DNA from: Roseibium denhamense
Lineage (GTDB): Bacteria; Pseudomonadota; Alphaproteobacteria; Rhizobiales; Stappiaceae
Direction: 5' to 3'
Length of the DNA: 64,000 nt
Assembly (NCBI RefSeq): GCF_009711415.1
Contig: NZ_SMLZ01000093.1
Coordinates: 1 to 64,000 of the forward strand
Below the pieces are notes generated by a model. That model was not told the origin of the DNA, searched no databases, and saw only the letters and a program-made list of their open reading frames with translations. Shown here one piece after another: positions 1-64,000 of the stretch. A program made the position numbers and the translations under genes. Numbering within the stretch: position 1 is the stretch's first letter; every line of letters starts with the position of its first letter.

Positions 1-14
1 TCGTACCGAACTGC

Positions 15-422
15 CTACCCGTGCATCTTCGCGCCTTTGGAAATCTTGTCCGCGATCTTCTTGTCCGTGTGAAATGCGATGCCAACGACTTTCGCATTCT
101 CCGGACTATGCTCTTTAAAGACCGCCCGGTTGGCACTGTCGTGACCGGTTGAGAACATTTCTTCGATATAAAGGCTCGATTGGACTTGCCGCTGGAGCGT
201 GCGTTGGTGGATTTTCATTAGTTTATCCGCATTGGCAGCCAAAACGATCACGGGCTGGACACTCATCGGATGATAAAGATTGCCGTCCGCATCTTGATAA
301 GGCATTCCGATTATGTCGGGCTTGGCGGCGGAAACGCCGGTGGACAGAAATGCTGTGACGTTGAGCTTCTGCCACATAGCGAGGTCGTCGCGGACTACGA
401 TGACAAATTTGGTATCGAACAT
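15..422 (-). CDS. DUF2000 family protein
   Basis: This is a 135-residue protein recognised as DUF2000 from its overall pattern: an N-terminal KFVIVVRDDL strand, an N-V-T-A-F-L helix start, an I-I-G-M-P-Y-Q-D segment, and a C-terminal V-V-G-I-A-F-H-T-D-K-K strand. The family has a small alpha/beta fold related to peptidyl-tRNA hydrolase 2, and its biochemical role is unknown. I chose ATG 422 (MFDTKF) because homologous sequence begins there; an in-frame upstream MMEF start is possible. The gene is divergent from an AraC-type regulator whose start lies on top of this one, so the regulator may control it. No signal peptide or membrane segment is seen. Confidence 0.75.
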   Translation of the reverse strand: MFDTKFVIVVRDDLAMWQKLNVTAFLSTGVSAAKPDIIGMPYQDADGNLYHPMSVQPVIVLAANADKLMKIHQRTLQRQVQSSLYIEEMFSTGHDSANRAVFKEHSPENAKVVGIAFHTDKKIADKISKGAKMHG

Positions 423-1317
423 GAATGAAAATTCCATCATGGGATTTGAGGAAAGGTGCGAGATAGCCAGCCTAAGTGGGGCGGCCGAAAATGGTCTTGA
501 ACGTTTGTGCAAAATAAGCGGCGACGGTATTCGCTCGGCGCCTACCGAAGCCGGGATCGAGCGGATCGAAGCGAACTTCCAGGGCAACGGCTTCTCGCCT
601 CATCGGCATGACACCTATGCCATCGGCTTGACACTGCACGGTGTTCAGCGGTTCAAATACCGCGGTTCAGAGCGGGCTTCATGCCCCGGACAGGTAATCG
701 TCATACACCCGGACGAAGTCCATGATGGCGGGGCCGGGACAGAAACCGGCTTGCGTTACCGGATGATGTATATTCCGCCGGAGATGATTGCGCAGGCTCT
801 TGGGCGTAGAACGCTTCCCCACGTATGTAGCCCGGTGCTGACGGATCCAGTGTTTCGAAAAAGCCTGATCGAGGCTTTGCAGGATCTTGAGGCCGAGATG
901 GGCGACTTAAGGGTCTTCGATAGTCTTGCCGAGTTGGCTGCGTGTCTGAACCGGTTTTCAGATGATGCACGACCGATGGGGCGGGCCCTTGATTGGCCGG
1001 TATTGAAACTCTGTGCCGATTTTTTGAGAGAACATGCTGCAGATCCGATTGGATCTGCCGATCTGGAGGCAGTCTCGGGTCTGGACCGGTTTTCCCTTTC
1101 ACGCCAGTTCCGGGCGGCCTTTGGAACAAGCCCGCACCGGTATCTGGTGATGCGCCGTTTGGAGCGGGTAAAGATTGGACTTGCGGACGGCGAATGCCTG
1201 GCCGGTGCAGCAACGGCAAATGGTTTTGCAGACCAGAGCCACATGTCCCGTCATTTCAAACAAGCGTTTGGTATGTCACCTGGCAAATGGCGGCAGCTGA
1301 ACGCCGCCATCGCTTAG
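421..1317 (+). CDS. AraC family transcriptional regulator
   Basis: The protein has about 298 residues. Its N-terminal half resembles the AraC ligand-binding cupin, with [12 protein letters not shown] and a [15 protein letters not shown] stretch. The C-terminal 100 residues hold two helix-turn-helix motifs, ending in the family signature [13 protein letters not shown] followed by F-G-M-S-P-G-K-W-R. It should be a DNA-binding regulator of neighbouring genes. The start is uncertain: ATG 421 and ATG 439 are both in frame and neither has a clear Shine-Dalgarno. Either one overlaps or abuts the DUF2000 start on the other strand. The stop overlaps the parC stop by 3 bases in a convergent arrangement. 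Confidence 0.88.
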
Positions 1318-3566
1318 AGGCTTTTCGGTCCAAACCTGTTTGACCGGGGGAAACCAGCCGGGGGCAGGCGGCCGGCCTGGCCGCGGTCGCCGAGCCACTC
1401 GGAAAGCTCCTCCAGCGAGCGCGTGAAGCTGCGCCCCGAACTGTCGGTCCAGGTGAGACCCTCTTCGCCCTTGAAGACCCTTATGTCGGAGACACTGCCA
1501 TCGCGGTAGCGCTGCAGGCGCACACCGCGGCCCCGGCCCATCTGTGCGATTTGGGCAAGCGGGAAGACCAGCAGCTTGCGGTTCTCGCCGATAATCGCAA
1601 CATGGTCCCCGGTCGCATCCACACAGAGCGAGGCTTCGGCCGGTGCGCCCAGATTGAGCACCTGCTTGCCCTTTCGGGTGTTCGCAATGACATCATCCTC
1701 ACAGACGACAAAACCTCGGGCCTCATTGCTGCTGAGCAGAAGATTGCGCCCCGGCTTGTGAACGAAGGCGCTGACAACATCTTGGGCCTCGTCCATCTCC
1801 ACCATGAGGCGGATCGGTTCGCCGTGCCCACGCCCTCCGGGAAGCCGGTCTCCCCCAAGGGTGAAGAACTTGCCGCCGGTCGTAAACACGATGATCTTGT
1901 CCGTCGTCTCGGCATGGAAGGATAATTTGAGCTTGTCGCCTTGCTTGAAGGAGAGGGTCGACAGGTCAGCCTGATGGCCTTTCAGCGCCCGGATCCAGCC
2001 CTTTTCAGAGATGATGACGGTGATCGGTTCCTTTTCAATCATCGCCTGCTGGATGTCGACAAGATCGGCCTCGGGCGCTTCGGACTTGTCGGTGCGCCGT
2101 TTGCCAATCTCCGTTTCCGGACCGTATGCTTCTGAAATTTCGCTGATTTCCCGGGAAATCTTGGTCCACTGCCGCGCTTCCGAACCGAGAAGCTTGGTCA
2201 ACTGATCCTTTTCATCCGAAAGCTTTTCATGCTCTTTTCGGATTTCCAGTTCCTCAAGCTTGCGTAAGGAGCGCAAGCGCATGTTGAGGATTGCTTCGGC
2301 CTGAACATCGGTCAGCTCGAACGCCGCGATCAGGGAGCCTTTGGCATCGTCTTCCTCGCGGATGATCCGGATGACCTCATCCAGGTTCAGGTAGGCAATG
2401 AGATAGCCTTCCAGAACTTCAAGCCGATGATTGATCTGGCCAAGCCTATGTTCGGACCTGCGGATCAAGACCTCTTTGCGGTGATCAAGCCATTCTCTGA
2501 GAACCTGCTTCAGCCCCATCACCATGGGGACCTTGCCCATGGAAAGCACGTTCATGTTGAGCGAAAACCTGTTTTCCAGGTCCGTCAGCTTGAAAAGGGA
2601 TTCCATCAGGAGGTTGGCATCCACGTTTTTAGAGCGTGGCACCAGAACGATGCGGATGTCTTCAGCGGACTCATCCCTGACATCGTCCAGAAGCGGAAGC
2701 TTCCGGGCGGTCAAGAGTTCCGCGATCTTCTCGATCAGCCGCGATTTTTGAACCTGATAGGGGATCTGGGTAACCACAATGGCCCATTGGCCTCGCCCAA
2801 GATCCTCTATTTCCCAACGCGCGCGGATGCGGAAGCTGCCCCGTCCGGTCGCATAGGCTTCGCGAATGGAACCTTGGTCCGACACAAGAAGGCCACCTGT
2901 TGGGAAATCCGGGCCCTTTATGAATTCTAGCAGAGCATCGACATCGGCATCCGGGTTCTTGATGAGATGAAGACAGGCTTCGCACAGTTCATGGGCGTTG
3001 TGCGGCGGAATGGATGTTGCCATGCCAACTGCAATCCCGGACGATCCGTTGCCGAGAAGGTTTGGGAAACCGCCCGGCAGCACAATCGGTTCGCGATCTT
3101 CGCCATCGTAAGTCTCACGAAAGTCGACCGCATTTTCGTCCAGACCGTCCAAAAGCCGTTTTGCCGTGTCGGTCATGCGGGCTTCGGTGTACCGCATGGC
3201 GGCGGCGTTATCGCCGTCAACATTGCCGAAGTTGCCCTGTCCGTCGATCAGCGGGTACCGCTGGGCAAAATCCTGTGCAAGCCGGACAAGGGCGTCATAA
3301 ACCGCCTGGTCGCCGTGCGGGTGATACTTACCGATGACGTCACCCACGACACGCGCGCATTTTTTGAAACCCTGGCCTGGATCGAGCTTCAAAAGGCGCA
3401 TGGCGTAAAGAAGCCGCCTGTGCACAGGCTTCAAGCCATCGCGCACATCGGGAAGGGCCCGGTGCATAATGGTTGACAGCGCATATGCGAGATAGCGCTC
3501 TTCCAACGCGTCCTTGAGGTTTACGCCTTCAGTGCCGCTGGGCGGTGGTGTCGTCTCTTTTCCCAT
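1314..3566 (-). CDS. parC: DNA topoisomerase IV subunit A (ParC)
   Basis: ParC is the DNA-cleaving subunit of topoisomerase IV, which decatenates daughter chromosomes as a ParC2-ParE2 complex. The 750 residues include the N-terminal topoisomerase domain with the catalytic tyrosine in [10 protein letters not shown] (Tyr126), the coiled-coil tower, and a degenerate C-terminal beta-propeller with G-R-G-H-G-E and [10 protein letters not shown] repeats. The propeller is shorter than in GyrA and lacks a good GyrA box, which supports ParC. In the quinolone-resistance region, the position matching E. coli Ser80 is Gln87 (H-P-H-G-D-Q-A) and Glu84 is matched by Asp91. The start is ATG 3566. The gene appears to be transcribed alone. 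Confidence 0.95.
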
Positions 3567-3612
3567 AAATGCTAGCTATCGGCTCAGCGGGGCAAAGGCA
3601 ATTGGCGCTCTT

Positions 3613-3633
3613 GCCAGACCGGTGCGATCTGGC
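3613..3633. repeat. Inverted repeat upstream of parC
   Basis: Two 6-base arms, GCCAGA and TCTGGC, are separated by 9 bases about 50 bases upstream of the parC start. The repeat sits in the roughly 300-base spacer between parC and the divergent GGDEF-EAL gene. It could be an operator or a short hairpin. I see nothing else firm in this spacer. Confidence 0.3.
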
Positions 3634-3869
3634 CGATTTTCAACGGATTTCCGGCAGTTTCCAACAGATTTGCGGATTTTGCCTTGGCCACATGAGCCGC
3701 GGAGCAGCGAACAAACCCTACGGACAGAAACTTTCCGGAAGAAGCGATTTAAACGCAAAACCATCAAGATTTAGATGTCCGGTTTAAAGGTCTTGCAACG
3801 AGATTTCCGTAAGGGTTGGACCTCTGGGAATTTGATCTTCTTGCGGCTGTTGGGCGGATAAACAATTGC

Positions 3870-5888
3870 ATGAATAGCCAGTCTAAAATCTCTGTTATAA
3901 AGTTGTTCAACCGGTTCTTTGTTGATGAACGCAATGATCTCGACCTTGCACGCGCGCAATTCGACTCTGTCGTAAGGCAGCTCCCTTTCCTCCATGGCAT
4001 TTGTCTTATCGGCGGTTGGATTTTGTCGCTAGGCCATTGGTCGGTCGCACCAATTTGGGCAACACTCTACCTTCCACTTGCCATTACCCTCATTGCCGTG
4101 CCGCGCATCATCATGTTGTTGCGCGCGGATTGCACAGAAATGAACGATCTTGATCTGCGGCATTGGCAGGTTCGAACTACGGTTATCGCGGCCCTTGCAC
4201 CAGTTGTTTATGCAGTTTGGGCTCTTGTGCTCTTCGCCTATGGAGATGTTCAGCAACAGACTTTGGTGGCGTTCACTATCGGCATCATCAACTTGGCCTG
4301 TATGTTTTGTATGATGCATTTACGCGTGGCCATGGCCTCCAATTTAGTCGCGTGCAATACAATCTACCTTTCCTTCTTCGTTGTGCACGGTGATCCATAT
4401 TTTATCTTGTTTGCGGTGTGCAGCCTGCTGGTCAATCTAGCGGCATTCATGGTTTTAACCAGCTACTATAGAGACTTCATCACACTTGTTGAAGCGCGCC
4501 GCGACTTGCAAAACACTGCAGTCGCGCTTCGGGAAAAGCAGCGGGAAACCCAAAATCTAAGCGATATGAATCTTCATATCGCCAATCATGACGCGATGAC
4601 TGGTCTTCCAAATCGCCGTTGTTTCTTTGAGACCCTTGAGGACCGTTTTGTAGCGGCGGTCGAGAATAAGACGCGCATTGCGGTGTGTATCTTCGACCTC
4701 GGAGGTTTCAAACCGATCAACGATGTGTACGGGATCGAAATCGGGGACAGCCTCTTGCTTGAAGTGGTCAAGAGGACTTTGCGAGCGATCCCCGAAGATA
4801 CATTTGTTGCAAGGCTTGCCGGCGACGAATTCGGCATAATCCTTAAGGGTAACCATGACCGGATTGAGCTCAAGGATCTCATGGACAAGGTTGCCTCGAT
4901 CTTCCAGGTGTCCTTCCCTCTACCCGAGGGCAACGTCAAGCTGGGCGGGTTTGTAGGCGGGGCTTTGATGTCGGAAAGTTCAACAACTGCAACGGAACTT
5001 TTCGAGCAGTCCCTTTTCGCGCTGCAATCTGCCAAGAAGAGCGTGACCGAGCGCGTCGTGATGTTTGGCGAAGCTCAAGAAGCGGAAATGCGGCAATCCA
5101 TTCAAATTACTCGTGCGTTGCAGGCAGACAATTTGGAGGATCAGCTTTCTGTTGCCTTTCAGCCCATCATTGATATCCGCACGCAGACTGTCGCCAGTGT
5201 TGAATGCCTGGCGCGTTGGCATAGTCCTGAGCTTGGCAACGTTCCCCCGGCCGTTTTCATACCGGCTGCGGAGCGCTCCGGTCTGATCAACCGTCTGTCT
5301 CTGATCATCTTGGACAAGGCCCTTTCGGCCACAAAGACCTGGCCTGAAAATGTGCGATTGTCATTCAATCTGTCTGCCTCAAACCTTTCTTCGAAAGGGT
5401 TCATTCTCGAGTTTTTGCAGAAAGTCGAGAATCATAGGTTCGATCCGAGCAGGCTTGATTGCGAGATCACCGAGACAACCGTGATGTGGGATTTCAACGA
5501 GGCTTGCCGCGCGATTGATGTTCTGAAAGAGACTGGAATTGGCATTTCCCTGGATGATTTTGGTACAGGCTATTCAAGCCTGTCGCATGTCCACCAGTTG
5601 CCATTGGACCGGATCAAGGTCGATCGCAGTTTCGTGACGGGTATTCAGCCCGATTCTGTCGGTTATGGGATTGTAAAATCTCTTCTGGCATTGAGCCGAG
5701 ACATGGGGATTGCCTGTGTTGTAGAGGGCGTTGAGACTGACCAGGAATTACGAGTTCTGGAGGGGTTGGGCACCTGTCACGTGCAGGGCTACCTGTTTTC
5801 AAAGCCCTTGCCGGCGCGTGAGTTGCCGGACTTTTTCCAGTCATTTGATACCTCCGGCGCCCAGGCGTTTCCCTCTGATGCCGCTTGA
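3870..5888 (+). CDS. Membrane-bound GGDEF-EAL cyclic di-GMP protein
   Basis: This is a 672-residue c-di-GMP turnover protein. The first ~210 residues hold five or six hydrophobic segments, followed by a short coiled linker, a GGDEF domain (about 235-400) and an EAL domain (about 425-660). The GGDEF signature reads A-G-D-E-F, with the first Gly replaced, and no RxxD inhibitory site precedes it. The EAL motif reads E-C-L-A-R-W with the metal-binding Glu kept. The catalytic set E-I-T-E-T, L-D-D-F-G-T-G-Y-S-S-L, K-V-D-R-S-F and V-E-G-V-E is intact. It is therefore probably a phosphodiesterase; cyclase activity is uncertain. I chose ATG 3870 over an upstream in-frame TTG at 3816 because of a GGCGGA Shine-Dalgarno. 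Confidence 0.9.
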   Translation: MNSQSKISVIKLFNRFFVDERNDLDLARAQFDSVVRQLPFLHGICLIGGWILSLGHWSVAPIWATLYLPLAITLIAVPRIIMLLRADCTEMNDLDLRHWQVRTTVIAALAPVVYAVWALVLFAYGDVQQQTLVAFTIGIINLACMFCMMHLRVAMASNLVACNTIYLSFFVVHGDPYFILFAVCSLLVNLAAFMVLTSYYRDFITLVEARRDLQNTAVALREKQRETQNLSDMNLHIANHDAMTGLPNRRCFFETLEDRFVAAVENKTRIAVCIFDLGGFKPINDVYGIEIGDSLLLEVVKRTLRAIPEDTFVARLAGDEFGIILKGNHDRIELKDLMDKVASIFQVSFPLPEGNVKLGGFVGGALMSESSTTATELFEQSLFALQSAKKSVTERVVMFGEAQEAEMRQSIQITRALQADNLEDQLSVAFQPIIDIRTQTVASVECLARWHSPELGNVPPAVFIPAAERSGLINRLSLIILDKALSATKTWPENVRLSFNLSASNLSSKGFILEFLQKVENHRFDPSRLDCEITETTVMWDFNEACRAIDVLKETGIGISLDDFGTGYSSLSHVHQLPLDRIKVDRSFVTGIQPDSVGYGIVKSLLALSRDMGIACVVEGVETDQELRVLEGLGTCHVQGYLFSKPLPARELPDFFQSFDTSGAQAFPSDAA

Positions 5889-5917
5889 GTGTTGAGAATT
5901 TAGAGGTTGCGCGAATC

Positions 5918-6679
5918 TCACGCGAAATTCCAGGGAAAAGCGTCCCGGTATTCCTTTTGCAAAGCGGCACAGAGCTGAGACCGTGTGTCCGCGCCAGATG
6001 GCTTGCCGTGTTCCTGGCTGTATCGGTCCAGAAAAAAACCCGTCAGGCGGAACCCTTCATCTACATCTTTCCAGGTGAGTTCACTGCCCGCCTGGCGCTG
6101 GCCGGGCAGCAGAAAGCTTGGAAGCGGCAAAAGCTTGTCATGGTAGGGTGCGCCCGCATCGCGGCTCACGGCACGGGCGGAGCGCGGCGAGACGTAAGCC
6201 AGATCATCCTGCGTTCCGGTGGCCGCACAGGACTGAAAGTCGAGGCCGGCGCCAAGATCCCGCAGCACTTCCAGTTCAAAGCGTATCAGGAGGGCCGCGG
6301 ACGTATCCGGTTCGGTGATGTGGTTCAAGACAACCTCCAGCGCACCGAAGAGCCGGGGGTAGGGGTGCCGCTCCGGCATCATGCGTAAAAGCACGGCAAG
6401 ATGCTGAAGACCGGCAAGTCCGATCCCGGACAGCATGAGATCGCCCGCACGCAGGTTGGACGGTTCGATCTGAAACTGGCCAAGATGGTCAGACAGGCGG
6501 GCCTTCCAGGTCAAAAACAGTTCGTTTCCGGGCTGTAAAATGGGCCGCTGGCGTTTTGAGCGGCCGCCACGCACCAAGCCGAGATGGCGGCCATGATCCT
6601 CGCTCATGACCTCCAGTATCACATCGGCTTCGCCATGTTTGCGGGTGGTCAGCACCACACCGCGGCCTGTCCATTCCAC
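5918..6679 (-). CDS. recO: DNA repair protein RecO
   Basis: RecO helps RecR load RecA onto SSB-coated single-stranded DNA in the RecFOR recombination pathway. The 253 residues begin with the OB-fold M-E-W-T-G-R-G-V-V-L and R-K-H-G-E-A-D, followed by the helical C-terminal region. The zinc-binding cysteines found in many RecO proteins are largely absent, as is common in alphaproteobacteria. The start is GTG 6679, supported by a GAGG Shine-Dalgarno 8 bases upstream. It is the last gene of the rnc-era-recO group, 57 bases after era. Confidence 0.93.
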   Translation of the reverse strand: MEWTGRGVVLTTRKHGEADVILEVMSEDHGRHLGLVRGGRSKRQRPILQPGNELFLTWKARLSDHLGQFQIEPSNLRAGDLMLSGIGLAGLQHLAVLLRMMPERHPYPRLFGALEVVLNHITEPDTSAALLIRFELEVLRDLGAGLDFQSCAATGTQDDLAYVSPRSARAVSRDAGAPYHDKLLPLPSFLLPGQRQAGSELTWKDVDEGFRLTGFFLDRYSQEHGKPSGADTRSQLCAALQKEYRDAFPWNFA

Positions 6680-6736
6680 GCCGCTACCTCGTTTGACCAG
6701 TCAGCTGAATGATGACGGATTCGGCGCCCGAGGCAA

Positions 6737-7744
6737 TTATTTCGGAAACTCCAGACCCATTTCGCGGTAGCGTTCCGGGTCGTCTGCCCAGTTTTCGCGG
6801 ACCTTTACAAACAGGAAGAGGTGCACCGGCGCGTCGATGATGTCCGAGATTTCCTGCCGAGCTGCCTGCGATATGGCTTTGACAGTTTGCCCGCGCTTGC
6901 CGAGCACGATGCTTTTCTGGCTGTCGCGTTCGACATAGATGGTCTGCTCGATCCGCGCGGAGCCGTCCTTGCGGGCCTCCCATCGTTCGGTTTCCACCGT
7001 CGAAATGTAGGGCAGCTCCTGGTGAAGGCGTTCGAAAAGCTTCTCGCGTGTGATTTCAGCCGCCAGAATGCGCAGCGGCAGATCCGAGGGCTGGTCGGCC
7101 GGATAAAGCCAAGGGCCGTCGGGAACCTTCCCGGCAAAATGATCAAGGATTGTGCTGGTCCCGTCGCCGGTCAGCGCGGAAACCATGAAGGTTTCTTCAA
7201 ACTCAATATGGGCATTGGCCGCTTGCGCCAGATCCAGAAGCTTCTCCCGCTTGGCGACATCGGTCTTGTTCAGGATCAGAACCTTCGGGGCCGACTGGCC
7301 CTTCAGCCGCTTCAAGATGCTCTCGACTTCCTCATCTATGCCTTTGCGGGCGTCGATCAGAAGCGCAATCAGATCGGCATCCCGAGCGCCGCCCCAGGCC
7401 GTGTCCACCATGGCGCGGTCCAGCCGCCGTTTCGGTTTGAAGATCCCGGGCGTGTCGATGAACACCAACTGCGCGGCGCCGTGCATGGCCACCCCCCGGA
7501 TGATCGACCGGGTTGTCTGCACCTTGTGCGTGACAATGGAAACCTTGGTGCCGACCAACTGGTTGATCAGGGTGGACTTGCCGGCATTCGGTGCGCCGAT
7601 CAGGGCAATAAAACCGGCCTTTGTGCCGCCTTCAGGTGCCTCAGGCAATGGTGCCGGCAGCGGGATGTCGAACCGGCCGGACGGGGGAATAAACCCGGTT
7701 TCGTTATCATCATCCGGGTCGTTGAAATGGGAGTCGTCGCTCAC
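6737..7744 (-). CDS. era: GTPase Era
   Basis: Era is an essential GTPase that binds the 3' end of 16S rRNA and acts late in 30S ribosome assembly. In the 335-residue protein, the G1 loop G-A-P-N-A-G-K-S is at about residues 50-57, G3 reads D-T-P-G and G4 reads N-K-T-D. A C-terminal KH domain has the motif G-K-R-G-Q-T-V-K. An N-terminal extension of about 40 residues, rich in Asp and Pro, precedes the GTPase domain. I chose GTG 7744, which lies 7 bases after the rnc stop; an upstream TTG at 7810 would overlap rnc and is unlikely. Coupling to rnc and recO matches the classical operon. Confidence 0.95.
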   Translation of the reverse strand: MSDDSHFNDPDDDNETGFIPPSGRFDIPLPAPLPEAPEGGTKAGFIALIGAPNAGKSTLINQLVGTKVSIVTHKVQTTRSIIRGVAMHGAAQLVFIDTPGIFKPKRRLDRAMVDTAWGGARDADLIALLIDARKGIDEEVESILKRLKGQSAPKVLILNKTDVAKREKLLDLAQAANAHIEFEETFMVSALTGDGTSTILDHFAGKVPDGPWLYPADQPSDLPLRILAAEITREKLFERLHQELPYISTVETERWEARKDGSARIEQTIYVERDSQKSIVLGKRGQTVKAISQAARQEISDIIDAPVHLFLFVKVRENWADDPERYREMGLEFPK

Positions 7745-7751
7745 GTGTGGC

Positions 7752-8462
7752 CTATTCTTTCCAGACGCCTTCCCGGCGCAAAACAGTTTCCGCAGCACTT
7801 TGCTCGGCAATGCGTTTGGAGCCGCCGCTGCCTTCGCCTTTTTTCAGACCTTGAACGATGACGGCAACGGTGAAGCTCGGCGCATGATCCGGTCCGCTGC
7901 GATCCATAACCTCGTAACGCGGGGTTGGCAGGCTTTTGGATTGCGCCCACTCCTGCAGCGTTGTCTTCGCATCACGCAGCGGCCCGGACCAGGATAGCAT
8001 ACGCGGCTCCCACAATCGCTTGATAAAGCGCTCAGCTGCCGGGAAACCGCCGTCCAGATAGATGGCTGCGATGATCGATTCGCAAATATCGGCAAGCAGG
8101 GCGGTTTTTTTCCGCCCGCCGGTCTGGGCTTCCGCCTGGCCAATGCGCATGGCGTCACCAATGCCGAGTTCCTGCGCGATTTCGGCGCAGGTCTCCCGCT
8201 TGACCATGTGATTAAAGCGTCTCGCCAGCTCGCCTTCATCCGCCTTCGGATAGTGTTCATGCAGCATGGTGGCGATGGCCAGTCCCAGAACCCGGTCCCC
8301 CAGAAATTCCAGACGCTGGTAACTTCCGGAGACCGTCTCTGACGGATCGAGTGCGCTTGCATGGGTCAAAGCAACCCGCAGCAGCTCCAGATCCTGGAAC
8401 TCGTGGTCCAGAGCCTTTTTCAGCGCCGCAACGGGACTTTCTCTTCTTGGTCTATTCTGCAT
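7752..8462 (-). CDS. rnc: Ribonuclease III
   Basis: RNase III cleaves double-stranded RNA, including the rRNA precursor and structured mRNA leaders. The protein is 236 residues, the usual length. The signature R-L-E-F-L-G-D-R-V-L-G-L supplies Glu52 and Asp56, and A-D-I-C-E-S-I-I-A-A supplies Asp125 and Glu128. A C-terminal double-stranded RNA-binding domain runs from about residue 165. The start is ATG 8462, 40 bases after lepB. A perfect 7-bp hairpin lies in that gap. Confidence 0.96.
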   Translation of the reverse strand: MQNRPRRESPVAALKKALDHEFQDLELLRVALTHASALDPSETVSGSYQRLEFLGDRVLGLAIATMLHEHYPKADEGELARRFNHMVKRETCAEIAQELGIGDAMRIGQAEAQTGGRKKTALLADICESIIAAIYLDGGFPAAERFIKRLWEPRMLSWSGPLRDAKTTLQEWAQSKSLPTPRYEVMDRSGPDHAPSFTVAVIVQGLKKGEGSGGSKRIAEQSAAETVLRREGVWKE

Positions 8463-8481
8463 CCAGCTGACTCATGCCGCT

Positions 8482-8498
8482 ACGCTGCTGCGCAGCGT
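8482..8498 (-). promoter_or_regulatory. Intercistronic hairpin between lepB and rnc
   Basis: The arms ACGCTGC and GCAGCGT form a perfect 7-bp stem with a 3-base loop, 20 bases upstream of the rnc start. No U-tract follows, so it is not an intrinsic terminator. It may mark an RNA processing or attenuation point between the export gene and the RNase III gene. It is too short to be a normal RNase III substrate on its own. Confidence 0.4.
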
Positions 8499-8502
8499 TC
8501 GC

Positions 8503-9255
8503 TCAAGGGGCCCGCCCGATGCGATTCCAGCGGACATCCGTCGGCCACGACCAAATGTGCCAGGCAGGTGTTTCGTTCTTGATGGAGAAGAAAATCAGGT
8601 CGGCGCGCCCGATAAAGTTTTCAAACGGGACGTACCCGACCTTGCCCAGAACGCGGCTGTCGGTGGAGTTGTCCCGGTTGTCGCCCATCATGAAATAATG
8701 GCCTTCCGGAACGTTGTATTCACGGGTGTTGTCCAGCCAGCCGTTCGTCGTTTCGTCCAGGGTCTCATAGCTGACCCCATTGGGCAAAGTCTCGCGGAAA
8801 CGCGGGATACGCACAACGGCGCCGGATGGAAGAGTTTCGATGTAATCATCGATTTGCTCGCGCTCGACGGCCTGGCCATTGATGTAGAGTGCACCATTGC
8901 GCATCTGGACCGTGTCGCCGGGCATGCCCACGACCCGCTTGATATAGTCGGTGGCGTTGTCTTCCGGTGTCTTGAAGACCGCAATGTCACCGCGCTCGGG
9001 CTCATCGGCCCACACACGGCCTGAAATCGGGGCAAGCCCGAATGGGAACGAATACCGCGAATAGCCGTAGCTGTATTTGGACACAAACAGGTAGTCACCG
9101 ATGAGTAGGGAATCCATCATCGAGCCGGAGGGGATATTGAACGGCTGAAACAAGAAGGTTCTGACGACCAAAGCGATGACGAGGGCCTGGACGATGATCT
9201 TGACCGTCTCGTAGACGCCGCCTTCCTTATCTTGCTTGTTGTCTGTCACGCTCAT
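8503..9255 (-). CDS. lepB: Signal peptidase I
   Basis: Signal peptidase I removes signal peptides from secreted proteins on the periplasmic side of the inner membrane. The 250-residue protein has one N-terminal membrane helix (about 18-35), the catalytic serine in I-P-S-G-S-M (Ser45), and the lysine general base in D-Y-I-K-R-V-V-G-M-P-G-D (Lys106). The box G-D-N-R-D-N-S-T-D-S-R follows further on. The start is ATG 9255. It sits between acpS and rnc, the usual alphaproteobacterial order. Confidence 0.96.
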   Translation of the reverse strand: MSVTDNKQDKEGGVYETVKIIVQALVIALVVRTFLFQPFNIPSGSMMDSLLIGDYLFVSKYSYGYSRYSFPFGLAPISGRVWADEPERGDIAVFKTPEDNATDYIKRVVGMPGDTVQMRNGALYINGQAVEREQIDDYIETLPSGAVVRIPRFRETLPNGVSYETLDETTNGWLDNTREYNVPEGHYFMMGDNRDNSTDSRVLGKVGYVPFENFIGRADLIFFSIKNETPAWHIWSWPTDVRWNRIGRAP

Positions 9256-9370
9256 GTTGTCCCTACGTTGTCCGGTCAGTGGCTTGCTCTGAAAATTTCC
9301 AAAGTACCGCCGGACTCATAGCTGCTTGCGGCGGGCGAAGCAATCTGTGGAGGGGCGGATAGCCCCGGCT

Positions 9371-9802
9371 TTATTTCTGCTGTGCGGAAGGCGGTTGCGG
9401 CCAGTCGGCAGGCCATGCGCTTATAACGACAAAAGCTTGCGCCAAAGGGAAATCGTCGGTGATGGTAAGATCGATCGCGGGCGTGAACCCTTCGGGCGTC
9501 ATGGCTTTCAGTCTTTCTGCTGCCCCGCCCGTTAGCACGATTGTCGGTTTTCCTGACGGCAAATTGACCACGCCCATTTCCCGCCAGGCGACACCCATAC
9601 GGATGCCGCTGCCGAGCGCCTTCGACACAGCCTCTTTGGCGGCAAAGCGTTTTGCGTAAGAGGCTGCCCGTTCCGCCCTTCGGTCCGACTTGGTCCGCTC
9701 GACCTCGGTGAACACGCGATTGGTGAACCGCTCGCCAAACCGCTCAAGCGTCTTTTCAATTCTACGGATATCGATCAGGTCGCTTCCGATGCCAAGGATC
9801 AT
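9371..9802 (-). CDS. acpS: Holo-[acyl-carrier-protein] synthase
   Basis: AcpS transfers the 4'-phosphopantetheine arm of CoA to the acyl carrier protein, switching on fatty acid synthesis. The protein has 143 residues and begins [15 protein letters not shown], which carries the Mg-binding aspartate. The second signature [14 protein letters not shown] follows. I chose ATG 9802 rather than the in-frame upstream GTG at 9838 because the family starts at this motif. It lies 115 bases upstream of lepB in the same orientation. Confidence 0.95.
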
Positions 9803-9864
9803 GTCATTTCTGCCCAGAAAAGCCGTCGTGCAAGGCACCTACATGGCCATCTGGACCACATGGT

Positions 9865-10467
9865 TCAAGCATGCGGGTCATCTTCCATCGCCCGCGCGGG
9901 ATGGGGAAACAAGCGCCGCTTCTTCTTCTCAATGGTACGTTTGCGCCGCCGCTGATAAACCTCGACGCTTTTGTAAACCGCAAAATAGGAGACGGTAGCG
10001 AGCACGAGACCTAGCGGAATTGCGCCGATAAACATGGGTTTCAGCATGGGCCATAGCGCGTCGAACGATTTTTCAAAAAGCCCGTGCTGAAACTGCTGGT
10101 GCACTTCCTGCGGACCAGCGTCCGATGTCCGGCCATGCAACACCCACTGGCCAATCTTGAAGGTGACAGCCCAGATGAACGGAAACGTGATCGGATTGCC
10201 AATCGAAGTGCCGAGCGCTGCGGCAATCATGTTGCCGCGCATGAGGTAGGCGACCGCAAACGCTGTCAGGAAATGAAAGCCGATCAACGGGGTGCAGGAC
10301 GCAAAGGCTCCGCATGCAAATCCGATGGCAATCGCATGCGGAGTGGCCGTCAGCCGGAGGACGCGCTTTCCAAGATAACGTGTGGATCGTGACCAGCTGT
10401 GCCGCGGCCAGACAGCAACCCGCATGCGCTCAAGGCGCGTGGGACTATGGCGGCGGCGGAACAACAT
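9865..10467 (-). CDS. DUF2062 domain-containing membrane protein
   Basis: This 200-residue protein has a basic N-terminus, then the DUF2062 pattern T-P-H-A-I-A-I-G-F-A-C-G-A-F and a G-N-P-I-T-F-P motif, with three or four hydrophobic segments and a very basic tail (R-R-R-K-R-T-I-E-K-K-K-R-R). The function is unknown. The family is found widely in proteobacteria, and in this group it commonly sits next to pyrE and acpS as it does here. The start is ATG 10467, 23 bases after the pyrE stop, so co-transcription is likely. Confidence 0.85.
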   Translation of the reverse strand: MLFRRRHSPTRLERMRVAVWPRHSWSRSTRYLGKRVLRLTATPHAIAIGFACGAFASCTPLIGFHFLTAFAVAYLMRGNMIAAALGTSIGNPITFPFIWAVTFKIGQWVLHGRTSDAGPQEVHQQFQHGLFEKSFDALWPMLKPMFIGAIPLGLVLATVSYFAVYKSVEVYQRRRKRTIEKKKRRLFPHPARAMEDDPHA

Positions 10468-10490
10468 ATGTTTGCGGTATCCCGGTTGGG

Positions 10491-11072
10491 TTAGCTGAGG
10501 CCGCGGCTTCCCGGCTTGACGGCCGGAAGAGACGCGAGCTCTGGTGGCAAATTGTCCGGTTCGTATGCCGGAACCTTGTATTCTGTCAGAGCGACCAGTG
10601 GAACGCCCGTATCAGCTTCGCCGCCCGACCGATCAATCAGGCAGCAAACAGCCACCACTTCAGCACCAAGAGATTTCAGTGAAGTTACCGTTTCCCGGCA
10701 GGACAGGCCTGTGGTTACGATATCTTCGACAATAACCACCCGAGCCCCTTTTGGCATCTCAAACCGGCGCAGGCGGAACTCGCCGTCCTCGCGCTCCACC
10801 CACATTGCCGGGACACCAAGGTGCCGTGCCGTTTCATAGCCGGGAATGAGACCGCCGAGCGCGGGGGACACGATATAGTCGATTTGTCCAAGGCCCGCTT
10901 GCGCAATCTTGTCCGCCAGCGCCTTGCAAAGCTTCTCGGTCTTGTCCGGATACATGAAAACACGGGCTTTTTGCAGAAAGACCGGGCTCCGCAGGCCGGA
11001 GGTCAAAATGAAATGCCCTTCAAGAATGGCGCCTGCTTCTCTGAAAACGGTAAGGACCTCGTCACGGGTCAT
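10491..11072 (-). CDS. pyrE: Orotate phosphoribosyltransferase
   Basis: PyrE joins orotate to PRPP to form orotidine 5'-phosphate, the fifth step of UMP synthesis. The PRPP-binding loop is visible as [11 protein letters not shown], and the substrate loop region as [13 protein letters not shown] chose ATG 11072 (193 residues) because an AAAGGA Shine-Dalgarno lies 9-10 bases upstream; ATG 11081 and GTG 11096 are in-frame alternatives. It follows rsh closely in the same direction. Confidence 0.93.
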
Positions 11073-11100
11073 CTTAAACATCCTTTCATCTCGCACGTAC

Positions 11101-13347
11101 TCAACCGTTTACACGCGAGACGCTTGAAACATTGGGCTTGGTTCGCAACTGATTGATAATCCGGTTGAGGTGTTTCAGGTCCCAGACTTCAAGGTCAATA
11201 ACCATCTGGTGGAAGTCCGGAGCTCGCTGCACCATTTTCACATTGTCTATGTTTCCGCTGTTCTCACCGATGATTTGCGCAATTGCCGCAAGGGAGCCGG
11301 GCTCGTTTGCAGCGGAAATGTCAAGGCGGGCGGGAAACCGTTCCGGGTTGTTGATGTCGATATCCCAGCGCACGTCCACCCATCGTTCGGTCTGGTCATC
11401 AAACTCCTTCAACGAAGGAGATTGTATCGGATAGATGGTCAGCCCCTCTGAGGGGGTCAAGATGCCGACAATGCGGTCTCCGGGAACAGCGCCGCCGTCT
11501 GGGGCGAAGGACACCGGGATGTCGCCGGACAAGCCGCGGATTGGCAATGCCGGGCCGCTTGCATCACCATCTGGTGAAGAAACGTTCGCGCTCTCGTCCG
11601 AAAGTCCACTGGGCGGTATGCGGAACTTGAGGCCGTACCCCTGTTTCAGGCCGAACCAGCCCTCCTCGGATGGCGGGCCTGGAACTGCAACCCGCTCGTC
11701 CTGATAGTCCGGGTGGGCGGACTTCAGCACATTTTGCGCTGTGATATCACCGCGGCCGACAGCCGCCAGCAGATCGGCGACACTGCTCACGCTGTGCTCG
11801 TTCAAAACTGCTTCCAGCAGGTCCTCAGAATAGACCTTGGACGCCCGGTCAAAGGCGCGTTTTAGAATGTGCTCGCCGAGCGCACCATATTGCTTTCGAA
11901 CCGATTCCCGCGTCGCCCGCCGTATCGCCGCCCTGGCCTTGCCTGTGACTGCGATGGCTTCCCAGGCAGGCGGGGGTGTTTGCGACTGCGAGCGGATAAT
12001 GTCGACTTCATCGCCGTTATGAAGTTCCGTTACAAGCGGCATGATCTTGCCGTTGACCTTGCAGCCAACGCATGTGTTGCCGATGCCGGTGTGAACGGCG
12101 TAAGCAAAGTCGATTGGCGTGGCGCCGCGCGGCAGCGCGATCAACCGGCCTTTCGGCGTAAAACAGAAAACCTGATCGTGGAAAAGCTCGAGTTTCGTAT
12201 TCTCAAGAAACTCTTCCGGCGTGTCGCCCTGGGCAAGCAGCTCCGTGGTCCGGCGGAGCCATTCGAAGGCGCGGCAGTCCTCGCTATGACGGGCAATGTT
12301 CCGGCCGCCAAACTCGCCGTCCTTATAAAGAGCATGCGCCGCGATGCCGTATTCGGCAATCCGGTCCATGGTGATGGTCCGGATTTGCAGTTCAACACGT
12401 TGCCGCGATGGTCCTACAATCGTGGTGTGGATCGACTTGTAGTCGTTCTGCTTGGGCGTTGAGATGTAATCCTTGAACCGGCCTGGCACGGTCGGCCACG
12501 TTGTGTGAATAACACCGAGAACCCGGTAACAGGCCTCCATGGTCCCGACCGTGACCCGGAAGCCATAGATGTCTGACAGCTGTTCAAACCCGATCGCCTT
12601 GCGCTGCATCTTCCGGAAGATGGAGTAGGGCCGCTTTTCCCGGCCCTTGACCAAAGCTGCCATGCCGCGATCCGAGAGGCGCTCGGTGAGCGTCTGTTCA
12701 ATGCTTGCAATCAGATCCCGGTTGCGTTCCCGCAGGTCCGCCAGGCGTTCTGTGATCGTCTCGTAGGCTTCGGGATTGAGTGTGCGGAAGGAGATGTCCT
12801 CCAGCTCCTCGCGCATGTCATGCATGCCCATGCGGCCGGCAAGTGGCGCATAGATCTCCATGGTCTCTTCAGCAATGCGGCCACGTTTGTGCTCCGGCAT
12901 ATGCCCAAGGGTGCGCATGTTGTGCAGGCGGTCCGCGAGTTTGACCAAAAGCACGCGCACATCATCTGCAATCGCAAGCAGGAGTTTGCGGAAATTCTCC
13001 GCCTGCTTGGCCTTCTGCGACACCAGATCCAGCCTTTTGATCTTGGTAAGACCATCCACGAGCTTTCCGATTTCCTCGCCGAACAAGGAATCTATCTCGG
13101 TTCGCGTTGCGTCTGTGTCTTCAATCGTGTCGTGGAGCAGGGCGACGGCAATCGTGGCATCGTCCAGCCGTAGATCGGTGAGGATCGCCGCCACTTCGAG
13201 GGGATGGGAAAAGTAGGGGTCGCCAGAGGCCCGCATCTGGGAGCCATGCTTTTGCATGGCATAGACATAAGCCTTGTTGAGCAAGGCTTCATCAGCATCT
13301 GGATTGTAGCGCGTTACCCGTTCGACGAGTTCGTACTGACGCATCAT
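11101..13347 (-). CDS. rsh: Bifunctional (p)ppGpp synthetase/hydrolase (Rsh)
   Basis: This is the single long RelA/SpoT homologue typical of alphaproteobacteria, which makes and degrades the alarmone (p)ppGpp. In the 748 residues, the HD hydrolase domain has His48 and the His72-Asp73 pair in L-L-H-D-T-I-E-D. The synthetase domain carries [18 protein letters not shown] from about residue 290. The R-x-K-D form, rather than E-x-D-D, marks the bifunctional type. A TGS domain (about 390-450) and a C-terminal ACT domain (about 670-745) complete it. It lies about 110 bases downstream of rpoZ, a conserved pairing. Confidence 0.96.
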
Positions 13348-13458
13348 CGCCGTGATCGTCTCATGCTACCGGCTGGTTGGCTGCGGTAAAGAAATAAAGC
13401 ACCAGAGCGCGGTCGGTGTCCCGGCGCGCTCTGGCATAATCTACAAGCCGGTTGACGC

Positions 13459-13860
13459 TTAGATGTCGTCGGTGCGCTCCGGCGGCACGAGGCCTTCCAG
13501 GCCCCGCAGAAGGTCTTCCTCGGACATGCGGTCGAATTCGACAGCGCTGTCATCCACATTGTTGACCTGGGTCGCCTGGTTCTGTTGGCCAACGGCAACG
13601 ACAGGAACGGCCTCAGCCTCAGGCTCATCCACTTCAACATATTTTTGAAGCGAATGAATGAGGTCTTCCTTCATGTCTTCCGGGCTGACGGTCTGCTCGG
13701 CGATCTCGCGAAGAGCAACGACAGGGTTTTTGTCGTTGTCCCGATCGATTGTCAGCGGAGAACCGCTCGAAATCATGCGAGCGCGGTGCGCAGCAAGCAG
13801 CACCAGCTCAAACCGGTTTTCGACCTTGTCGATGCAGTCCTCGACGGTCACGCGCGCCAT
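13459..13860 (-). CDS. rpoZ: RNA polymerase omega subunit
   Basis: Omega stabilises the beta-prime subunit of RNA polymerase and, in many proteobacteria, forms part of a ppGpp site. The 133-residue protein begins [28 protein letters not shown], the omega signature. The acidic C-terminal extension is typical of alphaproteobacteria. The start is ATG 13860 with a GGAGA Shine-Dalgarno. It is first in the long minus-strand block that continues with rsh. Confidence 0.96.
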
Positions 13861-13900
13861 ACGACGTCTCCATAAGCTTAAATGAACTTGAAAGATCAGC

Positions 13901-13929
13901 GTATAGAGACCCGGCCGGTAAAAAGCAAG
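13901..13929 (-). promoter_or_regulatory. Sigma-70-type promoter of rpoZ
   Basis: On the minus strand, CTTGCT (13929-13924) and CTATAC (13906-13901) are separated by 17 bases. This is a good match to the alphaproteobacterial housekeeping consensus. Transcription would start near 13894, giving a short leader of about 34 bases before rpoZ. It probably drives rpoZ-rsh and perhaps the genes beyond. Confidence 0.7.
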
Positions 13930-14092
13930 CCCCTGTCAGAATTCGGAAAGGACCATATCTAACACTGGAAATCGCATGGTTTTTGCCGTTCGAGCCAGCT
14001 TTTGCGTTGCAGCTGTATCACAGAATGGTGTACGCCCATTGCATGGTCTAAAGAAGAATCTAAATGACCGCAGGGAACAATGAAAACAATAA

Positions 14093-14130
14093 GCTGTTTG
14101 TTGAGGTCAAACAAACTACAACCAAACAGC
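14093..14130 (+). promoter_or_regulatory. Strong hairpin upstream of the NYN-domain gene
   Basis: The arm GCTGTTTGTTG (14093-14103) pairs with CAACCAAACAGC (14119-14130) apart from one bulged C. A second, inner pairing (GTTTGTT 14096-14102 with AACAAAC 14110-14116) competes with it. The element lies about 110 bases before the NYN gene start and has no U-tract. It could be an operator, a leader structure or part of a small RNA. The rest of the 13861-14241 spacer shows only the rpoZ promoter. Confidence 0.4.
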
Positions 14131-14241
14131 AACGTATGCGTTAAAGCCAGTTGATTGCGTTGTGATTTCGTTGGTGGGTATTCGAAGTCCGTTTTGCAAA
14201 TCTGTGATCAGCGCATACTACTTGGAAAGGTTTCAGTAAAG

Positions 14242-14835
14242 ATGTTTGATGCGCGCGAAAAAGTTGCTTTGTTTATTGATGGGGCAAATCTTTATTCGAC
14301 CGCTAAGGCAATCGGTTTCGATATCGATTACAAGCGGCTCTTAAAAGAGTTCCAAGGGCAGGCATATCTTCTTCGGGCTTATTACTACACCGCTCTTATT
14401 GAAGATCAGGAATACTCTTCCATTCGTCCGCTGATCGATTGGCTAGACTATAACGGATACAAGGTTATCACGAAGCCTGTTAAGGAGTTCGTAGACAGCG
14501 CCGGTCGCCGTAAGGTCAAAGGCAATATGGACATCGAGTTGGCTGTTGATGCGATGGAGCTTGTTGATTCCGTCGACCATGTGGTCCTGTTTTCCGGCGA
14601 CGGCGATTTCCGGTCGCTTGTGGAAGCACTCCAGCGCAAGGGCCGCAAGGTTAGTGTCGTCTCAACGCTCAAAACACAGCCCCCAATGATCGCCGATGAT
14701 CTGCGCAGGCAAGCCGACCATTTCATCGACCTTGCAAGCCTTGCGAACAAGATCGGCCGCGACCCGTCTGAACGTCCCGTCCGTCCTCAGGCACCGTCTC
14801 AGATGGATGATGACGAAGACGACGACGATTACTAA
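14242..14835 (+). CDS. NYN domain protein (LabA/DUF88 family)
   Basis: This is a 197-residue predicted RNase-like protein of the PIN superfamily. Acidic residues of the NYN active site are visible in A-L-F-I-D-G-A-N-L-Y, in K-G-N-M-D-I-E-L-A-V-D and in L-F-S-G-D-G-D-F. The protein ends in a Pro-rich stretch and a strongly acidic tail (D-D-D-E-D-D-D-D-Y). The family is related to cyanobacterial LabA; in this order it usually sits near rpoZ. The RNA target is unknown. I chose ATG 14242 because GGAAAGG lies 11 bases upstream. A uracil-DNA glycosylase starts 28 bases after the stop. Confidence 0.85.
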   Translation: MFDAREKVALFIDGANLYSTAKAIGFDIDYKRLLKEFQGQAYLLRAYYYTALIEDQEYSSIRPLIDWLDYNGYKVITKPVKEFVDSAGRRKVKGNMDIELAVDAMELVDSVDHVVLFSGDGDFRSLVEALQRKGRKVSVVSTLKTQPPMIADDLRRQADHFIDLASLANKIGRDPSERPVRPQAPSQMDDDEDDDDY

Positions 14836-14863
14836 TACGAGCACGAATTCGACGGCTGCCGAT

Positions 14864-15517
14864 ATGCATGACATTCAGCCGACAGAGCCGCCGGTGGATT
14901 GCCAGGCCTGTGCGAGGCTCGTTGACTTGAGGCGTCAGCTTCAGGACCAGTTTCCCGATTGGCACAACGCTCCAGTTCCGACCTTCACAGCGCCGGAGCC
15001 AAGTCTTCTCGTTGTCGGTCTTGCGCCTGGAATGAAGGGAGCCAATTGCACGGGCCGCCCCTTTACCGGCGATTATGCCGGTGACCTTCTCTACAAGACA
15101 ATGCTTGAATTCGGCTTTGCGGAAGGCGTTTATCAGGCCCGGCCGGATGACGGGCTCGTTCTGAAAGACGCCATGATTACCAATGCGGTCCGGTGTCTTC
15201 CGCCGCAAAACAAGCCGACTGGCGAAGAGATCAAGAATTGCCGCCCGTATTTGCTCGCAACACTTGACGCGAACCCGTCGGTGCGGGCCGTTCTCGCGCT
15301 TGGACGGATCGCTCACGATACTTTTTTGACTGCGCTGAACCTGCGTAAAGCTCTTTTCCCCTTCGCTCATGGGGCCGCTCATAAGTTGCCCGGCACGAAC
15401 CTTACCATGTTCGATAGCTATCACTGCTCACGATACAACACGAATACCGGCCGGTTGACCGAAGACATGTTCCGGTCCGTGTTCAATGGGATCAGGGAGC
15501 ATATTCCGCACGAGTGA
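14864..15517 (+). CDS. Uracil-DNA glycosylase, family 5 (UdgB-like)
   Basis: This is a 217-residue base-excision repair enzyme. The N-terminal C-Q-A-C-A-R-L and later Cys residues (A-V-R-C-L-P-P and N-C-R-P-Y) match the iron-sulfur cluster ligands of families 4 and 5. Motif 1 reads V-G-L-A-P-G-M-K-G-A-N with T-G-R-P-F-T-G-D, which points to family 5. The second motif reads S-Y-H-C-S-R-Y-N-T-N-T-G-R-L-T. Family 5 enzymes remove uracil, and often hypoxanthine and other deaminated bases. I chose ATG 14864; upstream in-frame sequence overlaps the NYN gene and looks non-homologous. It is probably co-transcribed with the NYN gene. Confidence 0.85.
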   Translation: MHDIQPTEPPVDCQACARLVDLRRQLQDQFPDWHNAPVPTFTAPEPSLLVVGLAPGMKGANCTGRPFTGDYAGDLLYKTMLEFGFAEGVYQARPDDGLVLKDAMITNAVRCLPPQNKPTGEEIKNCRPYLLATLDANPSVRAVLALGRIAHDTFLTALNLRKALFPFAHGAAHKLPGTNLTMFDSYHCSRYNTNTGRLTEDMFRSVFNGIREHIPHE

Positions 15518-15549
15518 TTGCGGGACTTGGGCGTTGGGGCTGGTCCGGT

Positions 15550-16299
15550 TTACTCGACGGGCACGACCCATCCGTTCGGGCCGAGATGCTCTTGCGGTTT
15601 GAAGCGGGACTTGTAGGCCATCTTCTGGGACCCATCGACCCAATATCCCAAATAGACATAGGGAAGCCGCATCTTCTGGGCGCGCACGATATGGTCCAGA
15701 ATCATGTAGGTCCCAAGCGGCGTATCCTTGAAGGCCGGGTCATAAAAGGAATAGACCATCGACAATCCGTCGGAGAGCTGGTCGCTCAACGCTACGCCGA
15801 GCAGGGACCCGTCGCCTATACCCGTTATGAAACTGTCGGGACCGCGCCTGCGGTACTCCAGGACGAGTGTTTCGACATGGGTGTCCTCGACCATCATGGC
15901 ATAGTCGAGAATGCTCATCTCCGTCATTCCGCCATCCTCGTGGCGGGTCAGGAGATAATCGCGGAACAGATCGTATTGTTCGGCTGAGGGGCTGGCCGGA
16001 AGGCGGGCGCCGACAATGTTCGCACCGTCTTTCCACACGCGTTTGAGGGATTTTGTCCATTTGAAATCGTGGGCGCGCACCCTGATCGAAATGCAGGACT
16101 GGCAGTTTTCGCAGGCCGGGCGGTAGGCAATGTTCTGACTGCGGCGGAAGCCGCCCTGGGTCAGCACTTCATTGAGGGCAGGGGCGCCATGGCCAACCAG
16201 GTGCGTGAAGACTTTCCGCTCCTGTTTGCCCTCAAGATAAGGGCAGGGCGCAGGTGCGGTCAGATAAAATTGCGGATGATCCGTCGGATGCCGTGTCAC
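15550..16299 (-). CDS. bpt: Aspartate/glutamate leucyltransferase (Bpt)
   Basis: Bpt moves leucine from Leu-tRNA onto proteins with N-terminal Asp or Glu, marking them for ClpAP through the N-degron pathway. The 249 residues show the conserved C-P-Y-L-E-G, the [18 protein letters not shown] cysteine cluster, and [15 protein letters not shown]. The length is normal for the family. The start is GTG 16299. It lies 31 bases downstream of the SLC13 transporter gene on the same strand. Confidence 0.93.
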
Positions 16300-16330
16300 C
16301 TTTTAATCCCGCAGCGCATCAAACCAAGTC

Positions 16331-18172
16331 TCACAGTCCATAGTACCATGGAGCGACTAGTGAGAACGTCAACCATAAGATAAGAGCAAGCGGGACGCCA
16401 GCCCGGACAAAATCAATGAAACGATAGTGTCCGGGGCCCATCACGATGAGGTTCGTTTGGTATCCGATGGGCGTTGCAAATGATGTATTGGCCGCAATGA
16501 TGAGGCAAACGACGAAAGCTTCGGGGGATTGCCCTATCTGGTCTGCAAGATTGATTGCAACCGGTGTGAACAGAACGGCTGCGGCATTGTTGGATAGGAA
16601 GTTCGTGAGGATCATCACAATAAAGAACAAAGCCGACAGAATGACCGGCGCGGAGGCGCCGTCAAGCATAAAGGCGAGGCCAGAGGCGATCGCTGTGGCA
16701 CCGCCGGTCGATTCGAGGGCAACCGCAGCGGCTAGAGATGCCCCGATCAGCATGAAGATCCTGCTGTCGATTGCGCGCATTGCCTGCCGGATGTTGAGGC
16801 AGCCCGAAGCGATCATGGCAAAGGTTCCCGCGACTGCAGTCGAGACGATCGGGACCAGCCCGCTGGCGGCAAGCGCCACGACGCAGGTGAAAATCACCAA
16901 GGCTCGGGGCGCATAGCGTTTTCTGGGGACTTCGGTCATCGACCAGTCGAGAAGAAGGACATCGCGGTTGCCGCGCAAGCGCGCAATTTCCGCCTCGCTT
17001 CCCGCGACCAGCAAGACGTCGCCAGCCTCCATGCGGATGTCGTTCATAGCCATGCGCGGCATGCGGCTGCGGCGCTGGATGCCCATCACCAGACATCCGG
17101 TCTCGGTATAAAAACCCGATTGCGGCAACGTCCGGCCCATGAGCCGCGAGGCCGGGGCGACAACCACTTCGGCGAGACTTATTGTGCCGGGGGCTGGGGG
17201 CGCAGCTGTTGCCTCTCTTGCGTTGCCATTTGTGTCTGTGTCCGCCTCCATCAGCGGCTGCCGCCGGGCAAGCGCGTTGGCAAGAGCGGTCCTGGTCGCT
17301 GCAACGATAACCGTGTCGCCGGGCTTCAAGGTGACATTCTCAAACGGCGGGAGGAGCGGTTTTTGGCCCCGCTGAACCAGCCGGACGGTCATGTCCTTCA
17401 GCTGCGGGAACATGCCCGAGACGGCTTCGACGCCGCTCAGCGGGTGGCCATAGGTAATTTCGATCTGGGCGATAAACTGTTTGCCCGACGTCGACTGAAA
17501 CTCCTCTGCCATTGTTTTGCGTGGCTTCAGGAACTTTGGCATCACAAACAGCACGTAGATCGAGCCGACCGCGGCCAGGATGAGGCCGATAGGTGTGAAG
17601 CTGAAGAATGTCAGTTTCAGATCAGAGCTTTGTGCCGCAAAATTGGCAACCAGCAGGTTCGTCGACGAGCCGATCAGCGTCGTCATACCACCGAGGATCG
17701 CAATGAACGAGAGCGGCATCAACACCCGCGACGAGGATTGACCGATCGTGGCCGCAACAGCGGTCAGGATCGGGAGAAACATGACGACCACCGGCGTGTT
17801 GTTCAAAAACGCACTTAAAACAGCGACCACGATCAGGATCGGGACGGCTGCGTGTTTGGACCGCCCTCGGGTCCATTTCACAATGGTTTTGGCAGGCGCC
17901 TCTAGCGCATCGGTTTGAAACAGGGCCTGTCCGATGATCAACAAGCAGATCACCGTGATTAGCGCGGGATTTGCAAATCCGGCAAGAAACGCGCCCGTCG
18001 TGACCCGTGCCCCATCCGCGTCCATGATTGGAATGACGGAAAATATGGCAATGAAGGCAGTCACCGACCCGAGCGCAATCGTCTCAATCGCATAGCGCTC
18101 AAGCGCGTACAGGATAACGGTCGATGCGATGACCACGAAGGTCAGTGCCATGGCAATATCAACTGAGTGCAT
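16331..18172 (-). CDS. SLC13 family anion permease with two RCK_C domains
   Basis: This is a 613-residue inner-membrane transporter of the divalent anion:Na+ symporter superfamily. Membrane segments at both ends flank a cytoplasmic insert (about 215-400) with two TrkA-C-like ligand-binding domains; the pattern L-K-P-G-D-T-V-I-V-A-A and M-E-A-G-D-V-L-L-V-A-G occurs once in each. The SLC13 motifs L-N-N-T-P-V-V and S-N-N-A-A-A-V with I-G-S-S-T-N-L are seen. Substrates of relatives include sulfate, dicarboxylates and citrate; the substrate here cannot be told. The start is ATG 18172. The 276 bases upstream show no gene. Confidence 0.88.
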   Translation of the reverse strand: MHSVDIAMALTFVVIASTVILYALERYAIETIALGSVTAFIAIFSVIPIMDADGARVTTGAFLAGFANPALITVICLLIIGQALFQTDALEAPAKTIVKWTRGRSKHAAVPILIVVAVLSAFLNNTPVVVMFLPILTAVAATIGQSSSRVLMPLSFIAILGGMTTLIGSSTNLLVANFAAQSSDLKLTFFSFTPIGLILAAVGSIYVLFVMPKFLKPRKTMAEEFQSTSGKQFIAQIEITYGHPLSGVEAVSGMFPQLKDMTVRLVQRGQKPLLPPFENVTLKPGDTVIVAATRTALANALARRQPLMEADTDTNGNAREATAAPPAPGTISLAEVVVAPASRLMGRTLPQSGFYTETGCLVMGIQRRSRMPRMAMNDIRMEAGDVLLVAGSEAEIARLRGNRDVLLLDWSMTEVPRKRYAPRALVIFTCVVALAASGLVPIVSTAVAGTFAMIASGCLNIRQAMRAIDSRIFMLIGASLAAAVALESTGGATAIASGLAFMLDGASAPVILSALFFIVMILTNFLSNNAAAVLFTPVAINLADQIGQSPEAFVVCLIIAANTSFATPIGYQTNLIVMGPGHYRFIDFVRAGVPLALILWLTFSLVAPWYYGL

Positions 18173-18448
18173 TCACCCGCCTTGTCCCACCGAAGCCGGT
18201 CCCAGGAACGCGCACCTTAGAACAGGCGGGCGGAGGATTGAAAGAGCAAAGACTGGCCCGGTTGCCGCTTATGCGGCGCTATCATGTTGATAACCGGGCT
18301 TTTTCAGATCCAGAATGCCAATGGACTGAAACAGTGGGCCGAGGTTCACGATTTCCATGAAAAAACGGCACTAACCCAATGGGCTATAAGCCGGAAACCG
18401 CGCGCCCGTTTCCCGAAGAAACAAGCTGAGGCAAGTGCCTGAGGCCGT

Positions 18449-18976
18449 TTAGGCGGGGCGCGCGGAGAATTCGCGGTGATAGGCGGAGTTGATCACCACG
18501 GTCCCCAAAATGAGGTCATGAAGCAAGCGCTTGCGGTCCGAAAACAAGGAGACCAGTAGAACCAGCGGCGTGAGAAACGATACTGAGAACCAGAATAGGA
18601 TCGCATGAACGGCCGCCAGGAGCGGGTAGGGTTTGGCGCCGTACCACAAACGCATTTCCAGCCCCATGGCTCTCATGCCCAGGGTTGAGGCCGACGGGCC
18701 GCCAAGCGTCATGGCAACGTAGATCAACGCAACAGCGGTGGGCAGGATTGCATAAAGCAGAAACCCAAGGCCTAGTGTGAACACGCCCAGCACGAAAACG
18801 AGGATCCCCGCGCCGAAGGTCAGAAGGGCGATAACGATCAGATCGATCAGAAAGGCAAACATCCGCCGGCTGCGCACTCCGCTGAACAGTTCCGGGTTCA
18901 AGGCCGGGTCAAAGGCGTTCTGACGGCTGTGGTTGCTGGCGGTATCTGCTGACATTGTGGTCTTGTCCTCACTCAT
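18449..18976 (-). CDS. RDD family membrane protein
   Basis: This is a protein of about 175 residues with the RDD domain. The first helix carries R-R-M-F-A-F-L-I-D-L-I-V, where the Arg and two Asp of the family name sit in variant form. Two further hydrophobic stretches and a T-L-G-M-R-A-M-G-L-E motif follow. The role is unknown; some RDD proteins act as Na+/H+ antiporters. ATG 18976 is chosen; ATG 18955, with GAGGA about 10 bases upstream, is a good alternative. It is about 80 bases downstream of hemB. Confidence 0.8.
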   Translation of the reverse strand: MSEDKTTMSADTASNHSRQNAFDPALNPELFSGVRSRRMFAFLIDLIVIALLTFGAGILVFVLGVFTLGLGFLLYAILPTAVALIYVAMTLGGPSASTLGMRAMGLEMRLWYGAKPYPLLAAVHAILFWFSVSFLTPLVLLVSLFSDRKRLLHDLILGTVVINSAYHREFSARPA

Positions 18977-19059
18977 CTTGCCCATGGATGTAGGAGCGCC
19001 GGACGGGTTTCGCAATCTTCTGCCCGTGCTCCCTCATGGTGTCCAAAGGCAGGAGGCTC

Positions 19060-20271
<1,212 letters not shown>

Positions 20272-20326
20272 TCAGCGCGTGGAACGATCCAGATTCGCGG
20301 TGCTGAATACGGTCGGGAGGTTTGCC

Positions 20327-21466
20327 GTGGATTTCGAACTAACGGAAGATCAGCGCGCCTTTAAGGATATGGCTGCCAGCTTCTCAGATGCAGAGCTCGC
20401 GCCCTTCGCCAAGGAGTGGGATGAGGAAAGCCACTTCCCCATCCCCACGATGCGCAAAGCGGCGGAACTCGGTTTTGCGGGCATCTATGTCCGTGAAGAT
20501 GTCGGCGGGTCCGCGCTGAAAAGGCTCGATGCGGCGCTGATCTTTGAGGAACTGTCCCGGGGCTGCACCTCGACGGCCGCTTATATCTCAATCCACAATA
20601 TGGTGGCCTGGATCATCGACACTTACGGGTCGGAGGAGCTTCGGCAGAAGTATCTTCCCACGCTGTGCAAAATGGATCTGCTGACCAGCTATTGCTTGAC
20701 CGAGCCGGGATCCGGCTCTGATGCCGCCAGCTTGCGCACCTCTGCAAAGGATGCCGGAGACCACTACATCCTGAATGGATCGAAAGCCTTCATCTCCGGC
20801 GGCGGCGTCAGCGATCTATACGCGGTCATGGCACGGACCGGCGGGGATGGGCCGTCCGGCGTTTCTTGCATCTTGGTTGAGAAGGGCACGCCCGGCCTCA
20901 GCTTCGGCGCAAATGAAGTCAAGCTCGGCTGGAAAAGCCAGCCGACCGCGCAAGTGAACTTTCAGGATTGCAAGGTTCCCAAGTCCAATTTGATTGGCGA
21001 GGAAGGGCAGGGGTTCAAAATCGCAATGTCCGCGCTTGATGGCGGCCGCTTGAACATTGGCGCCTGTTCCCTCGGGGCCGCGCAGGCGTGCCTCGATCAT
21101 GCACTTGGGTATGTTAAAGAGCGCAAGCAATTCGGCAAGCCAATCGGCGAGTTTCAAGGCTTGCAGTTCCGCATTGCGGATATGGCAACCGAGCTGGAGG
21201 CCGCACGCCTTCTGTTGCACAGAGCGGCAAGCGCTCTCGACGCCAAATCACCGGATGCGACCAAGCTTGCGGCGATGGCAAAAAGGCTTGCAACGGATAC
21301 AGGCTTCAATGTTGTCAATGAGGCCCTTCAGCTCCATGGCGGTTACGGTTATTTGCGGGACTATCCCATCGAGCGCTTTTTCCGTGATGTGCGCGTCCAC
21401 CAGATCCTCGAGGGGACGAATGAGGTCATGCGCATGATCATCGCCCGCCAGTTGTTGAAAGACTGA
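20327..21466 (+). CDS. Acyl-CoA dehydrogenase, probable isobutyryl-CoA dehydrogenase
   Basis: This is a 379-residue flavin enzyme that oxidises an acyl-CoA to the 2,3-enoyl-CoA. The FAD/CoA signatures [10 protein letters not shown] and [12 protein letters not shown] are present, and the catalytic-base region reads [12 protein letters not shown]. The next gene is 3-hydroxyisobutyryl-CoA hydrolase, so isobutyryl-CoA from valine is the likely substrate; short-chain specificity is an alternative. I chose GTG 20327 because GGGAGG sits 6 bases upstream. A perfect palindrome at 20225-20242 may control it. Confidence 0.88.
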
Positions 21467-21524
21467 TTGAGCCGGCCCCTATTTGGTATTGAAGCGACTC
21501 CGGTTTTTGATTTGAGGACTGCCC

Positions 21525-22559
21525 GTGACCGACCACATCCTTTTTGAACAAAAGGGCCATGCCGGCTTTATTACGTTGAACCGGCCAAAGGCGCTGAATG
21601 CACTGAACCACGCCATGGTGACGGAGATGGCGCAGCAGCTTCAGCGCTGGGCCGGAGATCCGGCAATCGCGCATGTTGTGATCAAGGGGGCAGGCGACAA
21701 AGCCTTTTGCGCCGGTGGCGATATCCGCAGCATATATGACGCAAGGCAAGCCGGGGAGACAGATGGGCTAAGCAGCTTCTTCCGGGATGAGTATCTGCTC
21801 AATGCCCAGATCAAAGCCTATCCAAAACCGTTTGTCGCGCTCATAAACGGAATTGTCATGGGCGGCGGCGTTGGTGTTTCTGTTCATGGCAGTCATCGCA
21901 TTGGCACTGAAAAAATGACATTTGCCATGCCGGAGACTGGGATCGGATTTTTCCCGGACGTTGGCGGCACATATTTTCTTCCGCGCATGCCGAAACAAAC
22001 AGGCGTTTACTGTGCCTTGAGCGCCGGACGGATGAAGCAGGCGGATGCACTGGCAACAGGCATCCTGACCCATGCGGTTTCGGAGCAGTCCCTCGGCAAG
22101 ATTGAAGCGGCGCTTCGGCAGGGCAGCGTGGACGAGGCACTGGAAGCCGTAGCGGTTCTGCCGGAAGAGGGCAGCATGACCGTTCAGGCTGATCTTATTG
22201 AACGGTGTTTTTCTAAGCCGGATGTTTTCAGCGTGCTGGAAGCGCTTGAGTCGGAACAGTCGGATTTCGCCCAAAAGGCTGCCGAAACAATCCGCCAGAA
22301 GTCGCCAACAAGCGTCCTCTTGGCATTTGAGCAGATGAAACGCGGTCAGTCATTGGCGTTCAATGAATGCATGAAGCTGGAGTACCGGATCGTCAGCGGG
22401 ATCTTGAAAGGCGATGACTTCTTTGAAGGGGTGCGTGCTGTCATCGTGGACAAGGACCATGCACCGTCCTGGCGGCCGGACACGCTTGAAAAAGTGGACA
22501 GCGGCGCGCTTGCATCGTATTTCGAAGCTCCAGATGATGGCGACCTGCCGCTTTCCTAG
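21525..22559 (+). CDS. 3-hydroxyisobutyryl-CoA hydrolase
   Basis: This 344-residue crotonase-fold enzyme releases 3-hydroxyisobutyrate from its CoA ester in valine breakdown. The oxyanion-hole segments F-C-A-G-G-D-I-R-S and N-G-I-V-M-G-G-G-V-G are seen, followed by the HIBCH-type M-P-E-T-G-I-G-F-F-P-D-V-G-G. The length is longer than simple enoyl-CoA hydratases, and the C-terminal extension (C-M-K-L-E-Y-R-I) is typical of hydrolases. The start is GTG 21525 with TTGAGGA upstream. It follows the acyl-CoA dehydrogenase after 58 bases. The next enzyme of the pathway (MmsB) is not in the window. Confidence 0.9.
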   Translation: MTDHILFEQKGHAGFITLNRPKALNALNHAMVTEMAQQLQRWAGDPAIAHVVIKGAGDKAFCAGGDIRSIYDARQAGETDGLSSFFRDEYLLNAQIKAYPKPFVALINGIVMGGGVGVSVHGSHRIGTEKMTFAMPETGIGFFPDVGGTYFLPRMPKQTGVYCALSAGRMKQADALATGILTHAVSEQSLGKIEAALRQGSVDEALEAVAVLPEEGSMTVQADLIERCFSKPDVFSVLEALESEQSDFAQKAAETIRQKSPTSVLLAFEQMKRGQSLAFNECMKLEYRIVSGILKGDDFFEGVRAVIVDKDHAPSWRPDTLEKVDSGALASYFEAPDDGDLPLS

Positions 22560-22574
22560 GAGCTCTTTGCCCGC

Positions 22575-23006
22575 ATGATCACCAGCTTTCAGGACCTGCT
22601 TGATTCCCGTCCGCCCTGGAGCACCGTGCTCATTTGGTACCTGCGTGTGATTGCCATCATCCTGATGGCAGGCGGTGTGATCTATTGGGCCCGGATTGTG
22701 GGGATCGTGGAATGGCGCGGGCTTTGGTTCTGGGACATGCCTGTGTCTATGCAGGGTGCCATTGTATTCTTCGCAGTACTCGACCTGGTTGCAGCGATCG
22801 GCCTTTGGCTCACCGTGACCTGGGGCACCGTCATGTGGATCTTCAGGTGCTTCTGTCAGATTGTGATGCACACGGTTTTCTCGGACCTTTATGGCCGCCG
22901 GCCCTATGAGATTGCGTTTTATCTGCTGACCATCGCGATCTTCGTGTTTCTCACCTATCTCATGGAAAAAGAGAACAAGGCCCAGTCCGGCGCGCGCTCA
23001 GATTGA
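22575..23006 (+). CDS. DUF6163 family membrane protein
   Basis: This is a 143-residue protein with four predicted membrane helices (about 18-45, 60-85, 85-100 and 112-132). It resembles the DUF6163 proteins that in this order commonly sit beside ldtR. No function is known. The start is ATG 22575 with AGGAG upstream, only 15 bases after the HIBCH stop, so it may be read from the valine transcript. The 378 bases that follow, up to ldtR, hold no gene but several palindromes. Confidence 0.75.
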   Translation: MITSFQDLLDSRPPWSTVLIWYLRVIAIILMAGGVIYWARIVGIVEWRGLWFWDMPVSMQGAIVFFAVLDLVAAIGLWLTVTWGTVMWIFRCFCQIVMHTVFSDLYGRRPYEIAFYLLTIAIFVFLTYLMEKENKAQSGARSD

Positions 23007-23134
23007 AAAGCCGCGCACTTTCGAATTTGCTTCCAGCTTTTCTCCTAACCGACTCTGATGTTTCGGGATTTGGATTTGGTCGTGCATTGAAGCAAAAAAA
23101 AATTTACCAGAGAAATTATCGTTTACAGAAGGTT

Positions 23135-23162
23135 ACCTGAATTCAGGTGTTGCAGCGCTGCA
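23135..23162. repeat. Two adjacent perfect palindromes upstream of ldtR
   Basis: ACCTGAATTCAGGT (23135-23148) is a perfect 14-base palindrome. TGCAGCGCTGCA (23151-23162) is a perfect 12-base palindrome 2 bases further on. They lie about 230 bases before the ldtR start, in a 378-base spacer with no gene. They may be regulator-binding sites or RNA hairpins. Confidence 0.4.
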
Positions 23163-23225
23163 GAAGGCGGGTTTGAACGCTCTTCGATTGGCGTTTGGCA
23201 CGGGTTTCTGCCGCTCGTAAAAATC

Positions 23226-23290
23226 ATACTTAACAAGTATTGAATCCGATCAACAAAACACCCCTCGAGTGTTAACAAACGATTCAGCGT
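23226..23290. promoter_or_regulatory. Candidate LdtR-responsive region before ldtR
   Basis: This segment holds ATACTT-aac-AAGTAT (a 6-base inverted repeat) and, 30 bases on, GTTAACAAACGATTC at 23271-23285. The GTTAACAAA core recurs on the other strand in the ldtP upstream region (24169-24161). That shared core suggests that one regulator reads both promoters and that ldtR may control itself. I have not confirmed a motif. Confidence 0.4.
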
Positions 23291-23384
23291 GTCTCTTAAG
23301 TGGATCTTAGAATCGCGTCTGTAGATTGCAGATCAAGGCGGGAAGATATCCGTCGAACGACAGGTATTAAAAGAGGCGCAAACA

Positions 23385-23900
23385 ATGATCACCGCAAGTA
23401 GGGCAGTCGATGCTGTGGCACAGGCTGAAGGGGAAGAGACGGAACTGAAGCCGCTCTACCTGGAAGCACTGACACTTGTCGAGCGACTGCATCGTCGTCT
23501 TCTCGACGTCATTAAAGATGAGTTTGACCGCATGGGACGGTCGGACGTCAACAGCGTTCAGGCGCTTTTGCTGTTCAACATCGGCGATTCCGAGTTGACG
23601 GCCGGCGAACTGCGCACCCGCGGCTACTATCTCGGGTCGAACGTGTCCTATAACCTGAAGAAACTGGTCGAGACCGGCTACATCCATCACCAGCGGTCCC
23701 GCATGGATCGCCGCTCGGTTCGGGTTAGCCTGACAGACAAGGGTCAGGAAGTGGCGACGATCGTGAACGATCTTTATGAGCGTCACATTCTGTCGGTGGA
23801 GCAGGTTGGCGAAATCGGACCGCAGGACTTTGTTGCACTCAACAAGTCGCTGAAGCGTCTTGAGCGTTTCTGGACCGATCAGATCCTGTACCGCCTCTGA
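23385..23900 (+). CDS. ldtR: MarR-family transcriptional regulator LdtR
   Basis: This is a 171-residue winged-helix regulator. The DNA-binding region includes L-T-A-G-E-L-R-T-R-G-Y-Y-L-G-S-N-V-S-Y and the wing R-S-R-M-D-R-R-S-V-R-V-S-L-T-D-K-G. It matches LdtR, shown in Candidatus Liberibacter asiaticus to regulate an L,D-transpeptidase and osmotic tolerance. The neighbouring ldtP gene 370 bases downstream fits that role. The start is ATG 23385 with AAGAGG upstream. A strong terminator follows the stop. Confidence 0.9.
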   Translation: MITASRAVDAVAQAEGEETELKPLYLEALTLVERLHRRLLDVIKDEFDRMGRSDVNSVQALLLFNIGDSELTAGELRTRGYYLGSNVSYNLKKLVETGYIHHQRSRMDRRSVRVSLTDKGQEVATIVNDLYERHILSVEQVGEIGPQDFVALNKSLKRLERFWTDQILYRL

Positions 23901-23925
23901 TAAATTCGCGGCAGATCCAGATGAC

Positions 23926-23959
23926 AAAGCACCGCCCTTGAGGCGGTGCTTTTCTTTTT
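23926..23959 (+). terminator. Intrinsic terminator after ldtR
   Basis: The stem AAAGCACCGCC / GGCGGTGCTTT with a 5-base loop is followed by TTCTTTTT. It lies 25 bases after the ldtR stop and separates ldtR from ldtP transcription. Confidence 0.9.
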
Positions 23960-24138
23960 GCGCCGGGATTTTGCCAAGTCAAAAGTTTAAGCTCACCGTC
24001 TCACGCATTTGTGTGCGGCAGGCAAGGCGGCGGGGTTTCTGCCAATAACGGGAAATTGTCCTGAAACCGCCGGTGCTTGCGGCGTAATCGGACATCTTAT
24101 GGTCACATTGAAATGGCTTTTTGCGGGTCGAAAAATGT

Positions 24139-24173
24139 TCAAGGTTAAGAAATCTTGCGATTTGTTAACTTGA
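24139..24173. promoter_or_regulatory. Inverted repeat upstream of ldtP, candidate LdtR site
   Basis: The left arm TCAAGGTTAAGAAATC and right arm GATTTGTTAACTTGA match over about 15 bases apart from one insertion and one mismatch, around the 4-base centre TTGC. It sits about 95-130 bases before ldtP. Its GTTAAC/TTAACAAA core recurs upstream of ldtR. No other gene-like content is seen in the 23901-24268 spacer beyond the ldtR terminator. Confidence 0.5.
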
Positions 24174-24268
24174 GCAGGCTAGGAAGGCTTTGACGTCCGG
24201 CGCCGGCAGTGAGCAGAAGCTGCTTTATGAGTGTTGTGCGGACGTGCGAATGCAGATCAACGTAGCTT

Positions 24269-25585
24269 ATGGGGTCGGCAATGAACCTATTTTCCGGACG
24301 GGCCGGGATCGGATTTCAAGTTCCACGCATGGCAGGTGCGCTTGCAAAGAGCTTTGGTCTCGCGGGGCTGGTACTGCCCTTGACGATGGCGGGCGTGTCC
24401 GCACAAACGGCTTTGCAGTCCCTTCAGCAGAACCGCCAGAACGTGGAATGGGCCGATAACTTCGATATTGCCACGGAAAACATCACCGAGGTGAAGTCCT
24501 ACGCGCCGACACTGTCCCCGGAAACAGCCGATTATATCTCCATTGCCATCGACCGGTATCAGCGGATCGTCCAGGCCGGTGGCTGGGGCGGGGTGACTGC
24601 TGGCGGGAAGGCCATGCGGATCGGGGCAAAAGATTCGCGGGTCGTTGAACTGCGCCGCCGCTTGATCGCATCCGGTGATCTTGAGCAGCACGCCGGATTA
24701 TCCGACACGTTCGATTCATATGTCGATGCTGCCTTGCGCCGTTTTCAGTTGCGCCACGGATTGATACCGGACGGTGTCATGGGCGACAGCACGGTTCAGG
24801 CGCTCAACATTCCGGCCCATGTGCGTTTGCGCCAGCTTGAAACGAACCTTATCCGCATGCGGTCCATGTCCGGCTTTCTGGGCGACCGCTACGTGATGGT
24901 CAATATTCCGGCCGCCGAGATCGAGGCCGTCGAGGATGGCCGCGTCCGCTCCCGCCATACGGCGGTGGTGGGCAAGATCGACCGGCAAACGCCGATCTTG
25001 AACAGCAAGATCTATGAGTTGAACTTCAATCCGTATTGGACGGTTCCCGTATCCATCATCCGCAAGGACCTGATCCCGAAGATGAAGGAGGACCCGCAGT
25101 ACCTCGCCAAGAACAAGATCCGCATCTTCGACTGGAGCGGAAACGAGCTTCAGTGGCAGCAGATCGACTGGAACACGGATGAAGCCACCCAGTATCGGTT
25201 CACTCAGGATCCGGGACAGGAAAACTCGCTTGGATCAGTGCGCATCAACTTTCACAACAAGCATCAGGTCTATCTTCACGACACGCCGTCCAAGACCCTG
25301 TTTGGCGAAGACTACCGCTTCCATTCATCCGGCTGTGTTCGTGTGCAAAATGTCCGCGAGCTTGTGACTTGGCTGCTGCAATCGACCACTCCGGACTGGA
25401 ATCGCGGCAAAGTCGACAGCGTCATCCGCACAGGCGCACGCGAGGATGTCCGGTTGAAGTCCCAGATCCCGCTTTACATGACCTATGTGACTGCCTGGGC
25501 AAATTCCGACGGCGTCGTTCATTTCCGTGATGATATCTACAATCGCGACGACCTGGCAGGCACCGGGGAACAGGCCCGGCTTTAA
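24269..25585 (+). CDS. ldtP: L,D-transpeptidase (LdtP-like)
   Basis: This is a periplasmic peptidoglycan cross-linking enzyme of 438 residues. A signal-like hydrophobic segment runs from about 25 to 45, ending near V-S-A-Q. A peptidoglycan-binding helix bundle follows (R-R-F-Q-L-R-H-G-L-I-P-D-G-V-M-G). The YkuD catalytic domain comes next, with H-S-S-G-C-V-R-V carrying catalytic Cys356. The length and layout fit the long YcbB/LdtP-type enzymes. The start is ATG 24269; ATG 24281, with GGGG about 9 bases upstream, may be the true start. Together with LdtR this forms a cell-wall stress pair. Confidence 0.92.
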   Translation: MGSAMNLFSGRAGIGFQVPRMAGALAKSFGLAGLVLPLTMAGVSAQTALQSLQQNRQNVEWADNFDIATENITEVKSYAPTLSPETADYISIAIDRYQRIVQAGGWGGVTAGGKAMRIGAKDSRVVELRRRLIASGDLEQHAGLSDTFDSYVDAALRRFQLRHGLIPDGVMGDSTVQALNIPAHVRLRQLETNLIRMRSMSGFLGDRYVMVNIPAAEIEAVEDGRVRSRHTAVVGKIDRQTPILNSKIYELNFNPYWTVPVSIIRKDLIPKMKEDPQYLAKNKIRIFDWSGNELQWQQIDWNTDEATQYRFTQDPGQENSLGSVRINFHNKHQVYLHDTPSKTLFGEDYRFHSSGCVRVQNVRELVTWLLQSTTPDWNRGKVDSVIRTGAREDVRLKSQIPLYMTYVTAWANSDGVVHFRDDIYNRDDLAGTGEQARL

Positions 25586-25624
25586 GCAAGGCCATCGTTA
25601 TAGGGCATTTAGCCCGCACGCATC

Positions 25625-25658
25625 AAAACGCCGGTCTTGAAGAGGCCGGCGTTTTGTG
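25625..25658 (+). terminator. Intrinsic terminator after ldtP
   Basis: The perfect 10-bp stem AAAACGCCGG / CCGGCGTTTT has an 11-base loop and a short T-run. It lies 40 bases after the ldtP stop and just before the small DUF6898 gene. Confidence 0.8.
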
Positions 25659-25691
25659 TGTTTAAAAGGCGGTGTTGAGGAGTTGATGCGC

Positions 25692-25919
25692 ATGAACCGT
25701 GATCGGCGGCAGGGCGAGATCTATCTGGAATTCTATCCCGTTGGCGGTCAGGTGAAAGTCACTGCCATTGACGCCGCCACCGCGATCGAAGTGTCCACTT
25801 TCGGCCCTGCCTCGGCATCGCAGGAGGACCTCAAACGGATTGCCGTGCGAAAACTGAAACGCCGGATCGAGCAGCTGCGCGCGCAGGGTGACCTCAAGGA
25901 CGATCCAACCCTGTATTGA
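25692..25919 (+). CDS. Small DUF6898 family protein
   Basis: This is a 75-residue cytosolic protein starting M-N-R-D-R-R-Q-G-E-I-Y-L-E-F-Y-P-V-G-G. It continues with V-K-V-T-A-I-D-A-A-T-A-I-E-V-S and a Lys/Arg-rich helix. It resembles the DUF6898 family of alphaproteobacteria, whose function is unknown. I chose ATG 25692 because GAGGAG lies 9 bases upstream; ATG 25686 and GTG 25656 are in-frame alternatives. The gene follows the ldtP terminator. Confidence 0.75.
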   Translation: MNRDRRQGEIYLEFYPVGGQVKVTAIDAATAIEVSTFGPASASQEDLKRIAVRKLKRRIEQLRAQGDLKDDPTLY

Positions 25920-25929
25920 CCGGGATTGA

Positions 25930-26766
25930 TCAGCCGGCGGACTGTTTCATCAAAGTGTCCAGTTCATCGGAGCAGACGTTGCACTCTGCCGACTGAACCT
26001 GGTTTCGCCCGGCGCCTTTCGCCCTGTAGAGGCCATCGTCTGCGCATTTGAACAGCTCATCAATGGCATCCATGTAGGCTCGGCTCTCGGAAGGAGACGG
26101 ACCGGTAAACGTGGCAACGCCAAAGCTCGCCGTGAGCGTAAAAGCCGTCCCATCGGAGGTGATCTCAATTTCCGACAAGGTCTTGCGGAGGCGGTCGGCG
26201 AGTTTGTGCGCGTCTTCGCTGCTTGCATTGGGCATGAGCAGGCCGAATTCCTCGCCGCCCCACCGCGCGACCACATCACTCTGCCGCAAGCTGGCTTCCA
26301 GTGTCCTGGCAACCACTCTGAGCGCTTCATCACCGCCCGCATGGCCATAGGCGTCGTTGATCTGCTTGAACCGGTCAATGTCCATCAGGGCAACGCTCAA
26401 AGGCGCTTGCGTGCGGACTCGAGATTTCAGCTCATGCGTACACAGTTCCAGGAAATGTCCCCGGTTATAAATCCCGGTCAAATTGTCTGTGATAGCCTGG
26501 ATCCGGAATTCTTCGGCCAGTTTCTCGCGGGCCGTCACCTCTCCCTCCAATCGTTCCTTCACAGTCAGCAGTTCTTCCTGCATCCGGTCACACAAGCGCA
26601 CCATCCGCTTCTGTTCCCGGACCGCACGTTTGTATGCAGTGGACAGGGTCTTGATCAGTTCTGTGGTTTCATCGAGGCCATGGAGGATCGTCTCCGCGCG
26701 TTCCAATACGCGGTCTTCATTGTCGAAAAGCGTAAAATCTGAGGCCTTTTTATCGCGTTGCGTCAT
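25930..26766 (-). CDS. siaD: SiaD-like diguanylate cyclase
   Basis: This is a 278-residue cytosolic enzyme that makes c-di-GMP from two GTP. A coiled-coil N-terminal half (about 20-95) is followed by a GGDEF domain starting at T-D-N-L-T-G-I-Y-N-R. The active site is R-W-G-G-E-E-F, intact, and R-Q-S-D just upstream forms an RxxD inhibitory site for product feedback. The last residues include two Cys in C-N-V-C. The start overlaps the siaC stop by 4 bases, and the gene order siaA-B-C-D matches the Pseudomonas SiaABCD system, in which SiaC activates SiaD. Confidence 0.88.
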   Translation of the reverse strand: MTQRDKKASDFTLFDNEDRVLERAETILHGLDETTELIKTLSTAYKRAVREQKRMVRLCDRMQEELLTVKERLEGEVTAREKLAEEFRIQAITDNLTGIYNRGHFLELCTHELKSRVRTQAPLSVALMDIDRFKQINDAYGHAGGDEALRVVARTLEASLRQSDVVARWGGEEFGLLMPNASSEDAHKLADRLRKTLSEIEITSDGTAFTLTASFGVATFTGPSPSESRAYMDAIDELFKCADDGLYRAKGAGRNQVQSAECNVCSDELDTLMKQSAG

Positions 26767-27164
26767 GCAACAGTGCCCTCGGGTGTCAGATTGAAGGTCG
26801 CGTGTTCAAAGTCCTCGGCGAAATCCTCTCCCATCTCCTCCATCATGTCATCGTCAGGATCATAGTACCAGTTGATCACGATGCTGTGGCCGCCCTCGGC
26901 CGCCTCTTCGAGCATCTGGAAAAGGTTCATGATCGCCTTTGCGCTTGAGGAATTGAAGTAGACGAAGCGGATATTGGCGGTGAACAGTTCGCCCTTGCGG
27001 GCGTTCAAGAAGCCCTTCACTTCCTGGAACACTGGTCCGTAAAAGGCGCTTGCGTCTTCCGGATAGCTTTCGCCTGAGATGCCCAGCGTCCGGGACGTTG
27101 GATCAAGATGAATTTCGGGCGAACGCGGGGTCGCTTCAACGGTGTAAGGAGCATCATAAGTCAT
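26763..27164 (-). CDS. siaC: SiaC family regulatory phosphoprotein (DUF1987)
   Basis: This is a 133-residue anti-sigma-antagonist-like adaptor. In Pseudomonas aeruginosa, SiaC in its unphosphorylated form binds and activates the cyclase SiaD; SiaB phosphorylates it at Thr68 and SiaA removes the phosphate. DUF1987 features here are I-S-G-E-S-Y-P-E-D-A, V-Y-F-N-S-S-S-A-K-A-I-M and W-Y-Y-D-P-D-D-D-M. The residue expected to match Thr68 looks like Ser72 in N-S-S-S, so phosphorylation would be on serine. The start is 11 bases after the siaB stop. Confidence 0.88.
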   Translation of the reverse strand: MTYDAPYTVEATPRSPEIHLDPTSRTLGISGESYPEDASAFYGPVFQEVKGFLNARKGELFTANIRFVYFNSSSAKAIMNLFQMLEEAAEGGHSIVINWYYDPDDDMMEEMGEDFAEDFEHATFNLTPEGTVA

Positions 27165-27175
27165 GTCCGGCCTCC

Positions 27176-27727
27176 TTACACAAATGCTTTCAGGACGAAG
27201 AACTTGCGCCCGTCATCGATGTCATAGAAGTCGAACTCGAGGGGTTCGGTCGCCCGTCTTGCAATCTCCAGCAATCCGATGGAGCCGCCTTCACTTTGCT
27301 CCTCCGGGTCTTCGCGCAGTTTTGTGCGGTAGTATTTTCTGAGCGTGTCCTCATCCATTGTTGAGATCAGCTGCAATCGTTCGGAAAGCTTGGCGGCCTC
27401 GGCCGCTGGAAGCGGATTGCCGCAGATTACGAAGAAACGGTCGTTTTCGTGACCGAAGGCCACGACCCCTGAAGACAAACGGTCCGTGATCGTATCGGAA
27501 AGCCAATGCTTTTCATCCGAATAGCGGATGACATTCTGAACCTGTTCCACGAACACTGAAAACACCCTGCGGGCAACTTTGCCGTCGGCGTTTTTCAGTT
27601 CCATCTGCTGTTTTACCGCGCTGCCAAGGGAGTGCAGGAGGTTTTCAGAAACCATGCCCGAATAGGCGAACAGCGTGTTGCGGGTGCTGAGTTCCTCACG
27701 GAAGTTATAGATGTCTTGAGCCAGCAT
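27176..27727 (-). CDS. siaB: SiaB family protein kinase (DUF6272)
   Basis: This is a 183-residue GHKL-fold kinase expected to phosphorylate SiaC. The N-box-like V-E-Q-V-Q-N-V-I-R-Y-S and the G-rich G-G-S-I-G-L-L-E-I-A-R-R of the ATP lid are visible, and the protein lacks any sensor domain. It is tightly linked to siaA (9 bases) and siaC (11 bases), as in the known four-gene system. The start is ATG 27727. No signal peptide or membrane helix is seen. Confidence 0.85.
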   Translation of the reverse strand: MLAQDIYNFREELSTRNTLFAYSGMVSENLLHSLGSAVKQQMELKNADGKVARRVFSVFVEQVQNVIRYSDEKHWLSDTITDRLSSGVVAFGHENDRFFVICGNPLPAAEAAKLSERLQLISTMDEDTLRKYYRTKLREDPEEQSEGGSIGLLEIARRATEPLEFDFYDIDDGRKFFVLKAFV

Positions 27728-27736
27728 TTAGATCTC

Positions 27737-29395
27737 CTAGTTGACCCGCGTCCCGCCGGCGGATGACTTAAGGTGAGGAGAAACGGCCAGGACCGTGTAG
27801 TCATCACGTGCCGGTTCATCACCTCGATAGTCCTCAAGAACGGTTTTCAGCTTCGACAATTGTGTTTCAAGATCGGCATAGGCATTGGCCTCAAGCACAT
27901 CGAAAAGGCGTTTGCGTCCGAATGCGCGCTTCTTGTCGCCGCCGATGTGGTCGGTGGTGCCGTCTGTTGCGAGATAAAACGTATCATCCGGGCCGAGCGT
28001 CATCCGATGCACTTTAAAGCTCTCCGGGCGGCGCAGGCTCCGGTAACCAAGCCGGTGGCGGTCGGCGGAGACACGCGTCACACCGTCCTGTGACAGGACG
28101 AACAAAGGAATACCCGCACCGACATAGGTGAGGGAGCTGTCTTCATAGTCGAAGATGGCCAAGGCGGCCTCGAAGCCGTCATCGGTTTTGTCGATGCTCA
28201 ATGTGGCACCTGAGGGATCTTCCTGGCCAAGTCTGCGGCGCACGGTCTTGTCGAGACGCAGCATCAGATCTTCGGGATCCAAAACATCGAGATCATCGAG
28301 GAGTTTGGTTAGCTCGGAGGAGACAACCATCGTCAGCAACGCGCCTGGAACGCCATGCCCGGTGCAGTCCGCGACAAAAAAGATGGCCTTGTTGTCCCGC
28401 CGGGTCGACCAAACATAATCACCGCTGACGACTTGCAGGGGCTCCCACAGCAGGGCGACATCGCGCATCGAGCTCCGCATATCTGCAAGGTCGGGCAAAA
28501 CACCTTCCTGGATCTTGCGGGCATACTGAATGCTTTCCAGCAGCTGATCATTCACGGTTTTCAGTTCGGCCTTGTTCGCTTCCGAAGCGGCCAGAGCGTC
28601 TTGCAATTGCGACATGGTCCGCTGGATCGTGCGGGCCATCGGCCGGAAGATCAGAAGCACTTCCAATGCGATCAGAAGCAATGTCAGCAGCCACATGTAC
28701 GTGATGAATTCTGTTAAGGCATTAAGCGATTGCTCGCCTTCCTCCTGAAAGCGCCTGACCAAGGTGTTGAGCTTGCCCGGCAATTCCTGATTTGCCAGCA
28801 GCAAGATCTTGTCGAGGTCCGCCTGCTCGGGATACTCCTGCGACGCAATGTTGACAGCTGTGTCGATGTACTTCCGCAGGAGCGTGTCCAGGGGGCGCTC
28901 ACCACCGAAAAAGGCTTCTCTCAGCTCCGGTGACAGGTCTCCGACCGGATGTTGGGTCGCAATCCCCGGCTCACATTTGATGGCGTCCGCCAATGCCTTG
29001 TTGATGAGGTCCAGATTTGTAGATAGCAGCGCAACATGCGCCCGCATCATCTGGTCAGCACATCCTGCCAGCAATGCATGGGCGTCCACATTGTTCACGC
29101 GCTGATAGTCCGTCATGTCCTGCGCGATCATGCCGATCCGCTGGCTCAGCATCCTTTGACGGCCGGACAAATTGACTTCCGCGCCAATCCGGTTCTGCTC
29201 GGCAATGAAGCGCGTGTCCGCCACCCAGATCGTCGTGACGGTCATAGCAATCAAGCCGAGACCAACACTGTAAGCGATTGTAGGCAGTAACCGGGATGTT
29301 TGCAGCAACTGGGTCAGGTTCATGCAATAGATGCCGTTGTTGTTTGTGACGCCGTGTTTTTGAGCAAGTTCTGAATGATGGAACCGGAAAATCAT
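27737..29395 (-). CDS. siaA: SiaA-like membrane sensor PP2C phosphatase
   Basis: This is a 552-residue inner-membrane protein. Two membrane helices (about 37-60 and 232-252) flank a periplasmic PilJ-type sensing region with S-G-R-Q-R-M-L-S-Q-R-I. A coiled linker leads to a SpoIIE/PP2C phosphatase domain with metal-binding acidic residues in V-S-G-D-Y, D-C-T-G-H-G-V-P-G, A-T-D-G-T-T-D and A-R-D-D-Y-T. It should dephosphorylate SiaC and so raise c-di-GMP synthesis. ATG 29323 (M-N-L-T-Q) is an alternative start; neither has a good Shine-Dalgarno. It is first in the operon. Confidence 0.87.
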   Translation of the reverse strand: MIFRFHHSELAQKHGVTNNNGIYCMNLTQLLQTSRLLPTIAYSVGLGLIAMTVTTIWVADTRFIAEQNRIGAEVNLSGRQRMLSQRIGMIAQDMTDYQRVNNVDAHALLAGCADQMMRAHVALLSTNLDLINKALADAIKCEPGIATQHPVGDLSPELREAFFGGERPLDTLLRKYIDTAVNIASQEYPEQADLDKILLLANQELPGKLNTLVRRFQEEGEQSLNALTEFITYMWLLTLLLIALEVLLIFRPMARTIQRTMSQLQDALAASEANKAELKTVNDQLLESIQYARKIQEGVLPDLADMRSSMRDVALLWEPLQVVSGDYVWSTRRDNKAIFFVADCTGHGVPGALLTMVVSSELTKLLDDLDVLDPEDLMLRLDKTVRRRLGQEDPSGATLSIDKTDDGFEAALAIFDYEDSSLTYVGAGIPLFVLSQDGVTRVSADRHRLGYRSLRRPESFKVHRMTLGPDDTFYLATDGTTDHIGGDKKRAFGRKRLFDVLEANAYADLETQLSKLKTVLEDYRGDEPARDDYTVLAVSPHLKSSAGGTRVN

Positions 29396-29450
29396 TAAGA
29401 TAGAGTGGATTTGCGTGAGTGCCCTAGCGGCAACAGTCTGAATTACTCTA

Positions 29451-29491
29451 GGGGAGTTTCTGTCGGGGCGGAGGGGCGGCGGACTGAGGGG
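29451..29491 (+). promoter_or_regulatory. G-tract cluster in the glyA leader region
   Basis: Four GGGG runs (29451-29454, 29465-29468, 29473-29476 and 29488-29491) with spacers of 10, 4 and 11 bases lie on the coding strand about 190-230 bases before glyA. This is the pattern of a possible G-quadruplex in DNA or in the mRNA leader. No named riboswitch was recognised in the 29396-29677 spacer. Confidence 0.35.
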
Positions 29492-29677
29492 CGTGGCCGT
29501 GAGTGGACGTGTCGGTGGATCAGGTGTGTCGCATTCCTGCCGGACCGCGTCGGTATGCCCCTTGGTTCTGCTACATGCCTATGGTACTCCCTCGCATCAC
29601 AACGGCGCTGCTCTGAGTTGCGTTTCATCGAACGCCTTGCTGCTGCCAGCCAACGACATTCAAAAAAGGATGGTGCG

Positions 29678-30982
29678 ATGTCTTTGATGGAAACGTCCGA
29701 TCAAGCCCTGCAATCAGGCTTCTTCACCCGCGGAGTTGCGGAAACCGATCCGGAACTGTTCGGCACCATTGAAAAGGAACTCGGCCGGCAGCAGCACGAA
29801 ATCGAGCTGATTGCATCGGAAAACATCGTCTCCAAGGCCGTTTTGGAAGCGCAGGGCTCTGTTCTCACCAACAAGTATGCGGAAGGCTATCCAGGCAAGC
29901 GTTATTACGGCGGTTGCCAATATGTCGACCTGGCGGAAAACCTGGCCATCGAACGGGCGACCAAGCTGTTCGGTTGCGAGTTTGCAAATGTTCAGCCGAG
30001 CTCGGGCAGCCAGGCAAACCAATCGGTATTCCTGGCATTGATCAAACCGGGCGACACCATTTTGGGCATGAGCCTCGATGCTGGCGGCCACTTGACCCAC
30101 GGTGCCAAGCCGAACCTCTCCGGCAAATGGTTCAATGCCGTTCAATATGGCCTGAACGTCGAAACGGGCCTGATCGACTATGATGCGATGGCAGCCCTTG
30201 CCCGCGAACACAAGCCGGCCCTGATCATCGCAGGCGGATCTGCCTATTCGCGCACAATTGACTTTGCGAAGTTCCGCGAAGTTGCCGATGAAGTGGGCGC
30301 CTACCTCATGGTGGATATGGCGCACTTTGCTGGTCTGGTTGCCGCTGGCGAGCATCCGAGCCCGTTCCCGCATGCCGATGTTGCAACCACCACCACACAC
30401 AAGACACTGCGTGGCCCACGCGGCGGTATGGTGCTGACCAACAAGGAAGAAATCGCCAAGAAGATCAATTCGGCGGTTTTTCCGGGTCTTCAGGGCGGCC
30501 CGCTCATGCATGTTGTTGCGGCAAAGGCAGTCGCTTTCGGGGAAGCCCTGACCGATGATTTCAAAAGTTACGTTAAGTCTGTCCGCGAAAACGCTCAGGT
30601 TCTTGCTGAAACACTCCGCTCCGGCGGCCTTGATATTGTCTCCGGCGGCACCGACACGCATTTGATGCTCGTGGATCTGCGTCCGAAGATGCTCAATGGC
30701 CGTGATACGGAAAAGGCACTTGGCCGCGCTAACATCACCTGTAACAAGAACGGTGTTCCGAACGATCCGCAAAAACCGATGATCACGTCTGGCATCCGTT
30801 TGGGCACACCGGCAGCAACAACCCGTGGCTTCGGCGTGGCCGAATTCCGCGAAGTCGGCCTCTTGATCACGGAAGTGTTGGACGGTTTGAAGTCTTCAAA
30901 CAGTGAAGAGGGCAACGAGGCTGTTGAAGCCGCGGTCAAAGCCAAGGTAGAAGCACTGACGGCCCGGTTCCCGATCTACTGA
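29678..30982 (+). CDS. glyA: Serine hydroxymethyltransferase
   Basis: GlyA converts serine and tetrahydrofolate to glycine and methylene-tetrahydrofolate, feeding one-carbon metabolism. The 434 residues show E-L-I-A-S-E-N near the N-terminus and the PLP-binding lysine in [14 protein letters not shown] (Lys242). The length is normal. I chose ATG 29678 because AAGGA lies 7 bases upstream; in-frame sequence further upstream has no homology. nrdR follows after 30 bases. Confidence 0.96.
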
Positions 30983-31012
30983 TACGCCGGGCTCGATCAG
31001 GAGCTTTAAAAT

Positions 31013-31489
31013 ATGAGATGTCCGTTTTGCGGCGGTGAGGAAACCCAGGTCAAGGACTCCCGCCCGACCGAGGACAACACCACGATCCGCCGCCGCAGGA
31101 TTTGCAGTACCTGCGGTGGCCGTTTCACGACTTTCGAACGGGTTCAACTCCGTGAACTGATGGTTTTGAAGCGGTCGGGGCGCCGTGTGCCCTTTGACCG
31201 CGAAAAGCTCATGCGGTCCGTTCAAATCGCGGTTCGCAAGCGGCCCGTAGATCCGGACCTCATTGAACGCATGGTCAGCGGCATCGTCCGCCAGCTGGAA
31301 AGTTCAGGCGAAAGCGAAGTTACGGCCGAAACCGTCGGTAACCACGTCATGGAAGGCCTCAAAGGCATTGACGACGTGGCGTATGTCCGCTTTGCGTCCG
31401 TTTACAAGAATTTTCGGGAGGCCAAGGATTTTGAGGCTCTTCTCGATGAATTGAACGTGCCGGATGGCCATCCCCTTAAAGACGACTGA
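31013..31489 (+). CDS. nrdR: Transcriptional repressor NrdR
   Basis: NrdR represses ribonucleotide reductase genes in response to ATP/dATP. The 158-residue protein has the zinc ribbon C-P-F-C-G-G with C-S-T-C-G-G (residues 3-38) and then the ATP-cone domain starting [12 protein letters not shown]. The start is ATG 31013 with CAGGAG upstream. It sits between glyA and ribD, the usual alphaproteobacterial order. Confidence 0.95.
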
Positions 31490-31510
31490 TTTCCCCAGTA
31501 CCCGAGTTTC

Positions 31511-32638
31511 ATGTCTTCCTTAACCGAGATTGATCAGCGCTATATGGCTGCGGCCGAACGCCTGGCCCGACGCGGGCTCGGGCGTGTTTGGCCGAACCCG
31601 TCCGTTGCGGCCCTCATTGTTCGCGATGATGCGGGCGGGCAATCCTACATTGCTGGCCGGGGTGTGACATCCCGGCCGGGGATGGCGCATGCTGAGGTCA
31701 ATGCGCTGACCCAGGCAGGGGAAGCTGCGCGCGGAGCCACCTGCTATGTCACGCTAGAACCCTGTTCCCACTTCGGGCGCACACCGCCTTGCGCAAACGC
31801 GCTGATGAATGCCGGTGTTAAACGGGTGGTGATCGGAATGCTGGATCCCAACCCGCGTGTCTCCGGCCGGGGTGTTAGGATGCTGGAGGCGGCCGGGGTC
31901 GAGGTCGTGGTCGGTGTGCGCGAGAACACCATCAGGCACCTTTATACAGGTTTCAGCCTGCGGCAGTTGAAGCACCGGCCGGAAGTCTTTTTGAAGATCG
32001 CGGTGTCCCGGGACGGCTACATCGGGCGGAAAGGATGCGGCCAGGTTAGAATCTCTGGTGATCTGTCCATGCGCAAGGTTCACGGGTTCCGTGCCGCCTA
32101 TGATGCGATTTTGGTGGGATCCGGGACCGCGCTGGCTGATGATCCGCAGTTAACCTGCAGGCTGCCGGGGCTGTCCGGACGGTCTCCGGTGCGGGTCGTT
32201 GTCGACCGCTGCGCACGTTTGCCGCTGGACTCGAAACTGGTGCGCACCTGCGTTGATGTAGCCGTGTGGCTGTTGTGCGGCAATGATGCGCCCGTGGAGC
32301 GGATCGAAGCCCTTGGTGCAGCGGGTGTGAACATCATCCGCGTCCCGGCGACCGAAAGCGGAATTGCGCCTTCGGTTATCTTGAGCGCTCTTGCAACGCG
32401 GGGAATTACCCGGGTCATGGTTGAAGGGGGCGCGCGGCTCGCCTCTTCCTTTTTGTCAGCGGAGCTGGTGGACGACTTGTGTGTTGTCACCGGCGATATC
32501 GAGATCGGCGCTGGAGGCATATCGGCCCTGCATGGTCTTGAACTTGCAAATGTCATGTCGGGTCCCACATTCGAGCGGGTCGGCGCCGGCCTGTTCGGGC
32601 CGGATCGCTACATCTACCTCAGACGGCGCGGAGCGTAA
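31511..32638 (+). CDS. ribD: Bifunctional riboflavin biosynthesis deaminase/reductase RibD
   Basis: RibD carries out the second and third steps of riboflavin synthesis: pyrimidine deamination, then NADPH-dependent reduction of the ribose. The deaminase half has H-A-E-V-N-A-L and P-C-S-H-F-G-R-T-P-P-C zinc ligands. The reductase half has K-I-A-V-S-R-D-G and V-M-V-E-G-G-A-R-L. The 375-residue length is normal. The start is ATG 31511. ribE starts 2 bases after the stop, so the two are co-transcribed. Confidence 0.94.
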   Translation: MSSLTEIDQRYMAAAERLARRGLGRVWPNPSVAALIVRDDAGGQSYIAGRGVTSRPGMAHAEVNALTQAGEAARGATCYVTLEPCSHFGRTPPCANALMNAGVKRVVIGMLDPNPRVSGRGVRMLEAAGVEVVVGVRENTIRHLYTGFSLRQLKHRPEVFLKIAVSRDGYIGRKGCGQVRISGDLSMRKVHGFRAAYDAILVGSGTALADDPQLTCRLPGLSGRSPVRVVVDRCARLPLDSKLVRTCVDVAVWLLCGNDAPVERIEALGAAGVNIIRVPATESGIAPSVILSALATRGITRVMVEGGARLASSFLSAELVDDLCVVTGDIEIGAGGISALHGLELANVMSGPTFERVGAGLFGPDRYIYLRRRGA

Positions 32639-32640
32639 GA

Positions 32641-33252
32641 ATGTTCACAGGTATTGTCACCGATCTGGCCGAAATCCTCTCGATCGAAGATATCCCGGCC
32701 GGCAAGCGCACCCGCATCCGCACCATTTACGACACGGATACATTCGATATCGGAGCGTCCATTTCATGCTCGGGTGTTTGTCATACGGTCACGGCGAAGG
32801 CCAATGATCCGGCGGGAAACTGGTTTGAAGTGGAATCGGCCGCTGAGACGCTTGCAATTACCAGCGTTTCGGATTGGAAAGCCGGTCAGAAGCTGAACCT
32901 TGAACGGTCTTTGACCATGGGTGCGGAACTGGGCGGCCATCTTGTGCTCGGCCATGTCGACGGTCTGGCACGTGTCGTGAAACGGCAGGATCATCCGGAT
33001 TCCGTCTATTTCCAATTCGAAGCTCCGGCGGAATTCGCACCCTTCATCGCAAAGAAGGGGTCGGTCGCCCTGGATGGCACATCGCTGACAGTCAACGATG
33101 TCGATGGTTGCCTGTTCTCTGTGTTTCTGATCCCGCACACGCTTGATGTGACCACATGGTCCGACCGGCACGAGGGTGACAGCATCAACCTCGAGGTGGA
33201 TATGATGGCCCGCTATGCCGCGCGGCTTGCGGAATTCTCCAAGACCGGGTAG
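32641..33252 (+). CDS. ribE: Riboflavin synthase, alpha subunit
   Basis: This enzyme dismutates two 6,7-dimethyl-8-ribityllumazine molecules to riboflavin in the last step of the pathway. The 203 residues contain two lumazine-binding barrels. The first starts M-F-T-G-I-V-T-D-L-A and has S-C-S-G-V-C; the second has D-G-T-S-L-T-V-N-D. The length is normal. It continues the ribD transcript. The symbol ribC is used for it in some species. Confidence 0.94.
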   Translation: MFTGIVTDLAEILSIEDIPAGKRTRIRTIYDTDTFDIGASISCSGVCHTVTAKANDPAGNWFEVESAAETLAITSVSDWKAGQKLNLERSLTMGAELGGHLVLGHVDGLARVVKRQDHPDSVYFQFEAPAEFAPFIAKKGSVALDGTSLTVNDVDGCLFSVFLIPHTLDVTTWSDRHEGDSINLEVDMMARYAARLAEFSKTG

Positions 33253-33422
33253 GGGACGGTCCCAACACTTTCGAAAAGAGCTACACCGTTTCGTCCTTTC
33301 TTACAGGCGGTTGTTTACCAGGCTTTGGATTAAAGCCCTGGCATCATCATTCCTGAACGAATGAGACTGGACAAAGGGCAGGGGACATGGTTCCTGTCGC
33401 GGCCTTACAAGGATCTATTGAT

Positions 33423-33872
33423 ATGAGCGCAGCACCGAAAATTCTGATCATTGAGGCCCGGTTCTACGAAGATCTGGCGGATGCGCTCGCCGATGGTGCG
33501 ATCAAGACCCTTGAAGCGGCCGGTGCGAGCTATGAGCGCATTGCCGTGCCGGGTGTCCTGGAAATCCCGGCCGCCCTGTCCATGGCCATGACCGCCATGG
33601 AAACCAATGGCGAGCTTTATGACGGGTTCGTCCTGCTTGGCGTCGTCATTCGCGGGGAAACCACGCACTATGACGTGGTGGCCAATGAATCAAACCGTGT
33701 CGTCATGGATCTTATCGTTGACGCGGACCTTGCGGTCGGCAACGGGATCTTGACCGTCGAGAATTCCGAACAGGCATGGGCGCGCGCGAAAGTTGATGAC
33801 AAGAACAAGGGCGGTGCGGCTGCACAGGCAGCCCTGGACATGATCGCCCTGCGCGAACGGCTTGGAGTATAA
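33423..33872 (+). CDS. ribH: 6,7-dimethyl-8-ribityllumazine synthase
   Basis: RibH condenses the ribityl pyrimidine with dihydroxybutanone phosphate to make the substrate of riboflavin synthase. The 149 residues show [10 protein letters not shown] and the catalytic histidine in R-G-E-T-T-H-Y-D (His82). I chose ATG 33423, which matches the family start and has AAGGA 9 bases upstream; ATG 33387 is in frame. A 170-base spacer without a gene precedes it, so it may have its own promoter. nusB follows after 4 bases. Confidence 0.94.
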
Positions 33873-33876
33873 ATAC

Positions 33877-34395
33877 ATGACCGGAAAGGCCGACCCGGAC
33901 AAACCGGCTAAAAATATCCGCCCGGCAAACAAACGTGGTGTTGCCCGTTTGGCAGCGGTTCAAGCGCTCTACCAGATGGAACTGAGCGGCGCGCCGCTGA
34001 CAAGCGTAATCAGCGAATTCACCGCTTTCCGGCTGGGCAAGGAAATGGATGGCGAGCAATACCGCGACGCGGATGAACAATGGTTCAAGAGCATCGTTGC
34101 AGGCGTCGTCGAAGATCAGAAGTTGGTCGACCCGTTTATCCATACCGCCTTGAAAGAAGATTGGCCGCTTAAGCGGATCGACAGCCTTCTGCGGGCCATT
34201 TTGCGCTCGGGCTCTTTCGAGCTTCTGCGCCGCAAGGATGTTCCTGCGAAGGTGATCATCTCCGAATATATCGACGTGGCAAAAGCCTTCTTCGAGGATG
34301 ACGAACCGGGTCTTGTTAACGGCGTTCTCGACCGGCTGGCGCATGAGCTGCGCAATGCCGAGTTCGATGCTGGACAGGCGGACGGGTCTGCCTGA
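33877..34395 (+). CDS. nusB: Transcription antitermination factor NusB
   Basis: NusB binds boxA RNA with ribosomal protein S10 to prevent early termination in rRNA operons. The 172-residue all-helical protein shows [16 protein letters not shown] and [14 protein letters not shown] chose ATG 33877 because GGAG lies 9 bases upstream. It is tightly placed between ribH and thiL, a widespread arrangement. Confidence 0.94.
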
Positions 34396-34397
34396 GC

Positions 34398-35396
34398 ATG
34401 ACGGATGACCGGCCGGGTGAGTTTGAGCTGATCAAACAGTTCTTTGCGCCGCTGGCCAAAGATCCGGGCAGTTTGGGACTGACGGACGATGCGGCGGTTT
34501 TATCCCCGCGTTCAGGTCAGGATCTGGTGCTGACCAAGGATGTTTTGGCTGCCGGCATTCACTTTTTTGCAGATGATGCGCCGGAGGCCATCGCGGCCAA
34601 GGCGCTGCGGGTCAACCTGTCAGACCTTGCGGCAAAAGGTGCAAAGGCACGCGGCTATCTGCTTGGGCTTGCGCTCCCGTCCGATTGGACAACGGATTGG
34701 TTGGCGCGGTTTTGCAATGGGCTTGCGGCAGATCAGACAGCTTACGACGTCCAGTTGCTCGGCGGTGATACGATCCGCTCCGGAAATGGCCTTCAGGTCT
34801 CCATCACGGCCATTGGCGAAGTGGCTTCAGGCACGGCTGTGCGCCGGAGCGGCGCCAAACCTGGAGATGTGGTTTTTGTCTCCGGTCAGATCGGGGATGC
34901 CGCAGCGGGCCTGAAAGCACGGCTTGATGCAAAGTTTGTCAAGGCGAACGACCTGACCGTTGCCGAAGAAAAACACATATTGGCCCGCTACCTGTTGCCG
35001 CGCCCCAGAGTGCGGCTGGCGGCTTGTATCGCAGAGTTCGCGTCGGCAGCACTAGATGTATCGGACGGCCTTTTTGCCGATGCCGCGCATATGGCAAAGG
35101 CATCCGGAGTGGAATTGGTGCTTGATCCATCGCTCATTCCCTTGTCCGCGGCCCTTCATCACCTGCAGATCAAAAGTCCGGCGGATTTTGCAAGCTGCCT
35201 GAACGGCGGGGATGACTATGAAATCCTCGCTGCCGTTCCGGCTGAGGCTGCTGCGGCCTTCGAAGCCTCCGCCCGCAAAGCAGAGTGTCCCGTCACAGAA
35301 ATCGGAACGGTCCGCGAAGGTCGGGGCGAGGTCTGTCTGACGGCCGGAGGCACCTCCATGGACAGCGTCCTGGAAACCGGGTTCCGCCACTTCTAA
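34398..35396 (+). CDS. thiL: Thiamine-monophosphate kinase
   Basis: ThiL phosphorylates thiamine monophosphate to the active cofactor thiamine diphosphate. The 332 residues show the N-terminal G-L-T-D-D-A-A-V-L, N-L-S-D-L-A-A-K-G-A, G-G-D-T and D-V-S-D-G-L-F-A-D, which form the ATP and Mg sites. The start is ATG 34398, 2 bases after nusB. The length is normal. Confidence 0.94.
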   Translation: MTDDRPGEFELIKQFFAPLAKDPGSLGLTDDAAVLSPRSGQDLVLTKDVLAAGIHFFADDAPEAIAAKALRVNLSDLAAKGAKARGYLLGLALPSDWTTDWLARFCNGLAADQTAYDVQLLGGDTIRSGNGLQVSITAIGEVASGTAVRRSGAKPGDVVFVSGQIGDAAAGLKARLDAKFVKANDLTVAEEKHILARYLLPRPRVRLAACIAEFASAALDVSDGLFADAAHMAKASGVELVLDPSLIPLSAALHHLQIKSPADFASCLNGGDDYEILAAVPAEAAAAFEASARKAECPVTEIGTVREGRGEVCLTAGGTSMDSVLETGFRHF

Positions 35397-35487
35397 GGGC
35401 TTGCCGGAGTTTCGCGCTTAACGAATGCGTGTTATCGGTAAGATCTCTCCTTAGCCGACCACCACATACTGAGCCCGGAACTGTCTC

Positions 35488-36711
35488 ATGACGATTGCAA
35501 CGTCTCACCTGATCGTCGACGATCGTCTGGCCAAGCAGAATGCTGTTCTTCTTGGTCTGGCCCAGGCAATCGGTGGGGCATCCGCATCAATCGTCATCGC
35601 CACGGGGCCGCTTGTCGGCTACATGATGCTCGACGAGGACAAGTCGCTAGCAACAGTTCCGGTGTCCGCGATGGTTCTCGGAACCGCGTTCGGCACAATT
35701 CCGGCCGGCATGATCATGCGGCGGTTTGGCCGCCGGGCGGGCTTTTGCAGTGCGGCACTGTTGGGGGCATTAGCGGGGCTGCTGGCATCCTTTGCCGTGT
35801 TCCAGAACCACTTCCTGCTGTTTTCGCTGGCATGTGGTCTGGGCGGATTTGCCGGGGCCTTCGTGCAGCAATACAGATTTGCCGCAGCCGATACCGCAAG
35901 CGACGATTTCAAGCCGAAGGCAATTTCCTGGGTTTTGGCGGGCGGTGTTCTTGCGGGTATCGTCGGTCCCCAGACGGTCATTGCCACCAAGGATATGTTT
36001 GCTCCGATCCTTTTTGCCGGGACCTATCTGGCGCAGGCTGGTCTGTCTCTCGTGGCTCTGTGTCTCCTCGCGTTCGTCAGGATCCCCAAACCGCCACGGC
36101 AAACCCACAAGCAAGCGGGCGGCCGTCCGCTTTCGGTCATCATGCGCCAGCCCCGCTTCATCGTCTCGGCGGCCTGCGGGATTTGTTCCTACGCGCTGAT
36201 GAGCCTCGTCATGACCGCAACGCCGCTTGCAATGATCGGCTGTGGTTTGAGCGAGACGGATGCAGCGCTCGGAATTCAGTGGCATGTCTTGGCCATGTTC
36301 GGGCCAAGTTTCTTCACCGGAAGCCTGATTGCAAGGTTCGGCAAGGAGCGGATTGTTTCGATTGGTCTTGCGCTTCTGGCTGCCTGTTCGGTGGTGGCTT
36401 TGATGGGGCTGGAACTTGCCCATTTCTGGAGCGCGCTGGTGCTGCTGGGGCTCGGCTGGAACTTCGGTTTCATCGGCGCCACCGCCATGCTGACTGACAC
36501 CTACCGTCCCGAAGAACGAAATCTCGTCCAGGCAACCAATGATTTTCTTGTCTTTGGGTTCGTCGCGGCGGCTTCCTTTTCCTCCGGTGCCATTTTGAAT
36601 CTGTTCGGCTGGGCAACCGTCAACATTCTCGTATTTCCCTTTGTGGTCCTGTGCCTTGGCCTGCTGGCATGGCTCGTCATGGCTGAACAGCGTTCAGATA
36701 CAACTGCTTAA
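35488..36711 (+). CDS. MFS transporter
   Basis: This is a 407-residue inner-membrane carrier with about 12 hydrophobic segments. The A-motif between helices 2 and 3 reads as G-M-I-M-R-R-F-G-R-R-A-G-F. A charged loop with K-P-P-R-Q-T-H-K-Q-A-G divides the two halves. The substrate cannot be told. The start is ATG 35488. It lies 91 bases after thiL and could share its transcript or have its own promoter. The 206 bases that follow hold the hppA promoter. Confidence 0.85.
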   Translation: MTIATSHLIVDDRLAKQNAVLLGLAQAIGGASASIVIATGPLVGYMMLDEDKSLATVPVSAMVLGTAFGTIPAGMIMRRFGRRAGFCSAALLGALAGLLASFAVFQNHFLLFSLACGLGGFAGAFVQQYRFAAADTASDDFKPKAISWVLAGGVLAGIVGPQTVIATKDMFAPILFAGTYLAQAGLSLVALCLLAFVRIPKPPRQTHKQAGGRPLSVIMRQPRFIVSAACGICSYALMSLVMTATPLAMIGCGLSETDAALGIQWHVLAMFGPSFFTGSLIARFGKERIVSIGLALLAACSVVALMGLELAHFWSALVLLGLGWNFGFIGATAMLTDTYRPEERNLVQATNDFLVFGFVAAASFSSGAILNLFGWATVNILVFPFVVLCLGLLAWLVMAEQRSDTTA

Positions 36712-36807
36712 AGTATCTTTGAAAAGTCATTTCGTCGGCGCAGCATAAATTACTGCGGCGCATCATAGTATGCCCTTGGGGAATGTCCTGATTAAACAAT
36801 GGAAGTG

Positions 36808-36836
36808 CTTGACGGGACGCGCCGACATGCTGCTAT
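36808..36836 (+). promoter_or_regulatory. Sigma-70-type promoter of hppA
   Basis: CTTGAC (36808-36813) and TGCTAT (36831-36836) are 17 bases apart. Transcription would begin about 85 bases before the hppA start. The -35 box is a consensus match for this group; the -10 box is weaker. Confidence 0.5.
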
Positions 36837-36929
36837 CGTGAATACTCCTCACGTGGCGGTAGCGTTGCGCGGGGATATCAGGCGTAAAAAAGAACAATAA
36901 AATACATCGCCGCAGTTTTGGGAGGAAGC

Positions 36930-39068
36930 ATGATCGAGCTTGTTGTCATAGTTATTTGTGGCCTTTTGTCCATTGCCTACGGGGCGTGGGCCATTCAATC
37001 CGTCATGGCGGCCGATGCCGGTAATGCCCGGATGCAGGAAATCGCCGAAGCAATTCAGGAAGGGGCAAGCGCCTATCTAAACCGCCAATACACAACGATC
37101 GCGATTGTCGGCACGGTCGTGTTCGTTCTTGCTTGGATTTTGCTTTCCGGACCTGCGGCAATCGGTTTTGCGATTGGCGCGGTTCTGTCCGGTGCCGCCG
37201 GTTACATAGGAATGATGGTGTCCGTGAGGGCAAATGTGCGGACCGCCCAGGCAGCGAGCCAAAGCCTGGGAGCAGGACTGGAAATTGCTTTCAAGGCCGG
37301 TGCTGTCACCGGCCTTTTGGTTGCCGGCCTCGCGCTTTTGGGAGTTGCCGTCTATTACGCGATCCTGACCGGGATGATGGGATATGAGCCAACCAGCAGA
37401 ACCGTCATCGACGCACTTGTCGCACTTGGGTTCGGAGCATCCCTGATTTCCATCTTTGCGCGCTTGGGCGGGGGTATCTTTACAAAGGGTGCCGATGTCG
37501 GCGGCGACCTGGTTGGGAAGGTAGAGGCCGGTATTCCGGAGGATGATCCGCGCAATCCGGCGACCATTGCCGACAACGTCGGGGACAATGTTGGCGACTG
37601 TGCCGGAATGGCAGCCGACCTGTTCGAGACCTATGCGGTCACCGTCGTCGCAACAATGGTGCTTGCCTCCATCTTCTTCACCGGCGCGCAGGCGCTGGAG
37701 CTCATGATGCTGCCGCTCCTGATTGGTGCAAGCTGTGTGGTCACGTCGATCATCGGGACGTTCTTTGTGAAGCTCGGGGTCAATAACTCGATCATGGGTG
37801 CGCTCTACAAGGGCTTTATCGCAACCGCGGTTCTGTCCGCGGTCGCGCTCGCCATCATTGTGTTTGGCTGGGTGGGCGCTGGAACCCAATACACCACGTC
37901 GGGTGACGTCAGCTTTAACGGGTTTGATCTGTTTGTCTGCGGCCTGATCGGGCTGGTTGTCACCGGCCTTATCATCTGGGTCACGGAGTATTACACGGGC
38001 ACGGATTACCGGCCGGTGAAATCGATTGCCCAGGCATCGGTGACAGGCCATGGCACGAACGTCATTCAAGGTCTGGCGGTATCGTTGGAGGCAACCGCGC
38101 TTCCAGCCATCATCATCATTGCCGGTATCTTGCTGACTTACAGCTTTGCGGGTCTGTTCGGGATTGCGATTGCTGTGACCACAATGCTGGCGCTTGCGGG
38201 TATGGTGGTGGCCCTCGACGCATTCGGTCCTGTAACCGATAATGCGGGCGGCATTGCTGAGATGGCCGATCTTCCGGCCGAGGTGCGCACCACGACGGAT
38301 GCCCTGGATGCGGTTGGCAACACAACAAAAGCAGTGACCAAAGGCTATGCGATCGGCTCTGCCGGTCTGGGGGCTTTGGTCCTGTTCGCAGCCTATACCG
38401 AAGATCTGAAGTTCTTTTCCGCACAGGCGCAGGAAGGGTCGATCTTCTTCGGGATTGATGTCGACACTCTGTTCTCGCTCTCAAACCCTTATGTGGTTGC
38501 CGGCCTGCTGTTCGGTGGTTTGCTGCCCTATCTCTTTGGCGGCATTTCCATGACGGCCGTCGGCCGGGCAGCGGGGGCGGTTGTCGAGGAGGTTCGGCGG
38601 CAGTTCAAGGAAAAGCCCGGTATCATGCAAGGCACGGAACGGCCTGATTATGGCCGGGCGGTCGACATGCTCACCAAGGCCGCCATCAAGGAGATGATCA
38701 TTCCATCCCTGCTGCCGGTCTTGTCTCCAGTCGTCGTGTTCTTTGTCGTGCGCGCTGTGGCAACACCGGCAGATGCCTTTGCAGCGCTTGGCGCCATGCT
38801 GCTCGGTGTTATCGTTACCGGTCTCTTCGTGGCCATCTCGATGACGGCCGGTGGCGGTGCCTGGGACAATGCCAAGAAGTCTTTTGAGGACGGCTTTACC
38901 GACAAGGATGGCGTTACCCACCAGAAGGGCAGCGAGGCGCACAAGGCATCGGTGACGGGCGATACCGTTGGTGACCCTTACAAGGATACTGCCGGGCCGG
39001 CGGTCAATCCGATGATCAAGATCACCAATATTGTTGCCCTGTTACTGTTGGCGATCCTGGCGCACTAA
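36930..39068 (+). CDS. hppA: K+-independent H+-translocating membrane pyrophosphatase
   Basis: HppA hydrolyses pyrophosphate and pumps protons across a membrane. The 712 residues span about 16 helices. The catalytic region reads [14 protein letters not shown] followed by [18 protein letters not shown], with a second D-N-A-G-G-I-A-E-M site. The motif [10 protein letters not shown] has Lys where K+-dependent enzymes have Ala, so this is the K+-independent type. I chose ATG 36930, with GGAGGA 3 bases upstream. It has its own promoter and terminator. Confidence 0.95.
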
Positions 39069-39083
39069 CAGTCTCCAGAGGAA

Positions 39084-39128
39084 ATCTCCCTCAGACAGAA
39101 ACGCGCCGTTCCTGTCTGAGTGGGAGAT
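39084..39128 (+). promoter_or_regulatory. Long hairpin in the hppA 3' region
   Basis: ATCTCCC-TCAGACAG (39084-39098) pairs with CTGTCTGA-(GT)-GGGAGAT (39112-39128), giving a 15-bp stem with a 2-base bulge and a 13-base loop. No T-run follows, and a separate intrinsic terminator starts 14 bases later. It may protect the mRNA 3' end or be a processing site. Confidence 0.55.
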
Positions 39129-39141
39129 GCTCCAAGACAAG

Positions 39142-39171
39142 AAAACCCCGGCCATGCGGCCGGGGTTTTTG
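39142..39171. terminator. Bidirectional intrinsic terminator between hppA and bamE
   Basis: A perfect 12-bp stem AAAACCCCGGCC / GGCCGGGGTTTT has a 4-base loop and flanking T and A runs. It can stop transcription of hppA from the left and of bamE from the right. Confidence 0.9.
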
Positions 39172-39196
39172 CTTGCTGCAGGAAGTGTGCTCTCGC

Positions 39197-39634
39197 CTAG
39201 AGACCAAGGCTCGGGTTTGCCGCGCCGCGCAGGATCTGGGTCAGGAAGCCGTAATCGGCGCCGCCGGTGCGGGTCTTGCGGGTGACGATATCGACAATCC
39301 TGCCGTCCTCGAGGGTGTAATTGCCCATGTCCTGGACAAAGCCATCGTCATCGAAATAGACCGCGACAACACGCTGCTCGACAATGTCCGGCGCGAAGAA
39401 GGCCGTCGTCGCGGTTTTCTGCGAGATATAATAATAAGCATCACCGTTGAGGCTCGACGTGGTCGACGGAGACCCGAGGACAAGTTCGACTTGCTCACGG
39501 CTCGAACCCACCTGGACCTGGCTCATCATGTTGTTCGTGATGACATGTCCATGCGTATAGGTGCTGGTGAAACAGCCGCCGAGCGGCAGCGTTGCCAGAA
39601 GCGGAAGGATCAGGGCGCCTGCCTTGACGTTCAT
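39197..39634 (-). CDS. bamE: Outer membrane protein assembly factor BamE (SmpA/OmlA)
   Basis: This is a 145-residue lipoprotein of the BAM complex, which inserts beta-barrel proteins into the outer membrane. The signal peptide ends in a lipobox L-G-G-C with Cys21. The SmpA/OmlA fold has the pattern V-Q-V-G-S-S-R-E-Q-V-E-L-V-L-G-S-P-S-T. The start is ATG 39634. It is divergent from the bc1 chaperone gene, a conserved arrangement here. Confidence 0.88.
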   Translation of the reverse strand: MNVKAGALILPLLATLPLGGCFTSTYTHGHVITNNMMSQVQVGSSREQVELVLGSPSTTSSLNGDAYYYISQKTATTAFFAPDIVEQRVVAVYFDDDGFVQDMGNYTLEDGRIVDIVTRKTRTGGADYGFLTQILRGAANPSLGL

Positions 39635-39747
39635 CTAAGAATTCCCATTTCGCCAGAAGCAGCTGGCTGCTTGTCGATTTCGTTGCTTGGCAAAGTCACT
39701 AACGTGGGTTAGGGCACATGGCAACACCTGTCTTTTGAGGAGAGCGC

Positions 39748-40296
39748 ATGCTTTTCGGCCTGTTCCGCCGCCGGTCCCGTGATGCCGAGCACCGTGTATA
39801 TTGTGAAATCGTGGCTCAAGCGCGGCAGCCGGTCTTCTATACCGACTTTGTTGTGCCGGACACGATTGATGGCCGTTTCGACATGATCGTGGCCCACGCA
39901 GTTCTCTATTTCAGGCGGATGCGCGGCGAAGACAAGAAAACGTCCGAGTTCGCACAGAACGTTTTTGACCTGTTTTTTCAGGATATGGATGCATCCCTGC
40001 GGGAAATGGGCGTCTCCGATACGCGGGTTCCTAAGAAGGTAAAAGTGATGGGAGAGGCCTTCTATGGGCGTGCGGACGCCTACATGCCGTTCATTGATGC
40101 AGACGACATGGAAAGTCTCGCAGAAGCGGTCGGCCGGAACATCTACACAGATAATCCGGAGCCGATTGCACAAAAACGCCTTGCGCAGTATTTGCTGCAG
40201 GCGGCCAAGGATTTGGAAGCCCAGTCAACTGATGACCTTCTTGCAGGGACCATTCATTGGCCCGACCCCGATACATTTAAGACCGCAGCGGTTTGA
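39748..40296 (+). CDS. Ubiquinol-cytochrome c chaperone (CBP3/UQCC1 family)
   Basis: This is a 182-residue assembly factor for the cytochrome bc1 complex, related to mitochondrial Cbp3. The conserved pattern is D-T-I-D-G-R-F-D-M-I-V-A-H-A-V-L-Y-F-R-R-M, followed by F-D-L-F-F-Q-D-M-D-A-S-L-R-E-M-G-V and K-V-K-V-M-G-E-A-F-Y-G-R. The start is ATG 39748 with a strong TGAGGAGAG. DUF177 follows after 28 bases. Confidence 0.9.
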   Translation: MLFGLFRRRSRDAEHRVYCEIVAQARQPVFYTDFVVPDTIDGRFDMIVAHAVLYFRRMRGEDKKTSEFAQNVFDLFFQDMDASLREMGVSDTRVPKKVKVMGEAFYGRADAYMPFIDADDMESLAEAVGRNIYTDNPEPIAQKRLAQYLLQAAKDLEAQSTDDLLAGTIHWPDPDTFKTAAV

Positions 40297-40324
40297 CAGG
40301 CTCTGATTGAGCTTAGGACGATAG

Positions 40325-40897
40325 ATGAACACCTCAACTTTTCCGTATTCCAACAAGGTCACAGCCGCATCGGTCGTGGATGCTGATGTCAAACGCACGT
40401 TTGAGCCCGATGCAAAAGACCGTCAGAAAATCGCCGACGCCTACGAGCTGAATGCCATACCGGCCTTGTGCGCAGACCTGATCTTGAAACCCTACCGTAA
40501 AAACGGATTGCGGGTTGTAGGAACTGTCAAGGCAACGCTGAACCAGACATGTGTGGTCTCCCTTGAACCATTCGACAGTGATCTTGTTCTGGACATTGAC
40601 CGCACCTTCGAGGCCCACTCGTCACGCCCCCGCAAAATCAGGGATCTGAATGAGGAGGGCGAGATCGAGATCGATCTGGAGTCGCTTGATCCTCCTGACG
40701 TTATGATGGACGGCGTCCTCGATGTTGGGGCCGTTATCTGCGAAGAGCTGGCTCTTGCGCTGGATTCGTTTCCCCGCAAGCCAGGCGCGGAATTTGAAGG
40801 GGGAGACGAGGCGGACGCCTATGAGACATCGCCGAAAACCGAAGTGCCGTCTGCGTTTGCAGCGCTGGCCGCTCTCAAGGAGCCAAACAAGAGGTAG
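40325..40897 (+). CDS. DUF177 (YceD) family protein
   Basis: This is a 190-residue protein related to YceD, a factor linked to 23S rRNA processing in E. coli and plants. The family motif region reads L-N-Q-T-C-V-V-S-L-E-P-F followed by an acidic stretch and D-V-G-A-V-I-C-E-E-L-A-L-A-L-D-S-F-P. In many bacteria rpmF comes next; here it is missing and plsX follows after about 200 bases, as in other alphaproteobacteria. The start is ATG 40325. Confidence 0.85.
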   Translation: MNTSTFPYSNKVTAASVVDADVKRTFEPDAKDRQKIADAYELNAIPALCADLILKPYRKNGLRVVGTVKATLNQTCVVSLEPFDSDLVLDIDRTFEAHSSRPRKIRDLNEEGEIEIDLESLDPPDVMMDGVLDVGAVICEELALALDSFPRKPGAEFEGGDEADAYETSPKTEVPSAFAALAALKEPNKR

Positions 40898-41103
40898 CAA
40901 CCCGTTTTGTGCCACGAAACTGGGCCGCGATCCGGGTTTTGGCACGGTTTTCAACGGCAGCCTATTCATCTGGCAGGAAAACGGTTGTCTCGGCAGGCAA
41001 AACCGTTATGTTCGCGCCCGTCCGGGCACCTCATGGCCCGTTCAAATATCTTGTTAGGCACCGGCCGCAGACGCCGGGAGAGCGTGTGTCAAAAGACTAG
41101 CGA

Positions 41104-42168
41104 ATGGCGAAAACGATACCGATATCTCTGGACGTCATGGGCGGCGACCACGGAGCCAATGTGGTCATTCCAGGCGCAGAAATCGCGCTTGTCCGCCACC
41201 CTGATATCCATTTCCTTCTTTATGGAAACGAGCAGGTTGTCCGGCCGTTGCTAGAGCAGCATCCACGGGTAAGGGACGCATCGACCTTTCATCATTGTGA
41301 TGTTGCCATCGCCATGGATACCAAACCGAGCCAGGCTTTGCGCCAGGGCCGCTGGAAGTCCTCCATGTGGAAGTCCATCGAGGCGGTCAAGACAGGTGAA
41401 GCGTCCGTGGCCGTGTCTGCCGGCAACACCGGCGCGCTGATGGCCATGTCCAAATTCTGCTTGCGGACAATGGCGAATATCGAGCGCCCAGCAATCGCAG
41501 CCATCTGGCCGACGTTGCGCGGTGAATCCGTCGTGCTGGACGTTGGTGCCACCATCGGCGCGGATGCACAGCAGCTCATCGATTTTTCCATTCTTGGCGG
41601 TGCCATGGCGCGCGCCGTATTTGGCATCGAACGCCCGACGGTTGGCTTGCTCAATATCGGTGTTGAAGAGGTCAAGGGGCTCGAAGAGGTCCGCACCGCC
41701 GGCCGTTTGCTACGCGATACACCGCTGCGGTCGCTGCAATATGCCGGCTTTGTCGAGGGCGATGACCTTGGCAAGGGAACGGTCGACGTGGTCGTGACCG
41801 AAGGGTTTGCCGGTAACATTGCACTGAAGACAGCCGAGGGAACGGCGAAGCAAATCGGCAGTTACCTCAGATCGGCCATGAACCGGACTTTCATGTCGAA
41901 GATCGGCTACCTATTTGCGAAGGGCGCTTTCGATCTGCTGCGCGAGAAAATGGACCCGCGCAAAGTCAACGGCGGTGTGTTCCTAGGCCTGAATGGCATC
42001 GTGATCAAGAGCCACGGTGGAACGGATGCTGAAGGGTATGCATCAGCAATTGATCTGGCCTACGACATGGTCAAAAACGAACTGACACACAAGATCGCCC
42101 AGGATCTTGTGCATTATCATCGCGGCCGCTATGCCGAAGCCGCGCCGACATCGGAAGGTGATTTGTGA
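41104..42168 (+). CDS. plsX: Phosphate acyltransferase PlsX
   Basis: PlsX turns acyl-ACP into acyl phosphate, the first substrate for phospholipid synthesis with PlsY. The 354 residues show [20 protein letters not shown] and [16 protein letters not shown]. The start is ATG 41104; the Shine-Dalgarno is weak. The stop overlaps the fabH start by 4 bases, indicating translational coupling. Confidence 0.95.
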
Positions 42169-43142
42169 GCGTCATCCGTTCAAAGGTAATTGGCTGCGGG
42201 AGTTTCCTGCCAAAAAAAGTACTAACAAATAATGACTTGGCGGAGATGGTCGATACTTCGGACGAGTGGGTCGTCCAGCGGACGGGCATCAAGCAGCGCC
42301 ATATTGCGGCCGAGGGTGAACTGACTTCGGACCTGGCGCTTGGCGCCGCACAAAATGCTCTGGCGTCTGCCGGGATCGATGCCTCGGATGTCGACACGAT
42401 CATTTTGGCAACCGCAACGCCGGACAACACGTTTCCGGCCACCGCGGTAACGGTTCAGGCGCGTCTTGGTATTACCCATGGTGCGGCATTCGACGTTCAT
42501 GCCGTATGTTCCGGTTTCGTCTTCGCAATGACGACGGCGGACGCCTATATCAAGGCGGGGCTGTCCAAGCGCTGTCTTGTGATTGGCGCCGAAACCTTCT
42601 CACGCATTCTTGACTGGCAGGACCGGACGACCTGTGTCCTGTTCGGAGATGGGGCCGGGGCCGTGGTGCTTGAGGCATCGCAGGGAGCGGGGACAACCGC
42701 CGATACGGGGATCCTGACCTCCCATCTGCGGTCTGACGGACGGCACAAGGACAAGCTTTTTGTCGATGGCGGCCCATCCTCGACGCAAACGGTCGGACAC
42801 CTGCGCATGGAAGGCCGGGAAGTCTTCAAACATGCCGTTGGGATGATCACCGATGTGATTGAGGACGCCTATAAGGCAACGGGGACTTCGTCAGAAGATC
42901 TGGATTGGTTCATCCCGCACCAGGCCAACAAGCGGATTATTGACGCAAGTGCCAAGAAGCTCGGTATTGATCCGGCCAAGGTCGTAACGACGGTCCAATG
43001 GCATGGAAATACCTCGGCGGCCTCGATCCCGCTGGCGCTTGATATTGCGGTGAAGGACGGACGTGTCAAAAAGAACGATCTTATCATGCTGGAAGCCATG
43101 GGTGGCGGCTTCACCTGGGGATCGGTTCTTCTTCGCTGGTAA
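42165..43142 (+). CDS. fabH: 3-oxoacyl-[acyl-carrier-protein] synthase III
   Basis: FabH starts fatty acid synthesis by condensing acetyl-CoA with malonyl-ACP. The 325 residues show the catalytic Cys115 in D-V-H-A-V-C-S-G-F, the H-Q-A-N-K-R-I-I histidine and an asparagine in [11 protein letters not shown]. The start is GTG 42165, overlapping the plsX stop. The length is normal. Confidence 0.95.
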
Positions 43143-43283
43143 GCCCTGATTTCTTTCAGACGAACAAATATGAACTTGGTGAATAGTTCCGGTTGACCGG
43201 CTCGCCGTGAGGCAATACCGTACGCTCTGCATTCGAGTTCTTGTGCAAAATCAGCCAGATCGTGGCGTCCTTGAGGAGGGGTT

Positions 43284-43598
43284 ATGGGCAATCGGACTAT
43301 CACCCGCGCGGATTTGTGCGAAGCTGTTTATCAAAAAGTCGGCCTCTCACGGACAGAGTCATCTGAATTGGTAGAGCGTGTGCTGTCGGAAATTTCCGAC
43401 TGTCTTGTGACCGGAGAATCGGTAAAATTATCAAGCTTCGGTTCTTTCGTGGTCCGCTCCAAGGGTGAGCGTATCGGCCGGAACCCGAAGACCGGTGAAG
43501 AAGTGCCGATCCTTCCGCGCCGGGTCATGGTTTTCAAGCCCTCGAATGTCTTGAAGCAGCGTATCAATGACGCTTTGGCGGGACGGGGCGCTAAATAA
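43284..43598 (+). CDS. ihfA: Integration host factor subunit alpha
   Basis: IHF-alpha pairs with IHF-beta to bend DNA sharply at specific sites. The 104 residues follow the HU/IHF fold, with [11 protein letters not shown] near the start and the DNA-binding arm [16 protein letters not shown]. The Pro at the arm tip is present. The start is ATG 43284 with GAGGAGG upstream. A MerR regulator follows after 11 bases. Confidence 0.95.
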
Positions 43599-43609
43599 AC
43601 AAAGTCCAT

Positions 43610-44221
43610 ATGAGTTCTCAGGAAAAAAGCCCAGACGCGTTCCGCACAATCAGCGAAGTGGCAGACGATCTTGATCTGCCGCAGCACGTCCTGAGGTTCT
43701 GGGAGACACGGTTTTCGCAGATCAAACCCCTGAAACGGGGGGGCGGGCGCAGATATTACCGTCCGGATGACGTTGAGCTGCTCAAGGGCATACGGCATCT
43801 CCTTTACGAAGAAGGGTACACCATCAAAGGTGTTCAGCGGATCCTGAAGGAACAGGGGCCGCGCTTCGTCATGCAAATCTGGCAGGAGGACCAGTCTTCG
43901 CTTCAGGCCGTGTCACAGTCTGAAAAGACAAGTACTCCCGGCGTCGCAACACCCCTTGAGGATGCAAAAGATCATTCTTCGGCTGACGCCGCCGCCAGCC
44001 GGTCAACGCCCTTGCCTAAAGGGGTGCTTCCAGATGATGCGCCAGAGGCGGGAGAGGGGCAGGCATCCGGCTTCAGCATCCTGGGCCGGTTCCGGACAGA
44101 AAAGCCAGTTACCGCTGGGCCCGCGTCTGAAAAACCGGTTTCCAAGGAAGATGTCCGCCGCCTGCAGGCAACACTGTTTGAGCTGCTTGAATGCAAACGC
44201 ACCCTTGATCAGGCACGCTGA
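43610..44221 (+). CDS. MerR family transcriptional regulator
   Basis: This is a 203-residue regulator. The N-terminal winged helix reads [22 protein letters not shown] with [10 protein letters not shown] central helix follows, and the C-terminal half is Pro/Ser-rich and low in complexity, ending in a short helix. No metal-binding cysteines are seen. The family member directly after ihfA is conserved in alphaproteobacteria; its target is unknown. Confidence 0.87.
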
Positions 44222-44308
44222 CATATTCTCAAACCAGCCCCTGATGTTCTGACCTGAAAAATGACGCCATTTCCGCGCGAGCGATTTGCCCGCGTGGTGC
44301 GCGGACAG

Positions 44309-45514
44309 TTACTCCAGGCCCATGCAGGACGCATAGAAGGTTGTTGTCGCCGGCCAATCAGAAAACACGCCCCTAACACCAACATCCTGCGCCAGGACAT
44401 GCAGCACCTCGAATACGGCGCCATCGTCCTTGATGGCGTCCGTGACGGTCTGGAAGTACCAGCCACCGCCATTGGTGAGCGGGCCGGAGCGTTCCAGCGT
44501 CCAGGTGATGATGGATAAACCCGCGTCCTTGGCTGCCTTAGCATAAGCTGATGGAACGATCTGACCCTTCTCAAGGCTCAACAATACGAACAACGGTGGT
44601 GCGATGTAATTGACCCCCATGGCTTTAAGCTCATCCATGCTGGGAGAAAAGGTCGAAGGATCAGAGGAATCGAGGTTGCGCCGTCCATCCAGATAGACGG
44701 CTTGCTTGCCGAATTCTGGTTCATTTTCAATCCAGTAGAGCACATCCTGCAGATCGAAGGACTGAGGGAAGACGTCCGCCGGGGAGACACCCGCAGCCTT
44801 GTACTCATCAATCAGCTTTTGCGCATAGTCCTGCTGGGTGAACCCATCAAAAGGCATGTCCACCTTCGGCGCCTTGAGTTCTGGCGTAAACTTGACACCG
44901 AAATCCTTGAACAGGGCAATCGACTGCGCGTGGGTCAACAGCGTCCCCGTTTGACCGTAAAGCTCGGTTCTCCAGGGGGCTGTTCCTTGAAGATACTGTT
45001 CAACCGTTTTTGCGGATTTGTCGGCGCTGTCCATTTTTCCGCGAAGCGCCTTGAATTCGGCGAGCGTAATGTCGGAGGTGCGGCATTCTGCGGATGCCGG
45101 AGTTTCCCCGATGGAGGGTTTGAAACCGGCTGTGCATTTGCCCGCCAGATCTGTCACGAGAATGTTGGTCGTCGTATGCAGGTCGGATTGAGAGTGCCGA
45201 CAGACCAGTTCCTTGTCCTTTGTGAACGTAACATCGCATTCCTGCACGCCTGGGCCCATGACGTGCGCAGCGCGATAGCTTTCTTCCGTATGTTCGGGAA
45301 ATTGCAGCGGTGCCCCGCGATGGGCGATGGAAAAACCCGTCCGGCGGGCTGGTTCTCCGATGCAGGACAACAATTTGTCCTTGAGCGGACCATCCGTCAT
45401 CTGCTCAACCAGATAGGCTGGCCGCGGCCCCAGTTCCGGTACGTCCCCGCTCGCATGCGCTGGAAGCAATTGGCCGAGACTGATGGTTAAAACGGCAAGG
45501 CAGATCAAACGCAT
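44309..45514 (-). CDS. Exported glycerophosphodiester phosphodiesterase family protein
   Basis: This is a 401-residue periplasmic enzyme predicted to hydrolyse glycerophosphodiesters to glycerol 3-phosphate and an alcohol. A signal peptide (residues 1 to about 22, ending A-H-A-S) is present. The TIM-barrel start reads I-A-H-R-G-A-P, then E-H-T-E-E-S, and [11 protein letters not shown] supplies the metal-binding acid pair. An insert of about 80 residues with two Cys follows the third strand. I chose ATG 45514 with AGGA upstream. The next gene is a P450. Confidence 0.87.
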
Positions 45515-45596
45515 GGGATTTCCTGAAGTGCGGGACACGTGGTTCTTGTAGCCAGCCGGTTTTCCAAGAGGGCTAGGCTGCGGGCGTTTGTTTTGT

Positions 45597-46832
45597 TTAG
45601 GCGGTCTTCCAGGTGATTGGAAGCGATACTGGTCCTCGAACCGACAAACCACGTTTGTAGGCAATATCATGTGAGGCCAATTCGATTCTGCTGAACCGCT
45701 TGAGCAATGTCGAAAAAATGATGTCCATATCGAGCCTAGCGAGGTGATTGCCAAGGCAGAAGTGAGCACCGCGGCCGAAGGCTATGTGCCAGTTTGGTGA
45801 ACGGCCCACATCAAACGTATCAGCGTTTGGAAACTGCTTCGGATCCCGGTTGGCGGATCCATAAAGAACGCCGAATTTGGTGCCGCGCTCAAATTTCCGG
45901 CCGCACACATCCATGTCTTCGACCGCATACCGGTGAAAGAAGGGAAGTGGGGATTCGTACCGGAACATTTCCTGGACAGCCGTTTTCATCAGGCTTTGAT
46001 CCTCCCGCAACCGGCTCATCTGATCTGGGAATTTCAGGAGGGCATGCATGCCGCTTCCCAGAACATCAATTGTCGAGCCATGACCGGCCATGAGGATCAG
46101 CATGGCCGTTGAAATGAACTCGTCCTCGTTCATGTTTCCGGCACGCTCGGCTTCGATCATGGTGGAAATCAGATCGTCTTGCGGAGCCGCTTGCCGCTGG
46201 CGCTTCAGTTCGCTGAGATAGAGGTAGAACTCTGTCGTGTTCTTTTCGGCGAGTGCCTTGCGTTCGTCTGACCGGTCGATGTCGAAATACTGGACGATGT
46301 TCTCTGACCAAATGCGAAGCTGAGGACAGTCCTCATCCGGCACGCCCAGAACCCGTCCAATGATATGGCCCGGCACATGGGCTGCCAGATCCTCGATGAA
46401 GTCGATTTCGGTCCGTCCGGAAAGACGGTCGACAAGCCCGTCGACGTAGGTCTGGATCTCGTCCCTCAACTTGTTGACCATCACCGGTGTGAACAGCTTG
46501 AAGACCTGCTTGCGCAACCGGTCGTGGATGTCGCCGTCGCTGTCCAGCAGGGAGAACTGAACAAAGCGGGCATGGTGGGGCATGTCGTGCCAGTTTTCAG
46601 CCCGCTTTTGTGCGGCGATTTCCTCTGAAGTCGCAACATGTTCCATTGACCGGACCATCTTGCCGTTCAGGACGATTTCCGAGACGTCTTCAAACCGCGC
46701 AGCTAACCAAACATTAAAATCTTCAAAGTAGGTCAGGCCCTCTTCAGCGCGCAGCTGCTCGTAAAACGGGTAGGGATCTTGGGCAAAGGCCTCGGACAAC
46801 GGATCAAAGGAGAGGGCTGTGGATGGGGGCAT
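45597..46832 (-). CDS. Cytochrome P450
   Basis: This is a 411-residue soluble monooxygenase. The heme ligand is the cysteine in [16 protein letters not shown]. The K-helix glutamate-arginine pair is in E-M-F-R-Y, and the I-helix reads M-A-G-H-G-S-T-I-D with Ser-Thr at the proton-delivery site. The substrate is unknown, and no ferredoxin or reductase gene is next to it. The start is ATG 46832. The 274 bases upstream hold no clear gene. Confidence 0.9.
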
Positions 46833-47106
46833 ATGGGGGCTCTTGCGGTGGCTGGCGATCAGCTAGCATTGGTCATGTGATTCTTGCCAAGGCTCTGAAT
46901 TTGGCTGGTAAAACGCAAGCAAAAACTCAAGTCATCGCGCCGATAAGCACAGTTTCGGATACTGTCCGGCGTTTTGAGGACGGGTATTGGGGATTATGAG
47001 GAAATGCCTGTTCTGACAATATCGAGACGGCCCGCGTCTTCTTAACGTTCTTTAACCATTCGGCCCCAAGGGGCTCAAATTTCGGCTAGGAAAAATCGGG
47101 CGACAG

Positions 47107-47295
47107 ATGCGAGTGCCACCCTCCTTACAGACTGAATACCAAGCGTTCCTGAGCGAAAGCGGCTTTGACAATCCTTGTCCGCAAAGCCTTCTGATGGAGC
47201 TCGCATCCCTCAGCATGGACGTCTACTTGAAAGAAATCTCGTGGCTGTCTGACTTCATCGGACGGGTCCAAAAAATAAAGACCGCTGCTGCATAG
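47107..47295 (+). CDS. Small hypothetical protein
   Basis: This is a 62-residue reading frame starting M-R-V-P-P-S-L-Q-T-E-Y-Q, with an amphipathic C-terminal helix (M-D-V-Y-L-K-E-I-S-W-L-S-D-F-I). I do not recognise a family. The upstream region has an A+T-rich stretch and GGGCGA about 10 bases before ATG. Both neighbours are on the other strand, so it would be its own transcript. It may not be real. Confidence 0.4.
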   Translation: MRVPPSLQTEYQAFLSESGFDNPCPQSLLMELASLSMDVYLKEISWLSDFIGRVQKIKTAAA

Positions 47296-47522
47296 GGAAA
47301 CGGACGTTTTTCTTGGGAACGATCAAAACTGATCTCATGGCAAACCTGAACGAATGAATGCAGACCAGCGGGTAAGCCTGCTGAAACACTAAGCCAGTCA
47401 GACGCAAATAACGATCCTGCTCGGCGTCAAGGGCAGGGCCCTTTTTAGGCCAGCCTCCCGCCCCAGTCCTGATGTCCTGAACCGCCTCAAACAGCGCCGT
47501 CTCACCCGAGAAATACGATCAT

Positions 47523-48059
47523 TCACAGACGGGCAAATTCCGAAACCTGCTCTGTCAACGCGTTCCAGTCGGTGAATTCCCGCGTTTCCTCAAGGTCTTC
47601 GTTCACATGGGCCGCAAGGTCGCCTTCAAGCAAAGCGGACTTTTCAAACCAGTCATAAAGACCCGGCTTCACCGCGCCCGCGATCAAAACGGTTTGCGCC
47701 GGTTTCCAATGGGCGGCTTCAAGGAACGTGTCTGCATAACCCTTGGCCTCATCTGCCGTATCCGGGAAAGCTGCGGCAAGACTTACGGAGATGAGCATGC
47801 CCGGTTTGGCGCCAAGTTGCTCGCGGTTTGCAAAGACAAACAGTTGAAGATCGGCCTGGTGTTGTCCCGAATGTACGGAGCCGGCAACGATCACCCTGTC
47901 ATACTCGCTCACGGAAAGACCGCCGGATAAGTCGCTCACATTGTGAAAACGGACCTCGTGACCTTCTTGAGACAGGATCTTCGCGATGAATTTGGCGATC
48001 TTGTCCGTTTGGCCCTCGGTGGTTGCATAGGCAATCAGGTAATTCACGCGTGCCCCCAT
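47523..48059 (-). CDS. Flavodoxin-domain protein (HemG-like)
   Basis: This is a 178-residue protein with the FMN-binding flavodoxin fold. The N-terminal phosphate loop region reads Y-A-T-T-E-G-Q-T-D-K, followed by V-I-V-A-G-S-V-H-S-G-Q-H. It resembles the menaquinone-dependent protoporphyrinogen oxidase HemG and the flavodoxin_5 family; the exact role is not certain. The start is ATG 48059. The next ~540 bases (48060-48602) hold no gene I can support. Confidence 0.8.
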   Translation of the reverse strand: MGARVNYLIAYATTEGQTDKIAKFIAKILSQEGHEVRFHNVSDLSGGLSVSEYDRVIVAGSVHSGQHQADLQLFVFANREQLGAKPGMLISVSLAAAFPDTADEAKGYADTFLEAAHWKPAQTVLIAGAVKPGLYDWFEKSALLEGDLAAHVNEDLEETREFTDWNALTEQVSEFARL

Positions 48060-48602
48060 CTGCTTGCACTCGATAGCGGAACGCTAGCATAGGCCGGTTC
48101 GGCCGCACGTCCGCATTTTCACGTGTTTCTTCTGAGGAACCTTGCGGCAAATTGACATGGCATCCGGCACGGTTTTGTCGCGAATTGTAACCCGCAGGAA
48201 CGAGTGGCCTTTATGGGTCACTTGGGATTGGGCGAAAAATTGCGCGGACTGGCCGTTTTGAATGGCCTTGAAGGATATTTTAGGCCGCATTGAAGTTCTC
48301 TTGGGGCAGGCTTGATTGGCTCAGTGTGTGGTTTTTGGCGGAACGGACGACAATGGGCTTTAAAAACAGTCCGAATGCGGCTCCAGACACGGAACATCTC
48401 AGAGCCCGAAATCGGCAAATACCGTGTCTTGGTAAACATCTGAACTCGACATGCGGAATGCCTTGGTTATGGTCGAAAAGGTTCGGATGCCGTCCCGCTG
48501 GTCGTGAAGTCGGCCTAAGGGTTGGCTTTCCAAATGCCAAAAAACCCGCATGCGGGCAGGGATGCGCGGGAGCAAGTTAGGGGGCGAGAGGTATGTTGAT
48601 CT

Positions 48603-49364
48603 GTGATTGAAACGCTCCTCTTCACCGCTGCGCGCATACAGACGCTCAGTCAGAGTCAAGTTCTCACCAATGCAACAGGGTTCTTTTACAAGCGGGATGA
48701 CCGGCTTTTTCTTGTAAGCAGCCGCCACGTCTTTATTGATGAGGCTAACCAGCATTTTCCAGATTCATTGCAGATCGAACTTCATACATCTGCAGATAAT
48801 GTTGCACAGACTGTCAGCTTCCTGATTCCCCTTTACAGGGACGGCAGATCTTTGTGGCGCCAAGGAATGGACAGCGGTGGTCAGATAGACGTGGCACTGA
48901 TCGAACTGGATCGGCACTTTCTTCCCGTCCCCTGTATTCTCCATGCTTTCAGCGAAGCGCATTTGATCAATCCATCGGTCAGTCAGCCAGAAGTCGGTGA
49001 ACCACTTCTCATTCCTGGATATCCTCTTGGATTTTCAGACACTTTACATGCTTTGCCGGTTGTCCGGCACGCCATAATCGCTTCATCGTTCGGCATGCGC
49101 TTTCAGGGTCAAGGCTACTTTCTCACAGATGCGCGAACACATCGTGGCAGCAGCGGTGCACCCGTTCTGATGCGCTCGCCCAACGGTCATGTCGGAGATG
49201 GCGAACTGAATTGCTATCTACTGGGCATCCATTCGGCGCGGCTCGACGTTGTGACCCGAGATGTAACGGTGGACGAAGCACTTGGCCTCAATTGCGCTTG
49301 GTATGCCGATATCTTGATAACTCTGACGGATGAAACGTCTCCGTCACTTAAAGGTAGCGGCTAA
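48603..49364 (+). CDS. Trypsin-like serine protease
   Basis: This is a 253-residue protein with a complete trypsin-fold catalytic triad: His in V-S-S-R-H-V-F, Asp in Q-I-D-V-A-L-I-E-L-D, and Ser in T-H-R-G-S-S-G-A-P-V-L. No signal peptide, membrane helix or PDZ domain is seen, so it appears cytosolic. The start is GTG 48603; GAGAGG lies about 12 bases upstream. It stands alone between a 540-base empty stretch and a tRNA gene. Cytosolic trypsin-like proteins of this kind often occur in defence or signalling contexts, but no partner gene is present. Confidence 0.8.
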   Translation: MIETLLFTAARIQTLSQSQVLTNATGFFYKRDDRLFLVSSRHVFIDEANQHFPDSLQIELHTSADNVAQTVSFLIPLYRDGRSLWRQGMDSGGQIDVALIELDRHFLPVPCILHAFSEAHLINPSVSQPEVGEPLLIPGYPLGFSDTLHALPVVRHAIIASSFGMRFQGQGYFLTDARTHRGSSGAPVLMRSPNGHVGDGELNCYLLGIHSARLDVVTRDVTVDEALGLNCAWYADILITLTDETSPSLKGSG

Positions 49365-49491
49365 ATCTTGGGGGCAGGTTCAAATGAAACCGATGCCATC
49401 CGTTCGTGCGCGCTACAAAACGGGATCGGATTGCACCGGTCCTGTTCGACCCTGCCGCTAAGTAACATTCACGTATGAATTTGGAATTTGT

Positions 49492-49568
49492 TGGTCGGGC
49501 AGGCCGGATTTGAACCGACGACCCCTTCACCCCCAGTGAAGTGCGCTACCAGGCTGCGCTACTGCCCG
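49492..49568 (-). tRNA. tRNA-Pro (anticodon GGG)
   Basis: This is a 77-base tRNA read on the minus strand. The acceptor stem CGGGCAG / CTGCCCG, the D-arm AGCGCAGCCTGGTAGCGCA, the anticodon stem CTTCA / TGAAG with loop CTGGGGG (anticodon GGG) and the T-arm with GGTTCGAATCC are all clear. The 3' CCA is encoded (49494-49492). It reads codons CCC and CCU. Confidence 0.97.
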
Positions 49569-49747
49569 AACAGACCCTACCTAACTTGTTCGAAGACCAT
49601 GCGCAAGCAGCTTGTTGGGGGCGGACCTATGGTTTTACCCAAGCGATCAAGCGCGGGCTAGCTCAGGCTGGTGACCCAAATCAGCGGGCGGTAATTCGGG
49701 ATCGTATTGCCGCCCAAAGCTGACCGGGCATCTTTGGGCGTTTCGTC

Positions 49748-51007
49748 CTAAACGCCCGATACCTTTGTTTGCCACCACCGCCTCTGCTCCAGCTTGTTGG
49801 CGGCAATAAGCCCCCAGGCGAGACCGTAGAGCAGGTACATATGCCGCCAGTGATCGGTATCGATGACAAGCGAAAGCATGAGATGCGCCGTGAAAACGGC
49901 GAATACGCTTTGGGCAAACGCGGTCCACGGCCTGGATTTGAAGACCAAGGGCACAAACGCGACCAGTGTCCAGATCGCAAGGAAAATGTAGACGGTCCCG
50001 CCCAGCCACCCATAGGTGGTGAAACCCTTCAGGTAGACGTTGTGTTCGTCTTCAGGAAAATACTTGTTGAACTCAAGAGGTCCGATCCCGAATGGGTGCT
50101 CCATGACCATTTGAAAGCCGAGGAAATAGCGCGTGAACCGGCCGGTGCGGCCAGTGTCATATTCCTGCACCAGCTGTGCCCGTTGGGTGAACATGTCTGC
50201 AACGGCATCAATGGACAGGGCTGCCGCCAGCAGGCCGAAAAGGGCAAGAATGCCGCCCGCGCCCAGAAGAACCAGCCGCGCCCGCCTCAGGGCCGTGCGC
50301 TCTGTCACCAGTGCCAAGAAGTAAATGATCAGCGTTGAGGCAATCAGCAGTCCCCAGGCGCCCCTGGAAAAACTGAGGAAAATACCGAGTATGAGAATGG
50401 CCAGAGGGACCAGCAGGATCAGGTTTCCCAGCACCGAGTCCCGCATAAGCTTTTGAACCAGCAGCAGGGTCGGGAGAACCAGAAAAGGTCCGAACACGTT
50501 CGGGTCCTGGAACGTGCCACGTGCCCGGTCGTAGAGCGTGAAGTAGTCCGCGCCGGGGAAGAGCTCGAAATAGCCCGCCACACCGATGGTGGCGACAAGG
50601 ACGGCGCAGGCAATATATCCGTTTTGCAAAACCCTGTAGCGCCATGGGTCTTCCGCAAGGATCGCGGCATAGAAGATCGAGGTGATGGCGAGAAAACCGG
50701 ACACGGCAATATACATGGCCGCATCCCCCATTTCCTGGGCGAGCGGAATGGAAAGAATGCCGCCTGCAATATAGAGCATCATCATGATGATCAGCGGGCC
50801 GAACTCCCGCCGCAGCTTCAGGCCGGCAAGAAGCCAGACGACCGACAGAAACACCATGTAGAGCTCATAGGGAGCCGGTTCCCTGATGACGAAGCCGGAC
50901 AGGAACGCGGCAATCCACAAGGATCCGTTCCCCAGCGACTTGACCGGGAGGCAATAGTGCGGCGCCGCAGACGGCGTGCCGCGATAGATGCCATCCCAGG
51001 TGGTCAA
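49748..51007 (-). CDS. O-antigen ligase / Wzy-like polymerase family membrane protein
   Basis: This is a 419-residue inner-membrane protein with about 11 helices. The Wzy_C pattern is visible as R-G-T-F-Q-D-P-N-V-F-G-P, L-S-F-S-R-G-A-W-G, and G-I-G-P-L-E-F with E-D-E-H-N-V-Y-L. In this context it is likely the polymerase that joins exopolysaccharide repeats in the periplasm. The start appears to be TTG 51007, overlapping the stop of the upstream glycosyl-phosphate transferase in a TTGA, with GGAG upstream. Confidence 0.85.
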   Translation of the reverse strand: MTTWDGIYRGTPSAAPHYCLPVKSLGNGSLWIAAFLSGFVIREPAPYELYMVFLSVVWLLAGLKLRREFGPLIIMMMLYIAGGILSIPLAQEMGDAAMYIAVSGFLAITSIFYAAILAEDPWRYRVLQNGYIACAVLVATIGVAGYFELFPGADYFTLYDRARGTFQDPNVFGPFLVLPTLLLVQKLMRDSVLGNLILLVPLAILILGIFLSFSRGAWGLLIASTLIIYFLALVTERTALRRARLVLLGAGGILALFGLLAAALSIDAVADMFTQRAQLVQEYDTGRTGRFTRYFLGFQMVMEHPFGIGPLEFNKYFPEDEHNVYLKGFTTYGWLGGTVYIFLAIWTLVAFVPLVFKSRPWTAFAQSVFAVFTAHLMLSLVIDTDHWRHMYLLYGLAWGLIAANKLEQRRWWQTKVSGV

Positions 51008-52602
51008 TAGGCGTTCTCCGTGTTCAACAGCCGGAAGGGTGTCAGAAACAGGATCTTCAGGTCAAACAGAACAGACCAGTTCTCGATGTAATAGACATCG
51101 CACTCGACCCGCTTCTGGATCTTCTCCGGAGTGTCGACCTCTCCCCGCCATCCGTTGATCTGTGCCCAGCCCGTGACACCCGGCTTGACCTTGTGGCGGG
51201 CGAAGTATCCGTCAACGACGTCATCCCAGGCCTTGTTGTTGGTATGGGCATTGACGGCATGGGGCCTTGGCCCCACCAGCGACAGGCTTCCGGCCAGAAC
51301 ATTGAAGAGTTGCGGCAGCTCATCAATGGAGGTTTTCCGGATGAAGCGGCCGACCCGTGTCACGCGCGGATCGCCTTTGGTGACGACCTTCTTGGCGTCC
51401 GCATCGCACATGTCGGTATACATCGACCGGAACTTCAGGATTTCGATGATTTCATTGTTGAACCCGTACCGTCTTTGGCGGAACAGGACTGGGCCCTTGC
51501 TGTCGAGGCGCACGGCAATGGCGGCTGCGATCATCAACGGGAACAGGCCGACAATGGCCAGAGAGGCAAAGACCAGGTCAAACACACGCTTGGCGACCAT
51601 ATCCCAGTCGGCAATCGGTTTATCAACCACATCGACAAAGGGCACTGTCCCGATAAAGGTTGCGCCACGGTTCCGGAACCGGACTTTGTCTGTGTGGGCG
51701 GACAAGCGGATGTCGACCGGAAGCACCCAAAGCTTCTTCAAGAGTTCAAGAACACGGTTTTCCGCACGCAAGGGAATACAGACAATCAGCATGTCGATGC
51801 GGGCCAGCCGCGCGAATTCGACAAGCGCGCTGATGTCGCCCAACTTTGGGTAACCGGCGACCACCGCCGGTGAGCGGTCATTCGACCGGTCGTCGAAGAT
51901 CCCGCAAATTCGGATGTCATTGTCCGCTTGGGCTTCCAGGTCGTGGATGAGCTCCTGTGCCGCTGTTCCCCCGCCGACAATAATGGCTCTGCGCTCGAGC
52001 CGGCCTGTTTTCATCCAGTGCCGCACCAGCTGGTACACCACAAGACGGTTGAGACAGAGCGCGGTCAGGCTGATTGCATACCAGGCCCCGATCCAGCTTT
52101 CCGAGAATTGCATTCCAATGCCGGTCGTCGTCCTCAAGACCGCAAACATTGCAAACACGAGGGTCCAGCCCGCCGCGACACGTCCGAGCTGAGCAAGACC
52201 CTGGCGCATGACCGGAACCTGGTAGACGTCGGCTGCCTGGAAGAAGGCGAGGGCAAACAGAACAGCAAGGCCGACTGCGAACCCATGCGGCCAGGAAATC
52301 GACGTGATTTCCGGCAAAGTGAGCACGGCGGCCAAGGCTGAGATAATGATAATCGAGACATCCACCAGGCGGAGCGTTCCTCCCAGTACGGGAAGGGAGA
52401 CGCCTTTCCCGCCAAGTCCCTGTGCAATCTCAAGAGCGTCCGGCGAAAGCAGATTGTTGGCGGCTGCCGGAGGGTCTTGGTCCGATAGAAACTGTGACGG
52501 GTGCCTAAGATGTTTCTCCAAGCGCTGACGCAGTTGCGGTCCCCCGTAAAGAGGTGCGACCGGTTCCTGCGTTTCAGTCGGTTTGAAGGCGCGTTCGTTC
52601 AT
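51004..52602 (-). CDS. Undecaprenyl-phosphate glucose phosphotransferase
   Basis: This is a 532-residue membrane enzyme that places the first sugar phosphate on undecaprenyl phosphate and so starts an exopolysaccharide repeat. Four N-terminal helices are followed by a CoA-binding-like nucleotide fold (V-G-G-G-T-A-A-Q-E-L) and a further helix. The C-terminal sugar transferase domain contains K-T-S-I-D-E-L-P-Q-L-F-N-V, L-V-G-P-R-P-H-A and P-G-V-T-G-W-A-Q-I-N-G. It resembles WcaJ/ExoY-type enzymes. The start is ATG 52602, overlapping the stop of the glycosyltransferase gene. Confidence 0.93.
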   Translation of the reverse strand: MNERAFKPTETQEPVAPLYGGPQLRQRLEKHLRHPSQFLSDQDPPAAANNLLSPDALEIAQGLGGKGVSLPVLGGTLRLVDVSIIIISALAAVLTLPEITSISWPHGFAVGLAVLFALAFFQAADVYQVPVMRQGLAQLGRVAAGWTLVFAMFAVLRTTTGIGMQFSESWIGAWYAISLTALCLNRLVVYQLVRHWMKTGRLERRAIIVGGGTAAQELIHDLEAQADNDIRICGIFDDRSNDRSPAVVAGYPKLGDISALVEFARLARIDMLIVCIPLRAENRVLELLKKLWVLPVDIRLSAHTDKVRFRNRGATFIGTVPFVDVVDKPIADWDMVAKRVFDLVFASLAIVGLFPLMIAAAIAVRLDSKGPVLFRQRRYGFNNEIIEILKFRSMYTDMCDADAKKVVTKGDPRVTRVGRFIRKTSIDELPQLFNVLAGSLSLVGPRPHAVNAHTNNKAWDDVVDGYFARHKVKPGVTGWAQINGWRGEVDTPEKIQKRVECDVYYIENWSVLFDLKILFLTPFRLLNTENAY

Positions 52603-53831
52603 TAACGGTTACCCGTCCTTGCAAAAGCGGTAGGGGCACCGGCAATGTCATTGCCAAGCGTCTTTGTGCCAAGAGCCTGGCCGTCAATCGGTTTCAGTCC
52701 GTGAAGTTCTTGATAGAGCGTGGTGATCCGGTCGCTCATCAGCTCGACGGAAAACGTTTCAGCTAAACAGGATCTCAGCTCCTTGGCATGAGCTTCCTGC
52801 GCCTTGGGATTAGCCAGAGCCTCTTCCATCGCAATGGTCAGCTTTCCGATATGACCGGGTTCGATCAGCCTGTTGGCGTAACGGCCAAAGATCTCTGGAA
52901 CGCCGCCAACGCGGGTTGCGATCAATGGGCGTTCGGCGGCAACCGTTTCCAAAATGATGTAGGGCATCGCCTCTGCACGCGAGGGAACAACAACGGTACG
53001 AGCCATTTCAAAGGCCTCGCGGGCGCGCATAGGCCCTTCAAAACGGACGGAGCCCGAAAGATCCAGCTTGTCGACCATTGTCTTGTAGCGCTCGGCATCC
53101 GGCCCTTCACCAACGATAACTGCCTGAGGTGCTTTGCCGGTTTTCAAACGGATATTGTAAAGCGCTTCAATGAACAGATCCGGCCCCTTCAAATCCCGAA
53201 GCATGCCGATGTAGAGAAAATCGGCCGCATCCGCGCGGGGTTCAACCTTGTTGAACTCAGCTGGCGTCAGGCCGTTATAGACGATCCGGGTCAAGGCACG
53301 CGGGCGTCCGACTTTGCTTTCATAGGCGGCATTCTCGTAATCGGATACGAAGATGAGACCATCTGTAAGCGGTCTGAGAAAACGTTCGATTGTGTGGTAG
53401 ATGCGCCCTTCAAGGCGATGCGGGTCATAATGCAGGCTGCCGCCATGAGGGCAGTAGACACGGGCTGTCTTCTTTCCGCGCAGCCGCAGGACCGTGCCGA
53501 TTAAACGCGCATATGCGCCCCCCTTGGCCCCGTGCCCGTGCAAAATGTCGGGTTTCAGGTCGCGGATATGCTTATAAAGTGCCCAGGTGGCGGACAGGTC
53601 CTGAATGGTCAGCTGGCGCTTCATGGGAAAGCGCTCGACACCAAGACTTAGGTGCGGTTTCAGCTCCTCGAGCTGCTGAAGGTCGAAGGCGCTGCCTGTA
53701 ATGCTGTCACAAATCAGGCCGACATCATGTCCTGCCGCGGCTTGCGCGGTCGCCAAATCGCGGACGTGGCGGAGAATGCCACCCACTGGCGCACGGACAC
53801 AATGCACGATCCTCATCGGGGTCGGTGTCAT
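52602..53831 (-). CDS. Glycosyltransferase family 4 protein
   Basis: This is a 409-residue GT-B-fold enzyme. The N-terminal glycosyl-acceptor domain contains G-G-I-L-R-H-V-R-D-L, and the C-terminal nucleotide-sugar domain has F-L-Y-I-G-M-L-R-D-L-K-G-P-D and the E-x7-E region P-S-R-A-E-A-M-P-Y-I-I-L-E. It should add a sugar to the exopolysaccharide repeat. The start is ATG 53831. It overlaps the next gene by one base. A 106-base gap separates it from the export gene upstream. Confidence 0.92.
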   Translation of the reverse strand: MTPTPMRIVHCVRAPVGGILRHVRDLATAQAAAGHDVGLICDSITGSAFDLQQLEELKPHLSLGVERFPMKRQLTIQDLSATWALYKHIRDLKPDILHGHGAKGGAYARLIGTVLRLRGKKTARVYCPHGGSLHYDPHRLEGRIYHTIERFLRPLTDGLIFVSDYENAAYESKVGRPRALTRIVYNGLTPAEFNKVEPRADAADFLYIGMLRDLKGPDLFIEALYNIRLKTGKAPQAVIVGEGPDAERYKTMVDKLDLSGSVRFEGPMRAREAFEMARTVVVPSRAEAMPYIILETVAAERPLIATRVGGVPEIFGRYANRLIEPGHIGKLTIAMEEALANPKAQEAHAKELRSCLAETFSVELMSDRITTLYQELHGLKPIDGQALGTKTLGNDIAGAPTAFARTGNR

Positions 53832-53937
53832 GGTGCAGTTTCCCTGTTGTCGCCCTCAGGTTTCTTCGTGAACCTGTGGGGCCCCATGACTGCACCCTAA
53901 CAAATGGAAATGAGTCCACAGTTAACTTGCCGGACGC

Positions 53938-54495
53938 CTAAAAATAGCGCTCGCGCACGTAGATTGTGTCTCCGGGACGGACCGGGTCCGATATAGGCAC
54001 ACGTCCGTTTAGAATTTCGCCGTTGATCTGACGGGTCACATCCACGTCCGCCTGCTGTGCTCTTGAGCTGAAACCGCCTGCTGTCGCGATTGCATTTTGA
54101 ACGGTCATGCCGGCAACATAGTTGTATTGGCCTGCATTTTGCACCTCACCCATCACAAAGATGGGGCGGTATGTGTCGATCTCGACGGAAACATCCGGAT
54201 CGCGGATGAAGCCCTGGCGGAGTTTCGCTGCGATTTCCGAGGCAAGGCCTTGCTGGGTTTTGCCGCGCGCAGCCACGTTTCCGATCAGCGGGAACGAAAT
54301 ATAGCCTGCTTGATCAACGATGTAGGTGTTCGAAAGGTCATCTTGACCGAACACGATAATGCGCAGCCTGTCGCTGGAATCCAGACGATAAGGCTGTGTC
54401 AGCGTTTCATGAAACGCTGTCGGCGGCTGCCGGTACCCGCTGCATGCAACCAGGCCCAGGCACAGGCCCAGAACAAGAAGCGCTCGAATTCGCAT
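53938..54495 (-). CDS. Polysaccharide export lipoprotein (Wza family)
   Basis: This is a 185-residue outer-membrane export protein. The signal peptide ends in the lipobox L-V-A-C. The Poly_export domain (Y-R-L-D-S-S-D-R-L-R-I-I-V-F) precedes an SLBB domain (I-F-V-M-G-E-V-Q-N-A-G-Q-Y). It is much shorter than E. coli Wza and lacks the C-terminal outer-membrane helix region, which is common in alphaproteobacteria. I chose ATG 54495 with AGGAGAG upstream; TTG 54498 is the other option. It is divergent from the co-polymerase gene. Confidence 0.9.
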   Translation of the reverse strand: MRIRALLVLGLCLGLVACSGYRQPPTAFHETLTQPYRLDSSDRLRIIVFGQDDLSNTYIVDQAGYISFPLIGNVAARGKTQQGLASEIAAKLRQGFIRDPDVSVEIDTYRPIFVMGEVQNAGQYNYVAGMTVQNAIATAGGFSSRAQQADVDVTRQINGEILNGRVPISDPVRPGDTIYVRERYF

Positions 54496-54690
54496 CAACG
54501 ACTCTCCTACAATCCAGCGCAGAATCGCAGGACATGGTTAATCGAGCGTGAAGAGCGGGGAGAGGTTGTTTGTGACCTGTCAGAAATACGCATGCAGAAA
54601 TTAACACATGCGTTAATCCGGCTGGCGGGGCTTTAACGGATCGCTTACCCTAATTCGACATAGTTTGCCAGAACTTCGGAGTTTCGAGAA

Positions 54691-56988
54691 ATGAACGCTG
54701 GTCGGCAGACGACACCAGATGACGACTTGGCCCTGGATTTGGGAGGGCTGATCCGGGCGATTTTGCGGTCGCTCGGTTGGCTGCTGCCTTTGACCCTATT
54801 CGTGGCGGTGGGTGTTTTCTTCGGCTTGCAGCTGATGGCGCCCAAGTATCTTGGGGAAACGCGCGTTCTTATCGAAAGCACGGACAACAAGTTTCCGGGT
54901 GCTTCCCGCGGGGCCGAGGAAGAGCGGGCCGTGCTGGACAATGAAGGTGTTGCCAGCCAGGTGCAGCTGCTGATGTCCGCGGATTTGGCACGCCGTGTCG
55001 CCCGCAAACTGGAACTGGCCAGAGTTCCGGAGTTCGGTGCGCGCGGACAGGGGGGGCTGGTATCCCGCCTTATGTCATTGGCAGGTGTCGGAGGCTCATC
55101 AGCCGGCAACACAGAAGAAGAGCGCGTTCTCAAGCACTATTATGAGAACCTCGACATCTACCGTCTCGATGAATCCCGTGTGATTGCGGTTGATTATTCG
55201 GCGGAAGATCCGCTTTTGGCGGCCGAAGTCGCAAATACAATCGTTGATGAATACCTGGCCGTCCAATCGGCGGCGAAGCGCGAAACGACGGAATTGGCAT
55301 CGTCGGCGCTCGAGCCTCAGATCGAAGAGTTGCGCAAGGAAGTGCAATCGGCCCGCAAGGCTGTTGCCGATTTCCGTGCCCGTGCGGATCTTCTGGTCGG
55401 GGCCGACAATATTCCTTTGAACCAGCAGCAACTGGCGGAAACCAGCAGCAACTATTCCGCTGCGCAAGCGGACAAGGCCGAGGCGCAGGCCAAGGCGGAC
55501 CTGATTCGCGAGTTGCTTGATAGTGGCGGTTCGCTGGAGACGGCCAGTGACGTGCTCAATTCGCAACTTATCCAAAGATTGCGGGAGCAGCAGGTCGCCA
55601 TCCAGTCCAACATCGCGGAACTGTCGATCACCCTCCTGCCGAACCACCCTCAGCTAAAAGCACTGCAATCGCAACTGAGTGACTACAACCGCCAGATTCG
55701 GTCTGAAGCCCGAAAGATTCTTGAAGGCCTGGAAAATGACGCGAAGGTCGCCAACCAGCAGGCGCTGGCGCTGGAGACCAGTTTGAATGAACTCAAGACC
55801 GCTGCTGCCAAGTCCAATGCCGATCAGGCCCGTTTGAGCGAGTTGGAGCGGGAGGCGGATGCGAAAGCGGATCAGCTTGACCAGTTACTGGCCAGCTTCC
55901 GGGAGGCCGATTCCAGATTGCGGGCACAAGTGTTGCCCGCAGATGCCCGCATCGTTTCAAGGGCCAGCGTTCCCGTTGAACCGTCTTCTCCGAAGGTCAT
56001 CGCCAGCACAATTGTTGCCGCCCTTGCGACACTGGTGCTGGGGATCGCCTTCGTCATCATGAGGGAGTTCTTGAGCGGGAACGCGCTGCATCCGATGTCG
56101 GCAATGCAACCGGAGCGCCGGTATGACACAAAGCCGGGCAATGGAAACGCAGACCCTTCGCTCAACGCATCCTGGCCGCAAGGGTACGGCAATTCCTATG
56201 CGGCCTACACATTTGACGGTTTGCGGGCAAACGCTTCTGAACCGCAGCCGGAATCGGCATTGAATTCCAGCCGGGCAGAAGAGCCGCTCGATATGGACCT
56301 GCCAGAAAAGCCTGAGACTGCAGAGCCCATACCTTCGGAATTGGCTGAGGATCTCCGCCCCTCGCATGATGATCTGGATCAGGACATGGTGGAGCGGGAA
56401 GCGTTCAGCGCGGCGGCCGCGCCCACGCATGAAGAGGATGTTGATGCGATTGGGCGGATCGTGGTGTTGAGTGTTGATGATGAAACACTGTCACACGAAA
56501 TGGCGTTTGGTCTTGCGCGCCGGGCGGCCGGTCAGGGCCGGTCCACGCTGATCATGGAAGTCTTTCCCGAGCAGTCTAACAAGCAGGCTGCGGAAGGGTT
56601 TTCAGATGTGGTTGCTGGCCGGGCGCCCTTTGCCAAAGTCGTTTACCGCGACGCCGGTTCGAAAGCCCATATCATTGAGGCTGGCAGAATAACGATTTCG
56701 GATGGAATGGTCGATGCGGATCGGTTCAAAAAGGCTTTGGATGCGATCCGCAGCACCTATGAGACGGTTGTCGTGGATCTCGGGGCGATTGACGGCAGTC
56801 TGGCAAGCGCGCGCATGTTGAGTTTTGCGGATAGGGTCCTGATCGCAGCGAGCGCCCCGGACAACTCGCATGAGCTTGAAAGTGCCGCGAACCTTCTTGC
56901 GCATAACACCGGTGCGCGGGTCGAGGTTGTGATTGCAGGCGGTGAGGGCCCAGGGCCGCGCCGCAACGATGATGGCCACGCGGCCTGA
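54691..56988 (+). CDS. GumC/Wzz-type polysaccharide co-polymerase with degenerate kinase-like domain
   Basis: This is a 765-residue inner-membrane protein. The first helix is at about 30-50, followed by a long periplasmic coiled-coil region (about 180-420) and a second helix at about 435-455. The C-terminal cytoplasmic part (about 590-750) looks like a BY-kinase nucleotide fold (I-V-V-L-S-V-D-D-E-T, T-V-V-V-D-L-G-A-I-D-G-S). Its Walker A loop is not recognisable, and there is no tyrosine-rich tail. It should guide chain length and export with the Wza-type protein. The start is ATG 54691. Confidence 0.88.
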   Translation: MNAGRQTTPDDDLALDLGGLIRAILRSLGWLLPLTLFVAVGVFFGLQLMAPKYLGETRVLIESTDNKFPGASRGAEEERAVLDNEGVASQVQLLMSADLARRVARKLELARVPEFGARGQGGLVSRLMSLAGVGGSSAGNTEEERVLKHYYENLDIYRLDESRVIAVDYSAEDPLLAAEVANTIVDEYLAVQSAAKRETTELASSALEPQIEELRKEVQSARKAVADFRARADLLVGADNIPLNQQQLAETSSNYSAAQADKAEAQAKADLIRELLDSGGSLETASDVLNSQLIQRLREQQVAIQSNIAELSITLLPNHPQLKALQSQLSDYNRQIRSEARKILEGLENDAKVANQQALALETSLNELKTAAAKSNADQARLSELEREADAKADQLDQLLASFREADSRLRAQVLPADARIVSRASVPVEPSSPKVIASTIVAALATLVLGIAFVIMREFLSGNALHPMSAMQPERRYDTKPGNGNADPSLNASWPQGYGNSYAAYTFDGLRANASEPQPESALNSSRAEEPLDMDLPEKPETAEPIPSELAEDLRPSHDDLDQDMVEREAFSAAAAPTHEEDVDAIGRIVVLSVDDETLSHEMAFGLARRAAGQGRSTLIMEVFPEQSNKQAAEGFSDVVAGRAPFAKVVYRDAGSKAHIIEAGRITISDGMVDADRFKKALDAIRSTYETVVVDLGAIDGSLASARMLSFADRVLIAASAPDNSHELESAANLLAHNTGARVEVVIAGGEGPGPRRNDDGHAA

Positions 56989-57111
56989 ACAGTCGAACCT
57001 TGACGAAACCGAGGTTTGGCGGCTGTGAAATCGCAGACAATTGAACGTCAAGCACTGTGAGGTTTTAAGTGCCGAGTGTCATTAGTCGCCTTTGAAAGAA
57101 CGGAAGCTTCT

Positions 57112-58341
57112 TCAACTGCCGTTTCGCCATTTGCGGAGCCTGCGGATCATCAGCCATAACACGGCCGACGAGCGGATTGAGGCTTTCAATCGGATTTTCT
57201 GAAGCTCAATCCAAGCCCATGCCTGCCCGCGCAAGGTTATGGGAAGGACGCTGTTCTTGAGAGTAACCGGCTCCGCCCAACCGGCTTTATAGCGCTCTTG
57301 CCCCAGTCCGAGATCGAGTCTGTGCAGGTGTTTGGACGCGCAAGCATAGGCCACCAGCTGCTTCAGCAGGACAAGCCCCGGACTATGAGGCAGTGTTTCG
57401 TCATGCGCCACACTGTTGCTGTAAGCATAGAGGCAGCCGCGATGTTCATGGCAAAGATAGGTGGCCCGAATAACGCCGTTCGTTTCCAGCCACCAGATAT
57501 CCATACTGCGCGGTGCACCTTCTAGACCGGCCAGTTGTCCCAAGAAGCGCTGCGAGGGCGCTGTGCCGAACGCATTGGGGATGCCGGTCTCCCGGGCACG
57601 TATCGCGCGCTGGTCCAAAAAAGCTGCAAGGCCGGCGTCCATGTCCTCCAAAGAGGATGCTTTTATGATTTTCAAGTCGCCGGAGGCGGCGAGATGCCGT
57701 TCCTTCCGCAAGAGGTTTTTTCGAGCCGACTTGGTATGCGTTTCCTTGAAAAACTGTTCAAAATCAGTTGGCAAGTCGCGGGCAAAGACTGGGTTAGGGC
57801 TCACGGTGCTCCGCTCCAAGACCAAGGGGTGAGGTCTGCCAAGCAGAACATCCGGAACGTTCTGCAGGCTGATCAAGTCCGCTCGAACCTCTTTTGCAAG
57901 CCGCGACAAGATATCCAAAACGGCCTGGCGATCAAAGGCGGGAAGAGCATCCTCGTCCCAGATGCCCTGGTAGTGGTTCCCGTCCTCATGACCAAGACAG
58001 GACAGCTCCTTGATACCAAGACGGGATTTGAGTGAGAACGGCAGGAACGCGAGCGGCTTTCCGGCACATGCGACCGCCGCCAGGACCGGCACCATTCCGC
58101 GCGAAGCCCCGGCCGTTTCCGACCAGGCGGTTGTCCATTCAAGGCTTTGATAAGGATTACGGGATGATGCTACTATAAATTGTTGCCATCCGTGTGGGAC
58201 GTCATTAAAGCTCGGAAAAACGATCAGTTCAAAATTCTGAAGGCCAGACGGCACCGTAGTTTTGGCAGGCGAAAATGGGGGCCGAGTGTCCTTGTCCAGT
58301 TTCGGATCAATGATGCTTGGCGATGGTTGCACGAAAATCAC
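57112..58341 (-). CDS. GNAT family acyltransferase (BioF2/CelD-like)
   Basis: This is a 409-residue protein resembling the Acetyltransf_6 (CelD/BcsL, FemAB-like) family. It has two GNAT-like halves; the second shows S-A-R-K-N-L-L-R-K-E-R-H-L and L-D-L-G-L-G-Q-E-R-Y-K-A-G-W, the family's C-terminal signature. It probably adds an acyl or amino-acyl group to the exopolysaccharide or its precursor. The start is GTG 58341; the Shine-Dalgarno is weak. It lies between the co-polymerase and the deacetylase, on the opposite strand. Confidence 0.83.
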   Translation of the reverse strand: MIFVQPSPSIIDPKLDKDTRPPFSPAKTTVPSGLQNFELIVFPSFNDVPHGWQQFIVASSRNPYQSLEWTTAWSETAGASRGMVPVLAAVACAGKPLAFLPFSLKSRLGIKELSCLGHEDGNHYQGIWDEDALPAFDRQAVLDILSRLAKEVRADLISLQNVPDVLLGRPHPLVLERSTVSPNPVFARDLPTDFEQFFKETHTKSARKNLLRKERHLAASGDLKIIKASSLEDMDAGLAAFLDQRAIRARETGIPNAFGTAPSQRFLGQLAGLEGAPRSMDIWWLETNGVIRATYLCHEHRGCLYAYSNSVAHDETLPHSPGLVLLKQLVAYACASKHLHRLDLGLGQERYKAGWAEPVTLKNSVLPITLRGQAWAWIELQKIRLKASIRSSAVLWLMIRRLRKWRNGS

Positions 58342-58440
58342 TCACGGGGTCTGTTATCAGCTTTCAGCGGTATGTAGCAGGGTTTCTTAAACAAAACATG
58401 CGCACTTGGCACTTCCAACGGGATCGGGCATTTTAGCCAC

Positions 58441-59541
58441 ATGGGCATCCGGCAAAAAGCGTTCAAACAGGCGTTCCAGGTCTTGAATAAAACGGGGATG
58501 GGACGGCTCCTGTCTCCATTTACCCAGGGTTGCGGCGCTGTTTTCATGTTGCACCATGTACGGCCCGCCCGCAGCGATGCGTTTCAACCGAACCAGCTTT
58601 TGGAAATATCGCCGGAGTTTTTGAGGCTTGCTGTCGAACGGATCCGGCAGAATGGCTACGAGATTATCTCGCTCGACAAGGCGGTCGATCTGCTGAAATC
58701 CGGTTACGGCCAGAAACGCTACGCCGTCCTGACCTTTGACGACGGCTATCGCGACAATATTGAAATCGCATATCCCGTCTTGAAAGAGCTGCAGGCACCG
58801 TTCACCGTCTTTGTCGCAACCGGTTTGATCGACCGCACGACGGAGTTGTGGTGGGTTGCCCTGGAACGGATCATTGCCGCGCACGATGAAATCGTGCTGT
58901 CACCTGACCGCTCCGGCGCTGGCATCGCTTGCCGGACGGTGGACGAAAAGAACGCCTGTTTCGACAAGCTGACCAGACACATCACCCAGGAGCTTGGTGA
59001 ACTGGATCAGCGCCGGGTGATCCGCGCCTTGTGTGACCGGTATGGCCTGGATTTGGCAGCGCTGGCCGACGAATACGTGATGAGCTGGGACGATTTGCGC
59101 GCACTGGCCCGGGACCCGCTTGTGAGTATCGGGGCGCATACCCACGATCATTTTGCTCTGGCCCGCCTTGGGGAAGAAGATGCGCGTTTGGACGTTTTGC
59201 GGGGATTGACGCGGCTGGAAGCGGAACTCGGGCGCCGTCCGAAACACTTCGCATATCCTTACGGCAAACCCTATGCCGTATGCGAACGGGATGCGCGCAT
59301 GTTGCGCGAGATCGGTTTCGCATCATCGCTGACGACTTTTCCGGGGGTCTTGCAATCCGCAAATGCACGCGACCCGATGATGCTGCCGCGCGTTTCCTTG
59401 AATGGCCGGTTTCAGGACCCTGCCGTCATTGATCAGTGTCTGACGGGCGCGCCGTTTGCACTTTACCGGGCCGCAAGATGGGCTGCATCAGGCTTCGGGA
59501 TCAGGTCCGGGATTTCCCGCCTCTTTCCATCCACCAGATGA
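58441..59541 (+). CDS. Polysaccharide deacetylase (NodB-type)
   Basis: This is a 366-residue carbohydrate esterase 4 family protein. The metal site is in V-L-T-F-D-D-G-Y-R-D-N and I-G-A-H-T-H-D-H-F, and the later F-A-Y-P-Y-G-K-P is the third motif. No signal peptide is obvious. It probably removes acetyl groups from the exopolysaccharide or its lipid-linked repeat. The start is ATG 58441. The 3' end overlaps the convergent DUF2842 gene by 41 bases. Confidence 0.9.
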   Translation: MGIRQKAFKQAFQVLNKTGMGRLLSPFTQGCGAVFMLHHVRPARSDAFQPNQLLEISPEFLRLAVERIRQNGYEIISLDKAVDLLKSGYGQKRYAVLTFDDGYRDNIEIAYPVLKELQAPFTVFVATGLIDRTTELWWVALERIIAAHDEIVLSPDRSGAGIACRTVDEKNACFDKLTRHITQELGELDQRRVIRALCDRYGLDLAALADEYVMSWDDLRALARDPLVSIGAHTHDHFALARLGEEDARLDVLRGLTRLEAELGRRPKHFAYPYGKPYAVCERDARMLREIGFASSLTTFPGVLQSANARDPMMLPRVSLNGRFQDPAVIDQCLTGAPFALYRAARWAASGFGIRSGISRLFPSTR

Positions 59542-59719
59542 TCGCACCCGCCGGGACAACCCAGAACAGTCCGGCGACCGCAAAATAGACGAACTGGACA
59601 AGGGTCGGTGCGGATTGAATTCCGGGCGAGTCGCCGACGACCATTGCGACGAGCGCATAAACAATCACGAAAACCACCAGGGCAACCATGCCGACGAATT
59701 TGCGGAAGGAGGGAACCAT
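59501..59719 (-). CDS. DUF2842 domain-containing small membrane protein
   Basis: This is a 72-residue protein with two membrane helices (about 9-30 and 42-62) and an ending W-W-M-E-R-G-G-K, the DUF2842 pattern. The family is confined mainly to alphaproteobacteria and has no known function. The start is ATG 59719. Its 3' end overlaps the deacetylase by 41 bases. Confidence 0.8.
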   Translation of the reverse strand: MVPSFRKFVGMVALVVFVIVYALVAMVVGDSPGIQSAPTLVQFVYFAVAGLFWVVPAGAIIWWMERGGKSRT

Positions 59720-59845
59720 TCTTGCGCATTTCCTTTTCTGAAGGCGGAGCGGTCAATTGCCGCAAACCGTTCAATTCGGCTTGCCGCCATGCCCCTGCAC
59801 CTATATCTCACCCCCACAAAGGTCAAATTAGAATCTCTTTAGACA

Positions 59846-60973
59846 GTGAGTATTCGCCAGATGACGCATATTGGTGTCTCCGCTCCGACGTCCCCAACCC
59901 GCATACCAGCCGCGCGTCTGGAGAAGATCCAGCGGGACCGGGTCTTGATCAGGTGGTGGCTTTACGGGGTCTGTGCCCTGATCCTAGCGATGGTTGTGGT
60001 CGGAGGCGCGACACGGCTGACTGAATCCGGATTGTCGATCACCGAGTGGAAACCGATCCACGGCGTCATTCCCCCGCTCACCGAAGCAGAGTGGGAGGAA
60101 GAGCTGGAAAAATACCGGCAAATCCCTGAGTACCAGCTGATCAACAAGGGCATGAGCCTTTCGGAGTTCAAGTTCATCTTCTGGTGGGAGTGGGGGCATC
60201 GGGTCCTCGGCCGCATCATTGGTGTTGCCTTTTTCGTGCCGATGGTTGCGTTTTGGGCGATGGGACGCATTGAGCCCTGGTTGAAACCGCGGCTCCTGAT
60301 CGGGCTCGCTCTTGGCGGTTTGCAAGGATTTGTCGGCTGGTGGATGGTGACGTCCGGTCTGGTGGACCGGGTTGATGTCAGCCAGTACCGGCTTGCGACC
60401 CATCTAACCCTTGCTCTGATCATATTTGCGTATCTGTTTTGGATCGCGCGGCGTCTGACACCCTTGCCCGAACCGACCGTTCTGGAGCAGACGAGGCTCA
60501 GGGGATTGAGCACGCTGTTCCTGGGCTTGGTGTTCATTCAGATGTTTCTTGGCGGCCTGGTGGCGGGCCTCAATGCCGGGATGACGTTCAACACCTGGCC
60601 TCTGATGGACGGGAAATGGATCCCGAATGGTCTGTTGATCATGGACCCGCTGTGGCGGAATTTCTTTGAAAACGTCATGACCGTCCAGTTTCAGCACCGG
60701 ATCACGGCTTATGTCCTGATCGTTGCCGCGATTGCACTGTGCTTTGCGACCTTCCGTGTCAGCAGCCAATCCCATTTGAGACGGGCAGGCGCCCATATAG
60801 CCGCATTTGTCGCGCTCCAGGCCGTCTTCGGGATCCTGACCCTCATCTGGGTCGTGCCGCTCTCCATGGCGCTTGTGCACCAGGGCTTTGCGGTCATTGT
60901 TCTGGCGTCAGCTGTCGACCATCTGGCCTGTCTGAAAGGCCCGTATCCGATCGCCAAGCGCGCAACTGCCTGA
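59846..60973 (+). CDS. ctaA: Heme A synthase (COX15/CtaA)
   Basis: CtaA oxidises heme O to heme A for cytochrome c oxidase. The 375-residue protein has eight helices with the COX15 signature G-G-A-T-R-L-T-E-S-G-L-S-I-T-E-W-K-P. Heme-binding histidines appear in E-W-G-H-R-V-L-G-R, T-H-L-T-L-A, Q-F-Q-H-R-I-T-A-Y and L-V-H-Q-G-F. The start is GTG 59846; ATG 59861 is in frame. A bidirectional terminator follows. Confidence 0.94.
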   Translation: MSIRQMTHIGVSAPTSPTRIPAARLEKIQRDRVLIRWWLYGVCALILAMVVVGGATRLTESGLSITEWKPIHGVIPPLTEAEWEEELEKYRQIPEYQLINKGMSLSEFKFIFWWEWGHRVLGRIIGVAFFVPMVAFWAMGRIEPWLKPRLLIGLALGGLQGFVGWWMVTSGLVDRVDVSQYRLATHLTLALIIFAYLFWIARRLTPLPEPTVLEQTRLRGLSTLFLGLVFIQMFLGGLVAGLNAGMTFNTWPLMDGKWIPNGLLIMDPLWRNFFENVMTVQFQHRITAYVLIVAAIALCFATFRVSSQSHLRRAGAHIAAFVALQAVFGILTLIWVVPLSMALVHQGFAVIVLASAVDHLACLKGPYPIAKRATA

Positions 60974-60980
60974 CGAACAA

Positions 60981-61007
60981 AAAGCCCGCCGGTTGGCGGG
61001 CTTTTCT
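60981..61007. terminator. Bidirectional intrinsic terminator between ctaA and metY
   Basis: The perfect 10-bp stem AAAGCCCGCC / GGCGGGCTTT has a 4-base loop and is followed by TTC TTT. Upstream A-runs let it serve metY on the minus strand as well. Confidence 0.9.
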
Positions 61008-61032
61008 TTAGGTGGTTTTGCGTGCGCGTAAG

Positions 61033-62313
61033 TTACCCGGCCAGGGCCTGATCGAGGTCCGCAATGATGTCCTCAACGTCTTCAAGGCCGACCGAGATGC
61101 GCACCACGTCCGGTCCGGCGCCGGCGGCAGCCTTTTGCGTGTCGGTCAGCTGCCGGTGCGTGGTTGAAGCCGGGTGAATGATCAGGCTGCGCGTGTCACC
61201 GATATTTGCAAGGTGGGAGAAAAGCTCCACTTTGGAGACCAGATTGACACCGGCTTCATAGCCCCCCTCAACGCCGAAGGTGAAGACAGCGCCTGCGCCT
61301 TTTGGCATGTACTTCTGCTGCAGGGCGTGATGCTTGTCTTCGGGAAGGGCCGCATAGGACACCCATGAGACCTTATCGTGCGCGGCCAAATGTAACGCGA
61401 CCTTCTTCGCATTGTCGGAGTGGCGCTGCATGCGAAGGGGAAGCGTTTCGATCCCGGTTAGGATCATGAATGCGTTGAACGGCGAGATTGCTGGTCCGAG
61501 ATCGCGCAAGCCAAGCACCCGGCAAGCGATTGCAAAAGCAAAATTGCCGAACGTCTCATGAAGAACGACGCCCTGATACTCCGGCCGGGGTTCGGACAGG
61601 AGGGGGTAGCGGCCGCTTGACGACCAGTCGAATGTGCCGCCATCGACAATAATGCCGCCCATTGAGTTGCCATGTCCGCCCATAAACTTGGTCAGTGAGT
61701 GCAGAACGATGTCTGCGCCATGCTCGATCGGCCGGCACAGATACGGCGTGGCCATCGTGTTGTCGACGACCAGCGGAATGCCCTTGGCCTTTGCAATCTT
61801 CGAGATAGCTTCGATATCGACAATGATCCCGCCAGGGTTTGCAAGGCTTTCGATAAAGATGGCCTTGGTCTTGTCGTCAATGGCCGCCTCAAAGGCGGAC
61901 ATGTCTGCGGGATCAGCCCAATTCACGTTCCAGCCGAAGCTCTTGAAGGAGTGGTTCAGCTGATTGATGGAGCCGCCATAAAGCTTGTTTGCAGCGACGA
62001 TGTTGTCGCCCGGCTGCATCATGGAATGGAAGCACAAAAGTTGCGCCGAATGACCGGATGCGGTGGCAAGCGCCGCGGTCCCGCCTTCCAGGGCGGCCAC
62101 GCGTTCTTCAAGAACCGCCGTCGTCGGGTTGGTGATGCGGGTATAGATATTGCCGAACGCCTGAAGCCCGAACAGGGAAGCTGCATGGTCAACGTCATCA
62201 AAGACAAAGGATGTCGTTTGGTATATTGGGGTCGCCCGCGCGCCCGTAGAAGGGTCCGGCGCCGCTCCGGCGTGAATGGAAAGTGTTGAAAAACCAGGTA
62301 TTTTGTCGCTCAT
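61033..62313 (-). CDS. metY: O-acetylhomoserine sulfhydrylase (MetY)
   Basis: MetY combines O-acetylhomoserine with sulfide to give homocysteine, a direct route to methionine; it may also act on other thiols. The 426 residues show the PLP-binding lysine in H-S-L-T-K-F-M-G-G (Lys209) and the Cys/Met-metabolism pattern with S-G-H-S-A-Q-L-L. The length fits the OAH type rather than cystathionine enzymes. The start is ATG 62313 with GGGAGG 7 bases upstream. The leader can fold to hide that site. Confidence 0.94.
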
Positions 62314-62317
62314 TAAA

Positions 62318-62378
62318 TGACCTCCCGAGGTTGTCGGCGGCCAGTTTCGCCGATGGGGCCGCAGAGGTCAAAGACTGG
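62318..62378 (-). promoter_or_regulatory. Folded metY leader with occluded ribosome-binding site
   Basis: The metY Shine-Dalgarno (minus strand of 62321-62326) lies within GAGGTCA (62324-62318), which can pair with TGACCTC (62370-62364). That helix encloses GCGGCC/GGCCGC (62362-62357 with 62342-62337). A short local hairpin over 62320-62331 and an ACTGG/CCAGT pairing (62374-62378 with 62341-62345) offer other folds. I did not find the conserved SAM-II sequence elements. Confidence 0.4.
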
Positions 62379-62467
62379 TTTTTCAAATGAATGGCTGATG
62401 GGAAAACAGATTTGTTTTCATAGCCTTGTTTCAAGGCGGTAACGTCCGGTGCGATGAAGCCCGCGCG

Positions 62468-62590
62468 TCAGTTGGTGATGTTCTTCCGCACCTCGAGCTT
62501 TACCGCGAAGTAGACACCGAACAGCAGGCAGACGGCAAACACGGGCAACGCCAGCGTCAGCAAAGGTGTTCCAGCAAGCAGATCAAACAT
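62468..62590 (-). CDS. Small membrane protein, function unknown
   Basis: This 40-residue frame starts M-F-D-L-L-A-G-T-P-L-L-T-L-A-L-P-V-F and holds one hydrophobic helix (about 8-30), with a basic, hydrophilic tail K-L-E-V-R-K-N-I-T-N. I recognise no family. AGGGA lies about 10 bases upstream of ATG 62590. It stands between metY and another small membrane protein gene on the same strand. Confidence 0.5.
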   Translation of the reverse strand: MFDLLAGTPLLTLALPVFAVCLLFGVYFAVKLEVRKNITN

Positions 62591-62729
62591 CTGGGGTCCC
62601 TGTTGGTTCAAACACGTATCGGTGACGTAAGGTAATGCTAACAAATGGATGAAGCGCAAAGAAAGCCGGTCGCATTCGGAACAAATTGAATGAAAGTTTT
62701 TGTAAATCCTGACTCAAATGCCGCGCGTT

Positions 62730-62915
62730 TCAATCCGTTTTGCTCACCACCGCATCGTGTTCGGGCGCATCATCGGCCCAATGTTCGTCCCGCGATGCGA
62801 ACGGAGATCCGGGCTCGGCCTTATGAACGATCGCGAACAGGACGAGAGTGATCAACCCGGACATGGCTGCCAGCACCCACTCCATGGCGGTAAACAAGGT
62901 TGGATCCTGGGTCAT
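62730..62915 (-). CDS. Small single-helix membrane protein, function unknown
   Basis: This 61-residue protein starts M-T-Q-D-P-T-L-F-T-A-M-E-W and has one hydrophobic helix (about 11-32) followed by a hydrophilic, acidic tail with H-W-A-D-D-A-P-E-H-D. I recognise no family. The start at ATG 62915 has a strong GGAGG about 7 bases upstream, which favours a real gene. Confidence 0.55.
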   Translation of the reverse strand: MTQDPTLFTAMEWVLAAMSGLITLVLFAIVHKAEPGSPFASRDEHWADDAPEHDAVVSKTD

Positions 62916-63018
62916 GCCCACCCTCCATTTGATCGCTTGGCCTGCCTGTGCCCTGGTCATTGCCTGCGTTAACGAATTAGAGAGCGAGGATTGCGCGAAG
63001 CTTGTCAAATGTCAGGAA

Positions 63019-63549
63019 TTAACCGTCGTTTTCACCAGAAAGGCCACGATGCTGGAAACCGCTTTTCAGGGCAGGGCGTTTGGAAGAAAGCTTGCGCGAA
63101 TTCACACCGGCCCACCCGATCTCCCCAGAGAGCCGGCCGTACTCGATTTTCGGACAGCGGTTCATGACAACCTTGATACCGGCAGCTTCCGCGCGGGCCG
63201 CAGCTTGATCATTGCGCACGGACAACTGCATCCAGATCACCTTGGGCAACCGGCCGCTTGAAATCACGTGGTCGACAACTTGTCCGGCTGCATCGGAGTT
63301 CCGGAAGATATCGATCATGTCAGGGATGGCTGGCAGGTCATCCAGGGACGCGTAGACAGTTTGCCCGAGAATGTCCTTGCCTGCTTGACCGGGATTGATC
63401 GGCCAGACCGTATAGTCCTTGGCGAGCATGTATTTCAGAACGAAATAGGACGGGCGGACCGCATTGGCGCTCGCACCTACCATGGCGATGGTCTTCACCG
63501 CGTCGAGGATGTCCTTGATGTAAGCATCGGAGTAGCTGTCGTGGGTCAT
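63019..63549 (-). CDS. CoA-binding protein (YccU-like)
   Basis: This is a 176-residue protein with a Rossmann-like CoA-binding domain. Features are I-A-M-V-G-A-S-A-N-A-V-R-P-S, V-W-P-I-N-P-G-Q-A-G and D-M-I-D-I-F-R-N-S, ending in a conserved V-V-M-N-R-C-P-K-I-E-Y. The function is unknown. I chose ATG 63549, only 5 bases after the enoyl-CoA hydratase stop; an upstream TTG would overlap. The set ECH - CoA-binding - metY is common in this order. Confidence 0.87.
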   Translation of the reverse strand: MTHDSYSDAYIKDILDAVKTIAMVGASANAVRPSYFVLKYMLAKDYTVWPINPGQAGKDILGQTVYASLDDLPAIPDMIDIFRNSDAAGQVVDHVISSGRLPKVIWMQLSVRNDQAAARAEAAGIKVVMNRCPKIEYGRLSGEIGWAGVNSRKLSSKRPALKSGFQHRGLSGENDG

Positions 63550-63554
63550 AGCGA

Positions 63555-64000
63555 TCAGCTGTCCGTCCAATCCGGCTTGCGCTTTTGCAGGAAGGCGTTG
63601 ATACCTTCTTCCGCATCCTTTGCCATCATGTTTTCAACCATCGTGTTGGCCGCAAAGTCGTAGGCCTTGGAAAGCGGCATCTCCAGTTGCTTGTAAAAGG
63701 CTTCCTTGCCGACCTTCAGCGTGTGGGATGATTTTGAAGCGATGGCCTCAGCATATTTTTGAACGACCTGCTCCAGATAATCACTGGGAACAATCCGGTT
63801 GATTAGGCCGAAGTCCTTTGCAGTCGAGGCATCAATGCTCTCGCCCGTCAGAAGCATTTCCATCGCCTGTTTGGGGGCGACGTTGCGTGACAGGGCCACC
63901 ATGGGGGTAGAGCAGAACAAGCCGATGTTCACGCCCGGTGTGCAGAAAGTCGCCGTATCGGTTGCAATCGCGAGATCGCACGAGGCCACAAGCTGGCAAC
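63555..64000 (-). CDS. Enoyl-CoA hydratase, partial (5' end beyond window)
   Basis: This is the C-terminal part (about 148 residues) of a crotonase-family enzyme; the start lies beyond position 64000. The visible segment begins at C-Q-L-V-A-S-C-D-L-A-I-A-T-D. It continues with T-P-G-V-N-I-G-L-F-C-S-T-P and ends with the usual tail E-E-G-I-N-A-F-L-Q-K-R-K-P-D-W. The substrate is uncertain. It is followed closely by the CoA-binding protein gene. Confidence 0.9.
   Translation of the reverse strand, partial: CQLVASCDLAIATDTATFCTPGVNIGLFCSTPMVALSRNVAPKQAMEMLLTGESIDASTAKDFGLINRIVPSDYLEQVVQKYAEAIASKSSHTLKVGKEAFYKQLEMPLSKAYDFAANTMVENMMAKDAEEGINAFLQKRKPDWTDS

Follow-up and report, generated by a model that had tools for sequence, protein, structure and literature searches.

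Does the cluster of four closely packed genes found in the 64,000-nucleotide stretch of Roseibium denhamense DNA analysed here (referred to as the window) encode a partner switch of the kind known from Pseudomonas aeruginosa as SiaABCD, and if so, upon which enzymes does an adaptor of the SiaC family act? We consider it highly probable (roughly 85%) that this locus specifies a partner switch of the SiaABCD type, in which docking of SiaC on the SiaD stalk controls c-di-GMP synthesis. By analogy with P. aeruginosa, the switch probably uses phosphorylation of SiaC to control the enzyme which makes this biofilm signal.

Gene order and distribution of the operon

The listing of open reading frames places four closely spaced genes on the minus strand in the order siaA-siaB-siaC-siaD (Table 1), with gaps of 9 bases between siaA and siaB and of 11 bases between siaB and siaC, followed by a 4-base overlap of siaC and siaD. 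Packing and SiaABCD gene order are thereby as claimed in an earlier sequence-only reading of the window. The operon extent proposed there (25930..29395) is right as to the place of the genes but not as to the start of siaA, which, on the basis of an alignment with Roseibium relatives, is probably located at 29323, 24 codons after the start of the longest reading frame.

Table 1. Coordinates of the operon, its functional elements and its flanking genes within the window.
Feature	Position	Strand	Length or residues	Basis or remark
L,D-transpeptidase (YkuD), one edge of the operon site	24269..25585	plus		locus comparison
siaD, diguanylate cyclase: helical docking stalk and GGDEF domain	25930..26766	minus	278 aa	
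SiaD active-site motif GGEEF	26245..26259	minus		sequence and alignment A4
SiaD inhibitory-site motif RQSD	26275..26286	minus		sequence and alignment A4
Linker from docking Asp60 to GGDEF-domain Asp94	26485..26589	minus	34 residues	6 mod 7, like other GGDEF members
SiaD N-terminal docking stalk (portable module)	26530..26739	minus		alignment A3
SiaC-docking motif RLCDRMQ	26578..26598	minus	residues 57-63	matches proximal P. aeruginosa motif 80-86
siaC, SiaC-family adaptor	26763..27164	minus	133 aa	PF09345, match to P. aeruginosa SiaC
SiaC Ser72 codon	26949..26951	minus		aligned with phospho-Thr68 of P. aeruginosa SiaC
siaB, SiaB-family protein kinase	27176..27727	minus	183 aa	PF19788, NF038262, alignment to 6kko_A
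siaA, longest open reading frame	29395-27737	minus	552 aa	
siaA from likely start: PilJ-type sensor and SpoIIE/PP2C phosphatase	27737..29323	minus	528 aa	
PP2C (SpoIIE) domain of SiaA	27779..28396	minus		Pfam, PDB match, motifs
PilJ N-terminal domain of SiaA	29006..29203	minus	residues 65-130 of the 552-aa reading	PF13675
glyA (serine hydroxymethyltransferase), other edge of the site	29678..30982	plus		start inferred

SiaC is present in only seven of 37 genomes of the genus, and at 22 of the 30 genus loci examined the glyA-ykuD site lacks such an operon. In the Roseibium loci compared, the operon behaves as a unit at this single site, where it is either whole or missing. A mobile-element insertion is ruled out by the one fixed site, to which no extra genes were brought along, and a chance gene cluster by the four family matches in order.

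Each window protein falls short of its NCBIfam equivalog cut-off (SiaA 170.1 versus 700, SiaB 104.3 versus 225, SiaC 95.1 versus 150 and SiaD 176.1 versus 290 bits), whereas the same proteins pass the SiaB subfamily and the Pfam cut-offs, so that the proposed likeness to the Pseudomonas system stands at the family level but not at the equivalog level. Since, in addition, SiaD has only one of the two docking motifs and SiaA a different sensor, the operon is, as judged from its sequences, “SiaABCD-like” and not an ortholog of the Pseudomonas set.

Phosphatase, kinase and adaptor

As anticipated by the sequence-only reading, Pfam assigns SiaA a SpoIIE domain (5.5e-25) and a PilJ domain (5.2e-7), the latter match being narrow (PF13675, 30.2 bits with a cut-off of 26.6). 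The PP2C motifs SGD, DCTGHG, TDG and RDD are all found and the metal-binding Asp residues are in place. By sequence, the protein matches the SiaA-PP2C entry 6k4e_A of the PDB (9e-35), which is also the best PDB match of its AlphaFold model (mean pLDDT 87.3; TM(target) 0.88), and the best 50 of 613 fold matches of this model are all phosphatases by description. For the sensor region no PDB relative was obtained by sequence, the one match (E 1.8) being due to chance. The alignment of the SiaA equivalog is confined to residues 250-537, while the PilJ domain sits in the N-terminal half.

The second gene product, correctly predicted to be a kinase, matches DUF6272 (PF19788, 4.9e-41) and NF038262 (200.9 bits with a cut-off of 85). 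It aligns with PDB entry 6kko_A (1.7e-20), deposited as “putative serine phosphatase”, which we take to be SiaB. In this alignment Glu61 is kept within the stretch VFVEQVQN starting at position 58; the catalytic role of Glu61 is itself a prediction in the relevant excerpt of PMC7647112. The third product matches PF09345 “SiaC”, which is the DUF1987 of the literature (2.8e-42, 143.6 bits with a cut-off of 24.5), and this is the match on which the sequence-only reading had made its proposal of a DUF1987 adaptor depend. Its best PDB match (7.7e-18) is among the P. aeruginosa SiaC chains 6k4f/6kko_C.

The cyclase and its docking stalk

SiaD contains a GGDEF domain (1.2e-44) with RQSD upstream of GGEEF, which bears out the predicted cyclase with an RxxD site. 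In the predicted structure residues 13-92 form a single helix, and the best PDB match of the model is 7e6g, SiaC-bound SiaD; a comparison of the stalk alone with PDB sequences yielded nothing relevant. Of the SiaC-SiaD contact residues known from publications on P. aeruginosa, the central ones are retained in the window, including the N-S-S core of SiaC which faces D60 and Q63 of SiaD, while several outer ones are changed, namely four of the 14 published positions in SiaC (P13, A75, Q83, M107) and six of the 13 in SiaD (E51, C59, M62, E65, L67, T68), with Cys59 replacing the docking Ser82 of P. aeruginosa. Neither alignment nor inspection by eye revealed a second, distal docking motif in the window SiaD; six Pseudomonas-type proteins carry two such motifs 32 residues apart.

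The stalk as a probable module shared by several enzyme classes

In SiaC-bearing genomes the docking stalk is fused not only to GGDEF domains but also to histidine kinases, class III nucleotide cyclases, HD-GYP proteins and SpoIIE-type phosphatases. A profile for which only GGDEF-type stalks were used also recovers those of kinases, nucleotide cyclases and HD-GYP proteins, its 52 GGDEF seeds being counted among its own matches. When 21 stalked proteins were scanned with Pfam, the stalk region itself gave no family match that attained the cut-off. A search of 5.8 billion proteins with the window stalk gave 14 matches, all of them GGDEF proteins and all from Roseibium/Labrenzia where the organism is named; since this search depends on shared 5-residue words, it neither supports nor excludes other outputs.

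In a set of 385 genomes of the class, 13 carry SiaC, 14 the stalk and 13 both, and in a set of 398 genomes of the phylum the respective numbers are 66, 55 and 54, with at most 14-15 candidates scored per genome. Because some of the loci from which the profile used (A3) was built belong to the genomes searched, the positive matches are in part to be expected, and the information of these searches lies in the near absence of stalk matches elsewhere. The exceptions are one genome of the phylum set which has the stalk without SiaC (G507) and one of the class set matched only at 6.7e-4 (G120). Twelve of the 66 SiaC genomes of the phylum set gave no stalk match: five carry a two-motif Pseudomonas-type SiaD missed by the profile (G462, G495, G567, G711, G786), the SiaC matches of two are only partial (G499, G562), and the remaining five are without explanation. 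At the level of loci, a stalk gene lies within 3.5 kb of 126 of the 141 SiaC copies. The 15 copies lacking one include four of one family (L133, L137, L140, L153), L132, and L155 with an HD-GYP protein bearing a weak RQERIMARSDKRQ. Furthermore, 23 enzyme reading frames scored as SiaC-adjacent show no stalk at E<1e-2; these comprise ten second GGDEF genes of Magnetospirillum-type loci, six frames of the Pseudomonas type and seven others.

The stalk is a predicted long helix and coiled coils can yield spurious profile matches, so its likeness across output classes might reflect generic coiled-coil similarity and not a shared SiaC-docking module. We regard this as unlikely, as an alignment of 40 stalks reveals an SDR motif with one invariant Asp and a near-invariant Arg as well as a separate N-terminal LF..E box, and as stalk matches are nearly confined to SiaC-bearing genomes in the sampled sets. 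Moreover, 45 of 48 histidine-kinase reading frames not counted as SiaC-adjacent are devoid of the stalk, and the three which have it sit at SiaC or SiaB genes.

The distance between docking motif and output domain varies only by sevens in five output subclasses, which we count in favour of the preferred reading, although linkers stepped in heptads are expected of coiled coils in general. This regularity was first noticed by eye; the motif patterns were revised in the course of the subsequent measurements and the subclasses sorted after the fact, kinases and nucleotide cyclases being split into types after two kinase classes had appeared. The first measurement gave 6 mod 7 for 71 of 73 GGDEF proteins and two classes, 3 and 1 mod 7, for the kinases; of the two GGDEF exceptions, L043 is a false motif match and L150 was measured from the distal motif. 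Lengths represented by a single protein are 55 for GGDEF and 22, 43, 45, 50 and 64 for kinases. If the nucleotide cyclases are pooled, the second type (34) would break the rule. This type (four linkers) and the HD-GYP proteins (55, 16 linkers) show one length each and are therefore no test of it. Seven rows were unassigned at first, comprising six phosphatases, measured later, and the frameshifted L030. The heptad product amounts to 7e-11, a value which treats the lengths as independent.

Given that the stalk is found in relatives on enzymes of several kinds, SiaC probably acts as a general activator and not specifically on cyclases. We thus lean, with some reservation, towards SiaC being a plug-in activator whose receiver is a stalk of roughly 70 residues, comprising LF..E box and SDR motif, in fixed heptad register with a following dimeric enzyme, be it a diguanylate cyclase, a simple or hybrid histidine kinase, a class III nucleotide cyclase, a GAF-HD-GYP protein or a SpoIIE phosphatase. 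In ten sampled genomes stalks are more numerous than SiaC genes, so that c-di-GMP, cAMP/cGMP, phosphorelay and phosphatase outputs may be under the joint control of a single phosphorylated adaptor. If the stalk is such a shared socket, several enzymes of second-messenger and phosphorelay signalling would be controlled through one common physical step by a single small family of phospho-adaptors. The SiaC of any such locus should then bind the neighbouring enzyme via the SDR motif, and the enzyme should tolerate linker changes by whole heptads but not by other lengths. The stalk would provide a sequence rule by which a regulator could be assigned to any kinase, cyclase, HD-GYP protein or phosphatase carrying it. 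In the literature we found, SiaC has been studied with one cyclase, in P. aeruginosa, and for members from other genera we came across no assay of interaction, phosphorylation or enzyme activity.

Proposed mechanism and its alternatives

Phosphorylation, docking and activation as well as their direction are taken over from P. aeruginosa. SiaB would phosphorylate SiaC, here at Ser72, and the phosphate would be removed by SiaA, a membrane phosphatase under the control of its PilJ-type sensor. SiaC devoid of phosphate would then dock on the SiaD stalk at its single SDR-type motif and hold both stalk helices as a parallel coiled coil, thereby bringing two GGDEF domains together for c-di-GMP formation until feedback via the I-site stops synthesis.

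The polarity could be reversed, with phosphorylated SiaC binding or activating SiaD, or Ser72 could change the logic. The phosphosite is Ser and not Thr, and the replacement of Ser82 as well as the altered outer contacts would fit this, but in P. aeruginosa, according to the pertinent part of PMC8457831, phosphate blocks docking, and the core facing D60/Q63 is kept. In addition, Ser72 as an unusual letter is ruled out, Ser being the usual one at this position (131 of 141 SiaC copies, with Thr in the other ten), so we judge a reversal to be quite improbable. Sigma factors are the targets of many partner switches which include SpoIIE phosphatases, and SiaA, SiaB and SiaC might accordingly serve another target, e.g. 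a sigma-factor circuit, with the GGDEF gene only co-transcribed. The overlap of siaC with siaD, the stalk genes close to most SiaC copies and the conserved central docking residues render this very improbable. That the operon is a decaying cassette whose function is lost, as its scarcity in the genus might suggest, is hardly credible given that all four reading frames are open with intact catalytic motifs in the window and that the four-gene set is complete in every Roseibium locus covered by its contig. The SiaABCD-type switch acting on the SiaD stalk is our preferred reading.

Relation to known systems

With P. aeruginosa SiaABCD (6k4e, 6k4f, 6kko, 7e6g) the window shares the gene order, the PP2C phosphatase, the SiaB kinase with Glu61, the SiaC adaptor and a stalked GGDEF cyclase with an I-site motif and the proximal docking motif. 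In contrast to P. aeruginosa, it has Ser in place of Thr68, one docking motif instead of two, a docking-to-GGDEF linker longer by two heptads (34 versus 20 residues) and a PilJ sensor which is not of the Pseudomonas type.

RsbT and the N-terminal domain of RsbU are proteins other than SiaC and the stalk. Yet, in the exchangeable coiled-coil toolkit described for them in the excerpt of PMC12143880, a partner protein likewise converts a flexible linker to a dimerising coiled coil, and the RsbU N-terminal domain is cited as occurring on histidine kinases and a GGDEF protein as well; in the paper as a whole SiaC is named 0 times. Unlike in RsbT-RsbU, the receiver described here consists of a short stalk marked by a sequence motif, found on five broad kinds of enzyme.

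In BgrSTUWV of Sinorhizobium meliloti and HsbA-HsbD of P. aeruginosa, according to a passage of PMC8457831, a diguanylate cyclase is likewise controlled by partner switching, there through a STAS protein. Their adaptors are STAS proteins and not of the SiaC family. For the STYK-PP2C/STAS systems of Campylobacterota, for which the relevant section of PMC9239204 describes no docking stalk, control of a c-di-GMP enzyme by a PP2C phosphatase together with a kinase and a STAS protein is predicted from gene clusters. The same section cites SiaABCD as the verified case and proposes a chemoreceptor as the target of another such switch.

Identity of the siaABCD operon

The sequence-only reading had proposed a complete SiaABCD-like operon, and both the operon and its name hold, as judged from the Pfam families and from PDB matches to the P. 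aeruginosa proteins. Four minus-strand ORFs lie at the claimed positions; the first three are separated by 9 and 11 bases, and siaC and siaD overlap by 4. Pfam assigns the four to PilJ plus SpoIIE, DUF6272, SiaC (PF09345) and GGDEF. Window SiaB passes the NCBIfam subfamily model NF038262 (200.9 bits, cut-off 85); the Pseudomonas equivalogs all score under their cut-offs (SiaA 170.1/700, SiaB 104.3/225, SiaC 95.1/150, SiaD 176.1/290). Among PDB sequences, SiaC matches P. aeruginosa SiaC (7.7e-18), SiaA matches SiaA-PP2C (9e-35), SiaB matches 6kko_A (1.7e-20), which is deposited as a "putative serine phosphatase" and is taken here as SiaB, and SiaD matches 7e6g (SiaD; 3.6e-25) as one of 56 GGDEF sequences. 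The AlphaFold models of SiaA (mean pLDDT 87.3) and SiaD (88.5) have 6k4e and 7e6g, respectively, as top PDB structure matches, and residues 13 to 92 of SiaD form a single predicted helix running into the GGDEF domain. By itself the locus is a modest addition to a kind of system already known; more than the locus, the part deserving specialist attention is the generalisation, drawn from sequence comparison, that several kinds of enzyme would share one SiaC-receiving stalk at a fixed register.

Distribution and genomic site

The nearest named relatives belong to Roseibium (Stappiaceae) and Labrenzia. SiaC is present in seven of 37 genus genomes, the window's own included, and one genome search, covering 24 genomes of the order's other families, gave no match; later searches recovered it in further order members (genomes G343, G571 and G586) and in Methylobacterium and Microvirga loci. 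In nine Roseibium stretches, one of which (L023) covers the glyA side only and two of which (L022, L187) apparently stem from one strain, siaABCD is flanked by glyA-nrdR-ribD-ribE and ykuD-marR. A survey of 41 genus genomes yielded 30 ykuD loci, with no locus returned for 11 genomes. Within the 1.5-kb ykuD flank, glyA is found at 22 of these loci and siaD together with siaC at six, the window's own included, while two (genomes G001 and G007, both SiaC-positive) have neither. These counts and the shared flanks indicate a single site at which the operon is either complete or missing altogether.

Comparison with the P. aeruginosa system

In P. aeruginosa, SiaC is described as being phosphorylated by SiaB, which SiaA reverses (PMC7647112), and unphosphorylated SiaC as docking on SiaD and dimerising it (PMC8457831, where DUF1987 proteins are also suggested to modulate adjacent proteins). 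By analogy, window SiaC would be phosphorylated by SiaB and dephosphorylated by SiaA, and its unphosphorylated form would dock on SiaD and dimerise it. We compared the contact residues established for P. aeruginosa (PMC8457831), carrying the numbering over via a Pseudomonas-type genome (L158) whose SiaD has the published S50/G52/Q54 and S82/R84/Q86 but Gln for R74. Six of the 14 SiaC positions are unchanged in the window (Y34, Y69, N71, S73, M79, D118), four carry similar letters (E32, S72, M111, D114) and four are altered (P13, A75, Q83, M107). For SiaD, four of 13 are unchanged (R57, D60, R61, Q63), three similar (R54, M55, L58) and six altered (E51, C59, M62, E65, L67, T68). On our reading of the published contact list (PMC8457831), two outer pairs are substituted in both partners, D79-R74 by Q83/E51 and R103-D91 by M107/T68.

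Window SiaD has one docking motif, whereas six Pseudomonas-type SiaD proteins have two, 32 residues apart. Window SiaA has a PilJ-type sensor, unlike P. aeruginosa SiaA; the response to membrane perturbation reported for the latter (PMC12834913) is therefore not transferable. Within Roseibium this sensor is variable, stretches L025 and L185 being unlike the window by eye. Precomputed domains combine PilJ with SpoIIE in nine of 120 among the proteins listed, including the window's own, and one of the nine carries an organism name, Roseibium hamelinense. Thus, the core of kinase, adaptor and cyclase is conserved, whereas the input, the letter at the phosphosite and the number of docking sites are not the same. 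According to its precomputed Pfam domains, one listed protein (P0210, 904 aa) joins an ammonium transporter, SiaB (DUF6272) and a SpoIIE phosphatase in one chain, a putative case of switch kinase and phosphatase on one transporter.

One stalk on different enzymes

A public-genome scan with window SiaC gave 116 relatives, the best 80 of whose 116 loci were retained. Together with 60 chosen stretches from genome-search SiaC matches and the window they make up 141 stretches (7266 ORFs), a non-random sample with some strains represented more than once. Genes following SiaC mostly start with the same stalk, the predicted helical SiaC-docking region, but do not always end with GGDEF: the stalk protein nearest to the 141 SiaC copies is a GGDEF protein in 74 cases, a histidine kinase in 34, HD-GYP in eight, a class III nucleotide cyclase in seven and unassigned in three, and 15 copies in this set have no stalk protein nearby. 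The phosphosite is Ser in 131 copies and Thr in ten. A profile built from 52 GGDEF stalks only matches 117 ORFs of the set at E<1e-3, namely 67 GGDEF proteins (mostly its own seeds), 35 kinases, seven HD-GYP proteins, five nucleotide cyclases and three unassigned. All but five lie directly downstream of SiaC (112/117); three of these five are divergent beside siaBC (L027, L129, L147), at L070 the SiaC ORF was not called, and at L166 the ORF is over-extended. Pfam agrees with the classes of ten stalk proteins (HATPase_c with or without HisKA, receiver, Hpt; Guanylate_cyc; HD_5 with or without GAF). The open-access literature, in which the term DUF1987 occurs in one paper and most hits were judged from their listing, yielded no description of SiaC with kinase, nucleotide cyclase, HD-GYP or phosphatase outputs, and a term search finds no SiaD in the main text of an alphaproteobacterial c-di-GMP gene survey (PMC9756655).

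Individual loci are collected in the table; the HD-GYP protein of L155 possibly has a diverged socket. In stalked GGEEF proteins of Thioalkalivibrio (L035, L038, L041, L061) the RxxD of the I-site has given way to other letters (LGADQYAGRMGGEEF is one example), which suggests that they are free of product feedback.

Features with coordinates in the window and in stretches fetched from relatives
Stretch	Source	Coordinates	Feature
Window	R. denhamense	29323	probable siaA start by comparison with relatives
L030	Helicobacteraceae MAG	10372-11221	stalked GGDEF gene after SiaC, apparently frameshifted, two ORFs
L031	Rhodocyclaceae MAG	6495-8368	single SiaC, then stalked HisKA kinase and stalked GGDEF cyclase
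L036	Sulfuricella MAG	3404-4190	tandem SiaC pair, three PP2C matches and, across the fetched stretch, no match to SiaB
L132		1416-2024	ORF after SiaC, stalk start apparently joined to hemerythrin-like sequence (by eye)
L155		2534-3934	HD-GYP protein directly after SiaC, weak docking-like motif (RQERIMARSDKRQ)
L239		989-2632	stalk, class III cyclase and C-terminal PilZ domain

Register of the docking motif

Linker length, taken as the distance between the docking Asp and a set reference residue in the output domain, varies in heptad steps. GGDEF linkers comprise 20, 27, 34 (window), 48 or 55 residues, and 64 of 65 distinct ones equal 6 mod 7; the sole exception (52, L150) was taken from the distal motif, and counting from the proximal motif gives 20. 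With the outputs divided into types post hoc, HisKA kinases have 22, 36, 43, 50 or 64 residues (7/7 equal 1 mod 7), HE-NTP-type kinases found in Magnetospirillum and its relatives 45 or 52 (30/30 equal 3 mod 7), class III cyclases of the first type 23, 30 or 37 (6/6) and SpoIIE phosphatases 39 or 53 (7/7). The chance estimate for this stepping is likewise post hoc. In contrast, the distance from the LF..E box to the docking Asp shows no such steps in 64 GGDEF proteins (42, 43, 46, 47, 48, 49, 52). Hence it is the docking motif that keeps a fixed register with the output, whereas the N-terminal box does not, and the motif would be placed relative to the output like a sensor domain. A wider principle, in which a partner protein rigidifies coiled-coil linkers of a type common to phosphatases, cyclases and kinases, has been proposed for RsbT-RsbU (PMC12143880).

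Co-occurrence of SiaC and stalk

In whole genomes, SiaC (above cut-off) and the stalk profile occur together: among 385 genomes of the class they are found in 13 and 14, respectively, with 13 shared (Fisher 2.6e-23), and among 398 of the phylum in 66 and 55, with 54 shared (Fisher 1e-53), both searches having covered identical genomes in either draw, where listed. Out of 80 stalk copies, 54 lie at most 2 kb from SiaC and the other 26 do not, though an "unlinked" stalk may simply be on another contig, many of these genomes being assembled in short contigs. Two of the 26 share the SiaC contig, 2.6 and 6.4 kb off, 25 reside in SiaC genomes, and in ten SiaC genomes stalks outnumber SiaC genes. Twenty of these 26 were fetched, and at E<1e-3 they gave 18 stalk ORFs, with HD-GYP and SpoIIE phosphatase as output seven times each, hybrid kinase three times and nucleotide cyclase once; Pfam agrees on the class for the ten checked. 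Two further stretches, L237 and L240, have the motif of the second cyclase type, and the nucleotide cyclase of L239 may, from its domains, also read c-di-GMP.

Changes of output

The four main outputs, represented by 120 of the 136 rows in a quick tree built on SiaB joined to SiaC, require at least ten changes on that tree. Roseibium clusters with Tistrella (SH-aLRT 92). At L161, from another genus of the window's family (G678), which clusters with Microvirga, the gene after siaB-siaC encodes not a GGDEF protein but a class III cyclase with a stalk; outputs therefore vary even within this family.
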